A program made the position numbers and the translations under genes. DNA of 58,865 bases, from contig CAIXPS010000213.1 of assembly GCA_903921365.1 (NCBI GenBank), positions 1-58,865 on the forward strand, written 5' to 3'. The stretch comes from an uncultured bacterium (lineage in GTDB: Bacteria > Chloroflexota > Anaerolineae > J036 > Brachytrichaceae). The notes below the pieces were generated by a model. The model was not told the DNA's origin and ran no database searches. It worked only from the letters and a program-made list of their open reading frames with translations. This document shows, piece by piece, positions 1 to 58,865 of the stretch; position 1 is the first letter of the stretch; the number at the start of each line of letters is the position of its first letter.

Positions 1-128
1 GTGAAACCCGTGCCAACGGCAGTCTGTGGCGCAGTGGGCGCCGCAGGCGCATTACGCGCGAAGGCAACTCCGGCCACGGCTAATGACACTACGAATACGG
101 ACACTGGAACTACGAATCGAGCATGCAT
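1..128 (-). CDS. N-terminus of a secreted protein (cut by window edge)
   Basis: The minus strand opens with ATG at 128, six bases after a perfect GGAGG (135-139). The 42 codons before the edge give a typical Sec signal peptide: MHAR, then a hydrophobic run rich in Val and Ala, then a probable cleavage site after VAFA. After it comes an Ala/Pro/Thr-rich segment. There is no lipobox cysteine, so the product is probably secreted or anchored at its other end. The mature protein lies outside the window and its function cannot be told. The gene lies downstream of the 157-residue gene on the same strand, with a GTCTCA repeat pair (200-226) upstream of it. Confidence 0.6.
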   Translation of the reverse strand, partial: MHARFVVPVSVFVVSLAVAGVAFARNAPAAPTAPQTAVGTGF

Positions 129-199
129 GTCAAACCTCCAACGAATGGGAAAGTTGAAACTGACTACAGTTTTATGGTAGATACAAAAGCGGTCCGCGA

Positions 200-226
200 G
201 TCTCACATTTAGCCTTCTGCGTCTCA
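200..226. promoter_or_regulatory. Direct repeat GTCTCA-N15-GTCTCA, candidate operator (copy A)
   Basis: GTCTCA occurs at 200-205 and again at 221-226, a 21-bp step or two helical turns. The same arrangement occurs at 750-776. On the minus strand both pairs read TGAGAC and lie upstream of a minus-strand gene, here the secreted protein starting at 128. The right copy overlaps the stop codon of the next gene. A binding role is inferred. Confidence 0.45.
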
Positions 227-697
227 GATAACAGGTCGACTGGGGCTATTTCTTAGCCTGACCTCAATGCCGTCGCACCCCGGAAAGTACAAACGGAACT
301 CGCAGCAGTCCGCCTGGAACTCATAGGTGAAAACGCCGCGTTGTGGCTGACCAGATTCGACCGAGATCATCGTCGGGGCGGACTGTTCAGCCAACGACCA
401 TACCTGCCCGGCATGGTCTTGAAACAGCGCTGGCGCTCGCGCCAATCCCTGTAGCGGTGACAAACCGGTGTGAACCAAGGTCACGGCCTCCGGGCGCAAT
501 TCACTTCTGCCCGCGCCAAGAAAGACGTATTCAAGCGTAATCGCCACGTAGCGGAAACGCCCTGGCAAGCGGCGGTGGAATGCATCGAACCCGCATCTGT
601 CTTCCACCTGTATGCAGCGCACAGTCCACGCCGGCCCACAGGCGCCGCTCTCGTCGTCCGGTAAATCAGGCCGAGCTGGTGAGATGATATGAGTCAA
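224..697 (-). CDS. Hypothetical protein, 157 aa
   Basis: The start is TTG at 697, supported by AGGAGG (705-710) seven bases upstream. The product has no signal peptide or membrane helix. The C-terminal half alternates hydrophobic and polar residues (for example GVFTYEFQADCCEF, EFRLYFPGCDG), which suggests a beta-sandwich; no family is recognised with confidence. It is transcribed divergently from the large NTPase regulator at 841, and the gap between them holds a GTCTCA repeat pair. It may be a target of that regulator. Function unknown. Confidence 0.6.
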   Translation of the reverse strand: MTHIISPARPDLPDDESGACGPAWTVRCIQVEDRCGFDAFHRRLPGRFRYVAITLEYVFLGAGRSELRPEAVTLVHTGLSPLQGLARAPALFQDHAGQVWSLAEQSAPTMISVESGQPQRGVFTYEFQADCCEFRLYFPGCDGIEVRLRNSPSRPVI

Positions 698-749
698 TAA
701 TCGACCTCCTTGTAGATGCTTGAAACATACCGCCGCGGCGCGGGCGAAA

Positions 750-776
750 GTCTCAATTTGATTGCGCTCCGTCTCA
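750..776. promoter_or_regulatory. Direct repeat GTCTCA-N15-GTCTCA, candidate operator (copy B)
   Basis: GTCTCA at 750-755 and 771-776 repeats the 21-bp spacing of copy A at 200-226. Several bases inside the spacer and just after the second box also match. The pair lies between the divergent starts at 697 (minus) and 841 (plus). A plausible -10 for the plus gene, TACAAT, follows at 811-816. Confidence 0.45.
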
Positions 777-840
777 AATGGCGTCTGTGATTAGTTTACT
801 CGGTATCTGCTACAATGCGCGCACGCAGCGGGAGGCACGG

Positions 841-3531
841 ATGCCGGTTCGGACCAAGCGACAGTCTTCATCTTCCAGTCAGCCTGAGACGTTCCAAGAC
901 CATCTTCGGCGCGCGCTCGAACAGTTCCATGACGCCCAGTGGCTCGGTGAACACTCCCCTTTATCCGCGCCGTACTTCCTGGGTTCCGACCAGCGCCCAT
1001 CTCCAGCGGGTTTTGGATCGATACAGCGGGGAGAGACACTGCAACGCCTATTGCGCCAGGCTGCCGACTGGCTGGCTACTCAGGGCGAGGATGCACATGA
1101 AAGCTTCGATGTGGTCCGCCAGTCCTACTTTCAGCGGCCAGCACTGACGGCTGAGGAAGTGGGGCGTCGATTGAATATGTCTCGCGCCACCTACTTTCGC
1201 CGGCGTGAACAGGCCATTCAACATTTATCCGCCGCCTTCATCAGACAAATCAACCCCGCGTTGCGCCTGGACCGCCCATCACATCCCGAACAGATCATCG
1301 GGCGGGATGAGTTGCGCCAGGCGTGCTTGCACGCTCTTCAGTCTGGGCGAACGGTTGGGCTGAGCGGCCCGGCTGGCGTTGGCAAGACGACGATCGGGGC
1401 ATCCCTTATCGATCAGATGACCGCGCGTCACACCTTCTGGTTCACTTTCATCCCAGGCCTGAATGATCATCTTGGCAGTGTGTTGTTCGCCCTGGGCTAT
1501 TTCCTGTGGCAGCAGGGTGCGGCCAACCTGTGGGGACAATTGGCGGCCGACCAGGGCCGCATCAATCCGACCATCCTGACCCGGCTGTTGCATGCCGACT
1601 TGGATGCGTTGCACCCGGCGCGCCCCGTGTTGTGTTTCGATGAGGTCGATCTTCTGCGCCCCGATGAGGCCGAGTCACACGCCCTTATCGTTGCGTTCCT
1701 GGGCAGCTTGCGCGGATCGTGCGGCTGCCTGTTTATCGGCCAGCGCCCCTTGATCGAGGTAGACGAGCAGTTTGCCCTCGATGGCTTGAGCGCGCCCGAT
1801 GTGCAACAATACCTGGAGTTAGCCGGGATCACTCTGACGGCGGAGGATCGCCAACACCTGATCGCTCTGACCGCTGGCAACCCACGCCTGATCGGCCTGC
1901 TCATGTCGTTGCATCACTCAGGTGAATCGATCACGGCTGTGCTACAGCGTCTGCAGACCGCGCCGTCGGTGGAGTTTCTGTTGAACCGCATCCGGCAACA
2001 CCTCGACCTGGCAACCCAGGACTTGCTTGACGACTTATCGGTTTTCCGCCGCTCTGCGCCGGCGGACGCATGGTCGCGGGACATCCAAACCACGCTTGTC
2101 GATCGGCGCCTGGCCGCCTATGATGCGCATGGCGGTATTGCGCTGTTACCCACATTGCGCGCCGTAATCGTTGACAGGCTACGCCCCGACATACGCCGGC
2201 AGTCGCATCTCAAAGCTGCCAATATCCGCGCCGCGCGCGCCGAGCACACCGCGGCTGCATATCACCTCGTCCGCGCAGGTGAAGCAGGCCGCGCCGTCAG
2301 CCTGTGGTATGGGCATCGCACCGAGGAGATCAATCAGGGTCAGGGCAGCGCGGCGTTGGCGTTGTTCGAGCAAGTAGATCAAGGCGAACTCGTGGGTGCG
2401 CAGCGTGATGAATGGGCGCTCGCAGTCGCTGAACTGCGCAGGCTGGCCGGGCAGGACCCCCGCGCCAATCTGCGAGAGGCCAATTGGCACTCACCGGTGT
2501 ACAAGGCGCAAGCCAAACGGCTGGAAGGCGACGTGGCTGAGTTGCTGGGTCATATCGACGATGCGATCAAATCGTACCAGGACGGTCTGGCAACGGTCGA
2601 GAATCTCCTGGCTGAGAAAACGCTATTCGAAAAGAACCTGGGCTGGGTTTACATGCGCCAGGGCGGCGCCAGCCTCGATCTGGCCTGGCAAAAAGCCTGC
2701 CTCGCCCGGTTCGAGGCCGAACGGCTGCAGGGGGATATTCAGTCGCGCCTGGGCGGCTTCGCTCAGGCCGAAGTCCACTATACGCAAGCTCTCGCTCTGG
2801 CTGAGTCGTTCAACCACGTCGAAGGCAAGGCCAAGACGCATAACCACCTGGCAACGTTACTCACACGCCAGTGCCGGTTGGATGAGGCGGGTGACCATCG
2901 CCAGCAGGCGATCACGCTCTTCCAGCAGATGGGCAACCAGGTCCACCTTGCCGGGGCCAAACTCAATATGGCGTTCCACTACAATCTGGTCGGCCAGCAG
3001 CAGGCCGTCATGCCGCCGGCAGAGGCTTCACTCGCCGGTGTCTTCGAATTGGCGGTGCAGGTGGCGACAGAAGCACTTATCCTGTTTAAGCAGTTGGGAC
3101 AGATGCAGGGACAGGTCATCGCCCTGCAGAACCTGGCAGAGGCTCATCTCTTCCTGGGTCATCTGGCGGAGGCGGAGCAAAGCGCCCAGCGCGTCATTGA
3201 TTCACAGGCGCCGGCTGTGTTGCCGGATGGGCTGCGCACCCTGGGCGAAGTCCGGCTGATGCAGGGCAACGCGGCTGCTGCAGAGGAGCTCATTCGCCAG
3301 TCAATCACCTTGGCAAAGCAGAACGCCGATCGCTACCTGGAAGCCTACGGATGGCGCGCCCTGGCTCACACCCTGTGCATTGATAATCGTCAGAACGAAG
3401 GACAGCTTGCCTGTGACGAGGCCATTGTCCTGTTCGAGTCACTCGAACTACCGCAGGAGGTTGAGCGCTGCCGCGCGATGTGGGCGCGTCTCGCTGCCTC
3501 GCTGCCTAAGCGCCAAGTCTCACCACAGTAG
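841..3531 (+). CDS. HTH-NTPase-TPR regulator of STAND/MalT type
   Basis: A large cytoplasmic regulator of 896 aa. The start is ATG 841 after GGGAGG (830-835); an in-frame ATG 63 bases upstream has no ribosome site and precedes the probable -10. Residues about 10-145 form a helical domain ending in a helix-turn-helix (AEEVGRRLNMSRATYFRRRE). A P-loop NTPase follows, with Walker A GPAGVGKT at about 176-183 and a Walker B-like VLCFDEVD. The C-terminal half is built of TPR-like helical repeats. Such proteins usually sense a ligand through the repeats, oligomerise with ATP and activate transcription. The N-terminal domain is shared with the receiver protein at 13841. It is divergent from the gene at 697 and converges with the gene ending at 3506, overlapping it by 26 bp. 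The ligand is unknown. Confidence 0.8.
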   Translation: MPVRTKRQSSSSSQPETFQDHLRRALEQFHDAQWLGEHSPLSAPYFLGSDQRPSPAGFGSIQRGETLQRLLRQAADWLATQGEDAHESFDVVRQSYFQRPALTAEEVGRRLNMSRATYFRRREQAIQHLSAAFIRQINPALRLDRPSHPEQIIGRDELRQACLHALQSGRTVGLSGPAGVGKTTIGASLIDQMTARHTFWFTFIPGLNDHLGSVLFALGYFLWQQGAANLWGQLAADQGRINPTILTRLLHADLDALHPARPVLCFDEVDLLRPDEAESHALIVAFLGSLRGSCGCLFIGQRPLIEVDEQFALDGLSAPDVQQYLELAGITLTAEDRQHLIALTAGNPRLIGLLMSLHHSGESITAVLQRLQTAPSVEFLLNRIRQHLDLATQDLLDDLSVFRRSAPADAWSRDIQTTLVDRRLAAYDAHGGIALLPTLRAVIVDRLRPDIRRQSHLKAANIRAARAEHTAAAYHLVRAGEAGRAVSLWYGHRTEEINQGQGSAALALFEQVDQGELVGAQRDEWALAVAELRRLAGQDPRANLREANWHSPVYKAQAKRLEGDVAELLGHIDDAIKSYQDGLATVENLLAEKTLFEKNLGWVYMRQGGASLDLAWQKACLARFEAERLQGDIQSRLGGFAQAEVHYTQALALAESFNHVEGKAKTHNHLATLLTRQCRLDEAGDHRQQAITLFQQMGNQVHLAGAKLNMAFHYNLVGQQQAVMPPAEASLAGVFELAVQVATEALILFKQLGQMQGQVIALQNLAEAHLFLGHLAEAEQSAQRVIDSQAPAVLPDGLRTLGEVRLMQGNAAAAEELIRQSITLAKQNADRYLEAYGWRALAHTLCIDNRQNEGQLACDEAIVLFESLELPQEVERCRAMWARLAASLPKRQVSPQ

Positions 3532-4411
3532 ACCCACCCCATCTCCTGGTGCAAAGCTTATTGTTGGTGCGGTGCATATCCAGCCGAGCCCGCCCAACGC
3601 TGCGATGCCACCGTCCGGTCGGCACGCACTCCGCGTAGGGTATCCTCACGTATTGTGCCAGACACCATAAGGCGTTGTTGTCATCGACGTCATTACTGAC
3701 TTCATTGGTGGTTTCGAGGTGGGTAAGAAACCTTGTAATGAAGTCTTCAAGCGTTTTGCCTGTTTCGCCTTGATACGCTTCCGACTGCAATATTTGCAGA
3801 TATTCATTAGGAGAAGAGCCTGTTTCTAATTGTCTTCTGCCACCCAATGTCCTTCCCTGTCCTTGCTCTGGCATGATAGGGAAACATTCAACCAATCCCA
3901 CAGACCAGCCCGGAAAAGCGCAAATACGCCCATCGTGAATGACTTCTGACTTAGTTTGGCCCCGCTGAGCGCTTGAATATGCTTGTGGAAAGTAGGCGAG
4001 CTCGTCCGTGGCGATTGCCTGTCTTAAGGCATCCCATATCCAGACCTGTTTCTCCTTATTGACACGAACAGGTGTAAGAGGCTCTGAGACTGAAGGTCTG
4101 GTCTGGTATATTTTCCCTTCTGCGGCGTGTTTCAGAATAGCGGCGTTCATCAGGTCAAACAGGGACGGCAGCGGCATTGCCAGAGGTGTCAGCTCTAAAC
4201 GATCAAATCCTTGCGGAACTTTTCGGGCTACAAGCTCACTATGAGCAGCAAATAGTTCTACAACCTGTTCCTGGGTTGGCACAGGATACTCTTTACCGTC
4301 AATCCCAATCAACCCGGAATTTCCCGATTGTGGAAGCAGGGTTAAGATTCCTGTTCGGTTCAATGCGGCAAGGGCGCGAGTATATTCTTTCTCAAGAGTC
4401 GTGCTATTCAA
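3506..4411 (-). CDS. Hypothetical protein, 301 aa, possibly with aberrant C-terminus
   Basis: The start is TTG 4411 with an AAGGGGTGA ribosome site close upstream. The product is soluble and of no family I recognise. The first 265 residues or so look like a normal globular protein (motifs ALNRTGILTLLPQSG, ICAFPGWSVGLVECFP). The last 35 residues are rich in Arg, Trp and Cys and read like out-of-frame sequence, and the ORF runs 26 bp into the end of the convergent regulator gene. The natural C-terminus may therefore have been lost through a frameshift near 3600. Base composition is somewhat more AT-rich than neighbouring genes, compatible with later acquisition. Confidence 0.55.
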   Translation of the reverse strand: MNSTTLEKEYTRALAALNRTGILTLLPQSGNSGLIGIDGKEYPVPTQEQVVELFAAHSELVARKVPQGFDRLELTPLAMPLPSLFDLMNAAILKHAAEGKIYQTRPSVSEPLTPVRVNKEKQVWIWDALRQAIATDELAYFPQAYSSAQRGQTKSEVIHDGRICAFPGWSVGLVECFPIMPEQGQGRTLGGRRQLETGSSPNEYLQILQSEAYQGETGKTLEDFITRFLTHLETTNEVSNDVDDNNALWCLAQYVRIPYAECVPTGRWHRSVGRARLDMHRTNNKLCTRRWGGSTVVRLGA

Positions 4412-4475
4412 AGTTCACCCCTTAAGATTTTACAGGCAGGTGTGACCAGCCTGCTGGTTTTATCCACCAAACTAA

Positions 4476-4508
4476 AAACGACCGCATGGGAAACCCATGC
4501 GGTCGTTT
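4476..4508 (-). terminator. Intrinsic terminator of the EXORDIUM-like gene
   Basis: A perfect 15-bp stem (4476-4490 with 4494-4508) and a three-base loop. On the minus strand the stem ends in TTT and the run continues to five T. It lies 40-70 bases downstream of the stop at 4548. A-rich and T-rich flanks on both sides could let it work in both directions. Confidence 0.8.
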
Positions 4509-4547
4509 ATCAGGCGTGCTGATTGTCGGCGGTCTAGCGGCTAGCGA

Positions 4548-5606
4548 CTAGCGACTGATCGCGCAAGCACTCGTGTCATTGCGCCACTCGCGCTGGATGA
4601 TGTACGGGTGGCCGTTCAGCGTCATGTTGCTGCCGTTCGCAGCGACTGTGCCGTAGTTGTACGCGCACTTGTCGCCGTCCTCGTAGCCCACCGAGTCATA
4701 CCAGGCAGTGCCGTTCGGATCGGTAGCTGACTCGAAGTGCTCGTGCGAACTGATCGAGATCTCCGAGTCGGCAGCGATATTGGCGTTCGGCGAATTTGTG
4801 AAACTGCGGCAGCTTGCGCCCCATGTCTCGGCGTAGGGCATGTTGGCATAAAGCACGTTGGCGCCGCTTAATGCGAAGTTGCCATGATAGGCGCAGTAAA
4901 CCGGGTGGCTGGTGCCAGGAGTGCAATCCACTGAGTCATAACAACTCTCAATGCCACTGGCCGTGTAGACGAAGAACGTGCTGGATTGATCCACCGTCCA
5001 GCCATTTACCTGAATGGCATGCGCGACTTCGGCCCGAATATCGCTGTCCAGCAACGGGTTGGATGCGCTACCCGCGCGAGGATACGCTGCCGTGTCAGTC
5101 CAGGTAGTTAATAGAACCGAGCTATTCTGCATGTAGGTTTTTGTCGTTGATCCCTGGTAGTACTGTGTGTTGATGTTATAGAAGCTGGTGGCGTTAATGT
5201 CGGTGAAGTAGCGGTTGAGCAGCGTCTGATAGCCACTGGCGACTGTCTTGCCTGTGGGGATCCAGAAGATCGTATACGCCTTCACGTTCTGCATGATCGG
5301 CCCGTTGTGATAGACGAGGTTGCGTGTGCGGGCAAAAGCGTACGGCCCGGCGCCCTGCGCCGCTTCCTGACGATGCCAGTCGGCGCTGCGGTGCAGGTAT
5401 ACGGAGCCGCCGCCATTTGACATCCATTGCGCTGAACGACCCTCGGCGGAGGGTACTCCACTGGCGGAGAGTACTCCGCTGGCGGGAGGCGCCCCACCGG
5501 TCGAATCGCCGCCGGAAGTCTCAGCATAAGCTGTGCCGGGCAAAACAGAAATACTGATCATCAAGGCAAGCAGTGCGGAAGGTTTTAGCAATCGGAACAT
5601 GTTCAA
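4548..5606 (-). CDS. Secreted EXORDIUM/PHI-1-like protein
   Basis: 352 aa. Residues 1-28 are a signal peptide ending near TAYA. A low-complexity stretch follows with a six-residue repeat of the ASGVLS type, seen in the DNA as 18-bp units near 5443-5490. The folded part contains VYHNGPIMQNVKAYTIFWIP, a YCAYHGNF motif and, near the C-terminus, SSHEHFESATDP followed by WYDSVGYEDGDKCAY. This order resembles the phosphate-induced protein 1 / EXORDIUM family of plants and its bacterial relatives, where a His-Glu motif and TDP precede W-x-D and a final Cys. A zinc-dependent activity is possible but unproven. It is probably exported. It has its own terminator and lies alone between other transcription units. 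Confidence 0.65.
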   Translation of the reverse strand: MNMFRLLKPSALLALMISISVLPGTAYAETSGGDSTGGAPPASGVLSASGVPSAEGRSAQWMSNGGGSVYLHRSADWHRQEAAQGAGPYAFARTRNLVYHNGPIMQNVKAYTIFWIPTGKTVASGYQTLLNRYFTDINATSFYNINTQYYQGSTTKTYMQNSSVLLTTWTDTAAYPRAGSASNPLLDSDIRAEVAHAIQVNGWTVDQSSTFFVYTASGIESCYDSVDCTPGTSHPVYCAYHGNFALSGANVLYANMPYAETWGASCRSFTNSPNANIAADSEISISSHEHFESATDPNGTAWYDSVGYEDGDKCAYNYGTVAANGSNMTLNGHPYIIQREWRNDTSACAISR

Positions 5607-5697
5607 ACTCCTATATCAATTACAACCGAATCAAACAACCCAAGACCTGAACAGCATGTTCTATGGAGTGCCATTGAGGAGAACGACGAGAATAAAG

Positions 5698-5723
5698 CCA
5701 TGTGTTCCTTGCAGAACACATGG
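5698..5723 (-). terminator. Probable terminator of the fucosidase operon
   Basis: Arms CCATGTGTTC and GAACACATGG pair perfectly over 10 bp with a six-base loop, 50-75 bases beyond the GH95 stop codon. The trailing minus-strand sequence CTTTATTCTC is only moderately T-rich, so termination may be partial. Confidence 0.5.
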
Positions 5724-5771
5724 GGTTGGCTGCTAAATGATAACGCGCAACGCGGTTTTGTCAATGTAAAT

Positions 5772-8123
5772 TTACAGGGTCGCCAAAAGATACTCGCCTC
5801 CGCTCCGCGTTGCGAACTCATACACGCCGCGAACCGGTTCAGACACTGGCACAACAGTTCCTGAACACACGACCGTGACCGGGACCGCCGAGCGCACCCT
5901 GCACGGAGCGCCCAGCAGCGAGCAGACGCGCGCAGACACAAGCATATGCGCCCGCCATACGATGCCGACCTCAAACCCGCCGCGAGCGCGCAGGCCTTCC
6001 ACGCTTCCCTCTGCCCACTCATCTGGGAGCGCAGGTAATAGCGCGATGATGCCCGCATGGCTGTGGAGCAGCATCTCGGCAATACCTGCTGTTGCGCCGG
6101 TGTTGTAATCCAGCTCATAGGCATGCGCCGGGGCAAGCCGCGTGCCAGCAAACAGGCTGTCACCCGCCTCGACGCGCAACAGGGTCATCAGACTGGCATA
6201 GGCGGCGCGACTATCTGCAAGGCGCGCATAGAACAGCGTCATGTTGTTGCGCGACCACGCTCCCTCTTCGTATCCAGGCGCACACACCCGCCGTTCCACT
6301 GATGTCCGCGCCGCCCGTGCCAAGTCTGGCGCGCCTTCAGGGGTGATCTGTGCGAATGGGTACACGCCCAGCAGGTGACTGGTGTGGCGATGGCCGGGGA
6401 TGGCCTCGTCGTAGTCCTCCAGCCATTCCTGGATCTGACCGTTTTTGCCAACTTGATACGGCGGCAATTGACTGCGCATGGTTTGCAGGGCTGCTTGAAA
6501 ATCCGCATCGATGTCGAGCGCCTGGCTCGCCTGGATGCACGCGTCAAACAATTCCCGAATGAGAACGTGATCGACCGTCGGCCCAAGCGCCACCGTATAG
6601 GCTTTACCCTCGTGAAGAAATGCATTCTCTGGCGAGTTTCCCGCCCCGCTGACCAGCCAACCCGTCCGTGGGTCGCGCACAAGGTAGGCCTGACAGAATT
6701 CCGCCGCCTCTTTAAGGATCGGGTAGGCGCGTTCAGCCAGAAACCGCCTATCACCGGTGAAGGCATAGTGATCCCACAGGTGCATGGCAGCCCACACACC
6801 GCCCGTCGGGAACGCGCCCCAGTCGATGCTCCAACCCCACGCAGAGAATCCCCAGGCATTTGAGAATATGTGCGCCACCCAACCCGGAAAACCGTAGAGC
6901 GCCTGTGCCGTCCGTCGACCGGAGGGCACGAGCGTCTGCTCAATCCAGCGAAGCAGAGGCTGGTGACATTCGCTCAGATTCGTCACCTCCGCCAGCCAAT
7001 AGTTCATCTGCGTGTTGATATCCAGGTGATAGTCACACGTCCAGCCGATCCTGCACGCCGTGTTGTCGTTCCACGCGCCTTGCAAATGCGCCGGAAGCGG
7101 CGAATCGGGGCGTGAACTGCCGATCAACAGGTAGCGCCCGAACTGGAAAAGCAGCGCGCACAGGTGCGGATCGGCGGCGCCTTGCCGGACGCATTCGATG
7201 CGTTCATTCACCGCCAGGTCGGGGCGTGGATTAGGGCCAAGGTCGAGAGTAGCGCGACGGAACCACTTTTGGTGCTCGGCCACGTGCGCCTGGCGCAGTT
7301 GCGCGCAGGATATTTCTGAGGCCCGTTGAATCTGTTCCTGACAGTGCGCTATCGCGTCGTTGCCGCCATACGTGGCGCCCATCGCGAGCAGGAGAGTGGC
7401 TGCATTGGCTTGTTCTATCACCAGTTGTGCGCCAGCGGTGTGGATGGTCCCGCCTTCAATTAATACCCGCAAGCGGGCATGGCCGGAAACACCCGATCGC
7501 CCATCGCTGTGCTGGTTTTCGCGCGCCTGCGTGTCGAGCCGGAGCATGTCTGCGCTATCGGCGCACACGACGAAAGGTTGTTCGTCGCCATCCAGCGCGA
7601 CGCGAAAGGTGAGTTTGCCAGGCTGGCTGCACGTCAGGCGGATCACCATGACCTGGTGGACGGCGCTGACAAACACCTCGCGTTGATACTGCGCCTGATC
7701 AATACCGTACTGAACAGTCGCAACCGCCTCATCCAGGTTCAGCGTCCGACGGTAGTCGCGCTCTTCTAATGTCATCTGGCTGAAAAACAGGCGCAGATTG
7801 CCAAACGGCAGATTCGTGCCGTAGTTCAACTTGCGACCTTCGAGTTCACGCGCCAGCGTATTGGCGGCGTCAATCTCGCGATTCAACAAGTGTTGTCGCA
7901 CTTGCTGGAAAATGGCGGGGCTTCCTGGCGGGTTGTTATCGAGCGCAGGATCTCCCGACCAGAAAGTCGTTTCGCTCAGGGCGATCCGCTCGACGCGCGC
8001 GCCGCCGTAAACCATCGCACCCATCCGGCCATTAGCCAGCGGTAACCCGTCGCGCCAATGCTCCGCCGGTTTGCGATACCAAAACGAACTCTCACTACCT
8101 GATGATTCATTGTTGCTATTCAT
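5772..8123 (-). CDS. GH95 alpha-L-fucosidase
   Basis: 783 aa, the usual size for family GH95, inverting enzymes that release terminal alpha-1,2-linked fucose. The N-terminus has the family signature (WYRKPAEHWRDGLPLANGRM, then VYGGARVERIALSE, TTFWSGDP). The central (alpha/alpha)6 barrel carries DYHLDINTQMNYW, whose Asn residues correspond to those that activate water, and EEGAWSRNNM and GHRHTSHLLGVYPF. The C-terminus keeps the DYNTGATAGIAEML and LPALPDEW motifs. The start chosen is ATG 8123 with GGAG seven bases upstream; a longer frame to 8162 has no ribosome site. No signal peptide is seen, so it probably acts on imported oligosaccharides in the cytoplasm. It is the last gene of the transporter-fucosidase operon. 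Confidence 0.92.
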   Translation of the reverse strand: MNSNNESSGSESSFWYRKPAEHWRDGLPLANGRMGAMVYGGARVERIALSETTFWSGDPALDNNPPGSPAIFQQVRQHLLNREIDAANTLARELEGRKLNYGTNLPFGNLRLFFSQMTLEERDYRRTLNLDEAVATVQYGIDQAQYQREVFVSAVHQVMVIRLTCSQPGKLTFRVALDGDEQPFVVCADSADMLRLDTQARENQHSDGRSGVSGHARLRVLIEGGTIHTAGAQLVIEQANAATLLLAMGATYGGNDAIAHCQEQIQRASEISCAQLRQAHVAEHQKWFRRATLDLGPNPRPDLAVNERIECVRQGAADPHLCALLFQFGRYLLIGSSRPDSPLPAHLQGAWNDNTACRIGWTCDYHLDINTQMNYWLAEVTNLSECHQPLLRWIEQTLVPSGRRTAQALYGFPGWVAHIFSNAWGFSAWGWSIDWGAFPTGGVWAAMHLWDHYAFTGDRRFLAERAYPILKEAAEFCQAYLVRDPRTGWLVSGAGNSPENAFLHEGKAYTVALGPTVDHVLIRELFDACIQASQALDIDADFQAALQTMRSQLPPYQVGKNGQIQEWLEDYDEAIPGHRHTSHLLGVYPFAQITPEGAPDLARAARTSVERRVCAPGYEEGAWSRNNMTLFYARLADSRAAYASLMTLLRVEAGDSLFAGTRLAPAHAYELDYNTGATAGIAEMLLHSHAGIIALLPALPDEWAEGSVEGLRARGGFEVGIVWRAHMLVSARVCSLLGAPCRVRSAVPVTVVCSGTVVPVSEPVRGVYEFATRSGGEYLLATL

Positions 8124-8229
8124 ACCATGACTCCACAACCGACGTAGACGCGCCACGATCACTCACTTTTAGCGCCCGGCACGCTTCTGTAGACTGTCCG
8201 ACCTGCTTGTTCTATGGCAGTTGGTTGTT

Positions 8230-9663
8230 CTATGCCAGTGTCACCTTGTAGCATTGCACGAAGTCAACCGGTTTCTGCTCCGGCAGGTCAATCGCCAATC
8301 CGCGGTTGGTTTGTTCAAAGGTTATCGGGCCGTCGCAGCCCAGAACTTTGACGGAACCCACAACCGGCGCTTTCCCGGAAGCCAGGCTGCGAATGACGGT
8401 CTTGCCGCCCTCAGGCCACTTCATCTGGAAGGCGTATACATCCTTGCCCTTCGCGGTGAAGCGAAAATCTTCAATCGTCCAGGCAACCGCTTCTTCCTTG
8501 AAGCCCTCGATTGCCACCTGCGAGGCGCCTTCCGCAGCAGTCGTCCAGGGACGTGTGCCATAGATGCCTTCACCGTTGACTTTGATCCATTTCGCAACAG
8601 ACTCGAGGAGGTAAATGCACTCGTCATCCAGCGTGCCATCGGGGCGCTGCGGGATATTGAGCAACAGGTTGCCGTTCTTGCTGACGATATCGACGAGCAT
8701 GTCGGCCACCTGGTTGGGAGTCTTGTAGACATCCCTGACGTTGTAGAACCAGTCACCCACGCTGGTGTCGGTCTGCCATACGTGTGGGAAGATGCCGGGT
8801 AGCTGGCTGCGTTCGATGTCCAGCACGCCAACGGTATACACCTGCTGGTCGCGATCCTTCTGGTTATAGACAGCCTGATTGACGCCGCCGTGCAGCCGGG
8901 CGCTGCTGTTGTACAGGTGCGCGATTGCGTTTAGCCCATAGTCGCCAAAAGGCACGCCACCATCGGAGTACAGCAGGTCGGGGTGGTACAGGTCGATTAA
9001 CTCTTTGACATAGGCATACCACTTCGCATGCCACCACGGGTTGGTGGTATACCATTCCTGCGGGTTTGCCTCACGGTTGGGAAGATAGAGGTCTTCATAA
9101 GCCGGGTCACTGCCGTCATAGGGAACGCCGGCATATGGGCCGAAGCGATCCGCGCCTTTCGTCGGTATGTACCAGGTGTAGGTGGCGCCGATATGCTCTG
9201 AAAACCCATAGGGCAACCCGCGCTTGCGGGCGGCTTCGGCCCAAAGCGCGACAATGTCTTTACCAGGGCCCATTTTGACCGAGTTCCACGGGTGCAAGCT
9301 GGAATTCCAATTGTGGAAATTGTCATGGTGCGCCGCCTGCGCAACGAAGTATTTTGCGCCGGCTTTGACGTACAAGTCCATGAGCGCGTCAGGGTCAAAC
9401 TTCTCGGCCTTCCACAACTTCACGATGTCTTTCCAGCCTGTTTTGGAGGGGTGGCCGTACTTTCGGATGTGATATCGATTCTGGTCCTTCCCTTCCATAT
9501 ACATCTGCCGAGCGTACCAGTCGCCATACATAGGCACTGCCTGCGGCCCCCAATGTGACCAGATGCCAAACTTTGCATCTCGAAACCATTCCGGAGGCTG
9601 GTACTGTCGCAGGGATTCCCAGGATGGATTAAAAGGGCCTGATTCAATCTTGAAGTCAGTCAT
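8230..9663 (-). CDS. GH29 alpha-L-fucosidase
   Basis: 477 aa from ATG 9663. An ATG three codons upstream directly abuts AGGAG, while the chosen start lies nine bases after it. The N-terminus has WFRDAKFGIWSHWGPQAVP, the (beta/alpha)8 signature of GH29. Further on come GAKYFVAQAAHHDNFHNWNS and LLYSDGG, whose Asp (about residue 234) is the expected nucleophile; GNLLLNIPQRPDG is also typical. GH29 enzymes are retaining exo-fucosidases acting on alpha-1,3/1,4/1,6 linkages, so it complements the GH95 enzyme downstream. There is no signal peptide. Its ribosome site follows immediately after an intrinsic terminator at 9690-9727, so it is expected to be expressed below the binding protein. Confidence 0.93.
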   Translation of the reverse strand: MTDFKIESGPFNPSWESLRQYQPPEWFRDAKFGIWSHWGPQAVPMYGDWYARQMYMEGKDQNRYHIRKYGHPSKTGWKDIVKLWKAEKFDPDALMDLYVKAGAKYFVAQAAHHDNFHNWNSSLHPWNSVKMGPGKDIVALWAEAARKRGLPYGFSEHIGATYTWYIPTKGADRFGPYAGVPYDGSDPAYEDLYLPNREANPQEWYTTNPWWHAKWYAYVKELIDLYHPDLLYSDGGVPFGDYGLNAIAHLYNSSARLHGGVNQAVYNQKDRDQQVYTVGVLDIERSQLPGIFPHVWQTDTSVGDWFYNVRDVYKTPNQVADMLVDIVSKNGNLLLNIPQRPDGTLDDECIYLLESVAKWIKVNGEGIYGTRPWTTAAEGASQVAIEGFKEEAVAWTIEDFRFTAKGKDVYAFQMKWPEGGKTVIRSLASGKAPVVGSVKVLGCDGPITFEQTNRGLAIDLPEQKPVDFVQCYKVTLA

Positions 9664-9689
9664 GTAACTCATCTCCTATTTATCAAAAA

Positions 9690-9727
9690 GCCACCCAGCC
9701 TGCCCTCGAACGGGAAGACTGGGTGGC
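9690..9727 (-). terminator. Intra-operon terminator between binding protein and GH29
   Basis: On the minus strand a nine-bp perfect stem (GCCACCCAG with CTGGGTGGC, plus an inner CCC/GGG pairing) is followed by TTTTT, then within about 13 bases by the ribosome site of the GH29 gene. Its position just after the solute-binding protein gene is typical of operons that need far more binding protein than enzyme. Confidence 0.8.
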
Positions 9728-9764
9728 CACTGACCTCACACACCCATAGCCATGGGAAGCGAGA

Positions 9765-11513
9765 TTACTTCTTGAAACTTGAGTCGTACGACTTCTGCAT
9801 GATCTCCAGGTAACGCTTGAGATTCAGCTTGTCGAAACCGGCGATATAGGCATCCCAATCTTTGATGATGTCTTTGGAACCGGTTACGAACTGGAGCGAA
9901 TTCTGGTTAACGTAATCCGTGATGTTCTGGCGCAACGTGGCGGCTTCGTCTGCCTCGCTCGGGTTGATCCAGACTGCCCAATGCGGGTACAGTTCTTTGG
10001 GCTGGTTGCCGTCCATCAACTGCGTGGCTGCCTGTAGGCGGCGCTCGTAACCAGAAGAGGCATAGATATCCGTGGCCGAAACCCATGCATCGCGGAACTC
10101 CTTCGGGTTGTAGTACTGGGCCATGGCGCCCCATGCGGTGTTATGGTTCTTCTCGTCTTTGGCCAGTGGGATCGTGGCATACAGCGGCGCTGTATTCGCA
10201 CCATTTGCGACATCGCCAGCGATTGGCTTGCGCCAATCCTTGCCCTCTTCACCAAAGATACCGCGCAGCGCTCCATCTGGTGTAAACATATAGTCCGCCA
10301 TCTTGATCGCCGCGATCTGGGCTTCCTTGCTGGCCTTGTTCGTCAGGACAAATGTCGCGCCGGCGACACTGCCGAAGTCATAGGTCGCATAATGAATCGA
10401 ATTTGGCCCGACCAGTGGTGGCAGCGCATCGTAGTGGGCGCCTGTCGGGGCGCCGTCGCCGGTGGTGACGAAGATAGCAGGGTGCATACCTGCGCCGGCG
10501 CCCAGGATTTCTGCGCCCGCGTTGTCGCCGATCTTCTTGAACGCTTCCGCGTTCTGCGTGAAGGCGCCTTGGTCAATCAAGCCGGCATCCACCAGACTCT
10601 TGATATAACCCAGGCCGTCTTTCCATTCCGGCTTGGTGGCGGCCATGTCGACCTTGCCATCTTTCATGATGAGGTAGGTGCGGTCGTCGTCATAGATGAA
10701 TGCGTTCATCAGGTAGGGGATCACGCGCACGCCGTAGTCTTCAATCGAACCGCTCAATGGCACTTCATCAGCCTTGCCATTGCCGTTAGGGTCTTTCGTC
10801 TTGAAGGCGGTGAGCATGGCCTTGAACTCTTCGGTCGTCTTGGGCGGCAGAATGTTCAACTTCTTCAACCAACTGGTGTTGACCCACATCTTGTTGGGGA
10901 ACGAGCAGTGGTAGCAGTCGATGTACTGCGGCAGACCGTAAATCTTGCCATCTGGCGCATACGCCTCAGCCTTGAAGTACGGATACTTGGCCAGAGCCGC
11001 CTTGATATTGGGCGCATACTGGTCGATCAAGTCGTTCAACGGAAGAACCACGCCCTGCGCCCCATAGCGCAGCAGGTCGGTCTCATTGAACTGGTCTACC
11101 CATGGGATCAGCAGGTACAGATCAGGGTAGTCGCCGCTGGCCAGTGAAATCTGGCGCTTCTCTTTTGCGGCATTGCCATCCATGGTAGTAGTCTGCCAGT
11201 CAAACTTAATGTTGAACTTCTTCTGCATCTCAAGCGTAAACGAGTTGGTCAGAAGATCGATATTGGGGTCCTGGGGTCCAAAAACCTTGATGGTGATGGG
11301 TGCTGCATTTGCGTCTGGCGCTTTTGTCGCTTCGGGCGCCTTGGTGGCCGCGGGCGCCGCCGTCGCCGCTGGAGCACTGGTAGCTGCGGGTGCGCTAGTG
11401 GCAGCCGGCGCAGAAGTCGCTGCCGGCGCGCTGGTTGCCGCAGTGCCGCAGGCTGCTAATACAATGCCAAGTGCGGCGAACAATGAGACTGAACGGAAGA
11501 AATTCTTACTCAT
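9765..11513 (-). CDS. Extracellular sugar-binding lipoprotein of LplA/YtcQ type
   Basis: 582 aa. A lipoprotein signal peptide ends in LAAC (Cys 22), followed by a long linker of APAAT repeats typical of Chloroflexota lipoproteins. The mature part begins ITIKVFGPQDPN and has the features of the large extracellular binding proteins that serve LplB/LplC-type permeases (ASGDYPDLYLL, LRYGAQGVVLPLNDLIDQYA, GKIYGLPQYID). The start is ATG 11513; upstream AGGAGTAAGTT is present twice in tandem, giving two overlapping ribosome-site candidates. It is the third gene of the operon and should bind the oligosaccharide that the two fucosidases later trim. The fucosylated substrate is inferred from context. 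Confidence 0.88.
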   Translation of the reverse strand: MSKNFFRSVSLFAALGIVLAACGTAATSAPAATSAPAATSAPAATSAPAATAAPAATKAPEATKAPDANAAPITIKVFGPQDPNIDLLTNSFTLEMQKKFNIKFDWQTTTMDGNAAKEKRQISLASGDYPDLYLLIPWVDQFNETDLLRYGAQGVVLPLNDLIDQYAPNIKAALAKYPYFKAEAYAPDGKIYGLPQYIDCYHCSFPNKMWVNTSWLKKLNILPPKTTEEFKAMLTAFKTKDPNGNGKADEVPLSGSIEDYGVRVIPYLMNAFIYDDDRTYLIMKDGKVDMAATKPEWKDGLGYIKSLVDAGLIDQGAFTQNAEAFKKIGDNAGAEILGAGAGMHPAIFVTTGDGAPTGAHYDALPPLVGPNSIHYATYDFGSVAGATFVLTNKASKEAQIAAIKMADYMFTPDGALRGIFGEEGKDWRKPIAGDVANGANTAPLYATIPLAKDEKNHNTAWGAMAQYYNPKEFRDAWVSATDIYASSGYERRLQAATQLMDGNQPKELYPHWAVWINPSEADEAATLRQNITDYVNQNSLQFVTGSKDIIKDWDAYIAGFDKLNLKRYLEIMQKSYDSSFKK

Positions 11514-11650
11514 CTTAACTTACTCCTAACTTACTCCTCGATGCTTAACACATGGGTAGACTTACGTGTAAAAGAAAGCAATACAACAGGGTATGTTCTT
11601 TTTATGAACTGTGAGCACCTCCTTCGTCTGGAATCGCGCCCCATGGCGAG

Positions 11651-12562
11651 TTAACCCTTGATGGAACCAATCAACATGCCTTTGACGAAATAACGTTGCA
11701 CGAATGGATACATGATGAGCACCGGCAGGCTGCCAACAACGATGAGTGTGTACTTCAACAAGTCGGCAAGCTGCTGGCGCTCGATCATGGTTTGCGCGTC
11801 CATGGATCCGCTGGCTGTGGTGTTCAAGATGAGAATGCTGCGCAACACCAACTGCAACGGCTGCATACTTGCGCTCTTCAAGTAAATCAATGCATCAAAG
11901 TAGGCATTCCACTGTGAGACAGCATACATCAGCGCCAGCACAGCGATGATCGGTTTGGACAACGGGAAGACCACCTGCCACAGGAAGTTCAGATCGCTGC
12001 AACCGTCCAGTTCTGCCGCCTCCACCAGATCATCAGGAATACTCTGCTGGAAGAATGTCCGCGCAATGATCACCTGCCACGCGGCAACGGCGCCCGGGAT
12101 AATCAGCGCCCAGCGGGTGTCGATCATGCCCAACTGCTTAACCACCAGGTAAGTGGGGATCAGGCCGCCCGAAAAGATCATCGTGAAAGTGATGAAAAAC
12201 ATCACGATATTGCGCCCGAACAAGTTGCGCCGGGATAAAGGGTAGGCTGCCAGGACGGTAAGCACGACGCTGACCAATGTCCCGAAAAACGTGTAATAGA
12301 TGGAGTTGGCGTAACCGGTGATGATCTGCGGGTTGCTCAATGCCACCTGGTAACCGCGCAGTGAGAAATCGACCGGCAGGAGCCACACCCGCCCGGAGGA
12401 AACTGCCAGCGGGCTGCTGATAGAAGCGCTGAACACATAAACCAGCGGATATAACACGATCAGCAGAACAACCGTCAGGAACGCGTAGACAACGATCAGG
12501 AAAATCTTGTCTGTAAATGACTCGCGAATGCGCCTGGGTCTGAGCGATTTCACCTTAACCAT
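11651..12562 (-). CDS. Carbohydrate ABC transporter permease (LplC/YtcP-like)
   Basis: 303 aa integral membrane protein with about six helices. It has the MalG-type EAA loop (DDLVEAAELDGCSDLNFLWQ), which contacts the ATPase, and N-terminal VFSASISSPLAVSSGRVWL, characteristic of the LplC/YtcP branch. The start is ATG 12562 with GGAAGG ten bases upstream. It pairs with the permease encoded 45 bases upstream. No ATPase gene is in this operon, so a shared MsmX-like ATPase elsewhere in the genome is expected. Confidence 0.9.
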   Translation of the reverse strand: MVKVKSLRPRRIRESFTDKIFLIVVYAFLTVVLLIVLYPLVYVFSASISSPLAVSSGRVWLLPVDFSLRGYQVALSNPQIITGYANSIYYTFFGTLVSVVLTVLAAYPLSRRNLFGRNIVMFFITFTMIFSGGLIPTYLVVKQLGMIDTRWALIIPGAVAAWQVIIARTFFQQSIPDDLVEAAELDGCSDLNFLWQVVFPLSKPIIAVLALMYAVSQWNAYFDALIYLKSASMQPLQLVLRSILILNTTASGSMDAQTMIERQQLADLLKYTLIVVGSLPVLIMYPFVQRYFVKGMLIGSIKG

Positions 12563-12607
12563 GGGTCATCAACCTTCCTTCCAAGTGCACCGAGTGGACA
12601 GCAGTGC

Positions 12608-13594
12608 TTACCATAGGCTCGTGTCCGACACACGCTTGGCAAACTGGTTTACCGCAACGAGCAGAATCATGTTCACGATGGAGTTAAACAACCCGACTGC
12701 CGTGGCAAAACTAAAGTTGGCATTCAACAGACCTACTTTGTACACATAGGTCGAGATCACCTCTGACGTGCTCAGGTTGAGCGGGTTCTGCAGGAGGAAA
12801 ACCTTCTCAAAACCGATCCCCAGGATGCTGCCGACATTCAAGATCAAGACGATCACGATCACGGGCATGATGCCCGGCAGGTCGATGTTGAAGATTTTCT
12901 GGAGGCGCGAGGCGCCGTCCATTTTGGCGGCTTCATATAACTGCGGGTCCACCCCTGCCAGCGCAGCCAGGAAGACAATGGCCGAATAACCGCTGTATTG
13001 CCAGACGCCCGACCACACATAGATGGTGGGGAATGCATCCGGTATACCGAGGAAGTTAACCGTTTTTGCGCCAATGGCCTGCAGGCCGAGATTGAGCACC
13101 CCAAGCCGCGGCGAAAGCAGCAATATGACCATCGAGACCATGATGACGGTGGAGATGAAGTAGGGCGCGTAAGTGATCATCTGCACCGCGCGCTTAAAGA
13201 GACCGTCTTTGATCTCGTTGAGGAAAATCGCCAGGATGATGGGCAGCGGGAACCCCACGATCAAGGCATACAGGCTTAGTCCGAGGGTATTCTGGATCAG
13301 CGTCCAGAAAACGGGGTTATCGAAAAACGCGCTGAAGTGCTTAAGTCCCACCCACGGGCTGCCCCAGATGCCCTGTATGACGTTGTAATCCTTGAAGGCA
13401 ATGACCGCATTCGTCAACGGCACGTACTTGAAAATGATAAAGTACAACACCGCCGGCAGAAGTATCAGGTACAACTGCCAATGCCTGCGAAAACTGACCT
13501 TCGCCGCGTACCAGGCGGATGAACGACTGGATTTCCCACGGTGCGGGTTGGCTTTTATCGGCTTTATGTCGGTGAGCGATTTCTCTGGCGTCAT
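12608..13594 (-). CDS. Carbohydrate ABC transporter permease (LplB/YteP-like)
   Basis: 328 aa from ATG 13594; the frame also opens upstream with a TTG at 13636, but neither start has a strong ribosome site. After a basic N-terminal tail come HWQLYLILLPAVLYFIIFKY and six predicted helices. The EAA loop reads DPQLYEAAKMDGASRLQKIF. These are features of the LplB/YteP permeases that form heterodimers with LplC-type proteins for complex oligosaccharides. It is the first gene of the operon and is divergent from the signalling pair at 13841, with a dyad-containing 200-bp gap between them. Confidence 0.88.
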   Translation of the reverse strand: MTPEKSLTDIKPIKANPHRGKSSRSSAWYAAKVSFRRHWQLYLILLPAVLYFIIFKYVPLTNAVIAFKDYNVIQGIWGSPWVGLKHFSAFFDNPVFWTLIQNTLGLSLYALIVGFPLPIILAIFLNEIKDGLFKRAVQMITYAPYFISTVIMVSMVILLLSPRLGVLNLGLQAIGAKTVNFLGIPDAFPTIYVWSGVWQYSGYSAIVFLAALAGVDPQLYEAAKMDGASRLQKIFNIDLPGIMPVIVIVLILNVGSILGIGFEKVFLLQNPLNLSTSEVISTYVYKVGLLNANFSFATAVGLFNSIVNMILLVAVNQFAKRVSDTSLW

Positions 13595-13736
13595 ATATTC
13601 ACTGCACGCGATGCGCGTATCGGTCAAGGATGACAATCCGATCTAGTATCGGTTCAATCGGGTCTGGGTATGTTTTTGTTTGCCTGGGATGTGTGCTTTA
13701 CATATAGCATGTGCCTGCCGAGGAGGATATAGGTTT

Positions 13737-13766
13737 TTGGTCAGGTTTCGGCCCGGTTTTGACCAA
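13737..13766. promoter_or_regulatory. Inverted repeat TTGGTCA-N16-TGACCAA in divergent promoter region
   Basis: Seven-bp arms at 13737-13743 and 13760-13766 form a perfect dyad between the sugar operon (minus) and the signalling operon (plus). Centres of the arms are 23 bp apart, about two helical turns, as for a dimeric regulator. No bound protein is known; it is inferred to control one or both operons. Confidence 0.45.
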
Positions 13767-13772
13767 GGGTGC

Positions 13773-13801
13773 TTGCCCGCCACCGACAAGTCTTGTATAT
13801 T
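13773..13801 (+). promoter_or_regulatory. Candidate sigma-70-type promoter of the signalling operon
   Basis: TTGCCC (13773-13778) and TATATT (13796-13801) are separated by 17 bp, close to consensus. Transcription would start near 13808, giving a leader of about 33 bases before the GTG at 13841. The upstream dyad abuts the -35. Confidence 0.5.
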
Positions 13802-13840
13802 GTGACTATGCTTGTGAGACACGCTTAAAAGGAAAACGGA

Positions 13841-15109
13841 GTGCAAAAACCAACTTACGATGAGTTTGTGGGTTATCTACGCAGTTCCCTGCACTACCTG
13901 TACGATACGGTTCATCTGCGGCGCAGCCCGCTGGTTCAGCTCCTGGGTCTCAGCACAGAGTTCGACCAGGGCGCTGCATTACAGCGCGTCCTGACGGATA
14001 CCATTCGCGCGCTCAAACCAGCCGATGACGAACCGCCGCAGTCCGCCGCGTGGCGCATCCACGATACGTTGAGCCTGCAGTACATCCGGCAGTATGCCCG
14101 CGATGCCGTCGCGATGCAACTGGGTATCAGCGAACGGCAACTGCGCCGCGAACAGCGCCTGGCGCTGGAAGCTCTGGCTCAGCGCCTGTGGCAGAATCTC
14201 GACCTCCTGACGGCGCGCGATGCCGCGCCTGCGCGGACGGCGGAAACTGCTTTCGCCGCAGCGCCTCACAAAGATCAGGCGCTAAACGATGAACTGGTGT
14301 GGCTGCAGGGTTCCGCGCAGGAACAACTTGAACCGCTGGGCGAAATACTCCATACCGTTCACACCCTGGCGCAACCCCTGGCACAGCAATGGCAAGTGCC
14401 GCTGGAGTTCAGCATTGCTTCCGGGCTGGCAGACGTGCCGTTGTCGCAGCTCAGCATGCGCAACATTCTGCTCACCATTCTCAGCGTCACCATTCCCCTG
14501 ACGAGTGGGGGTGAAGCGGCCATCGCAGTGATCCACACCGGCGTGAGAATCGAAATCGAAATCACCTGCAGCAGGATTGGCCAGGCGCCTGTGCTGGATA
14601 AAGACGACCCCAGGATGAAGACGGCCGGACAACTGGCTGCTTTCTATGGCGCTGAACTCGCCATCGACCGCCACCCACAAAATGTAGGCTTCACCGTAAC
14701 CCTGCGATTGCCCGCAACTGAGCAGATTCCTGTTCTTGTAATCGATGACAACGCTGGCTGGGACGAAATGCTGAAGCGCTATGCTGCCGGGTCCCGCTAT
14801 CACATCGTGGGGGTGCATCAACCGCATGCGGCCCTCAGCCTGGCGGAAAAGTTACAGCCCGCGGCGATCTTCCTCGATGTCATGATGCCTGAGATAGATG
14901 GCTGGCAGGTTTTGAGTGAGTTGCGCCAGGAGCAAACGACCAGCCATATTCCAATAGTGGTCTGTACCGCATTGCCACTCGAAGGTCTGGCGCTTTCGCT
15001 GGGTGTGAATGCGTTTCTTCAAAAACCTGTCACACAGGATCAATTTCTGGGCGTTCTGGACAAGCTGATCAGCACGTCCGGCTGGCCCTCGTCTTCCAGT
15101 GTGGCATAG
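13841..15109 (+). CDS. Signalling protein: HTH-like domain, degenerate ATPase region, receiver domain
   Basis: 422 aa from GTG 13841 after AGGAAAACGGA. Residues 1-125 match, in order and spacing, the N-terminal helical/HTH domain of the regulator at 841 (F-x2-YL-x3-L, RSPL, GAALQRVL, AMQLGISERQLRREQ). The middle part has weak similarity in layout to a histidine-kinase ATPase domain but lacks clear N and G boxes. The last 120 residues are a complete receiver domain: VIDDN acidic pair, phospho-acceptor Asp at about 346 in FLDVMMPEIDGWQ, Thr in VCTALP and Lys in LQKPV. The next gene starts 24 bases downstream, so the hybrid kinase is its likely partner. It probably controls the divergent sugar operon; this is inference from position. 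Confidence 0.75.
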   Translation: MQKPTYDEFVGYLRSSLHYLYDTVHLRRSPLVQLLGLSTEFDQGAALQRVLTDTIRALKPADDEPPQSAAWRIHDTLSLQYIRQYARDAVAMQLGISERQLRREQRLALEALAQRLWQNLDLLTARDAAPARTAETAFAAAPHKDQALNDELVWLQGSAQEQLEPLGEILHTVHTLAQPLAQQWQVPLEFSIASGLADVPLSQLSMRNILLTILSVTIPLTSGGEAAIAVIHTGVRIEIEITCSRIGQAPVLDKDDPRMKTAGQLAAFYGAELAIDRHPQNVGFTVTLRLPATEQIPVLVIDDNAGWDEMLKRYAAGSRYHIVGVHQPHAALSLAEKLQPAAIFLDVMMPEIDGWQVLSELRQEQTTSHIPIVVCTALPLEGLALSLGVNAFLQKPVTQDQFLGVLDKLISTSGWPSSSSVA

Positions 15110-15133
15110 TCATAAAGATATAGGAAGTGAGAC

Positions 15134-17407
15134 ATGTGGCTCCTTGCGCGTAATATCGCTCACAGTAAAGTCGAGGATGCTGCAACCATCCAGGAGAGTC
15201 TACGATCGACGATTCACAGCATGGTCATTGCGAGCGCCGTTTTCTGTCTGGTTTGTGCGGCGTTCCTATCCAGCGCCTGGGATGGCGCCCGCGTAGTGGG
15301 GTTGTTGCTGGGAATTGGCGTCGTAGGACTGATATTCGCATTTGCCAATGTCGTGACAAACCAAAACGAGGTGGCTGGTCTGATTGCCTGGATGATCGGG
15401 ATGGTTGTGACCATTTTGCTGGGCTGCTTGTTATTACAGAAGCCGGGGCTTGTAGTGATGAGCGTCATACTGCCGCTGGTCGCGGTTATCACGATCAGCG
15501 GCTGGGCCGGGGCGGCCGCAGAACTCGCAGTCATCGCGATGGTCTGGACAGTCAGTCATGTCCTGTTTGGCATTCCCCTGCCGGCAGATCAGGCGATCCT
15601 GGTCATTGGGATGGGGGCATTCGGCGCGTTGCTGGGATGGGTGGCCAGCCATGAATTGCTCAAGGTGGCGCAGTGGTCCATGTCCAGCTTTGACATTGCC
15701 CGCAAGAGCGTCGGAGAAGCACAGGAACGGCAGTTGGAACTGGCCCAGGCGCAGGAGGATCTGACGCTGGCTAATCGAGAGCTGGTCCGCCTGTCGCAAA
15801 GGTTGACGGCGCTTGAACGCATCGCCGAGGATGCGCGCCAGGCCACGACTGAGTTTGTCGCCAATGTCAGCCACGAACTGCGCACGCCGTTGAACATGAT
15901 CATTGGTTATGCCGACCTGATCTCGCGCTCTCCCAAGGTGTATGGCGCCAATAAGCTGGCGCCTTCCCTGATGAGCGATATCCTGTCTATTCTGCGCAAC
16001 GCCCAACACCTGGCGACACTGGTGAACGACGTGCTGGATCTCAGCCAGGTCGAAGCTGGCCGGATGGCAATCAGCCGCAGCTGGGCGTCGATCGAAGAGT
16101 CAATCAACGAAGCGCTTACCGTCGTAAAAGGGCTGTATGAATCGAAAGGGTTGTACCTGAAACCCGAAATCGCCCCCGGTATGAGCGCGGTCTTCTTCGA
16201 CGAGACGCGCATACGACAGGTGATCATTAACCTGCTGAGTAACGCAGGACGCTTCACAGAACGGGGCGGTGTGACCTTGCGCTGCCAGACAACCGCAGAC
16301 GATGTCGTGATCAGCATTTCCGACACTGGGACTGGAATCGCCAGGAAAGATCAGCAACGGGTTTTTGAACCCTTCCAGCAGGTCGACGCCTCGATTCGAA
16401 GGCGATTCGGGGGCAGCGGTCTGGGGTTGACTATCAGCAAGCAGTTTGTGGAGATGCACGGCGGCAAAATGTGGCTCGAAAGTGAACTGGGCATCGGCAC
16501 CACGTTCAGTTTCAGCCTGCCTCTGGAAAACCCATCGCTCGCGCTAGCGCTCGGTGACGGCCACGATCTCCATCGCTCGATCATCCCGGATGATGAGATT
16601 GGATACCATCTGCGCACCCGGCGCGCGCAGACGCCGCAACTCACGACAGCGGAGCGTTTCGTCGTCGTGGATCAGGAACAGACGCTGCAACGTCTGATCA
16701 CGCGTTACCTGCCGGATATAGATGTCGAGACGCTGCCCGATGTGTCCACGGCCATTGAGGCGTTGAACCACTCGCCCGCCCAGGCGCTGATCTTGAACGT
16801 GCCACGGTCTGAAGATGTCCGTTCAACCGCGATCAATAACCTGCCCTTTGGCACGCCCGCGATAACGTGCTGGCTACCAGGCGAGCATGACGCGGCGAAC
16901 CGGCTGGGCGTGGTGGACTATCTGATCAAACCTGTGCACTACGAGAAGCTGCGAGCGACCCTGAACACACTGAGCGCGCAGGCTGAAAGCATTACCACCG
17001 TCCTGATTGTTGACGACGAGGAGGATGAGATGCATCTGCTGGCGCGCCATCTTGAGGCGGATGAGCGCCGCTACCGCATAGTACAGGTGACGAATGGGCC
17101 GCGAGCGCTGAGCATGCTGCGCAGCCGCCATCCGGATGTGATGCTGCTGGATTTGACGATGCCCGGCATGGATGGCTTTCAAGTCCTCGAAGAAATGCGG
17201 CGCGATCCGACAATCGCGTCGATTCCGGTCATCGTCATCTCATCCAGAGACCCCGCCGGAGACCCGATTGTGAGCAACACCTTCACTGTAACGCACAGCG
17301 GCGGGCTGTCGCAGCGCAATCTGATCACCTGTATCAAGGCGCTGGGCGAAATCCTGGCGCCATCGTCGCTTAAAGAGACTCCCAATCCGGCCACTGCTGT
17401 AACGTAA
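15134..17407 (+). CDS. Membrane hybrid sensor histidine kinase with pseudo-receiver and receiver
   Basis: 757 aa; ATG 15134 follows AGGAAGTGAGAC. Residues about 35-190 contain several membrane helices without a large extracellular loop, so sensing is probably in or at the membrane. A coiled segment leads to HisKA with His 247 in NVSHELRTPLN, then HATPase boxes NLLSNAGRF, DTGTGIA and GGSGLGLTIS. A first receiver-like domain is degenerate: VVDQE instead of two acids, and LILNVP where the phospho-Asp should be, though LIKPV keeps the Lys. The final receiver is intact at Asp 673 (LLDLTMPGMDG) but its C-terminal part, where the conserved Lys should be, is altered. The gene overlaps the convergent hydrolase by 38 bp. 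Confidence 0.88.
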   Translation: MWLLARNIAHSKVEDAATIQESLRSTIHSMVIASAVFCLVCAAFLSSAWDGARVVGLLLGIGVVGLIFAFANVVTNQNEVAGLIAWMIGMVVTILLGCLLLQKPGLVVMSVILPLVAVITISGWAGAAAELAVIAMVWTVSHVLFGIPLPADQAILVIGMGAFGALLGWVASHELLKVAQWSMSSFDIARKSVGEAQERQLELAQAQEDLTLANRELVRLSQRLTALERIAEDARQATTEFVANVSHELRTPLNMIIGYADLISRSPKVYGANKLAPSLMSDILSILRNAQHLATLVNDVLDLSQVEAGRMAISRSWASIEESINEALTVVKGLYESKGLYLKPEIAPGMSAVFFDETRIRQVIINLLSNAGRFTERGGVTLRCQTTADDVVISISDTGTGIARKDQQRVFEPFQQVDASIRRRFGGSGLGLTISKQFVEMHGGKMWLESELGIGTTFSFSLPLENPSLALALGDGHDLHRSIIPDDEIGYHLRTRRAQTPQLTTAERFVVVDQEQTLQRLITRYLPDIDVETLPDVSTAIEALNHSPAQALILNVPRSEDVRSTAINNLPFGTPAITCWLPGEHDAANRLGVVDYLIKPVHYEKLRATLNTLSAQAESITTVLIVDDEEDEMHLLARHLEADERRYRIVQVTNGPRALSMLRSRHPDVMLLDLTMPGMDGFQVLEEMRRDPTIASIPVIVISSRDPAGDPIVSNTFTVTHSGGLSQRNLITCIKALGEILAPSSLKETPNPATAVT

Positions 17408-19364
17408 ACAACCTGAAAGCGGACGGCCACGCGACCAGCCAATCAGACACGCCACCGGGGCCCTTGCCCCAGCGCGTGTGGAGAAAGCCTTCATCCTGAC
17501 CGCCGGCTAGCCGAACAACACCATCGACTGCCATCGTCCCGTCAGACACCCCGCGCGCGGCCTGTCGCCAGGCGGCCGACGCCCTTTCGCGCCACTGCCG
17601 TTTGCCGGTTCCTACTTCAACTTGGCTCAGCCGCAGCCACCCCAGTGCAATCAGCGCGCCCCACGGGTCGAGGTGGTGGTGCTGCACCGACACACTGGTG
17701 CCGCCAAACGTGTCATAGCCGATCTGTGCCGCCGCACTGCCAGCGGGATACGTGAGGGAGTAGTGCCACTGCCAGGTGGCAAGGTAATAGGCCGCGGTTT
17801 CGGCCTGGGTCAGATAGTACGCATCGCCCGTGATCTGGAACAGATCCAGGCCGGCCATGAGCAACGGGAACGCGCCTTCCTTGTCGATGCAATCGGTATC
17901 GAGCGCCCCCGCAGTGATGCAGAAGTGCGCCAAATCGTCATCGGCGTAGGCGCGGAAACCGCGCTGCGCAGCCTGCAGATACGCCGCCTCGCCCGTGCGC
18001 TGGTACGCCTTGATCAGCGGCCAGACGGCCCAGCATCCCACCGTCCCGTCAGCTTCGATCAACGCGCCATCAGCCCGCCAATAGCGGCCAAAGCGTCCAT
18101 CCGGGAGTTGCTGCGCCACAAAGAAGTCACACACCCCCAGCGCCATCTCCTGCCACAGCGGTCGCGGGCGCCCGGCTTGCTCGGCCAGTTCCGCCGCGAC
18201 AAAGTACGAATAGGCGCCTCCGCCAAGATTGCACGTTTCAAGCACCGGGTTTGTTTTACCGGCCAGCACATCGTCGAAGTGCGTGTAGAAGAGCCCATTG
18301 CGTAAGCGCCCGCGCTCCGCCCAGCAATTCAACGCCTTCTCGCCGCGCCGCCACGCCTCTTCGTCATGGCGCCACAGATACTCCTGCAAATGCATCCCGG
18401 CCAGCGTGGCATTTTGACCGCACCAGCCAATCTCATACTTCACCCACGTTGGCGCCACCCACTGCCCATCCTGCAAGATGCGACCGAGCAGGAAACCCGT
18501 GAACTGGTCTGTGTCGACCCACAGACTTTCCTGTGCGAACTGCAACCCCAGATTCCACACCTGTCCGGGAGAATACGGCGCCGGCAGGTCACGGTAATAC
18601 TGCTCCCAAGCGGCATCGAGAACGAAGCGATAGTCAAATGCCCCACCCTCGGCCGCATGCACGGCGATGGCGACCTCACGTGAGCAACTTTCACCCGCCT
18701 CGAGCCGCACCGTTGCATGAATAGCCGGCGCATAAGTGTCGCGACGGACATAAGTGCGCGGGGACTCCCGCAACGGCCACCATACCTGCTGAACGATGCC
18801 GCCCGGTATCGACCGTAGCGCGCAACCCGACTGGTTCGCCAACTCCGGTGTGGTGTATAGACCCACCAGCACACCGTCCGCAACGGTCATGGTGCAGGCC
18901 GGGATGCTGGTGCGGTCGCCGCCGAAAATCCATGTCGGCGCGTCAGCGAGTCCCGCGCCGTTGGGTGCCGTATCCCCCAGCCCCTTGGGTTCCGTGCCAT
19001 TGCCCCACCCATTGCCGTTGTAGTTGATGGCCGGGATCAAGTAGGAAGACGGCTCTGCATGGCGATACAACTCGAACAACAGCGCCACTTCCAGCGGGCT
19101 GCCGGTGCGATTCGTCCAGGTGCGCGTGCAGCGATACAAGCCGGGGCGAAGTGGTTCGAGCACATCGACGACCGACCAGCCAGCGCTTGCGTAATCAATC
19201 CGGATCACATCCGCAACTTTTACGCCCTGAGCCTGCAGCGTCACTGCGCCGTCTGACTGAACGACGCCGATCGTCATACCGGCGCTATCCGAGAATGTCG
19301 CCGCTAATTGGTTATCGAGCCGAACTGCTGGCGCGGCGTCGACCATTTGGATGTCTGTTTGCAT
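17370..19364 (-). CDS. Putative (alpha/alpha)6-barrel glycoside hydrolase
   Basis: 664 aa. The N-terminal 270 residues look like a beta-sandwich domain (GLYRCTRTWTNRTGSPLEV). The C-terminal part is a toroid of paired helices with aromatic/acidic motifs (WVKYEIGWCGQNATLAG, LFYTHFDDVLAGKTNP, HHHLDPWGALIALGWL), as in six-hairpin glycosidases and uronyl hydrolases. I cannot assign a CAZy family. There is no signal peptide. The start is ATG 19364, two bases after the stop of the sialidase-like gene, so the two are co-transcribed and probably translationally coupled. The 3' end overlaps the sensor kinase on the other strand by 38 bp. Confidence 0.65.
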   Translation of the reverse strand: MQTDIQMVDAAPAVRLDNQLAATFSDSAGMTIGVVQSDGAVTLQAQGVKVADVIRIDYASAGWSVVDVLEPLRPGLYRCTRTWTNRTGSPLEVALLFELYRHAEPSSYLIPAINYNGNGWGNGTEPKGLGDTAPNGAGLADAPTWIFGGDRTSIPACTMTVADGVLVGLYTTPELANQSGCALRSIPGGIVQQVWWPLRESPRTYVRRDTYAPAIHATVRLEAGESCSREVAIAVHAAEGGAFDYRFVLDAAWEQYYRDLPAPYSPGQVWNLGLQFAQESLWVDTDQFTGFLLGRILQDGQWVAPTWVKYEIGWCGQNATLAGMHLQEYLWRHDEEAWRRGEKALNCWAERGRLRNGLFYTHFDDVLAGKTNPVLETCNLGGGAYSYFVAAELAEQAGRPRPLWQEMALGVCDFFVAQQLPDGRFGRYWRADGALIEADGTVGCWAVWPLIKAYQRTGEAAYLQAAQRGFRAYADDDLAHFCITAGALDTDCIDKEGAFPLLMAGLDLFQITGDAYYLTQAETAAYYLATWQWHYSLTYPAGSAAAQIGYDTFGGTSVSVQHHHLDPWGALIALGWLRLSQVEVGTGKRQWRERASAAWRQAARGVSDGTMAVDGVVRLAGGQDEGFLHTRWGKGPGGVSDWLVAWPSAFRLFTLQQWPDWESL

Positions 19365-19366
19365 CT

Positions 19367-20395
19367 TTAGTTGGGAATATCCTCTCGCTTAAACTTCACA
19401 TAACGAATTTTCAGGCGATTCCAGGTGTAGGTAAGATGCAAATCGCCGTCTGCGCCTTGAATCACATTCGGATAAGAAAACTCGCCACCGGGAGTATTCT
19501 CAAGCGCATAAAACAGGGTGAACTTTTCTCCGTCCCGGCTGACGGCAAGGTTTAGTGGCGAACGACCACTGTCGGTGTTGTTATAAACCAAAACGACGCG
19601 ACCATCTGCCAGGGCAACGGCATCAATCCCCGAATTTGGATTTGGAACATCGATCGGGCGGGCCTGCGTCCAGGTTATTCCGTTGTCCCAGGAATCGGCA
19701 ACACACACTTTTCCGGTTCTGGCAGTTGAACGAGCATATATGCGCAAGTGTCTATCGCCGAGTGAAACTACTGAGGGTTGAATAATGCCTGTGGTATAGC
19801 GCCAATCGTCCGAGCCCGGAACTTCATTCGGAGTGATGCTGGTGATGCTATTGGCGACTTCACCGTTGACGTTTTCTGGAACGGTGATCGGGCCGATTTT
19901 CGCAAACGTTTCCCCGTTATCGGTGCTTCGTTCAATCCAGACCGCCCAGTTGCGATAGCTTTCAACGGATGTGCCGCTGACAACCGTGCCATCCTGCAAA
20001 ACCAGCGGTTTGGCGCGAATCGGGCCATATAAACCGGCTGGCAGATGCTCGACCGCCGACCATCTTTGGCCGTGATCGTCGCTGTAGCATCGTCCGGCAG
20101 ACCATGACGAAGGCCGCGCGCCGTATTTGTAATAAAGCCACAGTCGCTGGTCGTTGGTGTAGAAATAAACGGGATTCCACGCAGGTGTGGCGGGTTCGCG
20201 CACCAGCTCCACGGGCTCCGACCACTCGCCTTTTGACCAGCGCGATCCCCAGATTGCCACATCCGGCATGCCTTCCGCCGTTCCGCCAAACCACGCAGCG
20301 AGCAAATCGCCGCCGGGTAATTCGACAATCGTTGAAGCGTGGCACGAAGCGAATGGCGCAGTTTCAAATATGAACTCGGCGTGATGTTCTGGCAT
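19367..20395 (-). CDS. BNR-repeat sialidase-like exo-hydrolase
   Basis: 342 aa from ATG 20395; a TTG nine codons upstream is an alternative that would put this start back to back with the divergent gene at 20423. The sequence has the order of the BNR/sialidase-superfamily six-bladed propeller: CHASTIVELPGGDLLAAWFGG, AWNPVYF, Asp-box-like stretches (SDDHGQRW, STDNGETF, SWDNGITW, SRDGEKF), IIQPSVVSLGDRHLRIYARS and NPNSGIDAVAL. Members include GH33 sialidases and related exo-enzymes and lyases, so the sugar cannot be fixed. No signal peptide is seen. It heads a two-gene operon with the barrel hydrolase. Confidence 0.75.
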   Translation of the reverse strand: MPEHHAEFIFETAPFASCHASTIVELPGGDLLAAWFGGTAEGMPDVAIWGSRWSKGEWSEPVELVREPATPAWNPVYFYTNDQRLWLYYKYGARPSSWSAGRCYSDDHGQRWSAVEHLPAGLYGPIRAKPLVLQDGTVVSGTSVESYRNWAVWIERSTDNGETFAKIGPITVPENVNGEVANSITSITPNEVPGSDDWRYTTGIIQPSVVSLGDRHLRIYARSTARTGKVCVADSWDNGITWTQARPIDVPNPNSGIDAVALADGRVVLVYNNTDSGRSPLNLAVSRDGEKFTLFYALENTPGGEFSYPNVIQGADGDLHLTYTWNRLKIRYVKFKREDIPN

Positions 20396-20422
20396 TTGGG
20401 TATAGTAACATCCAACGCACAA

Positions 20423-21766
20423 ATGCTCAATAACTCACGCCAATGGTTTCATCCCCCCTGGTGGCTCTTGCTGCCCGCCTTAGTGGTCGCATGCGCGACG
20501 GTTCCGCCAGCCCGCACAACCACTCCTCCCATGCCAACAGGCACAGCCAGCCCAATGCAAACATCTGTCGTTATTACGCCATCACCGCCGCCTGCGACGC
20601 CGACCAATGTCGAACCGGCGAAACGCCCGGTGCTCATGGCGCACTACATGCCGTGGTACCAGACGCCAGCGGTCAGCGGCGCCTGGGGCTGGCACTGGAC
20701 CATGAACCACTATAACCCGGATCAGAAGAACGCCAACGGCCAGCAGGACATCGCATCGCGCGAATACCCCCTGACTGGACCGTATGATTCCAGCGATGAT
20801 GCAGTGCTGGAGTACCAGGTGCTCTTGATGAAGCTGAGCGGCATCGACGGCGTCATTGTGGATTGGTACGGCATCGAAGATTTCAATGATTTTGGCGCGA
20901 TCAACAGCGCCACGCGCAAGCTGTTCCAATACGTTAAGAAAGCCGGTTTGAAGTTTGCGATCTGCTACGAAGACTCAACGGTCAAGACCATGATTGCTGG
21001 CGGGCGCCTGAACGCGCAGGATGCCAACAGCCATGCCCAGAAGGTCATGCAGTATCTGCAGGACAACTGGTTCCGTGACGACGCGTACCTTAAGTCTGCC
21101 GGTCGACCAGTGCTGTTCACCTTTGGCAATCCACCCTACTTCAGCGCCAGCTCCGACTGGGAAAGCTTCTTCAAAGGGATTAGTCCCACGCCGCTGCTTA
21201 TCACCGAGGACGATCCCATCAAGCCAATTGGCGCAGGCAGTTACCCCTGGCCTCCCATGTTTCTCGCCGGCGGCGGTGAACTGTCGCAGGCAACCTTGAC
21301 CGATTACCTGAAATCGTTTTACAACAAAGCAAAATCCTCGAACTATCATGTTGGCGGCGCGTTCCCCGGGTTTCACGACATCTATAAGGAGGCAGGCGTC
21401 GGCGCCAGTTACGGTTATCTGGATGCGCGCGACGGCGCCACGTTCAGCGCCACGCTGCAGATGGCGCTCCAAAGCAACCCGGATGTCATCCAGATTGCGA
21501 CCTGGAACGATTATGGCGAGGGCACGAGTATTGAGCCAACCGCTGGGTATGGCGATCGCTATCTGAAAATGGCACAGGACGTCAGGCGGGCGGGCGACGC
21601 GGGTTTCCACTACACTGCGAGCGACCTGGGGATTCCGTTGCAGATATTCAACCTCAGGAAACTTCACAAAGGCACTGCTGACGCCACAGGCGCGCGCCTA
21701 AATCAGGCATTTGACGCGGTCATCGCCGGACGAATGGATGAGGCGAAGACACTCATCGCAAAATAA
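20423..21766 (+). CDS. GH71/GH99-like lipoprotein
   Basis: 447 aa. ATG 20423 begins a lipoprotein signal peptide with lipobox LVVAC; a Thr/Pro-rich linker follows. The catalytic part starts VLMAHYMPWYQTP, continues with GIDGVIVDWYGIEDF and ends with VIQIATWNDYGEGTSIEP. These are hallmarks of the GH71/GH99-like TIM barrel (endo-alpha-mannanases and alpha-1,3-glucanases); the exact specificity is unknown. It is anchored outside the cell and could trim polymeric substrate before import. The start lies only 27 bases from the start of the divergent sialidase-like gene, leaving almost no room for two separate promoters. Confidence 0.8.
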   Translation: MLNNSRQWFHPPWWLLLPALVVACATVPPARTTTPPMPTGTASPMQTSVVITPSPPPATPTNVEPAKRPVLMAHYMPWYQTPAVSGAWGWHWTMNHYNPDQKNANGQQDIASREYPLTGPYDSSDDAVLEYQVLLMKLSGIDGVIVDWYGIEDFNDFGAINSATRKLFQYVKKAGLKFAICYEDSTVKTMIAGGRLNAQDANSHAQKVMQYLQDNWFRDDAYLKSAGRPVLFTFGNPPYFSASSDWESFFKGISPTPLLITEDDPIKPIGAGSYPWPPMFLAGGGELSQATLTDYLKSFYNKAKSSNYHVGGAFPGFHDIYKEAGVGASYGYLDARDGATFSATLQMALQSNPDVIQIATWNDYGEGTSIEPTAGYGDRYLKMAQDVRRAGDAGFHYTASDLGIPLQIFNLRKLHKGTADATGARLNQAFDAVIAGRMDEAKTLIAK

Positions 21767-21785
21767 GGCCAGGGAGTATTTGCAC

Positions 21786-22250
21786 TTGCGACAGGGTGTC
21801 GATGATGATCCCGGCAATCTGCTTCCCACGCAGAGCGGCACGTATGCGTTGCTGCTGCATATGGCGCAGCCAGTTCAGTTAAGCGTGGGGAGACTCGGTG
21901 TTTTTTCCTTCCCCGCCGGCGACACGGTTTATGTCGGGAGCGCATTCGGGCCAGGCGGACTGCGGGCGCGCGTTGCGCGCCACCTGCGCGGCGATGGGCG
22001 CAAGCACTGGCACATCGACATCCTGCGCGCGCACGCGCCGGTCTACGGTGTGTGCTATGCAGCAAGGGCAGAGCATCTGGAATGCGTGTGGAGCCAAACG
22101 CTCGCCGCTGCGCCGGGCGCACACATTCCTGCGCCGGGGTTCGGGTCAAGCGACTGCATGGCAGGGTGCCCATCGCATCTAATCTCCTTCCCATCAGGCC
22201 TGAGCGCCAGGCGCCTGCAGCAGTTGTTATCCACGAAGTGCGAAATCTGA
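21786..22250 (+). CDS. DUF123 / GIY-YIG-like protein
   Basis: About 154 aa from TTG 21786, nine bases after GGGAG; the open frame extends further upstream into the previous gene. Motifs SGTYALLLHM, FPAGDTVYVGSAFGPGGLRARVARHLR, KHWHIDILRAHAPV and a final CMAGCPSHL match the DUF123 family. These proteins have a GIY-YIG-like fold and are sometimes fused to endonuclease III. The GDTVYVGSA stretch corresponds to the YIG strand and the Arg-rich helix follows. A nuclease or DNA-binding role is possible but not established. It lies 19 bases after the GH71/99-like gene, so it may be co-transcribed by read-through only. Confidence 0.78.
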   Translation: MRQGVDDDPGNLLPTQSGTYALLLHMAQPVQLSVGRLGVFSFPAGDTVYVGSAFGPGGLRARVARHLRGDGRKHWHIDILRAHAPVYGVCYAARAEHLECVWSQTLAAAPGAHIPAPGFGSSDCMAGCPSHLISFPSGLSARRLQQLLSTKCEI

Positions 22251-22406
22251 GGCGACCCTTGCGCAGGATCGCCTGATCGATCGCGCAGACACTGAGTGGC
22301 GCACCAAACACTCCTCTTTTTAGTCCCTATAGCGGATATTTCATCTTGAAGCATTTGGGCGCATAAATATCCTGAAGTTGTGATCGTAATTCAGGAGATT
22401 AACTTG

Positions 22407-25400
22407 ATGAGTGTTTCCGTATTTGCACGCCTGGGGGCGCCACGTGCTGCTATCTATATCATGTCAATTGCCAGCATTCTTCTGAGCAGTTGCCAGACTG
22501 TTAGTCCAGAACCCATCGCTGTGCTTAACGCTGCGGACGCGCCGCCAGTCATGCTTCAGCGCGCGCCTGATCCAGCGCCAGAAAAGCCAGCGTCAGAGAC
22601 ATCCAAAACCGTCTCGATTGCTGCGAATACCACAGCGCCGCTGGTTTATGCGCCGCCCGACCCGCGGGGTATTCCCGCCGATCTGAAAGGCCTTACTGAA
22701 CTTATCGATGAGCGCACCGATCGCAGCGCCACGTTTAAGAACCCAAACGGCGGATTCACCTCAATCCTCTCGGCGGAATCGATGCACTACCTCGATAGTC
22801 GGGGCCGCTGGCAGGTCATTGACCCCAGCTTCCAACCCGCTGAAAACGGTTATGTGGTGGAGCAAAACTCGATTAGAAGCAAGGTGGGACAGACCAAAGC
22901 CACCATTGCTGCCGTTGCCGGCAGCACCGCGCTGAACTGGCAGACCACGGAAATAGGGATTACCCGTGGCGTGTCATACACAACGGTCGCGAGCGCGCTG
23001 GGGAACACATCGACGCCTGCGGAGATACGCGACGATGGCCGAACTTTACATTATGCTGGCGCCTGGTCTGACACCGCAATTGCCGAAGAAATCACCAGCG
23101 CACCCGACCAACTGGAGCAGGCGCTCGTCCTTGAGAAAGCGCCGGTTGGGCTGCAGAATGCGATGCCAGATGCATCGCAAGATGCATCCGCCACGGCTTA
23201 CCTCGACATAAAAGCGACGCTGAAGATGCTGCCGAACACTTTCTTGTGGGCAGACGGTCGCCTTCAAACTGGCGATTTCCACACGCGCGGCGCGATTGAA
23301 CTGCGCAGCGGCGCGATGGGCGCCGCTGGCACAGCCAATCAGGTTGCTGCCCGTTTTGAGCCGGCGGTCGTGTTTGAGCAAAAAGATCATGACCAAACCG
23401 TCTCAGCCGAATATATCGTAACATCCGCGCCGGTAGGCAATTGGACGCCACAGCCCAACAGCGGACCCGCGCCGCAGATATGGACGGTAACCATCCGCAC
23501 GCCACTCGCATGGTGGCAGGACCAACGCCGGAGATATCCGGTCGTCATCGACCCAACCGTTCGCGTGTTGCAGTCAACCGGCAACGGCACTGGCGGGCTC
23601 GCATGGGTTGGAGCTGGATCACTCTATCCTGGCTTTGTGAGTTGCAGGCAGCAGATATGCGATACGCAGGACAACAATCTCCGTTATGGAGCCATGCTGA
23701 TTGGGTCCGAGTTCATTGCGCCAATATACAAGGGTTATCTTCAGTTTAACCAGATGCCCTGGCTGATGGCGCGCAACCCGATCTCGGTCAGTTCCGCCAC
23801 CCTGGAAATGCAACCGTCCGGGTTGATCATGCCGGGGTATAAATTCGGCGACGACCCGGGGTGGGCTGAGAACAAAACTCAAAAGGACGTGCACCTTTAC
23901 GGGTTACCATGCCCGGACTTGTGCAACGGGTTCACGCTGACCCAGACCATGAATACGTGGAACTGGGGCAACACCCCGGCGCCCGGCGGGGCAAGTCAGG
24001 TCAACTTCGGTGTGGCACAGGTGTCGGCGCCGGCGTATAAAGGGCCCAACAAAGGAGTGCCTGGGCTGCCTGGCAAATGGGATGTGACCAATTTTGTCCG
24101 GTCGTGGGTGCAGAAAACCCCGCGACCAGCGGACGGCCCGATGTTCATGGCGCAGGCCGTCGGCGTCCCATGCCTGATTCACGGCGACGACGCGGCTAAT
24201 GATCCCAACGGGGTCGTTTTCTCCGAAGACGACAATTCTGCGATCCCCAGTTGCACGCGCGTGATCGTGTGGCCAAACGATGTGCGCCTGCGCATTTCGT
24301 ACGACGCGATGACGCTGAACGTTGGGCAGAATCTGGTCAACAAGCCCGGTCTGCCGAGTTATAACAAGGGTGTTTTTGACAATGGCAGCGGGGGCGACAT
24401 GGTGCATCAGTATGCGCTTGCGCCCAACGCCAATGGCACGCACTGGCGCGGTGTGGCAGTGCGCCCGAATTCCGACCTCGCTCCCGCGTCACAGGGTCAA
24501 ACCGGCATCGGCCTGAATATGTACTCGAATCCAGCCGACGATAACACCGCCGTCGAACTGGGGCGCGACATGGGCAGCGCAAATGTGTCTGACGACACCG
24601 AGTTTGTTTTCATAGACGACTACAACCAGACGTTTCCAGCGGTCGCAAGCGCGGCTTTGAAGGTAAACATCCCATCGTCCAAGACCGGGAATGATTACCC
24701 CACGGATGGAGATCGCAACTATCGAATCCACTACACCATCGCCGGGGGATGGAACATCAGTTACTCGACGCCGACGACGCAAGTGATGTTTTTTAACTCC
24801 GGCAGCTTGCTGCAGATGAGTGAGTTTCCATTGATTCACGGCGACAACGTGCTCATTTCGATCACCGTTCCGTCAACGGTCAGCTTGGATCTTGCGCTGG
24901 TTAACCCGACCAGTTACAACAGCGCCACCACAAAGGACGCGGTGCGATCCAAGAGCAATCAAGCTGGCATGATCACGTCACAAGGTTTCCACAAGCGCGT
25001 CACCGCCACCGGCGTCAGCTACAGCTATGTCGCCAGTTTCCTTCCGGACGACGGCGTTTATATGCTGGCGTTTATCAATAAAGGCCGCCCTACGCGCGAC
25101 CCTTTCAGACCCACCGAAGCGCAAAGCTTCCCGGTGACCGTCAACATTTATCGCTGCCCATTCGGAACAATCGCCACTGCGCGATACGGTTGCCAACCTA
25201 TCCTGGCGCCTCAACCTGCCACGCCAAAAAACACGGCGCTCGGGCTGGATGTCTACAGCGAGGGCGGGTTTGCCGCTATCACCGGCGGCTGGTGCACCAA
25301 GGGTGAAAGCGCCGGCACGCCAATCATCGGCCCATCGACACAGAATCGGTGGGTTTCAGTCGCACAAGGTTCAGTGTGTTTTGATGGACAGACGCTTTCG

Positions 25401-28400
25401 ACCACCATCGAGAGCGGTGTGCTCATGATCACACAGACCAGTGTGTTTACACAGGATGCCCGCATCCACGGCGTTGGCCCGTTTGGCTTCAGTTACGGCA
25501 CGACGGCGCTGTACCCGCTGCTGTCGGGCGAACCCACTGGTGTGGTGACGCGCACAGTCGCATCCGCGCCGCTCAACCTATTGCAGCCCACGACGAGCAC
25601 ATTGCGCAATGTGGATCCGTTCAAACAGAACTGGGCAAGCGTGACGACGCACCTCTTCGATCAGATCAGTATGGCCGATGTCAAGATGTACGGCAGCGAC
25701 ATCATCACGACGCCGGTGGCAATCGATTCGAGCGCCCTGCCGACTGTCACAAGCTGGTTGATCCCGTGGAACATTTACGCAGATGAAGCCGCTGACCCGC
25801 ACCTGCTTTACACATTTAACTACCACATGACCCAGGCGCCGTTGTTTCCGACGCCGATGAATCTGTCGAGCATGGGTCTGCGTATTCTGGGGCCGACTGC
25901 CAATGCGGTCACAATCCTTGACTCTGACAAACAAGGCAACGGGCCGGAAGCAAACCAGTTCCGCGCCAGCCAGGCTAAGATCACACAGCCGGCCAAACTC
26001 GGCGGCGCCAGCCAGAATGTTGAGGCGCTGGTATTACCACCGGGCTTTTCGCGCTACTCGCCGCCCAATGACCTCGTCAACGCGAACTGCGGGCCGGGCG
26101 AGAGTTGTCTCGACATCTACGATACCGGCTATGTATGGAAAGGCGCGGTGACGCCCTGGGTGCTGCCTGATGTTCACGTCACGGACGCGGCGAAGACGGT
26201 GATGATGAATAGCCCGGGGCATCTCAATATCTTCAGCGCGGATCACCCCGCCAGTCATGCGCCGGCTGCCCCTGCGGATGTCAACGAATCGTTCAGTTTC
26301 GACACATTCAGCGTCAAGGTATCGATCCGTGAGTCAATCTGCTATGCCGGCGGCCCCAAAGTCACGATCATCCATGGCGAAGGCTTTATCGCACTGCCGA
26401 TAATAGGCGGCGATGGCAGCGATGGCGCCTCAGGGCCGCCTTCCGTATCGGTTGACTTCACGTTGTGCGACTCGAAACTGCACGAAGCCAGCCTGTCGCT
26501 CAATATCCACCCGGCCGATATTCCGGTGGGAGCTTCCGGTCTGGGTGTGTACATGATTGGCGGTCAGATCGTGGTCAACCCGGACTACACCGTCGTCACG
26601 TTCACCCTTGGCTTTGAAACGATGGACAAGGAGCTGCTCACCGGCGGCGAGGGCGACGTCATCATCGACACACGCGGAATGTTCGAGCTGTTTGCAAAAG
26701 CTACGATCATCTCAGTGATCGATGTCAGCCTGACGCTACAGATCGCCTGGAACCCGCTGGATGTGCTGCTCGACGCTGAAGCATCGTGCTGCGGCGGCTG
26801 GATCACGGGTCGCGTGATGCTGGAGGGATGGATCGGCCAGGGCTGGCAACACAAGTACAAGTGGCTGCCCGATAACAACAAGTTCCACTTTGCAGGGGAA
26901 ATATCCGCCTATCTCAAGATACCCAAAGGCGACATCTCAAGTTTCCTTGACCTTCCGCCGTTCAACTTCGAACTGGGGCTGAAAGTAGCCTTCGGCGAGT
27001 TCTGCGCGAACGATAAGTGCAGCGATACGACCTCGGGCATGTCGATCGTGCTCGACATCATGAGCATTAACATAGGCCTGTTCGTCGACAAGCATGGCCC
27101 GGCGTTCATTCTCGGCTCAGACAGCCATGTGCTCATCAACGAGTACCAGGGACAATCGCAACTGCTGATGATGAGCCCGGTCGGGAGTCTCGCTCAGGAC
27201 GCGTCGTCCGCTTCGTCTCCATCGCGGTGGTTGCTCCCGCAGGGATTGACGTTCACATTCCCGATCACCGTGCTTGGCGGATTGCAACTCCTGCTCAAGC
27301 CGACGTTCAATACACCTGTAGATGACTGGCAACCAGTGACTTCGGGCAACGCCTGTACGGCGGGGAACCATACGATCACCTGCCCGTTCACGCTCAGCCA
27401 GAGCGCCGGTCGCGCCATGTTCCTGACACATTGGCTGAACGGCGACTTGAAAGTTTCGCTGATCCGACCGGACAACACAGTGATCACTGTCGCCAATGCC
27501 AGCAGCTATAACGTGACTGTTACGCAGGTCATCAGCCCGCTGTACAAAGAACTGGCTTACGCGGTGCACCCAACGAGCACCGGGCAGTCTCTGATATCGG
27601 GCGTATGGAAACTCAAACTGGACAACGTGGGCATCTTCGCCAACCCGGCGATCACGCGCAACAACTGGAGCCTGCTGTTCTTCAGCGATGCAGCGGCGCC
27701 CACACTGACCTGGAATTCACCCGTGACGATGGGCGTGACGCCCGATGGCAATGGCGATGTGGCCTTGCAGTGGAGTGCGGCGCGCGCCGGCATGCCTCTG
27801 ACGCCATCAACGCGGCTGGAGTTGTTCTTTACCCCTGTGGTCAGCAAGCCTTTAGACTCGAACGAAATGGCCGGCACGCTGATCGTCGGTCAGTACACTG
27901 CCACCCTTGGGAGTTACGTGTGGAACACCGGCGGGCTGAAATCAGGAGAATATGCCGTTGGCGCGCGTATCGACGATCACCTGCACGGTAACGGAGCGGT
28001 AGTCTTCTGGGCTCCGGGAAGCGTGGTAATCAACGACACGACGCCCCCACCCGCTCCCACCCTGCTTGGCACAAAGACGCAGGCAAACGGCCTGGTTGTG
28101 ATCTGGAAGAAGGATATGACGCCCGATCTATCAGGGTACCTGGTGGACTACAACATCTACGACTGGGACGAATCGACCATTCTGACGCGCACCCGACGGG
28201 TATTGGCACATTCATGGAACATCAGCCCGACGTTCGAGCTGCCTGTGGAGCGTGTCCGTCTGGGCGGCATGCTGACGTCGCTCTATAACGGCGCGACGCC
28301 AACGACGACCGTATGCCTGCGTTCCTATGACGCCAGCGGTAACATCAGCCTGCCAAGCTGTAATACGATCACGGTGACGCTGCCGGGCGGCGCGACGCTC

Positions 28401-29366
28401 TTCCCGGTGCGGCGCATTGCGGCACAGATGCTTGATATTGGCGCGCTCGCGCCGCTGCTCGGCGCAAGGGTCAGCTATGCGCCTTCAGACGCGCCGGGGG
28501 CCGTGGGCTACCTGTTGAGTTACCGGCCGATTGGTTGTATCCTGCCAAACGTGAAGACACTCGCGGATCAAGGGCCATCGGCCATCGATATCGGCAACCC
28601 CCTATCGCACACATTCACACTGACCGGGCTGACCATTGGGCAACGCTATGAGTATGGCATCAACCCCTATGATGCCATAGGCAACGTTGGCCCAGGTGTG
28701 ACGGTGGACGCCGTTTTCGTTAATCCGGCCGACGCAAACACAAACGGCTTGCCGGATCAGTGGGAGGCGCTCTATGGCGTCTCCGACCCAAACGCCGATC
28801 CCGACCACGATGGGTTGACCAACTTGCAGGAGTATCTGTTCGGCACAGATCCGAACAACGCGTACAGCGGCGGCGGCAAGCACTCAGATGGCGAGGTCAT
28901 GGCAGCTGGTCTGCAGGCGTGCAGCCCGCTTGATCCCGGTCCGCATCAGACGCCCAAATTGACGTTGGTCGGCGACAATACTGCCAAGTTCACTGTGGCG
29001 ATCAATAGCACTAATGCCCCATCCCAGACGATCAAAATCATCAATACGGGCGCTGACATTCTGGATTGGATGGCAACGCCGTCCGATGCCTGGATCGTGC
29101 TGGACAAGACATCCGGTGGACTCATGGATGGCTCAGTTAAGATCGGGGTCAATCCGAACGGTCTGCCGCCAGGACATTACAAGGGCAAGGTAACACTCAA
29201 CAACACGTATGTCGTGCCACCACCGCCCGCACTCGCGGCGAATTCACCCAGCGCAGCTGCACTCGCCCCCGGCGACATCATCACCGAAACCGCTGAGGTG
29301 GCAGTTGAGCTGAACGTTCTACCCGCAAAGGAGTTCACACTGTATATGCCGATAGCATCAAAGTGA
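22407..29366 (+). CDS. Giant multidomain surface lipoprotein, 2319 aa
   Basis: ATG 22407 has AGGAG nine bases upstream. The signal peptide ends in a lipobox (LLSSC, Cys 29). The next 400 residues resemble the leader of RHS/DNRLRE-type secreted proteins (TSILSAESMHYLD, RYPVVIDPTVRVLQS). A DNRLRE-like carbohydrate- or wall-binding domain follows (DNNLRYG, WDVTNFVRSWVQ). A long central part is beta-rich and of no family I recognise. Fibronectin-like repeats come near 1850-2090, then thrombospondin type 3-like calcium sites (about 2110-2150: DANTNGLPDQWEALYG, DPDHDGLTNLQEY). A BACON-like sandwich follows and the protein ends LYMPIASK, a tail style seen on secreted Chloroflexota proteins. It is probably an adhesion or polymer-binding protein. 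It stands alone, with a terminator after it. Confidence 0.8.
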   Translation: MSVSVFARLGAPRAAIYIMSIASILLSSCQTVSPEPIAVLNAADAPPVMLQRAPDPAPEKPASETSKTVSIAANTTAPLVYAPPDPRGIPADLKGLTELIDERTDRSATFKNPNGGFTSILSAESMHYLDSRGRWQVIDPSFQPAENGYVVEQNSIRSKVGQTKATIAAVAGSTALNWQTTEIGITRGVSYTTVASALGNTSTPAEIRDDGRTLHYAGAWSDTAIAEEITSAPDQLEQALVLEKAPVGLQNAMPDASQDASATAYLDIKATLKMLPNTFLWADGRLQTGDFHTRGAIELRSGAMGAAGTANQVAARFEPAVVFEQKDHDQTVSAEYIVTSAPVGNWTPQPNSGPAPQIWTVTIRTPLAWWQDQRRRYPVVIDPTVRVLQSTGNGTGGLAWVGAGSLYPGFVSCRQQICDTQDNNLRYGAMLIGSEFIAPIYKGYLQFNQMPWLMARNPISVSSATLEMQPSGLIMPGYKFGDDPGWAENKTQKDVHLYGLPCPDLCNGFTLTQTMNTWNWGNTPAPGGASQVNFGVAQVSAPAYKGPNKGVPGLPGKWDVTNFVRSWVQKTPRPADGPMFMAQAVGVPCLIHGDDAANDPNGVVFSEDDNSAIPSCTRVIVWPNDVRLRISYDAMTLNVGQNLVNKPGLPSYNKGVFDNGSGGDMVHQYALAPNANGTHWRGVAVRPNSDLAPASQGQTGIGLNMYSNPADDNTAVELGRDMGSANVSDDTEFVFIDDYNQTFPAVASAALKVNIPSSKTGNDYPTDGDRNYRIHYTIAGGWNISYSTPTTQVMFFNSGSLLQMSEFPLIHGDNVLISITVPSTVSLDLALVNPTSYNSATTKDAVRSKSNQAGMITSQGFHKRVTATGVSYSYVASFLPDDGVYMLAFINKGRPTRDPFRPTEAQSFPVTVNIYRCPFGTIATARYGCQPILAPQPATPKNTALGLDVYSEGGFAAITGGWCTKGESAGTPIIGPSTQNRWVSVAQGSVCFDGQTLSTTIESGVLMITQTSVFTQDARIHGVGPFGFSYGTTALYPLLSGEPTGVVTRTVASAPLNLLQPTTSTLRNVDPFKQNWASVTTHLFDQISMADVKMYGSDIITTPVAIDSSALPTVTSWLIPWNIYADEAADPHLLYTFNYHMTQAPLFPTPMNLSSMGLRILGPTANAVTILDSDKQGNGPEANQFRASQAKITQPAKLGGASQNVEALVLPPGFSRYSPPNDLVNANCGPGESCLDIYDTGYVWKGAVTPWVLPDVHVTDAAKTVMMNSPGHLNIFSADHPASHAPAAPADVNESFSFDTFSVKVSIRESICYAGGPKVTIIHGEGFIALPIIGGDGSDGASGPPSVSVDFTLCDSKLHEASLSLNIHPADIPVGASGLGVYMIGGQIVVNPDYTVVTFTLGFETMDKELLTGGEGDVIIDTRGMFELFAKATIISVIDVSLTLQIAWNPLDVLLDAEASCCGGWITGRVMLEGWIGQGWQHKYKWLPDNNKFHFAGEISAYLKIPKGDISSFLDLPPFNFELGLKVAFGEFCANDKCSDTTSGMSIVLDIMSINIGLFVDKHGPAFILGSDSHVLINEYQGQSQLLMMSPVGSLAQDASSASSPSRWLLPQGLTFTFPITVLGGLQLLLKPTFNTPVDDWQPVTSGNACTAGNHTITCPFTLSQSAGRAMFLTHWLNGDLKVSLIRPDNTVITVANASSYNVTVTQVISPLYKELAYAVHPTSTGQSLISGVWKLKLDNVGIFANPAITRNNWSLLFFSDAAAPTLTWNSPVTMGVTPDGNGDVALQWSAARAGMPLTPSTRLELFFTPVVSKPLDSNEMAGTLIVGQYTATLGSYVWNTGGLKSGEYAVGARIDDHLHGNGAVVFWAPGSVVINDTTPPPAPTLLGTKTQANGLVVIWKKDMTPDLSGYLVDYNIYDWDESTILTRTRRVLAHSWNISPTFELPVERVRLGGMLTSLYNGATPTTTVCLRSYDASGNISLPSCNTITVTLPGGATLFPVRRIAAQMLDIGALAPLLGARVSYAPSDAPGAVGYLLSYRPIGCILPNVKTLADQGPSAIDIGNPLSHTFTLTGLTIGQRYEYGINPYDAIGNVGPGVTVDAVFVNPADANTNGLPDQWEALYGVSDPNADPDHDGLTNLQEYLFGTDPNNAYSGGGKHSDGEVMAAGLQACSPLDPGPHQTPKLTLVGDNTAKFTVAINSTNAPSQTIKIINTGADILDWMATPSDAWIVLDKTSGGLMDGSVKIGVNPNGLPPGHYKGKVTLNNTYVVPPPPALAANSPSAAALAPGDIITETAEVAVELNVLPAKEFTLYMPIASK

Positions 29367-29392
29367 GTTGTCTTAACCTCACAGGCTGAGAC

Positions 29393-29436
29393 AAACACTC
29401 CCGGAATCACACGCGAAGCGGATTCCGGGAGTGTTT
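29393..29436. terminator. Bidirectional terminator between convergent genes
   Basis: A 16-bp perfect stem (29393-29408 with 29421-29436) with a 12-base loop lies between the stop of the giant lipoprotein (29366) and the stop of the minus-strand ATPase gene (29439). AAA on one side and TTT on the other allow use in both directions. Confidence 0.82.
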
Positions 29437-29438
29437 CA

Positions 29439-30536
29439 TTACGGGGTGAACCTGTATCCACGACCGGGGGCGGTGTGGATATGACTCGGCACAGACGGAT
29501 CAGGCTCGATTTTCTCGCGCAAGCGGCGCACCAACTGCGCCAGGCTGTCATCACGCACCCCACGCTCGAAGATGTGATCCTCCGGCCACACGGCGCGAAT
29601 CAGATCATCCTTCTCGCACACGCCATCGGGGTGTGCCTGCAGATAGGTCAGCAACAGATTTTCTTTGGCGGTTAGTCGCGACATGTCAAAGCGGGCCGGG
29701 CGTCCAACCTGTAACAGCGCCAGACCCTCCAACCGTGCGCGGCGCAGTTCCTCATCGGTCGGGTTGTCATTCAGGAACTCTTCCAATCGCGACTTCACCG
29801 CAGGGTGTGAAGCGATCGCGCCCACATCCAGCGATGCGCCGGCAGCGTAAGCCTCGCACGCGGCGCGCAGGAAGGATGGATAACCGCGCGTCAGGGCAAT
29901 CAACCCATCGGCAACGGGACGATCCCATGTCAACCCTTTGCGTGCAGCATAACGCGCCACACTCCATTGAGCGTCGCTCTCACTCAAAATGCCCAACCCC
30001 AGAATATGCGCGTAAAACAGCTCAGCCAGTTCCGAATGGTCGCGCATCGGCCGGCGTGTGGCGACCACGTAGGTAAGCGTGTATTTGTGCGCATCGCGCA
30101 AGGCGCGCATGTTGTCGAAGATCGCCGCGGATGCCTGTGTCGCGACGCCGTCGAATCGATCCAGCAACAAGCAGATCGACGCGCCCCACTCCCGCTTGCG
30201 CTGTTCAACCACGGCATCCAGCAGTGTCCACTCGTCATCCGTCGCGTCGGTGCTGCCAAGATGACGACGGATCAGGCGGAAGAAGGCGTCAGAGGTGTAT
30301 TCACCACTATGGGCGCCACCAGTGGCGCCCATAGTGGCGTTGATACGATTGCAGTCTACTAGCACGAACCGGCATGTGTCCGACGTGATGCGATTGGCAA
30401 TGAACCCGAGCAGGTTGCTCTTGCCAGAACCGCTAAGACCGGCCACGGCAGTACACTCACCGCTTTCTGCAGCAGAGACTATCGCGCGCACTTCATCGTT
30501 GCGGTAATCAGATGGATAGGTGTCCCATACAGACAT
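29439..30536 (-). CDS. P-loop ATPase with C-terminal PhoB/OmpR-type winged helix
   Basis: 365 aa from ATG 30536, ten bases after GGTGA. Walker A GLSGSGKS is at residues 33-40; LVDCNRI and CLLLDRFDG (Walker B) follow. The last 80 residues form a winged helix of PhoB/OmpR type (LTAKENLLLTYLQAHPDG, DDLIRAVW, QLVRRLREKIEPDP, IHTAPGRGYRF). It has no receiver domain, so ATP or a bound ligand rather than phosphorylation should control DNA binding. It is divergent from the kinase/DUF4349/vWA cluster and is the best candidate to bind the 11-bp-spaced TCA boxes there. Oddities: a heptanucleotide array 35 bases before the start and a perfect palindrome inside the gene. Confidence 0.82.
   Translation of the reverse strand: MSVWDTYPSDYRNDEVRAIVSAAESGECTAVAGLSGSGKSNLLGFIANRITSDTCRFVLVDCNRINATMGATGGAHSGEYTSDAFFRLIRRHLGSTDATDDEWTLLDAVVEQRKREWGASICLLLDRFDGVATQASAAIFDNMRALRDAHKYTLTYVVATRRPMRDHSELAELFYAHILGLGILSESDAQWSVARYAARKGLTWDRPVADGLIALTRGYPSFLRAACEAYAAGASLDVGAIASHPAVKSRLEEFLNDNPTDEELRRARLEGLALLQVGRPARFDMSRLTAKENLLLTYLQAHPDGVCEKDDLIRAVWPEDHIFERGVRDDSLAQLVRRLREKIEPDPSVPSHIHTAPGRGYRFTP
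30304..30337. repeat. Perfect 16-bp inverted repeat inside the ATPase gene
   Basis: Arms 30304-30319 and 30322-30337 are exact reverse complements with a two-base centre. They encode part of the low-complexity stretch NATMGATGGAHSGEY just after the second strand of the ATPase domain. It is not at a gene end and has no T run, so it is not a terminator. Confidence 0.85.
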
Positions 30537-30570
30537 AAATGTTTTCACCAAATGGTTGTGGGAGATATTG

Positions 30571-30626
30571 AGATTAGAGATTAGAGATTGGAGATTGGAG
30601 ATTGGAGATTGGAGATTGGAGATTGG
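30571..30626. repeat. Heptanucleotide tandem array upstream of the ATPase gene
   Basis: Eight uninterrupted 7-bp units: two AGATTAG followed by six AGATTGG. The array lies 35-90 bases upstream of the ATPase start codon, between it and the probable promoter (minus-strand TATACT at 30650-30655). Changes in copy number would alter the leader, or the frame of any upstream start, by 7 bp per unit. Confidence 0.9.
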
Positions 30627-30716
30627 ATAACGCGCATATGTCCGGGTTGAGTATACTATTTGATTGAGGAACACAATCAAGTTCAGCGGCGTCTTTTCAT
30701 TGAGGAGGTAACTGGC

Positions 30717-30866
30717 TTGTCCCGAAGAATGCGGACGATCGTGGCGGTGATGGGCGTAGCAATAGTGCTGATGTCATTGTTATTCTTTGCCTACGCGAAA
30801 TGGCCGGGAAGTGCGACCCGCGAGCAGTATCGCCTGGAGCCAACAGTGTTTGTGCAGCCACGATGA
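30717..30866 (+). CDS. Small single-pass membrane protein, 49 aa
   Basis: TTG 30717 lies eight bases after AGGAGG (30703-30708). The product begins with basic residues (SRRMR), has one membrane helix (TIVAVMGVAIVLMSLLFFAYA) and a short tail with charged residues. A longer frame back to 30660 lacks a ribosome site. The next gene starts 17 bases downstream, so it leads the kinase-lipoprotein operon. No family is recognised. Confidence 0.55.
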   Translation: MSRRMRTIVAVMGVAIVLMSLLFFAYAKWPGSATREQYRLEPTVFVQPR

Positions 30867-30882
30867 CCACGATGGCGATGAT

Positions 30883-33228
30883 ATGAACACGCGCCGATCA
30901 CTCCTCCAGGTTGTGCTTGGGATCGCATGTGCCCTGATAGTCGCGGCGTGCGGTGGGGCGCCATCAGCCGCGCCAATTCAAACACAGAAAGCCAGCGAGC
31001 CGACGGCTGCGCCTGCTGCCACAAAAGCGCCCGAACCGACAAGCACGCTGCGCCCCACATCTGCCCCGACGCGCTCAAGTGCGCCGACAACGGCTACACC
31101 TGCCGTCACTAGAGCGCTTGAACCCACTTCCGCCTCGGCAGGCGTGAGTAGGGCGACAGCAACCCTTGCGGCAGCAACAACAGCGCCAGCCGCATCCGAA
31201 GCCACTGGCGTCACCGCAGTCCCAACCAACCGAGTCCCTGCGACGCCAACTGCCGCTGCAACCGAGCTTCCGAGTCAGGTTCCCGCCGAACCTTCTAAAG
31301 ATCAAGTAACGGCAACCGTTGTCGCGACGCCGGAGGTTACGGCTGTTGCGACGCCGCCTGAAGCGCCCCTTCCAGTAGAGAATCGCCTGGTCGAGTTGGA
31401 GTGGCCGGAACAGATGCGCCTGGGCGATTCCGACATCGCGCGCATCGCATTGATTCCCTCGCAAGAGGGCTACACCGTGACCACCGAGTTTGCCGAACAC
31501 CAGGCTGTCACCCGCACAGTGCAAGTTCAGCGACCGACCGGATATGACGTGTCCGCAGTCGGACGATTGGATGCTGCCGGGTTTGACCAGTCGCCTACTG
31601 GCGATCAGGCGCAAGCCCTGCCAGCCGGGGCGCCAGTAACATGGCGATGGACGCTCACGCCGCGCACTGCCGGTCAGCACAGGATAGTCGTGAGCCTGTT
31701 GCTGCGCTGGACGCCGTTACAGGGCGCTGCCGGCGCGGCGCGTGAATCAACGATTTTCTCGAAAGGGCTGAGCGTCAACGTCACATCGTTACTCGGTATG
31801 ACAACGTCCCAGAGCGAGACCACTGGCCTGATGGGTCTGGTGCTGGGCAGCGGATTCGGCGCCTTCGCGCTCGCATCACGACGGCGCCCCTTGCGCGCCA
31901 TCCTGCAATCGCAGACGCCAAATGCAGCGCTGATCATCGAGCCCCGCCCCGGGTTGGTAATCCACCCGGAAGAAGCACAGTTATTGAAAACTCTGTTCCG
32001 CCGATACGCGCGACTGGTGGTCGAGAGTGAATTCCTGTCTGGCTATTCCGGCGCGCGCACGCTCCTGGCTCTGCCCATTCGCACAGACGGCCGAGCCGAT
32101 GCTTTTACCATTGCCAAGATCGGTGATCGGGAGTCGATCCGGCGCGAGTTTGAAAACTACGAGACATACGTAAAAGACACGCTCCCACCGATCACCGCCC
32201 GCATCCAGGAACCGCCGGTGATGATTTCACCCCGCGCAACTGCCCAGCGCCGTCGGCAGGGTGACCGAAGCCAAACCAGTGACATGCCGCGCGCCGTGTT
32301 GCGGTATACCTTCATCGGTGAACCGGGGCGCAACCCGATCAGCTTGCGGGAAGCCTTGCTGGCCGCGCCAGACCCGGCGTTGCTCAACAAGCTGTTTTCA
32401 ACCTTTGGTCCAAACTGGTGGATGCAGCGTCGACCGTATATGTTCCGCCTTACGCAGGAGTACGACCGCGTCCTGCCAGCGCATTACGTCATTGAGCCGG
32501 CCAGAGGCAAAGCCGGAGTCCTCGACGCCCAATCTGTCAGCGCCCCGCGGTCGTGGAGCGCACTCGCCGCGCGCGGCGATCTGGTCACCCTGCGCGGATT
32601 CAGCGTCATTGAGACGCGCATGGATGGCAAAAGCTTATCGCTCACAGGCGCAGCGTCGCCCGGACGACCCGCGCTGCGGGTGCGGTGGTTGAGCACCGAA
32701 CCGCCAAACGGCGCGGTCGGGCGCGTGGTGAGTGACCGCGCCACACTCTTACGCGAGTATGTGGCTGGCTTCGACCTGTGCAGTTTACCCGATCCGCTGC
32801 CCAGAGTGCAATCTTGGCTGGATGAGAGCGTGCGCGGGTCACAATCGACCATCCATGGCGATCTGAACCTGGAGAACGTCCTGGTTGGGCCGGGTGGATT
32901 TGTATGGTTGATCGACTTTGCGCAGACGCGCGATGGGCATGTGCTGTATGACTTCGCACATCTCGAAGCTGAGATCATTGCGCAGGTCATCGCCAGTCAC
33001 GTCAAGTCGCCGGAAGAATACCTGGATATCCTGCGCGCGAACGACCACCCTCTACTCACCGCGCTCAACACTATCGCCGCTAACTGTCTCGCCAACCCTG
33101 CGCAACCCAGGGAATACCAACTGGCTTTGTGTCTGGCCTGCATCGGCGCGCTCAAGTTCAACAACCTGAAGCCCTCGGCCAGACATCTGCTCTACCTCAC
33201 CGCCGCGCACCTCGGCCAGACGCTTTAA
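30883..33228 (+). CDS. Lipoprotein-anchored, membrane-spanning APH/TCAD9-like kinase
   Basis: 781 aa from ATG 30883, which has only a weak ribosome site and may rely on coupling to the small gene before it. A lipobox VAAC (Cys 23) is followed by about 150 residues of Ala/Pro/Thr linker and a beta-rich extracellular domain (VENRLVELEWPEQM to GLSVNV). One membrane helix lies near 314-333, followed by RRR. The rest should be cytoplasmic. It has the features of an aminoglycoside-phosphotransferase-type kinase: SGYSGARTLL loop, Lys 412 in FTIAKIGD, an acidic helix REFENYE, catalytic HGDLNLENV (His 658) and metal-binding IDF near 676. The layout fits the TCAD9 domain known from vWA-linked ternary systems. 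The substrate is unknown. The vWA gene lies two genes downstream. Confidence 0.72.
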   Translation: MNTRRSLLQVVLGIACALIVAACGGAPSAAPIQTQKASEPTAAPAATKAPEPTSTLRPTSAPTRSSAPTTATPAVTRALEPTSASAGVSRATATLAAATTAPAASEATGVTAVPTNRVPATPTAAATELPSQVPAEPSKDQVTATVVATPEVTAVATPPEAPLPVENRLVELEWPEQMRLGDSDIARIALIPSQEGYTVTTEFAEHQAVTRTVQVQRPTGYDVSAVGRLDAAGFDQSPTGDQAQALPAGAPVTWRWTLTPRTAGQHRIVVSLLLRWTPLQGAAGAARESTIFSKGLSVNVTSLLGMTTSQSETTGLMGLVLGSGFGAFALASRRRPLRAILQSQTPNAALIIEPRPGLVIHPEEAQLLKTLFRRYARLVVESEFLSGYSGARTLLALPIRTDGRADAFTIAKIGDRESIRREFENYETYVKDTLPPITARIQEPPVMISPRATAQRRRQGDRSQTSDMPRAVLRYTFIGEPGRNPISLREALLAAPDPALLNKLFSTFGPNWWMQRRPYMFRLTQEYDRVLPAHYVIEPARGKAGVLDAQSVSAPRSWSALAARGDLVTLRGFSVIETRMDGKSLSLTGAASPGRPALRVRWLSTEPPNGAVGRVVSDRATLLREYVAGFDLCSLPDPLPRVQSWLDESVRGSQSTIHGDLNLENVLVGPGGFVWLIDFAQTRDGHVLYDFAHLEAEIIAQVIASHVKSPEEYLDILRANDHPLLTALNTIAANCLANPAQPREYQLALCLACIGALKFNNLKPSARHLLYLTAAHLGQTL

Positions 33229-33268
33229 CCGTAGCCGCATTACTGTCACGAACCGCGCGCGTTTGCTT

Positions 33269-33323
33269 TATCAACACGTTGTCATCCGTTTATCAAGACT
33301 TGCGATCCGCTGCCCCTTACAGT
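33269..33323 (+). promoter_or_regulatory. Promoter of DUF4349 gene with three TCA boxes at 11-bp steps
   Basis: TCA occurs at 33271, 33282 and 33293 in the frame T(A/G)TCA, followed by a -10-like TACAGT at 33318-33323. The promoter before the vWA gene has the same elements at exactly the same spacing (offset 790). Triplet 11-bp repeats are the geometry of PhoB/OmpR-family binding sites. No good -35 is present, as expected for an activated promoter. Confidence 0.6.
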
Positions 33324-33391
33324 CGTATTTGGGCATCATAGGGCCTTTGCCCTGCCCCATCAATACGTTCAGAACCTGTCAGGAGGTAGTC

Positions 33392-34051
33392 ATGGATCGG
33401 AAAACGCTACTCACAGCCTTCGCCGCGGTCGGGATCTTTATGCTCACTGCTTGCAGCAGCGCGGCGCCAAAACAAATCGCATCCTCTCCAGCCGAACAAC
33501 CAGCGGAACCACGTTCCATTGCGCGCGATCCCTCGCATCAGGGTGAGGTAATCCCATACAACGCCGATATCGAGTTAACCGTCGACGATGTCGATACCGC
33601 TGCCGGGAAAGTAACGGTGCTGGCATATGACCTGGGCGGAGCTATTTCGAGTTCGCACTCGTGGTTCCAGGATGGCCAGAAAAGAATCGACATGGAGCTT
33701 TCTATCCCGGCTGACCAGTTTGACAACCTGCGACGCAAGTTGCTTGACATCGGCACACTCAACTCAGCCCAGATATTGAACGAAGTGGTCAACCCGGACG
33801 ATATCCGGGGACGCACAACACTGGCGACTATACATCTACAGCCGGCAACTTTCACCATCGGAGGTCTTGATGGGGCTTGGAGTCCGGTGCGAACATTCTC
33901 GAGCGCCTTCAACGTCGTGGCATCGATTTTCCGCGTGGTTGTGGATATTGCGATCTGGATCGTTGTCGTACTCGGCCCATTTGCCATCATTGCGCTCGGA
34001 GTGCGATTCCTGTTGCGACGTTCGCGTAAGTCAAATTCGCCGCCGGTATGA
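33392..34051 (+). CDS. DUF4349-type membrane lipoprotein
   Basis: 219 aa from ATG 33392, five bases after AGGAGG; the open frame runs further upstream without a ribosome site. Lipobox LTAC gives lipidation at Cys 21. The extracellular domain matches DUF4349 in layout: VDDVDTAAGKVTVLAYDLGG, then SIPADQFDNLRRKLLDIG, with the alternating helical pattern after it. A C-terminal helix (IAIWIVVVLGPFAIIALGVRFL) and a basic tail put the end in the cytoplasm. DUF4349 proteins have no settled function. It has its own TCA-box promoter, nearly identical to that of the vWA gene, so the two are likely co-regulated. Confidence 0.82.
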   Translation: MDRKTLLTAFAAVGIFMLTACSSAAPKQIASSPAEQPAEPRSIARDPSHQGEVIPYNADIELTVDDVDTAAGKVTVLAYDLGGAISSSHSWFQDGQKRIDMELSIPADQFDNLRRKLLDIGTLNSAQILNEVVNPDDIRGRTTLATIHLQPATFTIGGLDGAWSPVRTFSSAFNVVASIFRVVVDIAIWIVVVLGPFAIIALGVRFLLRRSRKSNSPPV

Positions 34052-34058
34052 CATTGGG

Positions 34059-34113
34059 TGTCAACCCTTTATCACCGGAATATCAAGCCAAACCTGCCTG
34101 CGCTCCCTACACT
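34059..34113 (+). promoter_or_regulatory. Promoter of vWA gene with three TCA boxes at 11-bp steps
   Basis: TCA at 34061, 34072 and 34083, and TACACT at 34108-34113, repeat the order and spacing seen at 33271-33323 to the base. About half of the remaining positions also match, including TATCAAG at 34081-34087. The leader to the ATG at 34157 is about 40 bases. Confidence 0.6.
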
Positions 34114-34156
34114 GTAAGCGCACAGTTCAATAACAGTTCAATAAAGGAGGACTGCC

Positions 34157-35908
34157 ATGAATAAGAAACACATCATCTCGATTTTCCCGTTGTTTGCCAT
34201 GTTACTCACGGGGTGCGGCGGGGCTGCCATGCCCGCACCCTCAGCCGCGCCATCAGCGCCCGGACGCCCCGCGTCTACTGCGCCGCGCGCACTCAACCCG
34301 ACGAGTGCGCCTGCCGCGACATCAGCTCCAGCTGCCACTAAATCGCAGGCGCCATCTCAGTCGCCAAGGACAACAGCCACGGCAAAGACCGTAAACCCCG
34401 CGGTAGTGCCCACACCCGCCTCCGCCCCAGCGCTTTTGGCCACAGCCCCCGCCCAGGCTGAGGCCGGACGCGTGGCGCCGATTCCGACCGCGGCAAGCAG
34501 TGCGGGCAAGGATGTGACGCGAGAGCTTCCACCCACCGCCACGCCGCCCAGCGACAGCACATTCAAGGACTATGGCGTCAACCCGTTCGTCGAAACTTCC
34601 CGCGACCACCTTTCCACATTCGGATTGGATGTGGACACCGCTTCATATGCAATCACGCGGCGGTACCTGACGGACGGCACACTGCCGCCGATGGAAGCCG
34701 TGCGCGCCGAGGAGTTTATCAACTACTTTAAGCAGGATTATGCGAAGCCGGCCAATGTGGCCTTCGGCATCTACGCCGATGGCGCGCCTTCGCCCTTCCA
34801 TAATGACGGCAGCGTCCTCGTGCGTTTCGGCGTGCAAGGCTACGATGTGCCCGACAGCCAGCGCAAACCGGCCATGCTTACGTTCATCATTGACGTGTCC
34901 GGCTCGATGGCCGATGACAACAAACTGGAGATGGTTAAGAACTCGTTGCGCCTGCTCGTCGAGCGCTTGCGCCGCAGCGACCAGGTCGCCATTGCCGCCT
35001 TCACCACCGACGCGTGGGTGGTGCTGGATCCCACCAGCGGCGCCGACAAGCGCGCGATCCTGAATGCCATCGACACGCTCAGGCCGATGAACAGCACCAA
35101 CGTGGATGCCGGCTTGCGCGCAGGTTATAAACTCGCCAGCAAGATGTTCAACAAGGACGCAATCAATCGCGTGATCCTATGCTCCGACGGCGTCGCCAAC
35201 ACGGGTTCGACCGACACCAATACGCTGATCGACTTCGTGCGCGGTTACGGTGAAGGCGGCATCATGCTCACAACCGTGGGTGTGGGCATGGGCACGTATA
35301 ACGATGTGCTGCTGGAGCAACTGGCCGACAAGGGCAACGGATTTTACGCTTATGTGGATACGCAGGATGAAGCCGCCAAGCTGTTTCTGGATCGCCTGAC
35401 TGGCACGCTGCAGACCATCGCCATCGACGCCAAGGTGCAGGTCGATTTCAACGCCGATGTCGTGTCCCGTTACCGGCTGATTGGTTACGAGAACCGCGCG
35501 ATTGCCGACCAGGATTTCCGCAACAACAACGTGGCTGCGGGCGAGATGGGCGCAGGCCACAGCGCAACCGCGCTTTATGCCGTGCAACTAAAGCCAAACA
35601 CACCGGGGCGCATCGCGACCGTACAACTGCGCTGGCAGGATCCGACCTCGCGCCAGGTGAAAGAAATTAACGGCAATTTCAACACGTTTGATCTGGCTGC
35701 GCGCTATGAGGATGCATCGCCTCGTTACCAGATGTCGGCCACAGTGGCGCAGTTCGCTGAGATACTACGGCAGAGCCCGTACGCTGGAAATGGCGGGCTG
35801 GGGCAGTTGCGACGCTACGCCGATCACGTGGCGCAAGCCCTGCCCGATGACGCGGATGTGGCGGAGTTCGCGCAACTGGTGGCGCGGGCAAGCGAGTTTG
35901 ACCGCTAA
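34157..35908 (+). CDS. vWA-domain lipoprotein (YfbK-like)
   Basis: 583 aa from ATG 34157 after AAAGGAGG. Lipobox LLTGC gives lipidation at Cys 20, followed by a Pro/Ala/Thr linker to about residue 130. YGVNPFVETSRDHLSTFGLDVD and VRAEEFINYF are the signature N-terminal region of YfbK-type vWA proteins. The vWA domain has an intact MIDAS (D246-x-S248-x-S250 in IIDVSGSM, later a Thr and CSDG). The C-terminal part is the family-specific DUF3520-like domain. It should bind a protein partner through a metal ion at the cell surface. In the neighbourhood are a kinase, a DUF4349 protein and an ATPase regulator. Confidence 0.88.
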   Translation: MNKKHIISIFPLFAMLLTGCGGAAMPAPSAAPSAPGRPASTAPRALNPTSAPAATSAPAATKSQAPSQSPRTTATAKTVNPAVVPTPASAPALLATAPAQAEAGRVAPIPTAASSAGKDVTRELPPTATPPSDSTFKDYGVNPFVETSRDHLSTFGLDVDTASYAITRRYLTDGTLPPMEAVRAEEFINYFKQDYAKPANVAFGIYADGAPSPFHNDGSVLVRFGVQGYDVPDSQRKPAMLTFIIDVSGSMADDNKLEMVKNSLRLLVERLRRSDQVAIAAFTTDAWVVLDPTSGADKRAILNAIDTLRPMNSTNVDAGLRAGYKLASKMFNKDAINRVILCSDGVANTGSTDTNTLIDFVRGYGEGGIMLTTVGVGMGTYNDVLLEQLADKGNGFYAYVDTQDEAAKLFLDRLTGTLQTIAIDAKVQVDFNADVVSRYRLIGYENRAIADQDFRNNNVAAGEMGAGHSATALYAVQLKPNTPGRIATVQLRWQDPTSRQVKEINGNFNTFDLAARYEDASPRYQMSATVAQFAEILRQSPYAGNGGLGQLRRYADHVAQALPDDADVAEFAQLVARASEFDR

Positions 35909-35928
35909 ACGCTGGAGCGCACTGCGAC

Positions 35929-36195
35929 CTACACCCTGATACGGCGAATGACAAGCAGAACCATGCCGATGATGATAGCAAACAGGCTCAATACGAGCAG
36001 AATCGGCATGGTTAAAGGATCTGCGACAGGGGCGCCACAAAGCGCATTCCAGACGGCAAATGGCGCATTGACCAGTGTGTTGAGGTCTTTGGCATACGCC
36101 AGGCAGAACAGGAACATGGAGAACCCGAATGCAAACGTCGCCATCGCGAAAGCAAGCAGGGCGAAACTGGGTTGACGTGTCGGGTTGGAGCGCAT
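35929..36195 (-). CDS. Small two-helix membrane protein, oxidase-associated
   Basis: 88 aa with two predicted helices (FALLAFAMATFAFGFSMFLF and MPILLVLSLFAIIIGMVLLV) and a basic C-terminus. It lies 72 bases downstream of the oxidase subunit I gene on the same strand and is probably a small accessory subunit, but no family is recognised. The ribosome site is weak. A hairpin at 36215-36251 separates it from subunit I and may lower its expression. Confidence 0.6.
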   Translation of the reverse strand: MRSNPTRQPSFALLAFAMATFAFGFSMFLFCLAYAKDLNTLVNAPFAVWNALCGAPVADPLTMPILLVLSLFAIIIGMVLLVIRRIRV

Positions 36196-36214
36196 AGCTG
36201 ATCTATCAAAGACC

Positions 36215-36251
36215 CGGGCAGAGGCTCACTTCCGATGAACGCCCCTGCCCG
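36215..36251 (-). terminator. Hairpin after oxidase subunit I, possible attenuator
   Basis: Arms 36215-36224 and 36242-36251 pair over ten bp with one mismatch (CGGGCAG core). On the minus strand the trailer GGTCTTTGATAG is poorly T-rich, so this is more likely a processing or partial-termination hairpin than a strong terminator. Confidence 0.4.
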
Positions 36252-36267
36252 TTGATACGTAAAGGGA

Positions 36268-37980
36268 TTACTTGAGCTGCAGACCGCTGGGGAGGTACCG
36301 CAGGACGTTCCACCCGTTGTTAAAGTCTATTGCCTGGACAAAGACAGGGCCCCACGCAAAAATAGCCAGGACGACGGTGACCGCAATCCAAAAGCTCCAG
36401 CGCTCAAGAATTGCAGGAGCATTGGGGTTGCCCCGCGTCTCAATCGGCGCCCCTTCCACCACTGGCTGTTTCGAAAAGAAGATCGTGCCAATGATGTTCA
36501 CAAACAACAGAATGCTGCTGACGAGAAGGATCGCACCGCCGATGGCTGTCAGGTTCAACCAGTTCTTGGCGAGATCGGTAAGGTATGGTGAGTTACCCAG
36601 ATCGGCGCGGCGCGGCGCGCCTTCCAAACCGGCTTGGCCCATGCTGGCGGCAAAAATCGTCATGCCGATGCCCCAGGAATAAACCTGCCACAGCGCGGCC
36701 TTCGTGCTGAAAAGTTTGCGGCCGCGGATCATCGGGAGCAACCAATATAGAATGCCAATGAAGGTGAGCGTCACCGCGGTGCCAAGTGTGGTGTGGAAAT
36801 GACCGGTAACCCACGAGGTGTTGTGAACCGCGATGTTTAACTGAGCCGAGGCATTGATCATGCCGCTCATGCCGCCAGTGGCAAACACGAGCATGGCGAT
36901 AAGTTGCGCAGCCACAACTGGATCGTTCCACTTCTGCTTCCATATCCACCCCAACAAGCCTTTACCGCCATTCTGGCGTCCGGCGTATTCCAGCGACGCG
37001 CCAATGTTAAAGGCTGTCATGAAACTCGGCACTGCGACGATCAGGGTCAGGATAGTCTGAATGAATTTAGACACTTCGCTGACGCCTGGATCGGCAAACA
37101 GGTGGTGCACCCCAACCGGGATGGAGAAGACGAGCAACATGATGAAGGCGACGCGCGCCAGGTTATCGCTGAACAATTTCCCGCCGGCCTGCTTGGGAAG
37201 CATGGTGTACCAGGAAATGTAAGCTGGGACCAGCCAGAAATAAACCAGCGGATGGCCGAAGAACCAGAAAAGCACACGGCCTAACTGCGGGTCGGTCACC
37301 TTGATCAAGCCAAGTGACGCCGGCAGCAACATGCCAAGCACTTCGATTGCCACAGCAATCGTGGCTATGTCCCACATGATGAAGTTCGAAATGGTGGCGA
37401 AGACTGCCAGGGGTGAGCGCTCGCCCTTATGCTCTTTGCGCCACTCCAGATAAGTGATGAACACGTTCGCCGTTGCCACCCACGAGCCGACAATGAGCAA
37501 CACCAGACCGATGTAATAGGTGGGCGGTGCAATGAGCGGAGGGTAAAACGTGTACAGGACAGATGCGTCCTGCGGGTCGGCGGATACTGTAACGACGCAC
37601 AGCACCAGGCCGACAAGCATCAATCCAAAGCCCAGCCACCCCAGAAACACGCTTTTAATAGCGCGTTGCAAAGAGCGCTGCGTGACATAGTAGGTGAAAC
37701 CGATGATGAAGAATGTGGTAAAGAAAAGCGCATTCATCACGCCGTGAACGGTCACCGCCTGATAGTAATAGCTGAATACAGGAATCTGGAATTCAGCAAA
37801 TGAGGCCATAAAGGCAGGCGAGCGATGAAATGCCTGAAAGGGCCCCATAAAGATGCCAAAGGTCAAGGCGATCAATGACATCACAATATGGGCGCCAATC
37901 ATGTTGCGCTCACTGCGCAGCATATCGAGCGCCGGGAATGTGACTTTGCCTGGCTCCGTGGTGTTTAGTGTTGCTTGCAT
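36268..37980 (-). CDS. cbaA: ba3-type cytochrome c oxidase subunit I
   Basis: 570 aa, about 13 membrane helices, family B (ba3-type) haem-copper oxidase catalytic subunit. It reduces oxygen to water and pumps protons. Visible ligands: low-spin haem His in AVTVHGVMNALFF; copper-B His and cross-linked Tyr in FGHPLVYFWLVPAY; the His pair in VGVHHLFADPG; and the haem His motif VTGHFHTTLGTAVTL. Family B replaces HPEVY with HPLVY here, as expected. The start is ATG 37980, 18 bases after the subunit II stop. The operon order small subunit - II - I matches the cba type. Confidence 0.93.
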   Translation of the reverse strand: MQATLNTTEPGKVTFPALDMLRSERNMIGAHIVMSLIALTFGIFMGPFQAFHRSPAFMASFAEFQIPVFSYYYQAVTVHGVMNALFFTTFFIIGFTYYVTQRSLQRAIKSVFLGWLGFGLMLVGLVLCVVTVSADPQDASVLYTFYPPLIAPPTYYIGLVLLIVGSWVATANVFITYLEWRKEHKGERSPLAVFATISNFIMWDIATIAVAIEVLGMLLPASLGLIKVTDPQLGRVLFWFFGHPLVYFWLVPAYISWYTMLPKQAGGKLFSDNLARVAFIMLLVFSIPVGVHHLFADPGVSEVSKFIQTILTLIVAVPSFMTAFNIGASLEYAGRQNGGKGLLGWIWKQKWNDPVVAAQLIAMLVFATGGMSGMINASAQLNIAVHNTSWVTGHFHTTLGTAVTLTFIGILYWLLPMIRGRKLFSTKAALWQVYSWGIGMTIFAASMGQAGLEGAPRRADLGNSPYLTDLAKNWLNLTAIGGAILLVSSILLFVNIIGTIFFSKQPVVEGAPIETRGNPNAPAILERWSFWIAVTVVLAIFAWGPVFVQAIDFNNGWNVLRYLPSGLQLK

Positions 37981-37998
37981 GTTAAAACCTCTGTTTGA

Positions 37999-38493
37999 CT
38001 ACTCGATCACAATCTGCCCATACATAATCTGGTGACCGGCGCCGCAAAACTCATGGCAAATAATGTGAAATGTGCCAGGTCGATTGAAATTTATGGTGCC
38101 ACGGGCAATCTGGCCAGGCACTACCTCAAGGCTGAGGCTGTGTTCCTCAATGTAGAAACCATGTATAACGTCCTTGCTGGTGACATAAAACGTCACTTCT
38201 GAACCCACGGGGAAACGCAAGGTCGGAGGCGCGCCAACCGGACCGGCATCAGGGCCGGCATCGTAGGCCCACATCTTGGCCAGGATGTATGCTTCGTAGC
38301 GATTCCCGCCAATGTTGTGTATGCCAGGTTGAGCGAACGCAGTAGAGTCGAGTTTCTGTGGATCGATTCGGCCCACCGGAGATGGCAAATGGATGCCGAA
38401 GACCAAGGCCCCCGCAATTAGAGCTGCAGTATAGGCGCCAAGTGCTACGGCGACGGCTGTAAGCCAGTATTTCTCAAGGCGATTCAGCACCAT
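37999..38493 (-). CDS. cbaB: ba3-type cytochrome c oxidase subunit II
   Basis: 164 aa with one N-terminal membrane helix (WLTAVAVALGAYTAALIAGA) and an extracytoplasmic cupredoxin domain. The CuA site is complete: His in KDVIHGFYI and CHEFCGAGHQIMYG with both Cys, Glu, His and Met. It receives electrons from cytochrome c or a blue copper protein and passes them to subunit I. The start, ATG 38493, lies three bases after the stop of the small upstream subunit, suggesting coupling. Confidence 0.93.
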   Translation of the reverse strand: MVLNRLEKYWLTAVAVALGAYTAALIAGALVFGIHLPSPVGRIDPQKLDSTAFAQPGIHNIGGNRYEAYILAKMWAYDAGPDAGPVGAPPTLRFPVGSEVTFYVTSKDVIHGFYIEEHSLSLEVVPGQIARGTINFNRPGTFHIICHEFCGAGHQIMYGQIVIE

Positions 38494-38496
38494 GAT

Positions 38497-38664
38497 TTAA
38501 CCTCTCACTCCTCGCACAATAATGACGGTGTACCACATGTAGAACCAGTAAATGACGAAGACCGTCAACATAACGGCGAGGAAGACCATGATGCCTCGCG
38601 GTGAAAAGGCATGGTCAGTTTCCAGGTCTACGGAAGTAGGGTCTTCGGGGTCCGATGATTCCAT
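38497..38664 (-). CDS. Small oxidase subunit (IIa/CbaC-like), 55 aa
   Basis: A short gene beginning ATG 38664 after GAGGAG. The product has an acidic N-terminus (MESSDPEDPTSVDLE), SPRG before one membrane helix (MVFLAVMLTVFVIYWFYMWY) and a short basic tail. Size, single helix and place directly before subunit II match subunit IIa of ba3 oxidases. It is the first gene of the operon. Confidence 0.75.
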   Translation of the reverse strand: MESSDPEDPTSVDLETDHAFSPRGIMVFLAVMLTVFVIYWFYMWYTVIIVRGVRG

Positions 38665-38736
38665 ATACTCTCCTCTGAAACAATTTTAGATGTGTCGAAC
38701 GCTAGCCCAACACAATCTTGACAGTTACAAAAGGAA

Positions 38737-38765
38737 AGAGTAGTCGCGCGCCGCGCAAGCGTCAA
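38737..38765 (-). promoter_or_regulatory. Candidate promoter of the oxidase operon
   Basis: On the minus strand TTGACG (38765-38760) and TACTCT (38742-38737) are separated by exactly 17 bp. The leader to the ATG at 38664 is about 65 bases. Confidence 0.5.
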
Positions 38766-38838
38766 TTGACAATCATCACGCGGCACACACGCCAAATGTA
38801 ACGTAACGTCATTCAGACGTCGCAAAGTCGATATCTTC

Positions 38839-38844
38839 TATACT
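38839..38844 (+). promoter_or_regulatory. Candidate -10 of the oxidoreductase-formamidase operon
   Basis: TATACT lies 21 bases before the chosen ATG at 38865. No convincing -35 is present. An ACGT-rich stretch (38798-38822, with AACGTAACGTC) lies where an activator could bind. Confidence 0.35.
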
Positions 38845-38864
38845 TGCACTCAGAGGTGAGACAG

Positions 38865-39737
38865 ATGAACACAGGGGTTGTGTTTCCACAAACTGAATTC
38901 GGTAATGATCCGATTGCTATTCGCGACTACGCTCAGACAGCCGAGGGACTTGGTTATTCGCACATCATCGCTTACGATCATGTTGTCGGCGCCAACCCAA
39001 ACCGGCCGGGCGGCTTTCAGGGACCCTATACCTACGAGACTGCTTTCCACGAACCGTTCGTCCTGTTCAGTTTTATGGCAGGAGTGACGCACAAAATCGG
39101 CTTCGCGCCCGGCATCATCATCCTGCCGCAACGCCAGACTGTGCTTGTGGCAAAACAAGCGGCGTCGCTGGATGTGATCAGCGGCGGTCGCCTGCGCCTC
39201 GGCGTCGGGATTGGATGGAACGAAACGGAGTACATCGCGCTCAATGAGGATTTTCACAGCCGCGGCAAGCGCGTCGAGGAGCAGGTGCATGTGATGCGCG
39301 AGCTTTGGACGAAGCCCCTCGTCAACTACACCGGCCGCTGGCACACGCTACCCGATGTTGGGATCAAACCGCTGCCCGTGCAGCAGCCCATCCCAGTCTG
39401 GTTTGGCGGACAGGCCGAAGCCGCACTGCGCCGGATGGGTCACATCGCCGACGGCTGGATGACCAACAACCGCACTGCCGCAGATGCGGCGCCACTCATT
39501 GAGATTCTCGAACGCGCGCTCGCTGACGCTGGCCGGCCGCGCAGCGCCTTTGGCCTGGAAGCGCGGATTCAGTTTGGGGCCGGAGCGAACACATGGGCAA
39601 CAACGATGAAGGACTGGATCGCAGCAGGGGCGACTCACTTTTCTGTGAATACCATGGGATGCGGCTTCACAACTGCGGGTCAGCATATTGACGCCATCCG
39701 GCAATTCGCCGCGACTAACGTTATTAAACCGGGCTAA
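38865..39737 (+). CDS. Luciferase-like (LLM class) flavin/F420 oxidoreductase
   Basis: 290 aa. The start is ATG 38865, with GAGGTGA just upstream; a TTG seven codons earlier would bury this ribosome site. Features of the bacterial-luciferase-like TIM barrel: GVVFPQTEFG, YSHIIAYDHVVG, TLVAK-type segment (TVLVAKQAASLDVISGGRL), GVGIGWNETEY and PIPVWFGGQAEAALRR. Such enzymes use reduced FMN or F420 and act on varied substrates, often in catabolism or detoxification. The formamidase gene follows after 48 bases, so a joint role in degrading an amide or N-containing compound is possible. Substrate unknown. Confidence 0.85.
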   Translation: MNTGVVFPQTEFGNDPIAIRDYAQTAEGLGYSHIIAYDHVVGANPNRPGGFQGPYTYETAFHEPFVLFSFMAGVTHKIGFAPGIIILPQRQTVLVAKQAASLDVISGGRLRLGVGIGWNETEYIALNEDFHSRGKRVEEQVHVMRELWTKPLVNYTGRWHTLPDVGIKPLPVQQPIPVWFGGQAEAALRRMGHIADGWMTNNRTAADAAPLIEILERALADAGRPRSAFGLEARIQFGAGANTWATTMKDWIAAGATHFSVNTMGCGFTTAGQHIDAIRQFAATNVIKPG

Positions 39738-39785
39738 AACAGGTCACGACATGCCCTATCAACTGACTATCCGACAGGAGGAATA

Positions 39786-40706
39786 ATGGCCACTCTTCGC
39801 TTCCAGCCGCAGGTCTATCACAACACGCTTGGGCCGCACACCCCGGTCGCGCATGTTAGCGACGGCGACACAATCATCACGACGACGATCGATGCCTTCG
39901 GCAAGGACGAGAACGATCGGCAGGTTGCCGCGCGCGGCAATCCACAGACCGGGCCGTTTTACGTCGATGGCGCAGAACCCGGAGATACGCTCGCGGTGTC
40001 ACTCGACCGGCTATATCCGAACCGCGACATCGGGTATACCAGCACGGTTCTCGCGCCCAATGTGGTTGACCCGGACTTTGCGCGCGAATTGCCAGAGCCG
40101 CGAATGGCGCGCTGGCAGATCGACAGAGCCAGGGGAACCGCCACACTCATTGAGCCAATCGAACGACTGGGGCAGTTCACACTGCCGCTATCGCCAATGC
40201 TGGGCTGTTTCGGAGTCTGCCCTCCGGGCGGTCAGGCCATCTCAACCGCAACCGCCGGGACACATGGCGGGAACATGGACTATCGCGGCTTCAAGAGCGG
40301 GACGACCGTGTACTTCCCAGTATTCGCGCCGGGCGCACTGCTCTTCGTTGGCGATGGGCACGCGACCCAGGGCGACGGGGAAATCAGCGGCACCGGTATC
40401 GAGATATCATTTGATGTGCAGGTGACCGTTCACGTCATCAAGACAACCGGCATCCGGTGGCCCCGGGGAGAAACGTCCGAGGCGATTTTTACCGTAGGCA
40501 ATGCGCGCCCGCTTGACCAGGCTTTGCAGCATGCCACAACAGAGATGTATCGCTGGTTGACGGATGATTACGGACTCGGTCCACGCGACATCGGCGTATT
40601 GCTGGGTCAGTGTGTCGAGTATGATTTGGGCAATGTATTCGATCCGGCCTATACCATGGTATGCAAACTGGCGAAGCACACACTGCCTGCGCGTGAACGT
40701 CTTTAA
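39786..40706 (+). CDS. Acetamidase/formamidase family protein
   Basis: 306 aa from ATG 39786 after AGGAGG. Motifs GPFYVDGAEPGDTLAVSL, MLGCFGVCPPGG, GTHGGNMDYRG, VYFPVFAPGALLFVGDGHA and QGDGEISGTGIE define the FmdA/AmdA family. These enzymes hydrolyse formamide or acetamide to ammonia and the acid; metal ligands lie in the THGGN and GDGH segments. It is probably co-transcribed with the oxidoreductase before it. It may supply ammonia from amides, including ones made by the oxidoreductase. Confidence 0.9.
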   Translation: MATLRFQPQVYHNTLGPHTPVAHVSDGDTIITTTIDAFGKDENDRQVAARGNPQTGPFYVDGAEPGDTLAVSLDRLYPNRDIGYTSTVLAPNVVDPDFARELPEPRMARWQIDRARGTATLIEPIERLGQFTLPLSPMLGCFGVCPPGGQAISTATAGTHGGNMDYRGFKSGTTVYFPVFAPGALLFVGDGHATQGDGEISGTGIEISFDVQVTVHVIKTTGIRWPRGETSEAIFTVGNARPLDQALQHATTEMYRWLTDDYGLGPRDIGVLLGQCVEYDLGNVFDPAYTMVCKLAKHTLPARERL

Positions 40707-40746
40707 ACGCCCCAAAAGCCATACGGGTAATTCTCAAGATTTCGAT

Positions 40747-42834
40747 ATGCAACTCCAACCCCACATGAACAAGAAACGCCAGACATCGCGTGACCGTCGA
40801 ACGTCTTTGCCAGGCACAGGCAAGCGCGCAGGCCCGATAGCGGCGCTGCTGCTCTTAGCGCTGCTGGTGATCACTTCCTTAACACCTGCAACACCGACCC
40901 GCGCCGAGAGCAAAACGCTGTTATGGAACCGTTTGGATAGCGACATTGCAGTACAGGGAAATGGCGACCTGCATGTGGTCGAGACAAACGTGATCGACTT
41001 TACAAGCGGGAGCTTCACGTTTGGTTATCGCGACATCAACCAGAGCCGCCTCACGGCTATCAAAGACATCCAGGTCACGCAGGACAACAAGCCGCTGAAA
41101 TTTGAGACCTCCGAGACGGACAGCGGCGACTTCCGAATCAAGTACTACTTCCCGGCAGCTCAGAACGAAGTCCGCGCGTTTAAGCTGGCCTACACGGTCA
41201 TTGGCGCCACGCGTTATTACACCAATGGCGATGTCATTTACTGGGCTCCGGTGTACGCAGCCCGGAATGGGTTCTCGGTGCAGGATTCCCGCACGACAGT
41301 CAAGTTGCCGATAGGCGCAACGGCGTTGCTCGCCGCCACTTTTGGCCCCACGGCCACTGTCACAGGGCAAGGCGAGAACCTCGTGGTCGCAGAAGCCAAA
41401 GAACCGATCCCAAGCGGAAAACAACTTGAGGTACTCGTCTCGATTCCACACGGCATCCTCACCGGAAGCGCGCCAGACTGGCAGGCGGCATACGACGTGG
41501 AACAACAAACGAAGGTGGCAAATCAGGGCTCTGGCTTTGGCTTGCTGCTCGTGGGCATGTTGTTAATCTTTGGTGGGCCGGCGCTCATTGTGTTCTTCTG
41601 GTTTAAACGTGGTCGCGATCCAAACGTCGGCCTGGTAGCAGAATATCTGAACGAGCCCCCGGCCGGGATTACGCCCGGTATGGCAGGGACGCTGGTGGAC
41701 GGCTCTGCCGACCTGCAGGACATGATCGCCACAGTGATCGACCTGGGCAGGCGCGGCCTGTTGACATTACAGGAGCAGGGCACAACGAACCCTGCTGGCG
41801 TGGTCGTGGCGCGAGACTATTTTGTCTCACGAGGGCCGAACTTCAAGTCTGTCAAACTCGCCGCGTATGAATCCAAGATGGTCGACGCGATGAGACTGAA
41901 TGAAGACAAGACGACCACTTTGTCAGCGATTCAGGGCAAACTGTACGCGCAAACCTCCACCATCAAAAGCGCCATGTACGATGAGCTGATACGCCTCGGC
42001 ATGTATTCCTATAACCCTGAAAGCTCGCGCAGCCGGTACACTTTATTTGGCGTCATCCTGTTGATCTTCGCATGCGTTATAGCCTGCGCTGCTTCTTTGT
42101 ATTCGACAGCCTACAGCGGGTACGAGCTTTGCCCTTCTGTCGGCATTGGCCTCAACGCCGTGATTCTGCTCTTTATCGCCAGCCGGATGCAGGCGCGCAC
42201 ACGCAAAGGGGCTGAAACAAAGATGCGCGTCGCGGCATTCAAGCGCTACCTGCAGAACATCGAGAAGTACACCGACATCAAAACCGCCAAAGACCTCTTT
42301 GACAAATACCTGCCTTTTGCTGTCGCATTCGGTCTGGATCGCAGTTGGATACAGAAGTTCACCGCCGTTCAGACCCCGACGCCAAGCTGGTATATCCCGT
42401 TTGACTTCGGGTCAATCAACAGCAGTAGCAGTAGCAGCAGGAGTAGAGGCAGTGTTGGAACAGGCGACGTCGTCAATGCAGGCGCAGCGTTTGCCAAGTC
42501 TGCAATCGGGGATGTCAGCGGCGCGGCAGTCGCGCCCGTCACGATGGATAGCATCAACGAGGGTCTCTCTTCGAGTCTTTCGGACGTCAACAAAGGGTTG
42601 ACCACCATGTTCACATCGGTAAGCGCATCGTTCCTCAACAAGCCGCTCAATGTCGGGAATGCCGTTGGCGCGGTTACCAATGTCGCCTCTACAGTATCGA
42701 GTGCATCCAGCAGCGGCGGCGCTGAGGCTGCCGAGGCGGGCGTGCAGATCGCCGGCGCCATCCTGGGCGCGGTGCTCGACATCGCTACCGGCGGCGGCGG
42801 GAGTTCGGGCGGTGGCGGCGGAGGGTTCGGTTGA
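40747..42834 (+). CDS. DUF2207 membrane protein, paralogue 1
   Basis: About 695 aa from ATG 40747 (ATG 40765 is also possible; neither has a clear ribosome site). A basic N-terminus and signal helix are followed by the DUF2207 extracytoplasmic domain (SKTLLWNRLDSDIAVQGNGD, FTFGYRDI). A membrane helix (GLLLVGMLLIFGGPALIVFF) leads to RGRDPNVGLVAEYLNEPPAG, the family signature, and a cytoplasmic part with two more helices near 1320-1500 bases in. The C-terminus is Ser-rich, then Gly-rich, ending GGGFG. Function of DUF2207 is unsettled; the context with an SPFH protein suggests membrane organisation. It is a tandem duplicate of the next gene. Confidence 0.85.
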   Translation: MQLQPHMNKKRQTSRDRRTSLPGTGKRAGPIAALLLLALLVITSLTPATPTRAESKTLLWNRLDSDIAVQGNGDLHVVETNVIDFTSGSFTFGYRDINQSRLTAIKDIQVTQDNKPLKFETSETDSGDFRIKYYFPAAQNEVRAFKLAYTVIGATRYYTNGDVIYWAPVYAARNGFSVQDSRTTVKLPIGATALLAATFGPTATVTGQGENLVVAEAKEPIPSGKQLEVLVSIPHGILTGSAPDWQAAYDVEQQTKVANQGSGFGLLLVGMLLIFGGPALIVFFWFKRGRDPNVGLVAEYLNEPPAGITPGMAGTLVDGSADLQDMIATVIDLGRRGLLTLQEQGTTNPAGVVVARDYFVSRGPNFKSVKLAAYESKMVDAMRLNEDKTTTLSAIQGKLYAQTSTIKSAMYDELIRLGMYSYNPESSRSRYTLFGVILLIFACVIACAASLYSTAYSGYELCPSVGIGLNAVILLFIASRMQARTRKGAETKMRVAAFKRYLQNIEKYTDIKTAKDLFDKYLPFAVAFGLDRSWIQKFTAVQTPTPSWYIPFDFGSINSSSSSSRSRGSVGTGDVVNAGAAFAKSAIGDVSGAAVAPVTMDSINEGLSSSLSDVNKGLTTMFTSVSASFLNKPLNVGNAVGAVTNVASTVSSASSSGGAEAAEAGVQIAGAILGAVLDIATGGGGSSGGGGGGFG

Positions 42835-42973
42835 AACGCACATGTCAGCCTGTTTTCGGTAAACAGTCAGGCGCACTATCAGGCGCCGTATCAAAGACAG
42901 TTAAAATACACCTATAGCACACCTATGGGAAATATTGAAACCTGCGCGGTGTGTGATGCAAAAGGATAAACAC

Positions 42974-44848
42974 ATGAAGCTATTGCGTGCATTTATTGCG
43001 TGTGTCATCGCCGTGGTTGGCGTGGTCGCACTCGTTGCTGCCCCGGCTGCGGCAGAATCAAAGACACTGGTGTGGACGCGTCTTGATAGCGATATTACCG
43101 TCCAGCCAAACGGCGACCTGCAGATTGTCGAAACCAACGTTATACAGTTCACAAGCGGCAGCTTCACGTATGGTTATCGCGATATCACTATGGACCTGAT
43201 CACGGGCGTGAGTGGGATCCAGGCGACGGAAGGCGGCAAGCCGTTGCGCTTTGAGACATCCAAACCTTCCAGCAACGTGCTCCGGATCAAGTACTACTTT
43301 GCAACCGCCACAAACGAGGAGCGCACCTTCAAAATCGCCTACACGGTTCAGGGCGCTACACGCTACTACAGCGGCGGCGATCAGGTGTACTGGAAAGCGA
43401 TATACGCAGATCGCAACGGATTCTCTGTGATGAATTCCCGCGTAACGGTGAAACTGCCAAAGGGCGCCACCGCAACTCAGTCTGCCACTTATGGCGCCAG
43501 TGCGACAGTGACGGGCGCCGGTGAAAGCACCGTCGTCGCTACTGCGCAGAACCCCATCCCAAGTGGAACGGAGATGGAGATTCGCGTGCAATTCCCGCAT
43601 GGGCTCATCACGGGGCAACCTCCGGCCTGGCAGGCTGCCTTTGACGAGCAACGGGCTTATGATGAAACCACCAAACCAACGGTTGACTTCATCGTGTTGT
43701 TGGCCGCGCTGATTCTGTTCTTCGGCGGCCCCGCCCTGGTGATCCTGCTGTGGTACACCCGCGGGCGCGATCCAAACGTCGGACTCGTCGCGGATTACCT
43801 GAACGAACCTCCACCGGGTGTGAAGCCGGGTGTGGCTGGCCCGCTGATGAATGAGCGCGCCGACCTCAAAGACATCATCGCCACACTGGTCGACCTCGCG
43901 CGGCGCGGCGTGCTGACGATGACGGAGACGGGTAAAACCAACCGCTCAGGGCTGGTTTACGACCGCGATTGGGTGTTTGCGCGCGGGCCAAACTTCGGCA
44001 TTCCACTCGTCCCCTATGAGAGCAAGTTGATCAACGCGATGGATCTGGCGCAGAACGACCAACGCATGCTGTCTGAACTGAAGAACAAGATCTACAAACA
44101 GATCGAGCCTCTTAAAAATGCCTTGTACGACGAGTTGGTGAAGGATGGGTTCTATGTGCGCAGCCCCGCGGCGACGCGCTCGCGCTACAGCGGTTACGGC
44201 TGCCTGATGTTGGTCGCAACGATTGTTATCGGCGTCATCGCTTTCGGGTTGATTGATTACTCGAGCGCTGGCATCTGTATACCCATTGCCCTCAGCATCA
44301 CCACGGTGTTCTTCTTCATCATCGCGGCGGCGATGCCCGCGCGCACACGACAGGGCGCCGACGCAAAGATGCGCGCGCTGGCTTTCAAGAAATACCTTCA
44401 GAACATCGAGAAGTATGTGGACTTGAAAACCGCGACAGACCAGTTCGACAAATACCTGCCCTACGCGATAGCGTTTGGGCTGGATCGCACCTGGATCAAC
44501 AAATTCAGCGCAGTAAATGCGCCGGCGCCGTCCTGGTATGTGCCATTTTACCCATATGGTTACGGCATGGGAGGGCGGCATGGCTCGTCAGGGGCGCCAG
44601 GCAAGGGCCTAGGCGATATAGGCGATGCTGCGCGCGCGCCTGCGAGTCTTGACGGCCTGGACAAGTCTTTGTCCAGCGGGCTGTCAAACATGAACACGGG
44701 TCTGTCGGCGATGTTCACCTCGGTCGCGGCCACCTTTGTCAGCACTCCGGCGCCACCACCCAGCAGTAGCGGCGGCGGGGGTGGCTGGAGCGGTGGCGGC
44801 GGCGGTGGGGGTGGAGGATCGGGTGGCGGTGGCGGTGGTTTCGGTTAG
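42974..44848 (+). CDS. DUF2207 membrane protein, paralogue 2
   Basis: 624 aa from ATG 42974, eight bases after AGGA. It has the same domain order as the gene before it: signal helix, SKTLVWTRLDSDITVQPNGD, FTYGYRDI, a membrane helix, RGRDPNVGLVADYLNEPPPG, a pair of helices and a Gly-rich tail ending GGGFG. The tail is almost pure glycine over the last 35 residues. Paralogue 1 has a longer Ser-rich tail instead. The 139-bp gap between them contains two TCAGGCGC copies 13 bp apart and probably a promoter. Confidence 0.87.
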   Translation: MKLLRAFIACVIAVVGVVALVAAPAAAESKTLVWTRLDSDITVQPNGDLQIVETNVIQFTSGSFTYGYRDITMDLITGVSGIQATEGGKPLRFETSKPSSNVLRIKYYFATATNEERTFKIAYTVQGATRYYSGGDQVYWKAIYADRNGFSVMNSRVTVKLPKGATATQSATYGASATVTGAGESTVVATAQNPIPSGTEMEIRVQFPHGLITGQPPAWQAAFDEQRAYDETTKPTVDFIVLLAALILFFGGPALVILLWYTRGRDPNVGLVADYLNEPPPGVKPGVAGPLMNERADLKDIIATLVDLARRGVLTMTETGKTNRSGLVYDRDWVFARGPNFGIPLVPYESKLINAMDLAQNDQRMLSELKNKIYKQIEPLKNALYDELVKDGFYVRSPAATRSRYSGYGCLMLVATIVIGVIAFGLIDYSSAGICIPIALSITTVFFFIIAAAMPARTRQGADAKMRALAFKKYLQNIEKYVDLKTATDQFDKYLPYAIAFGLDRTWINKFSAVNAPAPSWYVPFYPYGYGMGGRHGSSGAPGKGLGDIGDAARAPASLDGLDKSLSSGLSNMNTGLSAMFTSVAATFVSTPAPPPSSSGGGGGWSGGGGGGGGGSGGGGGGFG

Positions 44849-44887
44849 CAGGGTATTTGTGATATTCATCTGACAAAGGAGTTGGCG

Positions 44888-45397
44888 ATGAGTCAAGGGA
44901 AAACAATCGGGTTAATTATGGCGGGCATTGGCGCGGCGGTTTTGCTGCTCGCGGCAATGTGGGCGCTCGTTTCTCCAATGGCCGCCGGAGCCAAGGTGTT
45001 GGCGGTCTTTTTCGGATTAATCATTTCCGCGCCTTTGATCGGAATAGGCATCTACACCTACAACAAGGGAAGCGCCGAAGCCGGCGAAGAGAAAGTCATC
45101 GCCAAAGAGCGCAAGCTCTTGAGCATGGTCATGACCCAGGGCAAGGTCAACATCGCGGAAGCTGCGCTGGAACTGCAGACCACGCGCGATGAGACGAAGC
45201 AGTTGATCTACGATCTGATCGGTAAGCAGCTCTTTACTGGCTACGTGAACTGGCAGGAAGGGGTGTTATTATCAGCAGATGCCTCCAAGATCAAGGAAGG
45301 CGGAAAGTGCCCGAAGTGTGGCGGGCAACTTGAGTTGGCGGGCAAGGGCATCATCAAATGCCCATTCTGCGGGTCTGAAGTGTTTATCAACCAGTAA
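44888..45397 (+). CDS. Membrane protein with winged-helix-like and zinc-ribbon domains
   Basis: 169 aa. ATG 44888 is six bases after AAGGAG; the TTG at 44882 would abut it. Two membrane helices lie at residues about 8-60. A helical winged-helix-like region follows (LLSMVMTQGKVNIAEAALEL, TRDETKQLIYDLI, GKQLFTGYVN). The C-terminus is a zinc ribbon, CPKCGG and CPFCGS. A membrane anchor plus zinc ribbon recalls YdjG of the B. subtilis ydjFGHI operon, which recruits an SPFH protein. The role here is inferred from order and domain types. Confidence 0.75.
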   Translation: MSQGKTIGLIMAGIGAAVLLLAAMWALVSPMAAGAKVLAVFFGLIISAPLIGIGIYTYNKGSAEAGEEKVIAKERKLLSMVMTQGKVNIAEAALELQTTRDETKQLIYDLIGKQLFTGYVNWQEGVLLSADASKIKEGGKCPKCGGQLELAGKGIIKCPFCGSEVFINQ

Positions 45398-45448
45398 AGT
45401 GTCAGTAGTTATCCGGAAAGTATCTATCCTAAAGATAGGGGGCAAGTG

Positions 45449-45967
45449 ATGAGTGCAAATTACGAGAAAATTTCGGGCGAACGTGGGAAGCTGGAGAGCT
45501 TCCTTGGAAAAATCCCAGGTTACAAGGGGTACAAGCAAAAAGAGATGCGCCGCGAGGCAGACAGCTTGGTGCGCGACGCCCTGGTGCGCGACTTCACTAC
45601 GCAGTTGAACCGTCTCACGCCCATTCAGACAACCGCGCTGGGCAATGGCGCCATCGAGGTGATGGGCGATATGGGAGCCGTCAAGACTGCCCTGCAAACC
45701 TTAATTGACCGCATCCGCTGGGCGCCGCAGGGCTATGCGGGCTTCTTCGATGCCGTCCGCGTCAAGGAAGACGACCTGGACAAGCTCGAAGCGTTCGACC
45801 AGCAGCTCGTGGCCGAGATCGCCAAGGTCAGCACTGGGATAGATGGTCTCGATGCAGCCGTGCAGGCGAACGCCGAGATCAAGCCAGCGATCGCGACCGC
45901 GCGCAAGACGGTTCAGGAAACATCGACGCTCTTCGATAAGCGCAGCAGCGTTCTGACAGGTGTGTAA
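45449..45967 (+). CDS. Conserved helical protein associated with the SPFH gene
   Basis: 172 aa, soluble, nearly all helix. GKIPGYKGYKQKEMRREADS is its most distinctive motif, and the C-terminal half looks like coiled coil. I recall similar proteins next to SPFH genes in other bacteria but cannot name a family. The start is ATG 45449 with a GGGGG run six bases upstream. It lies between the zinc-ribbon protein and the SPFH protein and may bridge them, perhaps filling the place of PspA. Confidence 0.65.
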   Translation: MSANYEKISGERGKLESFLGKIPGYKGYKQKEMRREADSLVRDALVRDFTTQLNRLTPIQTTALGNGAIEVMGDMGAVKTALQTLIDRIRWAPQGYAGFFDAVRVKEDDLDKLEAFDQQLVAEIAKVSTGIDGLDAAVQANAEIKPAIATARKTVQETSTLFDKRSSVLTGV

Positions 45968-46060
45968 CACAAGTCTGATGAGACAGTGTTTTGGCGAGTT
46001 GGTTTCACTCGCTTGATGACATTAGGTTAACGTGTTTTGGATGGATCAGGAGTAAGAAAA

Positions 46061-47131
46061 ATGGCACGGATTATTGATGTAATTGAATGGCCCGATCAAG
46101 GCCCGACTGAGATGGTGCAGCGCGTGCCCGAACAGGGCGCGGGCGATATTCGCTTAGGCTCGCAGGTCATCGTGCGCGGCGCGCAGGTTGCCGTGTTTTA
46201 TCGCGACGGCAAGGCGCTTGACTCGTTTAAGGAAGGCCGTCACACGTTGACGACCGCGAACATGCCCATCCTGTCAGGGTTGATCGGTCTGGCGACGAAC
46301 AACCGCACGCCCTTCCCCGCCGAAGTCTACTTTGTGACGACCAAGGACTTCATCGATATGAAGTGGGGCACGCCGGGCGATATTGCCGTGCCCGATAGCA
46401 TCCTGGGCATGGTGCAGTTGCACGCCTTCGGCACCTACAGCATGGCCGTCAGCGACCCGCTGCGCTTCGTCAATCAGATTGTCGGCGTGCAAGGGATGTA
46501 CGACACGGCGCAGATCAATGACTATCTGCGCGGGATCATGTTGAGCGAAATCGCGACCGTGCTGGGCACGATCATGCAGTCGCGCTCTGTGCTCAACCTC
46601 GCGATGTTGCAGTCCGATCTTGGCCCGGCCATCCAGGCCAAGGCCGCCGATGACTTCGAGGCGCTTGGCATCCAACTCAAGAAAGTGTACGTCGTTCAGG
46701 TTGCGCCGAATGAGGAAACGCAGAAGGCGATCAACCAGCGCAGCGCAATGGGCGCACTGGGTGTGAACTACATGCAGTATCAGGCGGCGCAGGCCATGCG
46801 CGACGCGGCACAGAACACGAGCGGCGGCGCCGTCGGCGCTGGCATCGGGCTGGGCGCAGGCGTCGGCCTCGGCCAGATTCTCGGTCAATCCATGGGCGCG
46901 GGCATGAACCAGCCACAGCAGCCCCCACCTGTAGCTCAACCACAGCAACAGCCTCCTGCGGCAACTACCGCTCGCGCTGCAGGCGCAGCGGGCGGCGCGC
47001 AGACCAAAGCACAGGTTCAACAAGCCCTGAGCAACCTCGATATCCGATTGGCCAACGGCGAAATCAGCGAAGGCCTGTACAACAAACTCCAGGCCAACCT
47101 GTCCAAGCTGCTTGAGACAGCGCCCGACTAA
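46061..47131 (+). CDS. SPFH-domain protein (YdjI-like)
   Basis: 356 aa from ATG 46061, eight bases after AGGAG. The first 230 residues match the YdjI-type SPFH branch (MARIIDVIEWPDQGP, GSQVIVRGAQVAVFYRDGK, LGTIMQSRSVLNLA). A Gly-rich and then Gln/Pro-rich linker follows. The last 35 residues (VQQALSNLDIRLANGEISEG) look like a SHOCT-type C-terminal motif rather than the zinc ribbon of YdjI. SPFH proteins assemble at membranes. It ends the module that starts at 40747; no membrane helix is present, so recruitment by the membrane partners is likely. Confidence 0.85.
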   Translation: MARIIDVIEWPDQGPTEMVQRVPEQGAGDIRLGSQVIVRGAQVAVFYRDGKALDSFKEGRHTLTTANMPILSGLIGLATNNRTPFPAEVYFVTTKDFIDMKWGTPGDIAVPDSILGMVQLHAFGTYSMAVSDPLRFVNQIVGVQGMYDTAQINDYLRGIMLSEIATVLGTIMQSRSVLNLAMLQSDLGPAIQAKAADDFEALGIQLKKVYVVQVAPNEETQKAINQRSAMGALGVNYMQYQAAQAMRDAAQNTSGGAVGAGIGLGAGVGLGQILGQSMGAGMNQPQQPPPVAQPQQQPPAATTARAAGAAGGAQTKAQVQQALSNLDIRLANGEISEGLYNKLQANLSKLLETAPD

Positions 47132-47233
47132 ACCGTAGCCAGTCACACACCCTTGCATGGGCCGTCAGCATCCCCAGCATTCCACTGTCAGATGCCGATT
47201 GCCCGTGCGGGGGTGTTTTGTTTTATCCGCCTT

Positions 47234-48067
47234 TCAGTCTCTGAACACTGGCGGGCCCTGTCTGATCCGCTCCAGCACTGGCGCAAGTGTTGGGGCTGAC
47301 CAGTTCGCTTCAATCCACCATGTGGCGCCGGCATCTTCCCATGCTTGAACCGTCGCTCGTGCAGCAGCGGGATCATCACCAGGCGTGTTGCCTTCGATCA
47401 CAATGTCGAACGCCGCATTCCCCTCTAGTCGGTTGCCGGCAATATAGGCTTTGATCTGCCGCAATTCGTCATGCGTCGGCGGGCCGAATCTCACGGCGCC
47501 GTCTTCGTTCATGATTGCAGGCAACAGACCGTCGTAGCGCAACGCGCGCCGCAATGATAGTTGTCGCGGCCAGGCGCCAACCACCCAGATCGGGATGCGC
47601 GGCTGCTGCTTTGGCGGCGGCGGGGGCATAAACGTCGTCTCGTTGACCGTATAGTGCTTACCTGTGTAGTTGAACGGCTGACCGCGCCACAGACCCGTGA
47701 TGATTTCCAGGCCTTCGTCGAGTAACTCCGCTCGCGTCTTGCGGTCGGTGACTTCGCCGAAGGCGGTGAATCCTGTATCGACCGCACCTAACCCGACCGT
47801 CAGGATCACGCGACCATTGGACAGATTGTCGAGCGTCGCCGCCTCGCTGGCGAGTTTCCAGGGTCGCATGCGCGATAGTGGCGTGATCATGGTGCCAAGC
47901 CTGATTCTCTCAGTTCGCATCGTTGCAGCGGTCAGCGAAACCCACGCATCGACGCCCCACACCGGTTCCCAGACGAAGAAGCCATCCCAACCCGCCTGCT
48001 CCGCCTCATAGGCGAAATCGGCGGCCGTGCGCGCGTCTCCACCCGGTAAAACAACACCACACTTCAT
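47234..48067 (-). CDS. Luciferase-like (LLM class) oxidoreductase
   Basis: 277 aa from ATG 48067 after GGAGGAGG. Barrel motifs: CGVVLPGGDARTAADFAYEA, GWDGFFVWE, RIRLGTMITPLSRMRPWKL, TLDNLSNGRVILTVGLGA. It is only distantly similar to the oxidoreductase at 38865, so it is not a recent copy. It ends a minus-strand run of genes that also holds a methyltransferase, a PIG-L deacetylase and Lhr. Cofactor (FMN or F420) and substrate are unknown. Confidence 0.87.
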   Translation of the reverse strand: MKCGVVLPGGDARTAADFAYEAEQAGWDGFFVWEPVWGVDAWVSLTAATMRTERIRLGTMITPLSRMRPWKLASEAATLDNLSNGRVILTVGLGAVDTGFTAFGEVTDRKTRAELLDEGLEIITGLWRGQPFNYTGKHYTVNETTFMPPPPPKQQPRIPIWVVGAWPRQLSLRRALRYDGLLPAIMNEDGAVRFGPPTHDELRQIKAYIAGNRLEGNAAFDIVIEGNTPGDDPAAARATVQAWEDAGATWWIEANWSAPTLAPVLERIRQGPPVFRD

Positions 48068-48087
48068 ACTGCCTCCTCCGACGCCAC

Positions 48088-48998
48088 TTATTCCACATCC
48101 TGCTCTTCATCCAACAAAGTAGCCACAACGACCCACTCTTCGGGCGCCGCCTCGACGCTTGAGTAGAAGAATCGTTGTCGATCGACAGGTCGAAGCCGAT
48201 TGATGCGCTCTTTCGCCACATCAACGTATTCCTTCTTCACATCAATGAGAACCACGTTGCGCTTGAGTCTTTCGGCAGCAATGGCCGTTGATCCGCTGCC
48301 TCCAAATGGATCCAGCACACGGTCGTTTTCTTTTGAGAATAGCTTTATGAAGAATTCTGGTAGTCCCACTGGATAGACTGCCGGGTGTCCCATATTCTTG
48401 CCAACCAGGGCTACCGAAAGGGTATTCCCCGGCAGGACAGTGCCTTTATCCAACCAGTTGCGCAGGTCGCGCCCAAAGCCACTTTCATTCTCACTATTAT
48501 GGCGTTCTGCGCTTTTGCCCGTGAGTTTAACAAGCCTTTTTTCTGCCCACTCACCCACTGGCTTTCTGACTGCGTCCTGGTACATGGCAAATTTCTTCTG
48601 CTTTGTCATGTGAAAGCAATATTCCCACTCATCGCGGAGCCCCGATTCACCCAGTAGCCGGGCATTGCGTTTGGCTTCACCCAGGCATAGTCATCAACAC
48701 ACCTCCAGCCTTTCTCCGCCAACGCCATGACCGTCTTCCATACATAGCGATCGCGAACGCCATCGACGACTTTGTCTTTGATATTCAGGACAAACGAGCC
48801 ATCCTCTGCCAGAACTCTCCAGAACTCTTCATGGAAGCTCAGGAAAAACTCCGGGTAATTCGCCGTGGAGATACTGTCATAATGATTTTTCCGCGCATCC
48901 GCATACGGTGGGGACGTCATGATGAGGTTGAAATATCCGTCGGGATATTTCTTCAGGATTTCTCGTGAATCTCCCAGATAGACCTCGGTTTTATACAT
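48088..48998 (-). pseudogene. DNA methyltransferase split by a frameshift
   Basis: Two overlapping frames together make one enzyme of about 303 aa. The first (48998-48606) begins TEVYLGDSREILKKYPDG and carries the catalytic TSPPY motif. The second (48609-48088) begins at an ATG overlapping the first stop (ATGA) and carries the AdoMet-binding DPFGGSGSTAIAAERL. In the intact reading the protein would pass from GYWVNR to LRDEWEYCFHMTKQKK; that sequence is present but out of frame. The shift lies at a GGGG run (48640-48643). Motif order (SPPY before FGGSG) is that of beta-type N4-cytosine or N6-adenine enzymes. No restriction gene adjoins. It could be a real mutation or a consensus error. Confidence 0.85.
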
Positions 48999-49034
48999 CC
49001 CTGTTTACTTACCTTTACGGTGACCTTTTTCTTG

Positions 49035-49727
49035 TCAATAAGGAGTCGCGAGCAGGTTGCTGCGCAGGAACGCTTCCGCGTACTGCGTACCGCGTGAGAA
49101 TCCTCGCGCCAGCCCCACCCCGCGAATGTATTCCTTGACGTTCGGCAACACATCCAACTGCGTCGTCATCGTGTCCATCGCCGCCAGTTTAACGTCCATG
49201 GTCTCGCTGATATCGACGAGAATCGTCGGGTGCGGGAACAGCTCGAGGATTTCATAGTAATAAAACTCAGGTGTGTAGAAAGGGGCGCCAAGATCCGCCA
49301 GCACATGATCCCAGGCTTTCCAGCGCGCCTCGTCGGTCAGTTCAGAGACTGCGCGATGGTCGCGATGTTTGTCCTCGTTCCAATGCGAGAAGATCACATC
49401 GGGCTTGAAGTGCCGGATCAGGCGCGTGCACTCCTGGTAAGTGGCCGTGTCGTTGACCACGCCCTGACTGGGTTTTCCCAGAAAGAGTCGCTCCGTGATG
49501 CCGAGTACCTTATCGGCGTTAGCCGCCTCGGCGCGCCGCAGATCGGCGATGCTGCCCTTCAGGTCGACGCGTGAGTAGCCGGTATCGATGGCGCCACCGG
49601 TAAACGTCACCACCCACACCTGTGCGCCGGCTTTGCTCAACCGCGCAATCGTGCCGCCCGGACCGACAATCTCGTCATCAATGTGCGCCCCAAAAACCAG
49701 GACGCGTTTCCAATCATTCAGACTCAT
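49035..49727 (-). CDS. PIG-L family deacetylase
   Basis: 230 aa from ATG 49727, eight bases after AAGGTGA. The zinc motif reads AHIDDE (residues 14-19) where AHPDDE is usual, followed by GPGGTIARLSKAGAQV, and the second metal motif is HRDHR (121-125). These enzymes remove acetyl groups from GlcNAc-type substrates such as those in mycothiol, bacillithiol or lipid-linked sugars. The substrate is not deducible. Lhr stops 17 bases upstream, so they are co-transcribed. Confidence 0.88.
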   Translation of the reverse strand: MSLNDWKRVLVFGAHIDDEIVGPGGTIARLSKAGAQVWVVTFTGGAIDTGYSRVDLKGSIADLRRAEAANADKVLGITERLFLGKPSQGVVNDTATYQECTRLIRHFKPDVIFSHWNEDKHRDHRAVSELTDEARWKAWDHVLADLGAPFYTPEFYYYEILELFPHPTILVDISETMDVKLAAMDTMTTQLDVLPNVKEYIRGVGLARGFSRGTQYAEAFLRSNLLATPY

Positions 49728-49744
49728 GTGTTGTCACCTTTTCC

Positions 49745-52700
49745 TCAGTAACTTGCCCAATATTCCAGCCCCGACGGGGTGCGGCTGAACCCCAGCGGCT
49801 GTAGCCAAGCCTGCACCGCACTTCCAAGCACCGGCTTGCCGTTCCATTGGCTGATCATGATCCGGCGTGGCACCCCGGCCCTGGCAATATAAGCCTTGAT
49901 GGCCCTCAGTATCACCGCCGGGTCGCTGTTCTGCAAAGTCATGATGCGTTCACCGCTATCTTCCGCAACCAGCACCGGCTTTCCTCGCCACAGCACGATG
50001 TGCGAGGACGGCAACCGGGCGACGGCCATCGGCTGACCGTTCTCGGCAACCGGCCCATCGGGTATCTCGCTGTTATACAGGTTGACCGGATCGGCGGCAT
50101 TGAGAATCACGATGGCCTCGTCAACGTCAGCGCTCACGCTACGCAGTTTCTCGACGGCTTCGGGCAGCGCAAACTGCACGCCTGGCAACCCGTTGACAAA
50201 ATAACCACGGCGCACTTCGCCGCGCATCTCCATCAATTGCAACACCTGATAAAGCGTCGCCCAGTCAACAGTGCCCTCTTCGCCGCCCAGACATTCTTTG
50301 GTCACAATCCCATAGCGTTCGAGCAACACGCGCGCAACCCGGCTCGCACGATCTACGTCAGACAATAGCGGGCCCAGCACCGCGGTTCGGTGCACCAGCG
50401 ACCAGCGTCCGGTCCATTTGGCTGAAGGCTTAGTCCCCTCCACGGCATCAGCGCCCGCGCGCAGGCGTTCGGTGACGCGCTTCTGTGCTTCGCGCATTTC
50501 AGTGCGCGATGGGCGTTGCCTATGGCCGCCGATGACCGTCGTCGCGGCCGTCTTGCCCAGCCGTTCTGCAAGTTCTGCCTGCAACGAACTGATGGGTGGT
50601 CGGGCATGCTCAGCGTCGGGCGCCCGATCGTCCGGTTGCACAGGGTGCCGCATAGCGAGCACGGCGTGGAGCGCATCAACCGTGTCATTGGTGATCAGCC
50701 CGGCCATCACCAGATCAGCCAGTGCTTCGTTGAGCGCTTCCGACTTATAGCCTGTCCCGGCCTGGATATCGGCATGGAAGGATGCTCCCTCGGTTTTGAG
50801 GAAATCGAGCACGCCCTGCGCCTGTGCACTCAAGCCATTGTCTCCTTCAACCGACTTTGCCACTGGTTCATCCAGGAAAAGACGCCCCTCGCCGCGCAGG
50901 ATGAAACGGAGCTTGCCACGGCGTGGATCTTTGCCGCTCCCAACCCACACCACTTCGCCGCCCTGGCAAAGCGCATCGAGGTCGGCAGGGTTATAGTCAA
51001 CGAGGCGGGAGGGCAGAATGTCACGCTCCCAGACCTGACTGGGCAGGGACAACCCGCGCAACTGCTTGACGACCTGGCGCAACCCATCACGACCCTGCAA
51101 CCGCTCGGCAGGATGAACGTGCTGCCAGTGCGCCATGAAGTCGACATACGCGTTAAGCGATACCGGCTGGATCGCCTTGCGCAGCAGTGACAGCGTGCGA
51201 TGATGGATTTGCTCAAGATTATGGCGATCCACATATTCATCATCATCGCCATCGTCGGCAACCGTGAACCGCCCATTCACCACCTCGCTGGCAGTAACCT
51301 CCTGTAGGGGCAATCCCTCGCGGTTGCCCGGTATGCGGCTGCCCGGTACCGTGAACCGCCCATTCACCACCTCGCTGGCAGTAACCTCCTGTAGGGGCAA
51401 TCCCTCGCGGTTGCCCGGTATGCGGCTGCCTGGTATGCGGCTGCCCGGCACCGTGAACCGCCCTTTCACGACTTCGCGGGCGGTAACCAGCCGGAGCAGC
51501 GTTTCGTCAAGCCATGCCCGATCAAACGGATAACGCGCCCGCATTGCGTCACGGGTCAACGGGCCGTTTGTTCGCAATAGGCGCGCGAGCACCTGATAAC
51601 CGCCTGGGCCGCCAAGGAGCTTGACGCCCTTCAGCTCGTTCACGTGATCCACTGGCATCCAGCGCAATACCGCGCCAGCCGGCGCGGGCAAGTCGATGCC
51701 GACCTCAGCGATGCGCCCCTGCTCCTTCAACTGAGTCAGCCAGGCGCTTGCCTGCCCCGGATCGACCACCCGTTGCTGCACCTCGCTGGCACCTAGGTCG
51801 CCCAGTTCCTGCAGGATGAGCGCCAGTTCCTCCGCGGTGCGCGCGCGATAGCCCTCCGCCGTGTGCTGCAATCGCGCGACAACATCGGTAATGGCCTCAG
51901 GCTTGAGCAGGTCGCGCAATTCAACGCCCTTGAGCACATCTTCGATGAGATCGCGGCGCAGTGACAGCGCCTGCAGTTGGCGTTCGGCTTTGGGCGCATC
52001 CCACTCATACATCTGGACGCTGATGAAGTGAAACAACAACCCGGCAGCCACAGGCGACGGCACAATCGTTTCAATGGGCACGACGCGGATATCGCCGCTT
52101 TGAATGCGTCCCAGCAACTGCTCCAGATGCGGCATATCCAGCACGTCGCGCAGACAGTCGCGATAAGTTTCAACCACAATTGGGAAGTCGGGGAACTGTC
52201 CGACCGCCACAAGCAACCCTTTGGCCTTGAGGCGTTGCAACCAGAACGGCGTGCGCTTTGCGCCGCGCGCTTTGGGTAATAACAGCGCCCGGGCAGCATT
52301 CATCCGGAAGTGCGCGCCGAACAACGCGGAGGATGGCAACTGATGCAGGATGCGTTCGCGCGCCTCCCCCGGCGTCATCTGCATAATCAGGTCGAGAGGG
52401 ACATCGCGGTTTGTGCGCGGCATCTGCATCAGGATGCCATCGTCGTTGGTTTCGGTGTTGACCTCCACCCCATACCGCTCGCGAAATGCGTCGCTCAACG
52501 CCAGCGCCCATGCGCCATTGATCCGCCCGCCATACGGCGAGTGAATCACCAGGCGCGGCTCGCCAACGGCGTCTTGAAACGACTCCACCACGATGGTCGT
52601 GTCCGATGACATGACGCCCACGGCATCCAGCTGGCTGCTGACGTAGGCGATCAGGTTATTCGCCGAGTTCTCGTCCAGCGCATAGTCGTTGCGTAACCAC

Positions 52701-54703
52701 GCGATCAGGTCAGCCCACTCGCCTGCGGAGGATTTGCCATCAGCGGCGGCAGCGCGCAACGCCTGGATATTCTCGGCAATCTCGCGCCGAAACCGGCCGA
52801 TGCGCTCACCGAGTTGATAGGGTCGCCACGGGATGTCGCCGTTCCAGAATGGCATGCGTGGGACGACGCCGGTCGCGTCGCCGACGGTGATCCGGTCATT
52901 CGAGATATCGAGCACGCGCCACGTGTGGCTGCCGAGTAGAAACACATCGCCGACGCGCGTCTCGAAGATAAACTCCTCATCCAGGTCGCCCACCTTGGTT
53001 TGTCCGTCCGCAAGATAGACGCCATAAGCGCCGGTGTCGGGAATCGTGCCCGCGTTACTCATCGCAAGGTAACGCGACCCAGGCAAGGCCGCCAGCCGGT
53101 CGTTGACGCGATCCCACGAGATGCGGGCGCGCAGACTCGGCGGGCGCGCCATTTTGGCGTTTGCGAAGTCCTCCTGGTGACGCTGCTCGGTTGCCGGCGC
53201 ATCGTACTTGCCCGCCAGCATGTCGAGAACGAGCCGGTAACTGTTTTCGTTCAGGTCCTCATACGAATAAGCCCCCCGCACAAGTTGAAACAGGTCCATG
53301 ACCTTCCAGCTCTCGACGGAGACAGCTGCGACGATCTGCTGCGCCAGGATATCGAGCGGGTTACGCGGCGTGTAAGTGGGCTCGACATCACCGTCGAGCA
53401 TCCCGCGCGCGATGGCGGCCGCCTCGGCCAAGTCTTCGCGAAATGTGGTGTAGATGCGCCCGTGGCTGCGCTGCCCAACCAGATGCCCCGACCGCCCAAC
53501 ACGTTGCAGTCCCTGCGAGACACTCTTGGGAGACTGTAGTTGCACTACCAGATCAACCGCGCCAATATCGATGCCCAGTTCGAGCGAACTCGTGCCAACC
53601 AGCGCTGGGAGCTTGCCGGCCTTGAGGTCCTCTTCCATCTCGCGGCGCGAGTCCTTCGACATGCTGCCGTGATGCGCGCGGATCGGGCCGCTCGCGCCAA
53701 TCGCGAACAGCCCCTTGTCACGGCTGTGGCCGCCCGGGGCAAGCGCTTCAGTGCTGCCAGGCGGGATTTCTTCGGAGCGCTCCGCCTCGATCTGTGCGTT
53801 CAACCGATCCGCAGTGCGTTCAGCCAGTCGCCGGTTATTGCAAAAGACCAGCGTGCTCTGATGTTTCAATACATCCTGCAACACGCGTGGGATAATCGAG
53901 GGCCAGATCGCATCCGCCGGCAAGTCTTGGAAATCCTTCACTACTGTCACCACTTCGAGATCGAGCGGTTTCTTGTAGCCGGTGTTGACGAGTGTGACCG
54001 GGCGTGGGATAAACCCGTTCTCCTGTTGCATCTGCCCGCCGAGGAACCGCGCCACTTCCTCAAGCGGCTTCTGCGTGGCGGACAGGCCAATGCGCTGGAT
54101 CGGGTGACCGGCGAGATGCTGTAACCGTTCCAGGCTGAGCGCCAGATGCACCCCGCGCTTATTGCCGCACAGCGTGTGAATTTCGTCAACGATCACACTG
54201 CGGACGCTGCGGAGCATATCGCGCGCCTTGGGGCTGGTCAGGATCAGATACAGCGACTCGGGCGTCGTGATCAAAATGTGCGGGGGGTGATGTGCCATAT
54301 TCGCGCGCGCGCTCGCCGGCGTGTCGCCTGTCCGCACCGCGACATTAAGCGCCGGCAGTTTATGCCCCATGCGGGCGGCGGTTGACCGTATCCCTTCGAG
54401 CGGCACGCGCAGGTTTCGCTCGACATCATTGTTGAGCGCCTTCAGCGGGGAGATATAGAGCAGGCGCACACCCGGTTGCGCGTCCGCGTCCACGGGTTGC
54501 TCGGCCAGTTCACGATAGATTTCGTTGACGCCCCACAGAAACGCCGCCAGCGTCTTTCCAGACCCGGTTGGCGCGAGGATCAGCGTGTGCTCGCCGCGCT
54601 GGATCGGCGGCCAACCTTCGCGCTGTGGCGGCGTGGGCGCGCCGAGTGTCGTGTCAAACCACGCGCTAACGTATGGGGAAAACTGATCTAAAACCTGGTT
54701 CAT
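49745..54703 (-). CDS. lhr: Lhr-type ATP-dependent helicase
   Basis: 1652 aa, longer than the 1538 of E. coli Lhr partly through a repeat. Walker A APTGSGKT (44-51), DEIH (173-176), SSLELGIDIG and QRVGRSGH define the two RecA-like domains; the Lhr-specific winged helix and large C-terminal region follow (LIDLIMQMTPGEARE-like segment, FRMNAARALLLPKARG). Lhr unwinds RNA-DNA and DNA substrates in repair. Residues about 1070-1150 hold two full copies and a partial copy of a 29-residue unit with EVVNGRFTVPGSRIPG. In the DNA this is a tandem array at 51261-51488. The start is ATG 54703; no strong ribosome site. It begins a minus-strand run with PIG-L and the methyltransferase. Confidence 0.92.
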   Translation of the reverse strand: MNQVLDQFSPYVSAWFDTTLGAPTPPQREGWPPIQRGEHTLILAPTGSGKTLAAFLWGVNEIYRELAEQPVDADAQPGVRLLYISPLKALNNDVERNLRVPLEGIRSTAARMGHKLPALNVAVRTGDTPASARANMAHHPPHILITTPESLYLILTSPKARDMLRSVRSVIVDEIHTLCGNKRGVHLALSLERLQHLAGHPIQRIGLSATQKPLEEVARFLGGQMQQENGFIPRPVTLVNTGYKKPLDLEVVTVVKDFQDLPADAIWPSIIPRVLQDVLKHQSTLVFCNNRRLAERTADRLNAQIEAERSEEIPPGSTEALAPGGHSRDKGLFAIGASGPIRAHHGSMSKDSRREMEEDLKAGKLPALVGTSSLELGIDIGAVDLVVQLQSPKSVSQGLQRVGRSGHLVGQRSHGRIYTTFREDLAEAAAIARGMLDGDVEPTYTPRNPLDILAQQIVAAVSVESWKVMDLFQLVRGAYSYEDLNENSYRLVLDMLAGKYDAPATEQRHQEDFANAKMARPPSLRARISWDRVNDRLAALPGSRYLAMSNAGTIPDTGAYGVYLADGQTKVGDLDEEFIFETRVGDVFLLGSHTWRVLDISNDRITVGDATGVVPRMPFWNGDIPWRPYQLGERIGRFRREIAENIQALRAAAADGKSSAGEWADLIAWLRNDYALDENSANNLIAYVSSQLDAVGVMSSDTTIVVESFQDAVGEPRLVIHSPYGGRINGAWALALSDAFRERYGVEVNTETNDDGILMQMPRTNRDVPLDLIMQMTPGEARERILHQLPSSALFGAHFRMNAARALLLPKARGAKRTPFWLQRLKAKGLLVAVGQFPDFPIVVETYRDCLRDVLDMPHLEQLLGRIQSGDIRVVPIETIVPSPVAAGLLFHFISVQMYEWDAPKAERQLQALSLRRDLIEDVLKGVELRDLLKPEAITDVVARLQHTAEGYRARTAEELALILQELGDLGASEVQQRVVDPGQASAWLTQLKEQGRIAEVGIDLPAPAGAVLRWMPVDHVNELKGVKLLGGPGGYQVLARLLRTNGPLTRDAMRARYPFDRAWLDETLLRLVTAREVVKGRFTVPGSRIPGSRIPGNREGLPLQEVTASEVVNGRFTVPGSRIPGNREGLPLQEVTASEVVNGRFTVADDGDDDEYVDRHNLEQIHHRTLSLLRKAIQPVSLNAYVDFMAHWQHVHPAERLQGRDGLRQVVKQLRGLSLPSQVWERDILPSRLVDYNPADLDALCQGGEVVWVGSGKDPRRGKLRFILRGEGRLFLDEPVAKSVEGDNGLSAQAQGVLDFLKTEGASFHADIQAGTGYKSEALNEALADLVMAGLITNDTVDALHAVLAMRHPVQPDDRAPDAEHARPPISSLQAELAERLGKTAATTVIGGHRQRPSRTEMREAQKRVTERLRAGADAVEGTKPSAKWTGRWSLVHRTAVLGPLLSDVDRASRVARVLLERYGIVTKECLGGEEGTVDWATLYQVLQLMEMRGEVRRGYFVNGLPGVQFALPEAVEKLRSVSADVDEAIVILNAADPVNLYNSEIPDGPVAENGQPMAVARLPSSHIVLWRGKPVLVAEDSGERIMTLQNSDPAVILRAIKAYIARAGVPRRIMISQWNGKPVLGSAVQAWLQPLGFSRTPSGLEYWASY
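51261..51488. repeat. Tandem 87-bp repeat inside lhr with a palindromic core
   Basis: Two near-identical units start at 51261 and 51348 (period 87 bp, 29 codons); a diverged third start lies at 51450, after a unit lengthened by 15 bp. Each full unit contains TAGGGGCAATCC and GGTTGCCC, which can pair over about eight bp. Similar GTAGGGGC palindromes occur as dispersed intergenic repeats in some Chloroflexota and cyanobacteria. All changes keep the frame of lhr. Confidence 0.85.
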
Positions 54704-55062
54704 TGCAGTTAATACGAGTTACGCGCGGCGATTTGCGCAAACCGTTACTTGGGTCTAAATTGGATGTCTAGAACTCATCATCATGAGCTAAGCAGTATTA
54801 CTGCTTGGTGATCAAGAAGGCCTTCAGTGCACACCTATCAAACAATCATTGTACTTTGGGTACGCGTCACTAAATCAGAAGACAAGTAGAGACTTTGAGC
54901 TTCCCCCTGCCATTCAGATAGGGTAAAGTAAGAAATCACTAATAACAAGGAGAACTCTACCTGAAATTTAAGGTTCCAAGTGTCTTGACAAAGGGGGGCT
55001 ATCATAAACCTTTACACGGGGGCGTTTCATTTGAGAACATATTTTCTACAGGAGTTAACAAG
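54704..55062. other. Intergenic region upstream of lhr, gene-free
   Basis: About 360 bases more AT-rich than the surroundings with no convincing gene. A TTGACA at 54985-54990 could be a -35 for the plus-strand remnants that follow. The last 58 bases belong to the repeated promoter-leader segment. Confidence 0.5.
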
Positions 55063-55070
55063 ATGCCAGA
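55005..55070 (+). repeat. Promoter-leader repeat, copy 1
   Basis: The segment from TAAACCTTTACACG through GGCGTTTCATTTGAGAACA to an AGGAG ribosome site and ATGCCAGA recurs almost unchanged at 56313-56375. The two copies flank the toxin-antitoxin genes in the same orientation. Confidence 0.85.
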
Positions 55071-55274
55071 TTATTTGGAACACGCAGAGCCGTCTTCGCA
55101 AAAGTCAGCTACTGCTGGCATGGCATGGCAAACGAATTGTCAGCTCGGTGCGCAGCACGCTTGACCGCCGTTGAGGCGTACAGGCAGTCCGGCAAGGAAG
55201 TGAAAACGCACGTCGCCTCTGTTCGCTGGGATATGCGGCGCCGAGGCGCGCCGTTTCGTTTCGGCATGCTGTAA
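55063..55274 (+). pseudogene. Remnant of a small gene after repeat copy 1
   Basis: ATG 55063 follows AGGAG and gives a 33-residue frame (MPDYLEHAEPSSQK) ending at 55164. An overlapping frame from ATG 55125 gives 49 residues (ELSARCAARLTAVEAYRQSG, then KTHVASVRWDMRRRG) ending at 55274. The second has the composition of a real helical protein. A single frameshift near 55120 would join them into one protein of about 70 residues, so this is probably a decayed small gene. Family unknown. Confidence 0.4.
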
Positions 55275-55316
55275 ATTCCGCATGGGACTACGAGTCAATC
55301 GAAAGCCTGATGCTCG

Positions 55317-55826
55317 CTAATCCGAAGACCCCAAATCCTTCCACGTCCTCTGCCGAATGCGTTCCAATGCCTCGCTGGTCCACCCCATCCAATCGCGTAG
55401 AAATACGGCTGGCAGCAATACCTGCACTTGTCTGTGGAACCTGAATGTCGTGTCGTCCTGCACAGTCAAGTCCCGGTCATTGGTTACGAGGCACTGCACT
55501 TTCGCCTTGATAGCGGCTACCGCAATCGGCACGTCCGTCTCGTGGCGACACAGATCTATGTTGGCCGCCACTTCCACCGCCGATGGGCTATTGACCAATT
55601 CGTAACGGGTATCCGTGAGAAACTGCTCCAATGGTTCCATAAAGCCAGTAAATTTCCGACCGATGTTTTTCCTGGCTTCAGCAATAACCTGGGGAACCAG
55701 TATCATGTGAAAGTCGCCGTTCGCCGCGTGTCGCAATACCTCGTAAGACCAGCGCGGCCATACCAGGCCGGCAAAGAGGACATTGGCGTCCACTATTACT
55801 CGCAGGTCAGCTTGAAGACTTGCCAT
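55317..55826 (-). CDS. PIN-domain toxin (VapC-like)
   Basis: 169 aa. The PIN active-site acids are visible: Asp 13 in VIVDANVLFAG, a Glu in the QVIAEARKN helix, Asp in HETDVPIAVAA and Asp in VTNDRDL. PIN toxins are magnesium-dependent RNases that cut tRNA or rRNA. The gene start (ATG 55826) overlaps the antitoxin end by 20 bp, the usual coupled arrangement. It belongs to the longer PIN group rather than the 130-residue VapC proteins. Confidence 0.85.
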   Translation of the reverse strand: MASLQADLRVIVDANVLFAGLVWPRWSYEVLRHAANGDFHMILVPQVIAEARKNIGRKFTGFMEPLEQFLTDTRYELVNSPSAVEVAANIDLCRHETDVPIAVAAIKAKVQCLVTNDRDLTVQDDTTFRFHRQVQVLLPAVFLRDWMGWTSEALERIRQRTWKDLGSSD

Positions 55827-56124
55827 ACATCTCTTGATAGACCTGCTGGCGGATTTGCTTCATCTCCTCTACTGCCTGCTCCTCCGTCAATCCCTGCCGT
55901 TCGGCTTCCGGGCCCAACGCCCGCACCGCCTGGTTAAGCGTGTGGGTCGCGGCCTCCTTGCTGATTCGTTCGTATTCCGCATACGACATCATGACAATTG
56001 CCGGCAGTCCACCCTTCTTTACCAGATAGTGCTTTTTGCTCAAAGCCACAGTTTGCACAATCTTCCCCAACCGCTTATGCAAGTCGGTGAGGTTAAACAC
56101 GACCTCATTCTTTACTCGCGCCAC
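55807..56124 (-). CDS. Phd/YefM-like antitoxin
   Basis: 105 aa from GTG 56124, eight bases after AGGGAG. The N-terminal part (VFNLTDLHKRLGKIV, KKHYLVKKGGLPAIVMMS, YAEYERI) follows the Phd/YefM fold, which dimerises and binds the operon promoter. The C-terminal tail is helical and acidic and should cover the toxin. As in most such pairs the antitoxin precedes the toxin, and it probably represses its own promoter in the 56125-56205 gap. Confidence 0.82.
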   Translation of the reverse strand: MARVKNEVVFNLTDLHKRLGKIVQTVALSKKHYLVKKGGLPAIVMMSYAEYERISKEAATHTLNQAVRALGPEAERQGLTEEQAVEEMKQIRQQVYQEMYGKSSS

Positions 56125-56312
56125 GCCGTTTGCTCCCTGGATACGCAGTGTCCAACTATCACAGAGTATCCACTACTATAAACAAGTGGATACTAACACG
56201 CATTCATAACCACGTCACGCCACTTAGACAGAACCAATGAAAATAAAACGAGAATAAGATTGTCTGTCGGGATCGACTTTCAACACCAATATCAGTCACA
56301 AACGCCCCTGTG

Positions 56313-56375
56313 TAAACCTTTACACGTGGCGTTTCATTTGAGAACAAATTCAACAGGAGTATTAGAGATGCCAGA
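56313..56375 (+). repeat. Promoter-leader repeat, copy 2
   Basis: Matches 55005-55070 apart from a few substitutions and three missing bases. Here the ATG at 56368 opens a frame of only seven codons, so the gene once driven by it is gone. Confidence 0.85.
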
Positions 56376-56439
56376 GTCGCAACCCGACTGAGGCTATTTT
56401 GATAGGGCATGCGGCTCCTTATGTGGGCAAACGCATAAA

Positions 56440-56610
56440 TTAAGTAATAAGCTCACGCGGCAGATAATCGACCCCGTTCATATGCGTGATCGCGACGTTA
56501 TCACCCTTAATGATAAAACGCGATACGGCGGTATTGTTCAAAGAGAACCAGCGCTATTCGGATTCAAGCAAGGTATTGCCCTGGATGTCTACAGCATCTG
56601 GGCGAGCAGT
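56440..56610 (-). pseudogene. Gene remnant with an internal stop
   Basis: One minus-strand frame reads coherently as AVDIQGNTLLESE, a TAG stop, then RWFSLNNTAVSRFIIKG, DNVAITHMNGVDYLPREL and a TAA. Neighbouring frames look random. It seems to be the decayed C-terminus of an unknown protein. Confidence 0.3.
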
Positions 56611-56667
56611 CTCGACGGGATGGTGTCTTTCGCAGGGACATAGCTCCGGGTTTTATCTCGGAGTTAT

Positions 56668-57445
56668 TTACGCCAACAACCGGACCAGAATAGGGTAGTC
56701 CTTGATCAATACACCGCGGATGTGCGCGCTGCCATGGACGAACTCCATGTCTAGCTCCTGTTCCACGCCGTTGAGCGGGTCATAGGCGATGGCCTGGCGG
56801 CAGGGACCCGGCACAACCATATCCGCCGGCACGCCGCTGCAGGTATCGGCTGCCCGACCCGGCTGCCACAATGCCACCACTCGTTCGCCCGGCCGTTCCA
56901 GCGCGAACTGCTCCAGCTCGGCCGGACCTCCCTCTACCTGGGAGTCAAACACTGCCGGCTGGAGGTTTTCGAGGGCTGTGGCAAGATTTCGCAGCACGTA
57001 ATAGGCCGCTTGCGGCTGCTGCGGTGAGATTGGATCGGCCGTGAAGGTGCGCCGCATTAAAGTCAGGTCCATCGCATAGTAGCTGTTGCCCCAGGTTTCG
57101 CAGAAAAAAGAGCCGCAGTCCCCGCCCGATGACCCAGATATGTTTGGCGGGCCTTGCAGCAAACTCGCAAATCAAATCGCGTTTTTCGGGGGTATCACCG
57201 CTCGGCCCGTCGAACACGGTCTCCCAGGTGCGCGCATCCCGGCTGATGCGGATGGTGAGTTCCGCGGGCATAGCCATGCCGACCTCAACCGCACCGGTAT
57301 CCAACGGCATGCTGGACATGTCTGTGGACCGGGCTGGGCCTGGGACCCGCTTGCGCAGGACGATGCGGCACAGGTCACGTTCAACTGGCAGGTCCAGCCG
57401 GATCCAAACCGGCTCGACGTCCGGCTGCGGTAGCGATTTGCTCAA
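56668..57445 (-). pseudogene. F5/8-type (discoidin) domain protein, frameshifted
   Basis: The first frame, from TTG 57445, encodes a discoidin-like domain (VWIRLDLPVERDLCRIVLR, ELTIRISRDARTWETVFDGP, HIWVIGRG) and then loses sense. A second frame continues sensibly with SFFCETWGNSYYAMDLTLM, ALERPGERVVALWQPGRAA and AHIRGVLIKDYPIL to the stop at 56668. Together they would make about 259 residues. The shift lies between 57104 and 57123, where an A6 and a C4 run occur on the plus strand. F5/8 domains bind sugars; the GH5-like gene ends seven bases upstream, so the two were probably one functional unit. Mutation or consensus error cannot be told apart here. Confidence 0.7.
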
Positions 57446-57451
57446 CCACCT

Positions 57452-58390
57452 CTACGGACGCTGAAAACGCGGACGGTCGCGCAGGAACTCCAGGCCGGGG
57501 CGCAGCTGACCGTTACGGGTGAACCAGGCATGGAAGCCCTGCCCGTCAATGCCATTGCCATCGTAACGATCGCGGCGGGTGGAAATGGCCCGGCCTTCGC
57601 GCATGCCCCACCCCATCCAGCCGTAGCCAGCGTCTTCCATCATTGAGATGGTCCAGCGGGCGCAGGCGGCCCGCTTCTCGTCATCGAGGCAGCCGGGAAC
57701 CGTCTCATTGGAGAGCATCGGCTTGGTATGTCGCTTTTGAACGGTAGCACACACAACTAGCATCTGGCGCAGTTCCTCAGGTGTCCGGCCGTAAGGATGG
57801 CAACACAACACATCGCAAAGCGGGGCAAAAATATCCATATTGTCACCGGTCTGGTGTGTGCCAATGGTGATCGGCTGCTGTGCGCCGGCTCGACGAACCG
57901 TTTCGGCCACCCGGTTGAGCCAGTGCAGCTCGCGCGCCGCCATTGGATCGTCCAGTCGGCAGGTAGCCGGCTCGTTGCACAGATCCCAGGTGAGGATGCG
58001 CTGATTTGCAATCAAAGGTTCCACCAGGGTTCGGACATACTCAAGCCGCGGTTCGATATTGCGACACAAATCCTCGTTGTACGTTCCCCCATAATCGTAA
58101 TCCAAGTCATGCCAGCGATTGAACAGGCACGGCATGACCAGGAGGTCGAGCTCGCCCAGGGCGGTGACCGCGTCCATAAACGCGGCCTGGACGCGGTCAG
58201 GGTCAGCCATCCAGGCGGTAAACTCAATCCACAAGCGAATGCAGTTGGCGTGGGCGTGTGTGGCCAGGACCGCTTCCTCGCGGAAGCGGCTGCCGTCGTA
58301 GTCCCACCATGCTTGTTCGATGCGGGCGCCCCATGAGGGGATCATATTGAAGCCACGCAGCCAGCGGTAGTCGGCGTAACGATGGATCAT
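57452..58390 (-). CDS. GH5-like TIM-barrel glycoside hydrolase
   Basis: 312 aa from ATG 58390 with GGAGG upstream. The order of motifs is that of clan GH-A: NCIRLWIEFTAWM, LLVMPCLFNRWHD, acid/base Glu 140 in TWDLCNEP, His in CCHPYG (198-200) and nucleophile Glu 229 in MLSNETVPG, followed by YGWMGWGMREG. GH5 or a closely related family is likely; the sugar is unknown. There is no signal peptide. The downstream F5/8-domain gene is broken. Confidence 0.83.
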   Translation of the reverse strand: MIHRYADYRWLRGFNMIPSWGARIEQAWWDYDGSRFREEAVLATHAHANCIRLWIEFTAWMADPDRVQAAFMDAVTALGELDLLVMPCLFNRWHDLDYDYGGTYNEDLCRNIEPRLEYVRTLVEPLIANQRILTWDLCNEPATCRLDDPMAARELHWLNRVAETVRRAGAQQPITIGTHQTGDNMDIFAPLCDVLCCHPYGRTPEELRQMLVVCATVQKRHTKPMLSNETVPGCLDDEKRAACARWTISMMEDAGYGWMGWGMREGRAISTRRDRYDGNGIDGQGFHAWFTRNGQLRPGLEFLRDRPRFQRP

Positions 58391-58598
58391 AAAGAACCTC
58401 CAGAGAGATGATTTGCAATCCTAAAGGCTTGAGTTTAGAGCGCACCCCATCGTCACAAGTGACGCAAACCGGTGTGCTGAGAAAAGACAAGTCAGATGAT
58501 AGCGCAAATGGGCGCCTACGTGACCCACTTGAGAAGGTTCAAAAGTTCTTCATTGCTGTTATTTTTGCCAAACCAACAGAATTGTCTGGAAATGAAAA
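58391..58598. other. Gene-free gap before the tRNA terminator
   Basis: No gene, tRNA or repeat is visible. It must hold the promoter of the GH5-like gene, but no strong match to a consensus promoter was found. Confidence 0.4.
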
Positions 58599-58629
58599 GA
58601 GACCAATTAACTATATGTTAATTGGTCTC
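58599..58629 (-). terminator. Terminator of the tRNA-Lys operon
   Basis: A 13-bp perfect stem (58599-58611 with 58617-58629) and a five-base loop, followed on the minus strand by TTTTCATTT. It lies 14 bases after the 3' end of tRNA-Lys(CTT). Confidence 0.82.
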
Positions 58630-58642
58630 AATCACCTGCTCA

Positions 58643-58714
<72 letters not shown>

Positions 58715-58818
58715 AGACAGCGGGACGTGAATGAGTGCAAGACGCGGACGGGATTTCAAGAGCAAATGCACTTTAATCGGCAGAGAGTTTCCCGGCAGGA
58801 CGATGCAAGTGTTCGGAG

Positions 58819-58865
58819 TGGCCAGACCGGGTCTCGAACCCGGAACCAATTGATTAAAAGTCAAC
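58819..58865 (-). tRNA. tRNA-Lys(TTT), 3' part, cut by window edge
   Basis: The visible 47 bases hold the anticodon loop CTTTTAA (anticodon TTT), a perfect T arm (CCGGG/CCCGG, loop TTCGAGA) and the acceptor strand TCTGGCC plus discriminator A. The 5' half lies beyond the window. The anticodon-to-T-arm part is nearly identical to the CTT gene downstream, so the two arose by duplication. Confidence 0.75.

Follow-up and report, generated by a model that had tools for sequence, protein, structure and literature searches.

Results

The window (the whole stretch of 58,865 nucleotides analysed here) holds all five genes that the preliminary description had placed side by side at 29439-35908, and these encode an ATPase, a small membrane protein, a kinase, a DUF4349 protein, and a vWA protein, with Pfam domains of the types then claimed. 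On the minus strand, positions 29439..30536 encode a P-loop ATPase of 365 aa (nSTAND1/AAA_16-like) with a C-terminal OmpR/PhoB-type winged helix (Trans_reg_C, 1.5e-16; nSTAND1, 3e-7/AAA_16), in agreement with the divergent regulator described earlier. Its start was set at the ATG at 30536; a longer ORF of 413 aa enters a GGAGATT tandem repeat (30561-30627) located inside the divergent gap. The Walker A motif (G-x-S-G-x-G-K-S-N) and the winged-helix residues are invariant in 15 ATPase homologues, and identity to the window's ATPase is 41-62%.

The gap between the ATPase gene and the gene for the tiny membrane protein (30537..30728) probably contains promoters and carries a ATTATACT/AGTATAAT-like element, the window copy of which is TATACT at 30652. 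With at most one mismatch, an 8-mer is shared by 12 of the 13 divergent gaps, compared with a maximum of nine across 30 shuffled sets. A sigma-70 promoter scan returned chance-level sites only and did not pick up this shared element, a result that speaks neither for nor against it.

Downstream of the gap on the plus strand, positions 30729..30866 (or from a TTG at 30717) encode a protein of 45 aa with a single TM helix, a basic N-terminus, and a predicted outside tail ending in PTVFVQPR, which corresponds to the C-terminal motif PT[LV]F.PP in the family alignment. The libraries searched do not recognise this family, and the dN/dS values of the ORF (0.16-0.28 in four pairs) indicate that it is a real gene. 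It lies before the kinase gene in 17 of 18 loci, with a start-stop overlap of 4 bp in several of them. When the tiny protein and the ectodomain were folded together by running through a natural same-frame stop at one locus, the conserved tail of the tiny protein had a pLDDT <50, and docking on the ectodomain is therefore not predicted.

The kinase gene (30883..33228, plus strand) encodes a lipoprotein of 781 aa composed of a lipobox (Cys23), a low-complexity linker, an Ig-like ectodomain (about 164-301), a TM helix (308-332), and a TCAD9/APH-fold kinase domain (342-781). Pfam assigns TCAD9 (PF19974) at 1.4e-30 (107 bits against a gathering cut-off of 40) and APH at 9e-9, and there is no Pkinase match. 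The AlphaFold model has a mean pLDDT of 76.1, with the ectodomain and kinase domain mostly at 85-95, and its only TM helix, at 308-332, is followed by RRR, which fits a lipid anchor outside and a kinase domain inside. Structural matches of the kinase fold include APH, choline kinase, methylthioribose kinase, N-acetylhexosamine kinase, and LxmK (Z 13-17). The residues K412, E422, H658, D660, N662, N665, and D678, as well as the lipobox Cys, are invariant in all 15 aligned orthologues, and the APH-type catalytic set (Lys, HGD-loop Asp and Asn, metal Asp) is complete with K412, D660, N665, and D678. The catalytic residues are also kept in almost all complete TCAD9 domains, and the dN/dS of 0.10-0.13 denotes strong purifying selection. 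Judged by its residues, the kinase looks like an active enzyme.

Two further lipoprotein genes follow on the plus strand. The first (33392..34051) encodes 219 aa with a C-terminal TM helix and matches DUF4349 (PF14257) at 5e-12 (46.1 bits against a cut-off of 27.7), but only over profile positions 4-78 of 213 with the mid-domain missing, so that the protein is, by its sequence, a short version of the domain. The second (34157..35908; 583 aa) encodes a YfbK-type vWA lipoprotein with vWF_A (PF12450, 92 bits), VWA (64 bits), and YfbK_C (PF12034, 125 bits), all above their cut-offs; it has a signal peptide, a lipobox, and an intact MIDAS (DVSGSM), and no further domain. The earlier proposal of three lipidated products with similar low-complexity linkers is correct as to lipidation, as lipoboxes can be read from the sequence in all three (VAAC, LTAC, and LTGC), and fails as to the linkers, which are long and rich in Pro/Ala/Thr/Ser in the kinase and vWA proteins only and short in the DUF4349 protein.

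The neighbourhood is conserved across related genomes. Our comparison set consisted of 18 distinct kinase loci, and the gene set is hosted by Anaerolineae-type Chloroflexota from soil, sediment, and water. Because the median kinase identity across these loci is 50%, shared ancestry alone was rejected as the cause of the gene order, which does not merely reflect recent relatedness. The tiny membrane protein and the kinase form the core and the ATPase is usually with them, being divergent from and adjoining the kinase unit in 13 of the 17 loci with a readable upstream flank. DUF4349 and vWA extend this core optionally, in half or fewer of the loci: among the 14 with a downstream flank, DUF4349 is near the kinase in seven, vWA in six, and both in six. 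Thus, the theme of five genes proposed at the outset holds for the tiny protein and kinase, usually with the ATPase, and not for DUF4349 and vWA as fixed members. The expected recurrence of kinase, DUF4349, vWA, and ATPase genes in other genomes was nevertheless found at four loci, one of which, from another family, has a gene order identical to that of the window, and at a further locus the kinase, DUF4349, and vWA genes are grouped on a contig that stops short of the ATPase. Loss of the neighbourhood or of the kinase catalytic residues in orthologues, which would have spoken against the original proposal, was looked for and not seen.

The kinase and ATPase also co-occur at the genome level (6/8 kinase genomes vs 1/388 others, p = 4e-11; p = 3.5e-4 in the window's own family). 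Furthermore, homologues of the winged-helix ATPase adjoin other types of TCAD9 protein at eight loci, the architectures being Ser/Thr-kinase-TCAD9 fusions, a receiver-TCAD9 protein, and a TCAD9-EAD7 protein. This pairing across architectures speaks for a joint action of the ATPase and the TCAD9 kinase domain that does not depend on which input domain is present. FHA genes adjoin ClpN-TCAD9 kinases at one locus and, on a sequence reading, at two more, a hint that TCAD9 kinases may phosphorylate proteins. Three genomes contain both kinase and ATPase unlinked, in one the ATPase is present and a kinase was not detected, and five loci have ATPase homologues with no adjoining TCAD9 kinase. The ectodomain and tiny protein, in turn, are also found without any kinase, so that the kinase looks like a later addition to an older two-subunit sensor.

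Discussion

These genes almost certainly constitute a conserved functional unit, and this unit probably carries outside signals to genes. It is possible that the lipid-anchored Ig-like ectodomain and the tiny single-TM protein, which would be translated immediately ahead of the kinase, sense something at the cell surface and that the signal passes through the single TM helix to the APH-fold (TCAD9) kinase domain in the cytoplasm. Control of the partner ATPase would then be exerted by the kinase itself or by its phosphorylated product, and the OmpR/PhoB-type winged helix of this P-loop ATPase would alter transcription at least at its own divergent promoter region. The data establish which genes are present, how their domains are arranged, the predicted topology in the membrane, the intactness of the catalytic residues, and the conserved pairing of the genes; we infer that the kinase acts on protein and on the ATPase, that the ATPase binds this region, and that the surface proteins provide input or output; in some lineages the DUF4349 and vWA lipoproteins may be accessory surface proteins of the same pathway, probably ligand or wall/adhesion-side partners.

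Signal flow from kinase to ATPase is the best explanation but stops a little short of being probable. It is supported by the near-constant linkage of tiny protein and kinase, the divergent ATPase, genome co-occurrence, pairing across architectures, intact catalytic residues, the FHA neighbours, and the precedent of AfsK/AfsR. Against it stand the unlinked pairs, the lone ATPase, the ATPase homologues with no adjoining TCAD9 kinase, and the poorly predicted tail of the tiny protein, together with the fact that APH-fold enzymes usually phosphorylate small molecules. In addition, phosphorylation hardly affects activation of AfsR (PMC10936776). We only tentatively suggest that the locus represents a novel class of bacterial transmembrane receptor kinase, in which a protein kinase of APH fold (TCAD9) carries a lipid-anchored Ig-like sensor, has its own tiny membrane subunit, and signals via a STAND-like ATPase-winged-helix transcription factor. 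On this view, the class arose by addition of a kinase domain to a two-subunit surface sensor of greater age, and the ATPase-TCAD9 pair would be a general signalling module serving several input architectures.

The structural matches listed above would also suit an enzyme that phosphorylates a small molecule or envelope component (a sugar, choline-like compound, lipid, or cell-wall precursor). In this case, the ATPase-winged-helix protein would switch production of the enzyme according to envelope state, with no protein phosphorelay. A divergent regulator-enzyme arrangement is typical for locally acting regulators, and DUF4349 and vWA are envelope proteins. However, it is not obvious why a metabolic kinase should conserve an ectodomain, a lipid anchor, and a TM helix, and the ectodomain module also occurs without the kinase. 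Members of this ATPase family are, moreover, paired with TCAD9 domains in signalling contexts, namely fusions to Ser/Thr kinases and to a receiver domain; we regard this explanation as unlikely. Composition is a separate question that is compatible with any of these readings. It is somewhat doubtful that the unit is limited to the tiny protein and kinase, whether or not the ATPase belongs to it, and that DUF4349 and vWA are frequent unrelated passengers. Their optional occurrence, the window gaps (163 bp between kinase and DUF4349, 105 bp between DUF4349 and vWA), the other genes interposed at three loci, and the abundance of DUF4349 in the class (301/396 genomes, for which reason its co-occurrence was dropped as evidence) all favour this composition, but all 8 lipoprotein-kinase genomes have the vWA gene, compared with 53 of the 388 others (p = 2e-7; within the family p = 7e-5), even when it is unlinked to the kinase. 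Moreover, DUF4349 directly precedes vWA in all six loci that have both near the kinase; at seven loci where vWA lies apart from the kinase, the model used gave no DUF4349 match.

The suggested link to NTP-dependent conflict systems did not hold up, as it rests on the TCAD9 name. TCAD9 is listed with vWA-MoxR-VMAP systems (PMC10910872), the ATPase is STAND-like, and one ATPase-paired TCAD9 protein bears EAD7, an effector-associated domain of conflict systems; a MoxR-vWA anti-invader variant would use the surface-triggered TCAD9 kinase as its signalling or effector part and the ATPase as a threshold switch. However, MoxR/AAA_3 had no match in the neighbouring genes scanned (19.4-47.1 kb, with some small ORFs outside the scan), an effector domain is absent, and the vWA protein is an exported YfbK-type lipoprotein, not a cytosolic vWA component fused to effector domains. 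PADLOC matches are weak and limited to the ATPase P-loop region, defence models match no protein over its full length, and selection on the kinase is purifying, not diversifying. Membership in these systems was thus rejected; the MoxR-vWA reading is weak, and such a variant seems very unlikely.

Returning to signalling from kinase to ATPase, phosphorylation of the ATPase by the kinase, if it occurs, would define a kinase-regulator system distinct from both two-component systems and receptor kinases of the Hanks type, in an abundant but little-studied phylum. It would also assign a cellular role to TCAD9 kinases for the first time; until now these have mainly been a domain name tied to conflict systems. 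The conserved 45-aa membrane protein family is newly named here, and DUF4349 and YfbK-type vWA, both orphan families of the envelope, gain testable partners. An open-access literature search, with most subscription journals outside its coverage, found no earlier description of this layout, and the lipoprotein kinase that crosses the membrane outside-in and has its own ATPase regulator, as first proposed, is well supported as a layout.

Comparison with known systems

TCAD9 (PF19974) kinases of conflict systems (PMC7159879, PMC10910872) share the domain family and the intact APH-type active site, but the window kinase is lipid-anchored and membrane-spanning and has no effector fusions; the term TCAD9 is not used in the eLife paper on conflict systems. 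The window vWA protein has the same domains as YfbK-type vWA proteins, its sole distinction being the kinase link. Two-component systems differ in that Pfam finds neither HisKA/HATPase nor a receiver domain in the window kinase or ATPase. PknB/PrkC, the PASTA-type transmembrane Ser/Thr kinases, are likewise single-pass receptor kinases with the sensor outside and the kinase inside, whereas the window kinase has the reversed order (sensor N-terminal, kinase C-terminal), a lipid anchor, an Ig-like ectodomain, and an APH fold.

AfsK of Streptomyces is a eukaryotic-type Ser/Thr kinase. Its target AfsR, a STAND ATPase whose DNA-binding domain is OmpR-like, is phosphorylated at sites including the last Walker A residue, and this phosphorylation has little effect on AfsR activation (PMC10936776). 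Both systems combine a kinase with a partner ATPase that unites STAND-like and OmpR-type winged-helix domains in one protein, and the kinase gene lies in the same cluster (PMC10936776). AfsR has an N-terminal DNA-binding domain and a TPR domain, whereas the window ATPase carries its winged helix at the C-terminus and showed no TPR; AfsK is a Hanks kinase that lacks the lipoprotein ectodomain, and the window pair is divergent and accompanied by a tiny membrane protein. By analogy, the best reading is that the window system may resemble AfsK/AfsR in its working while being built from different parts.

Results

The preliminary description proposed a five-gene surface system at 29439-35908, and all five genes are indeed present there. 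On the minus strand, 29439-30536 encodes a P-loop ATPase whose C-terminus carries a winged helix of OmpR/PhoB type. A divergent gap of 192 bp separates it from the plus-strand gene for a 45-aa membrane protein (30729-30866). The plus strand then encodes a lipoprotein kinase of 781 aa (30883-33228) and two further lipoproteins, a short one with DUF4349 (33392-34051) and one with a YfbK-type vWA (34157-35908). Elsewhere in the window, a 2328-aa predicted lipoprotein without a confident Pfam domain (22380-29366) ends just before the convergent ATPase gene, and at 40564-47131 two DUF2207 membrane proteins lie in tandem, with a zinc-ribbon protein and an SPFH/Band 7 protein further on.

The kinase consists of a lipobox, a low-complexity linker, an ectodomain, one transmembrane helix with arginines after it, and the TCAD9/APH kinase itself. 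Its AlphaFold model shows a beta-sandwich (about 164-301), a helix (308-332) and an APH-fold kinase (342-781), the last matching solved APH-fold enzymes (LxmK, choline kinase, methylthioribose kinase, N-acetylhexosamine kinase and APH) with Z of 13-17. The ectodomain of the L076 orthologue matches Ig-like/macroglobulin beta-sandwiches with Z reaching about 10; so widespread an arrangement is a poor guide to the ligand. Alignment shows the lipobox Cys23 and the catalytic K412, E422, HGD 658-660, N662, N665 and D678 to be invariant in 15/15 orthologues; among all complete TCAD9 domains examined, the catalytic Asp is lost in one protein only, a second copy in L114.

A single scan over the genome collection yielded 12 Chloroflexota loci, most of them carrying the label Anaerolineales or Anaerolineae. 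With others from whole-genome searches and with the window itself, 18 distinct lipoprotein-kinase loci resulted, whose kinases have a median pairwise identity of 50%. The upstream flank is readable at 17 of these loci; at 13 of them (the window, L072-L082 and L112) the ATPase gene is adjacent to the kinase unit and divergent from it, whereas it was not found so placed at L049, L051, L052 and L130. Where the downstream flank is usable, DUF4349 lies nearby in 7/14 loci and vWA in 6/14, and the whole gene order is repeated at L112, in another family of the class. At L079 (12308-15887), a row of Ser/Thr kinase, PP2C phosphatase and stand-alone vWA genes directly follows the kinase.

The full-length kinase (eight of the 396 genomes of the class) co-occurs with the close ATPase (seven genomes, six shared; p = 4e-11) and with YfbK-type vWA (8/8 kinase genomes vs 53/388 others; p = 2e-7). 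Among the 28 genomes of the window's family, the corresponding values are p = 3.5e-4 for kinase-ATPase and p = 7e-5 for kinase-vWA. All these p-values are indicative, because phylogeny does not enter the tests and several of the genomes are fragmentary. DUF4349 occurs in 301/396 genomes, so that its position alone, not its presence, is informative.

The 45-aa frame is a real gene: four independent pairs give dN/dS values of 0.16-0.28. It lies directly upstream of the kinase in 17 of the 18 loci and is missing at L051 only. There, a sigma-factor-like gene ends in its stead just upstream of the kinase (7258-9381). A profile search of 175 genomes gave strong matches (E < 1e-8) in three genomes only, all directly upstream of the kinase.

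The conserved MSVWDxYP marks the start of the ATPase homologues; the window's frame has a long N-terminal extension because, read backwards from there, it stays open across tandem copies of GGAGATT (9.4 copies, 30561-30627). This repeat sits within the divergent gap, with the ATPase start on one side and the likely promoter on the other, and possibly acts as a phase-variable spacer. A ATTATACT/AGTATAAT element, common to 12 of the 13 short divergent gaps (at most 9 in shuffled sets), could represent overlapping -10 elements.

Discussion

The window's unit is real, conserved and undescribed, and the kind of system to which it belongs, a kinase with an ATP-driven transcription factor, is already known. 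Winged-helix ATPase homologues adjoin fusions of an N-terminal Ser/Thr kinase to TCAD9 (recognised by profile at L114 and by sequence reading at L113 and L127), a receiver-TCAD9 protein (at L132, where the two neighbouring genes occupy 5969-7618 and 7735-9090), a TCAD9 kinase with a C-terminal EAD7 directly after the ATPase gene (L139, 7078-9432) and other TCAD9 proteins (L115, L138 and L141); none stands beside L116, L128 or L129. Given this diversity, what recurs is the couple of ATPase and TCAD9 kinase domain, and the input domain varies. The pair predates the lipoprotein kinase. Cytosolic TCAD9 kinases with N-terminal Clp_N repeats also occur (L124 by profile; L125, L126 and L053), and an FHA-like gene directly upstream (L124; L125 and L126 by reading) possibly makes a separate kinase-reader pair. 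In some genomes these genes sit among amino-acid biosynthesis genes.

The sensor likewise occurs apart from the kinase. A stand-alone lipobox protein with ectodomain and transmembrane helix is found in many genomes of family f27, preceded by a small basic protein with a single transmembrane helix at L119-L121 and L122 and joined with it in one open frame at L123. The simplest history is that this two-subunit surface sensor is older than its kinase, and that the TCAD9 kinase was attached later, in the window's lineage. By gene reading, kinase-free ectodomain genes lie directly beside a nuo (complex I)-like operon in f27 and its relatives (L117-L121, L131 and L054), and at L119 and L121 just upstream of a NuoA-like gene, a placement repeated in several genomes.

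A signal from outside would probably reach the ectodomain with its tiny subunit, pass through the membrane helix to the kinase, and from there act through the ATPase-winged helix on transcription, a mechanism that is reasonable but unproven. The leading rival is that the kinase acts on a small molecule, as most APH-fold enzymes do. A role of the unit in defence is less likely, and the TCAD9-EAD7 gene beside the ATPase at L139 is possibly a bridge to conflict systems. The link to NTP-dependent conflict systems, mentioned in the preliminary description for TCAD and vWA, is weak: membership of a MoxR-vWA ternary system is unsupported, since MoxR was not found in the scanned neighbourhood, the vWA protein is an exported one and there are no effector fusions.

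The couple in this proposed route from kinase to transcription resembles AfsK/AfsR. There, the STAND ATPase, which bears a DNA-binding domain of OmpR type, is phosphorylated by a Ser/Thr kinase at sites that include the last residue of Walker A (PMC10936776). We do not claim membership of that family, because the window's kinase is no Hanks-type enzyme and its regulator has the domains in another order. The two systems share a kinase paired with a STAND-like ATPase bearing an OmpR-type DNA-binding domain, and in the homologue alignment the window's ATPase carries an invariant Ser (GKSN) at the Walker A position that is phosphorylated in AfsR.
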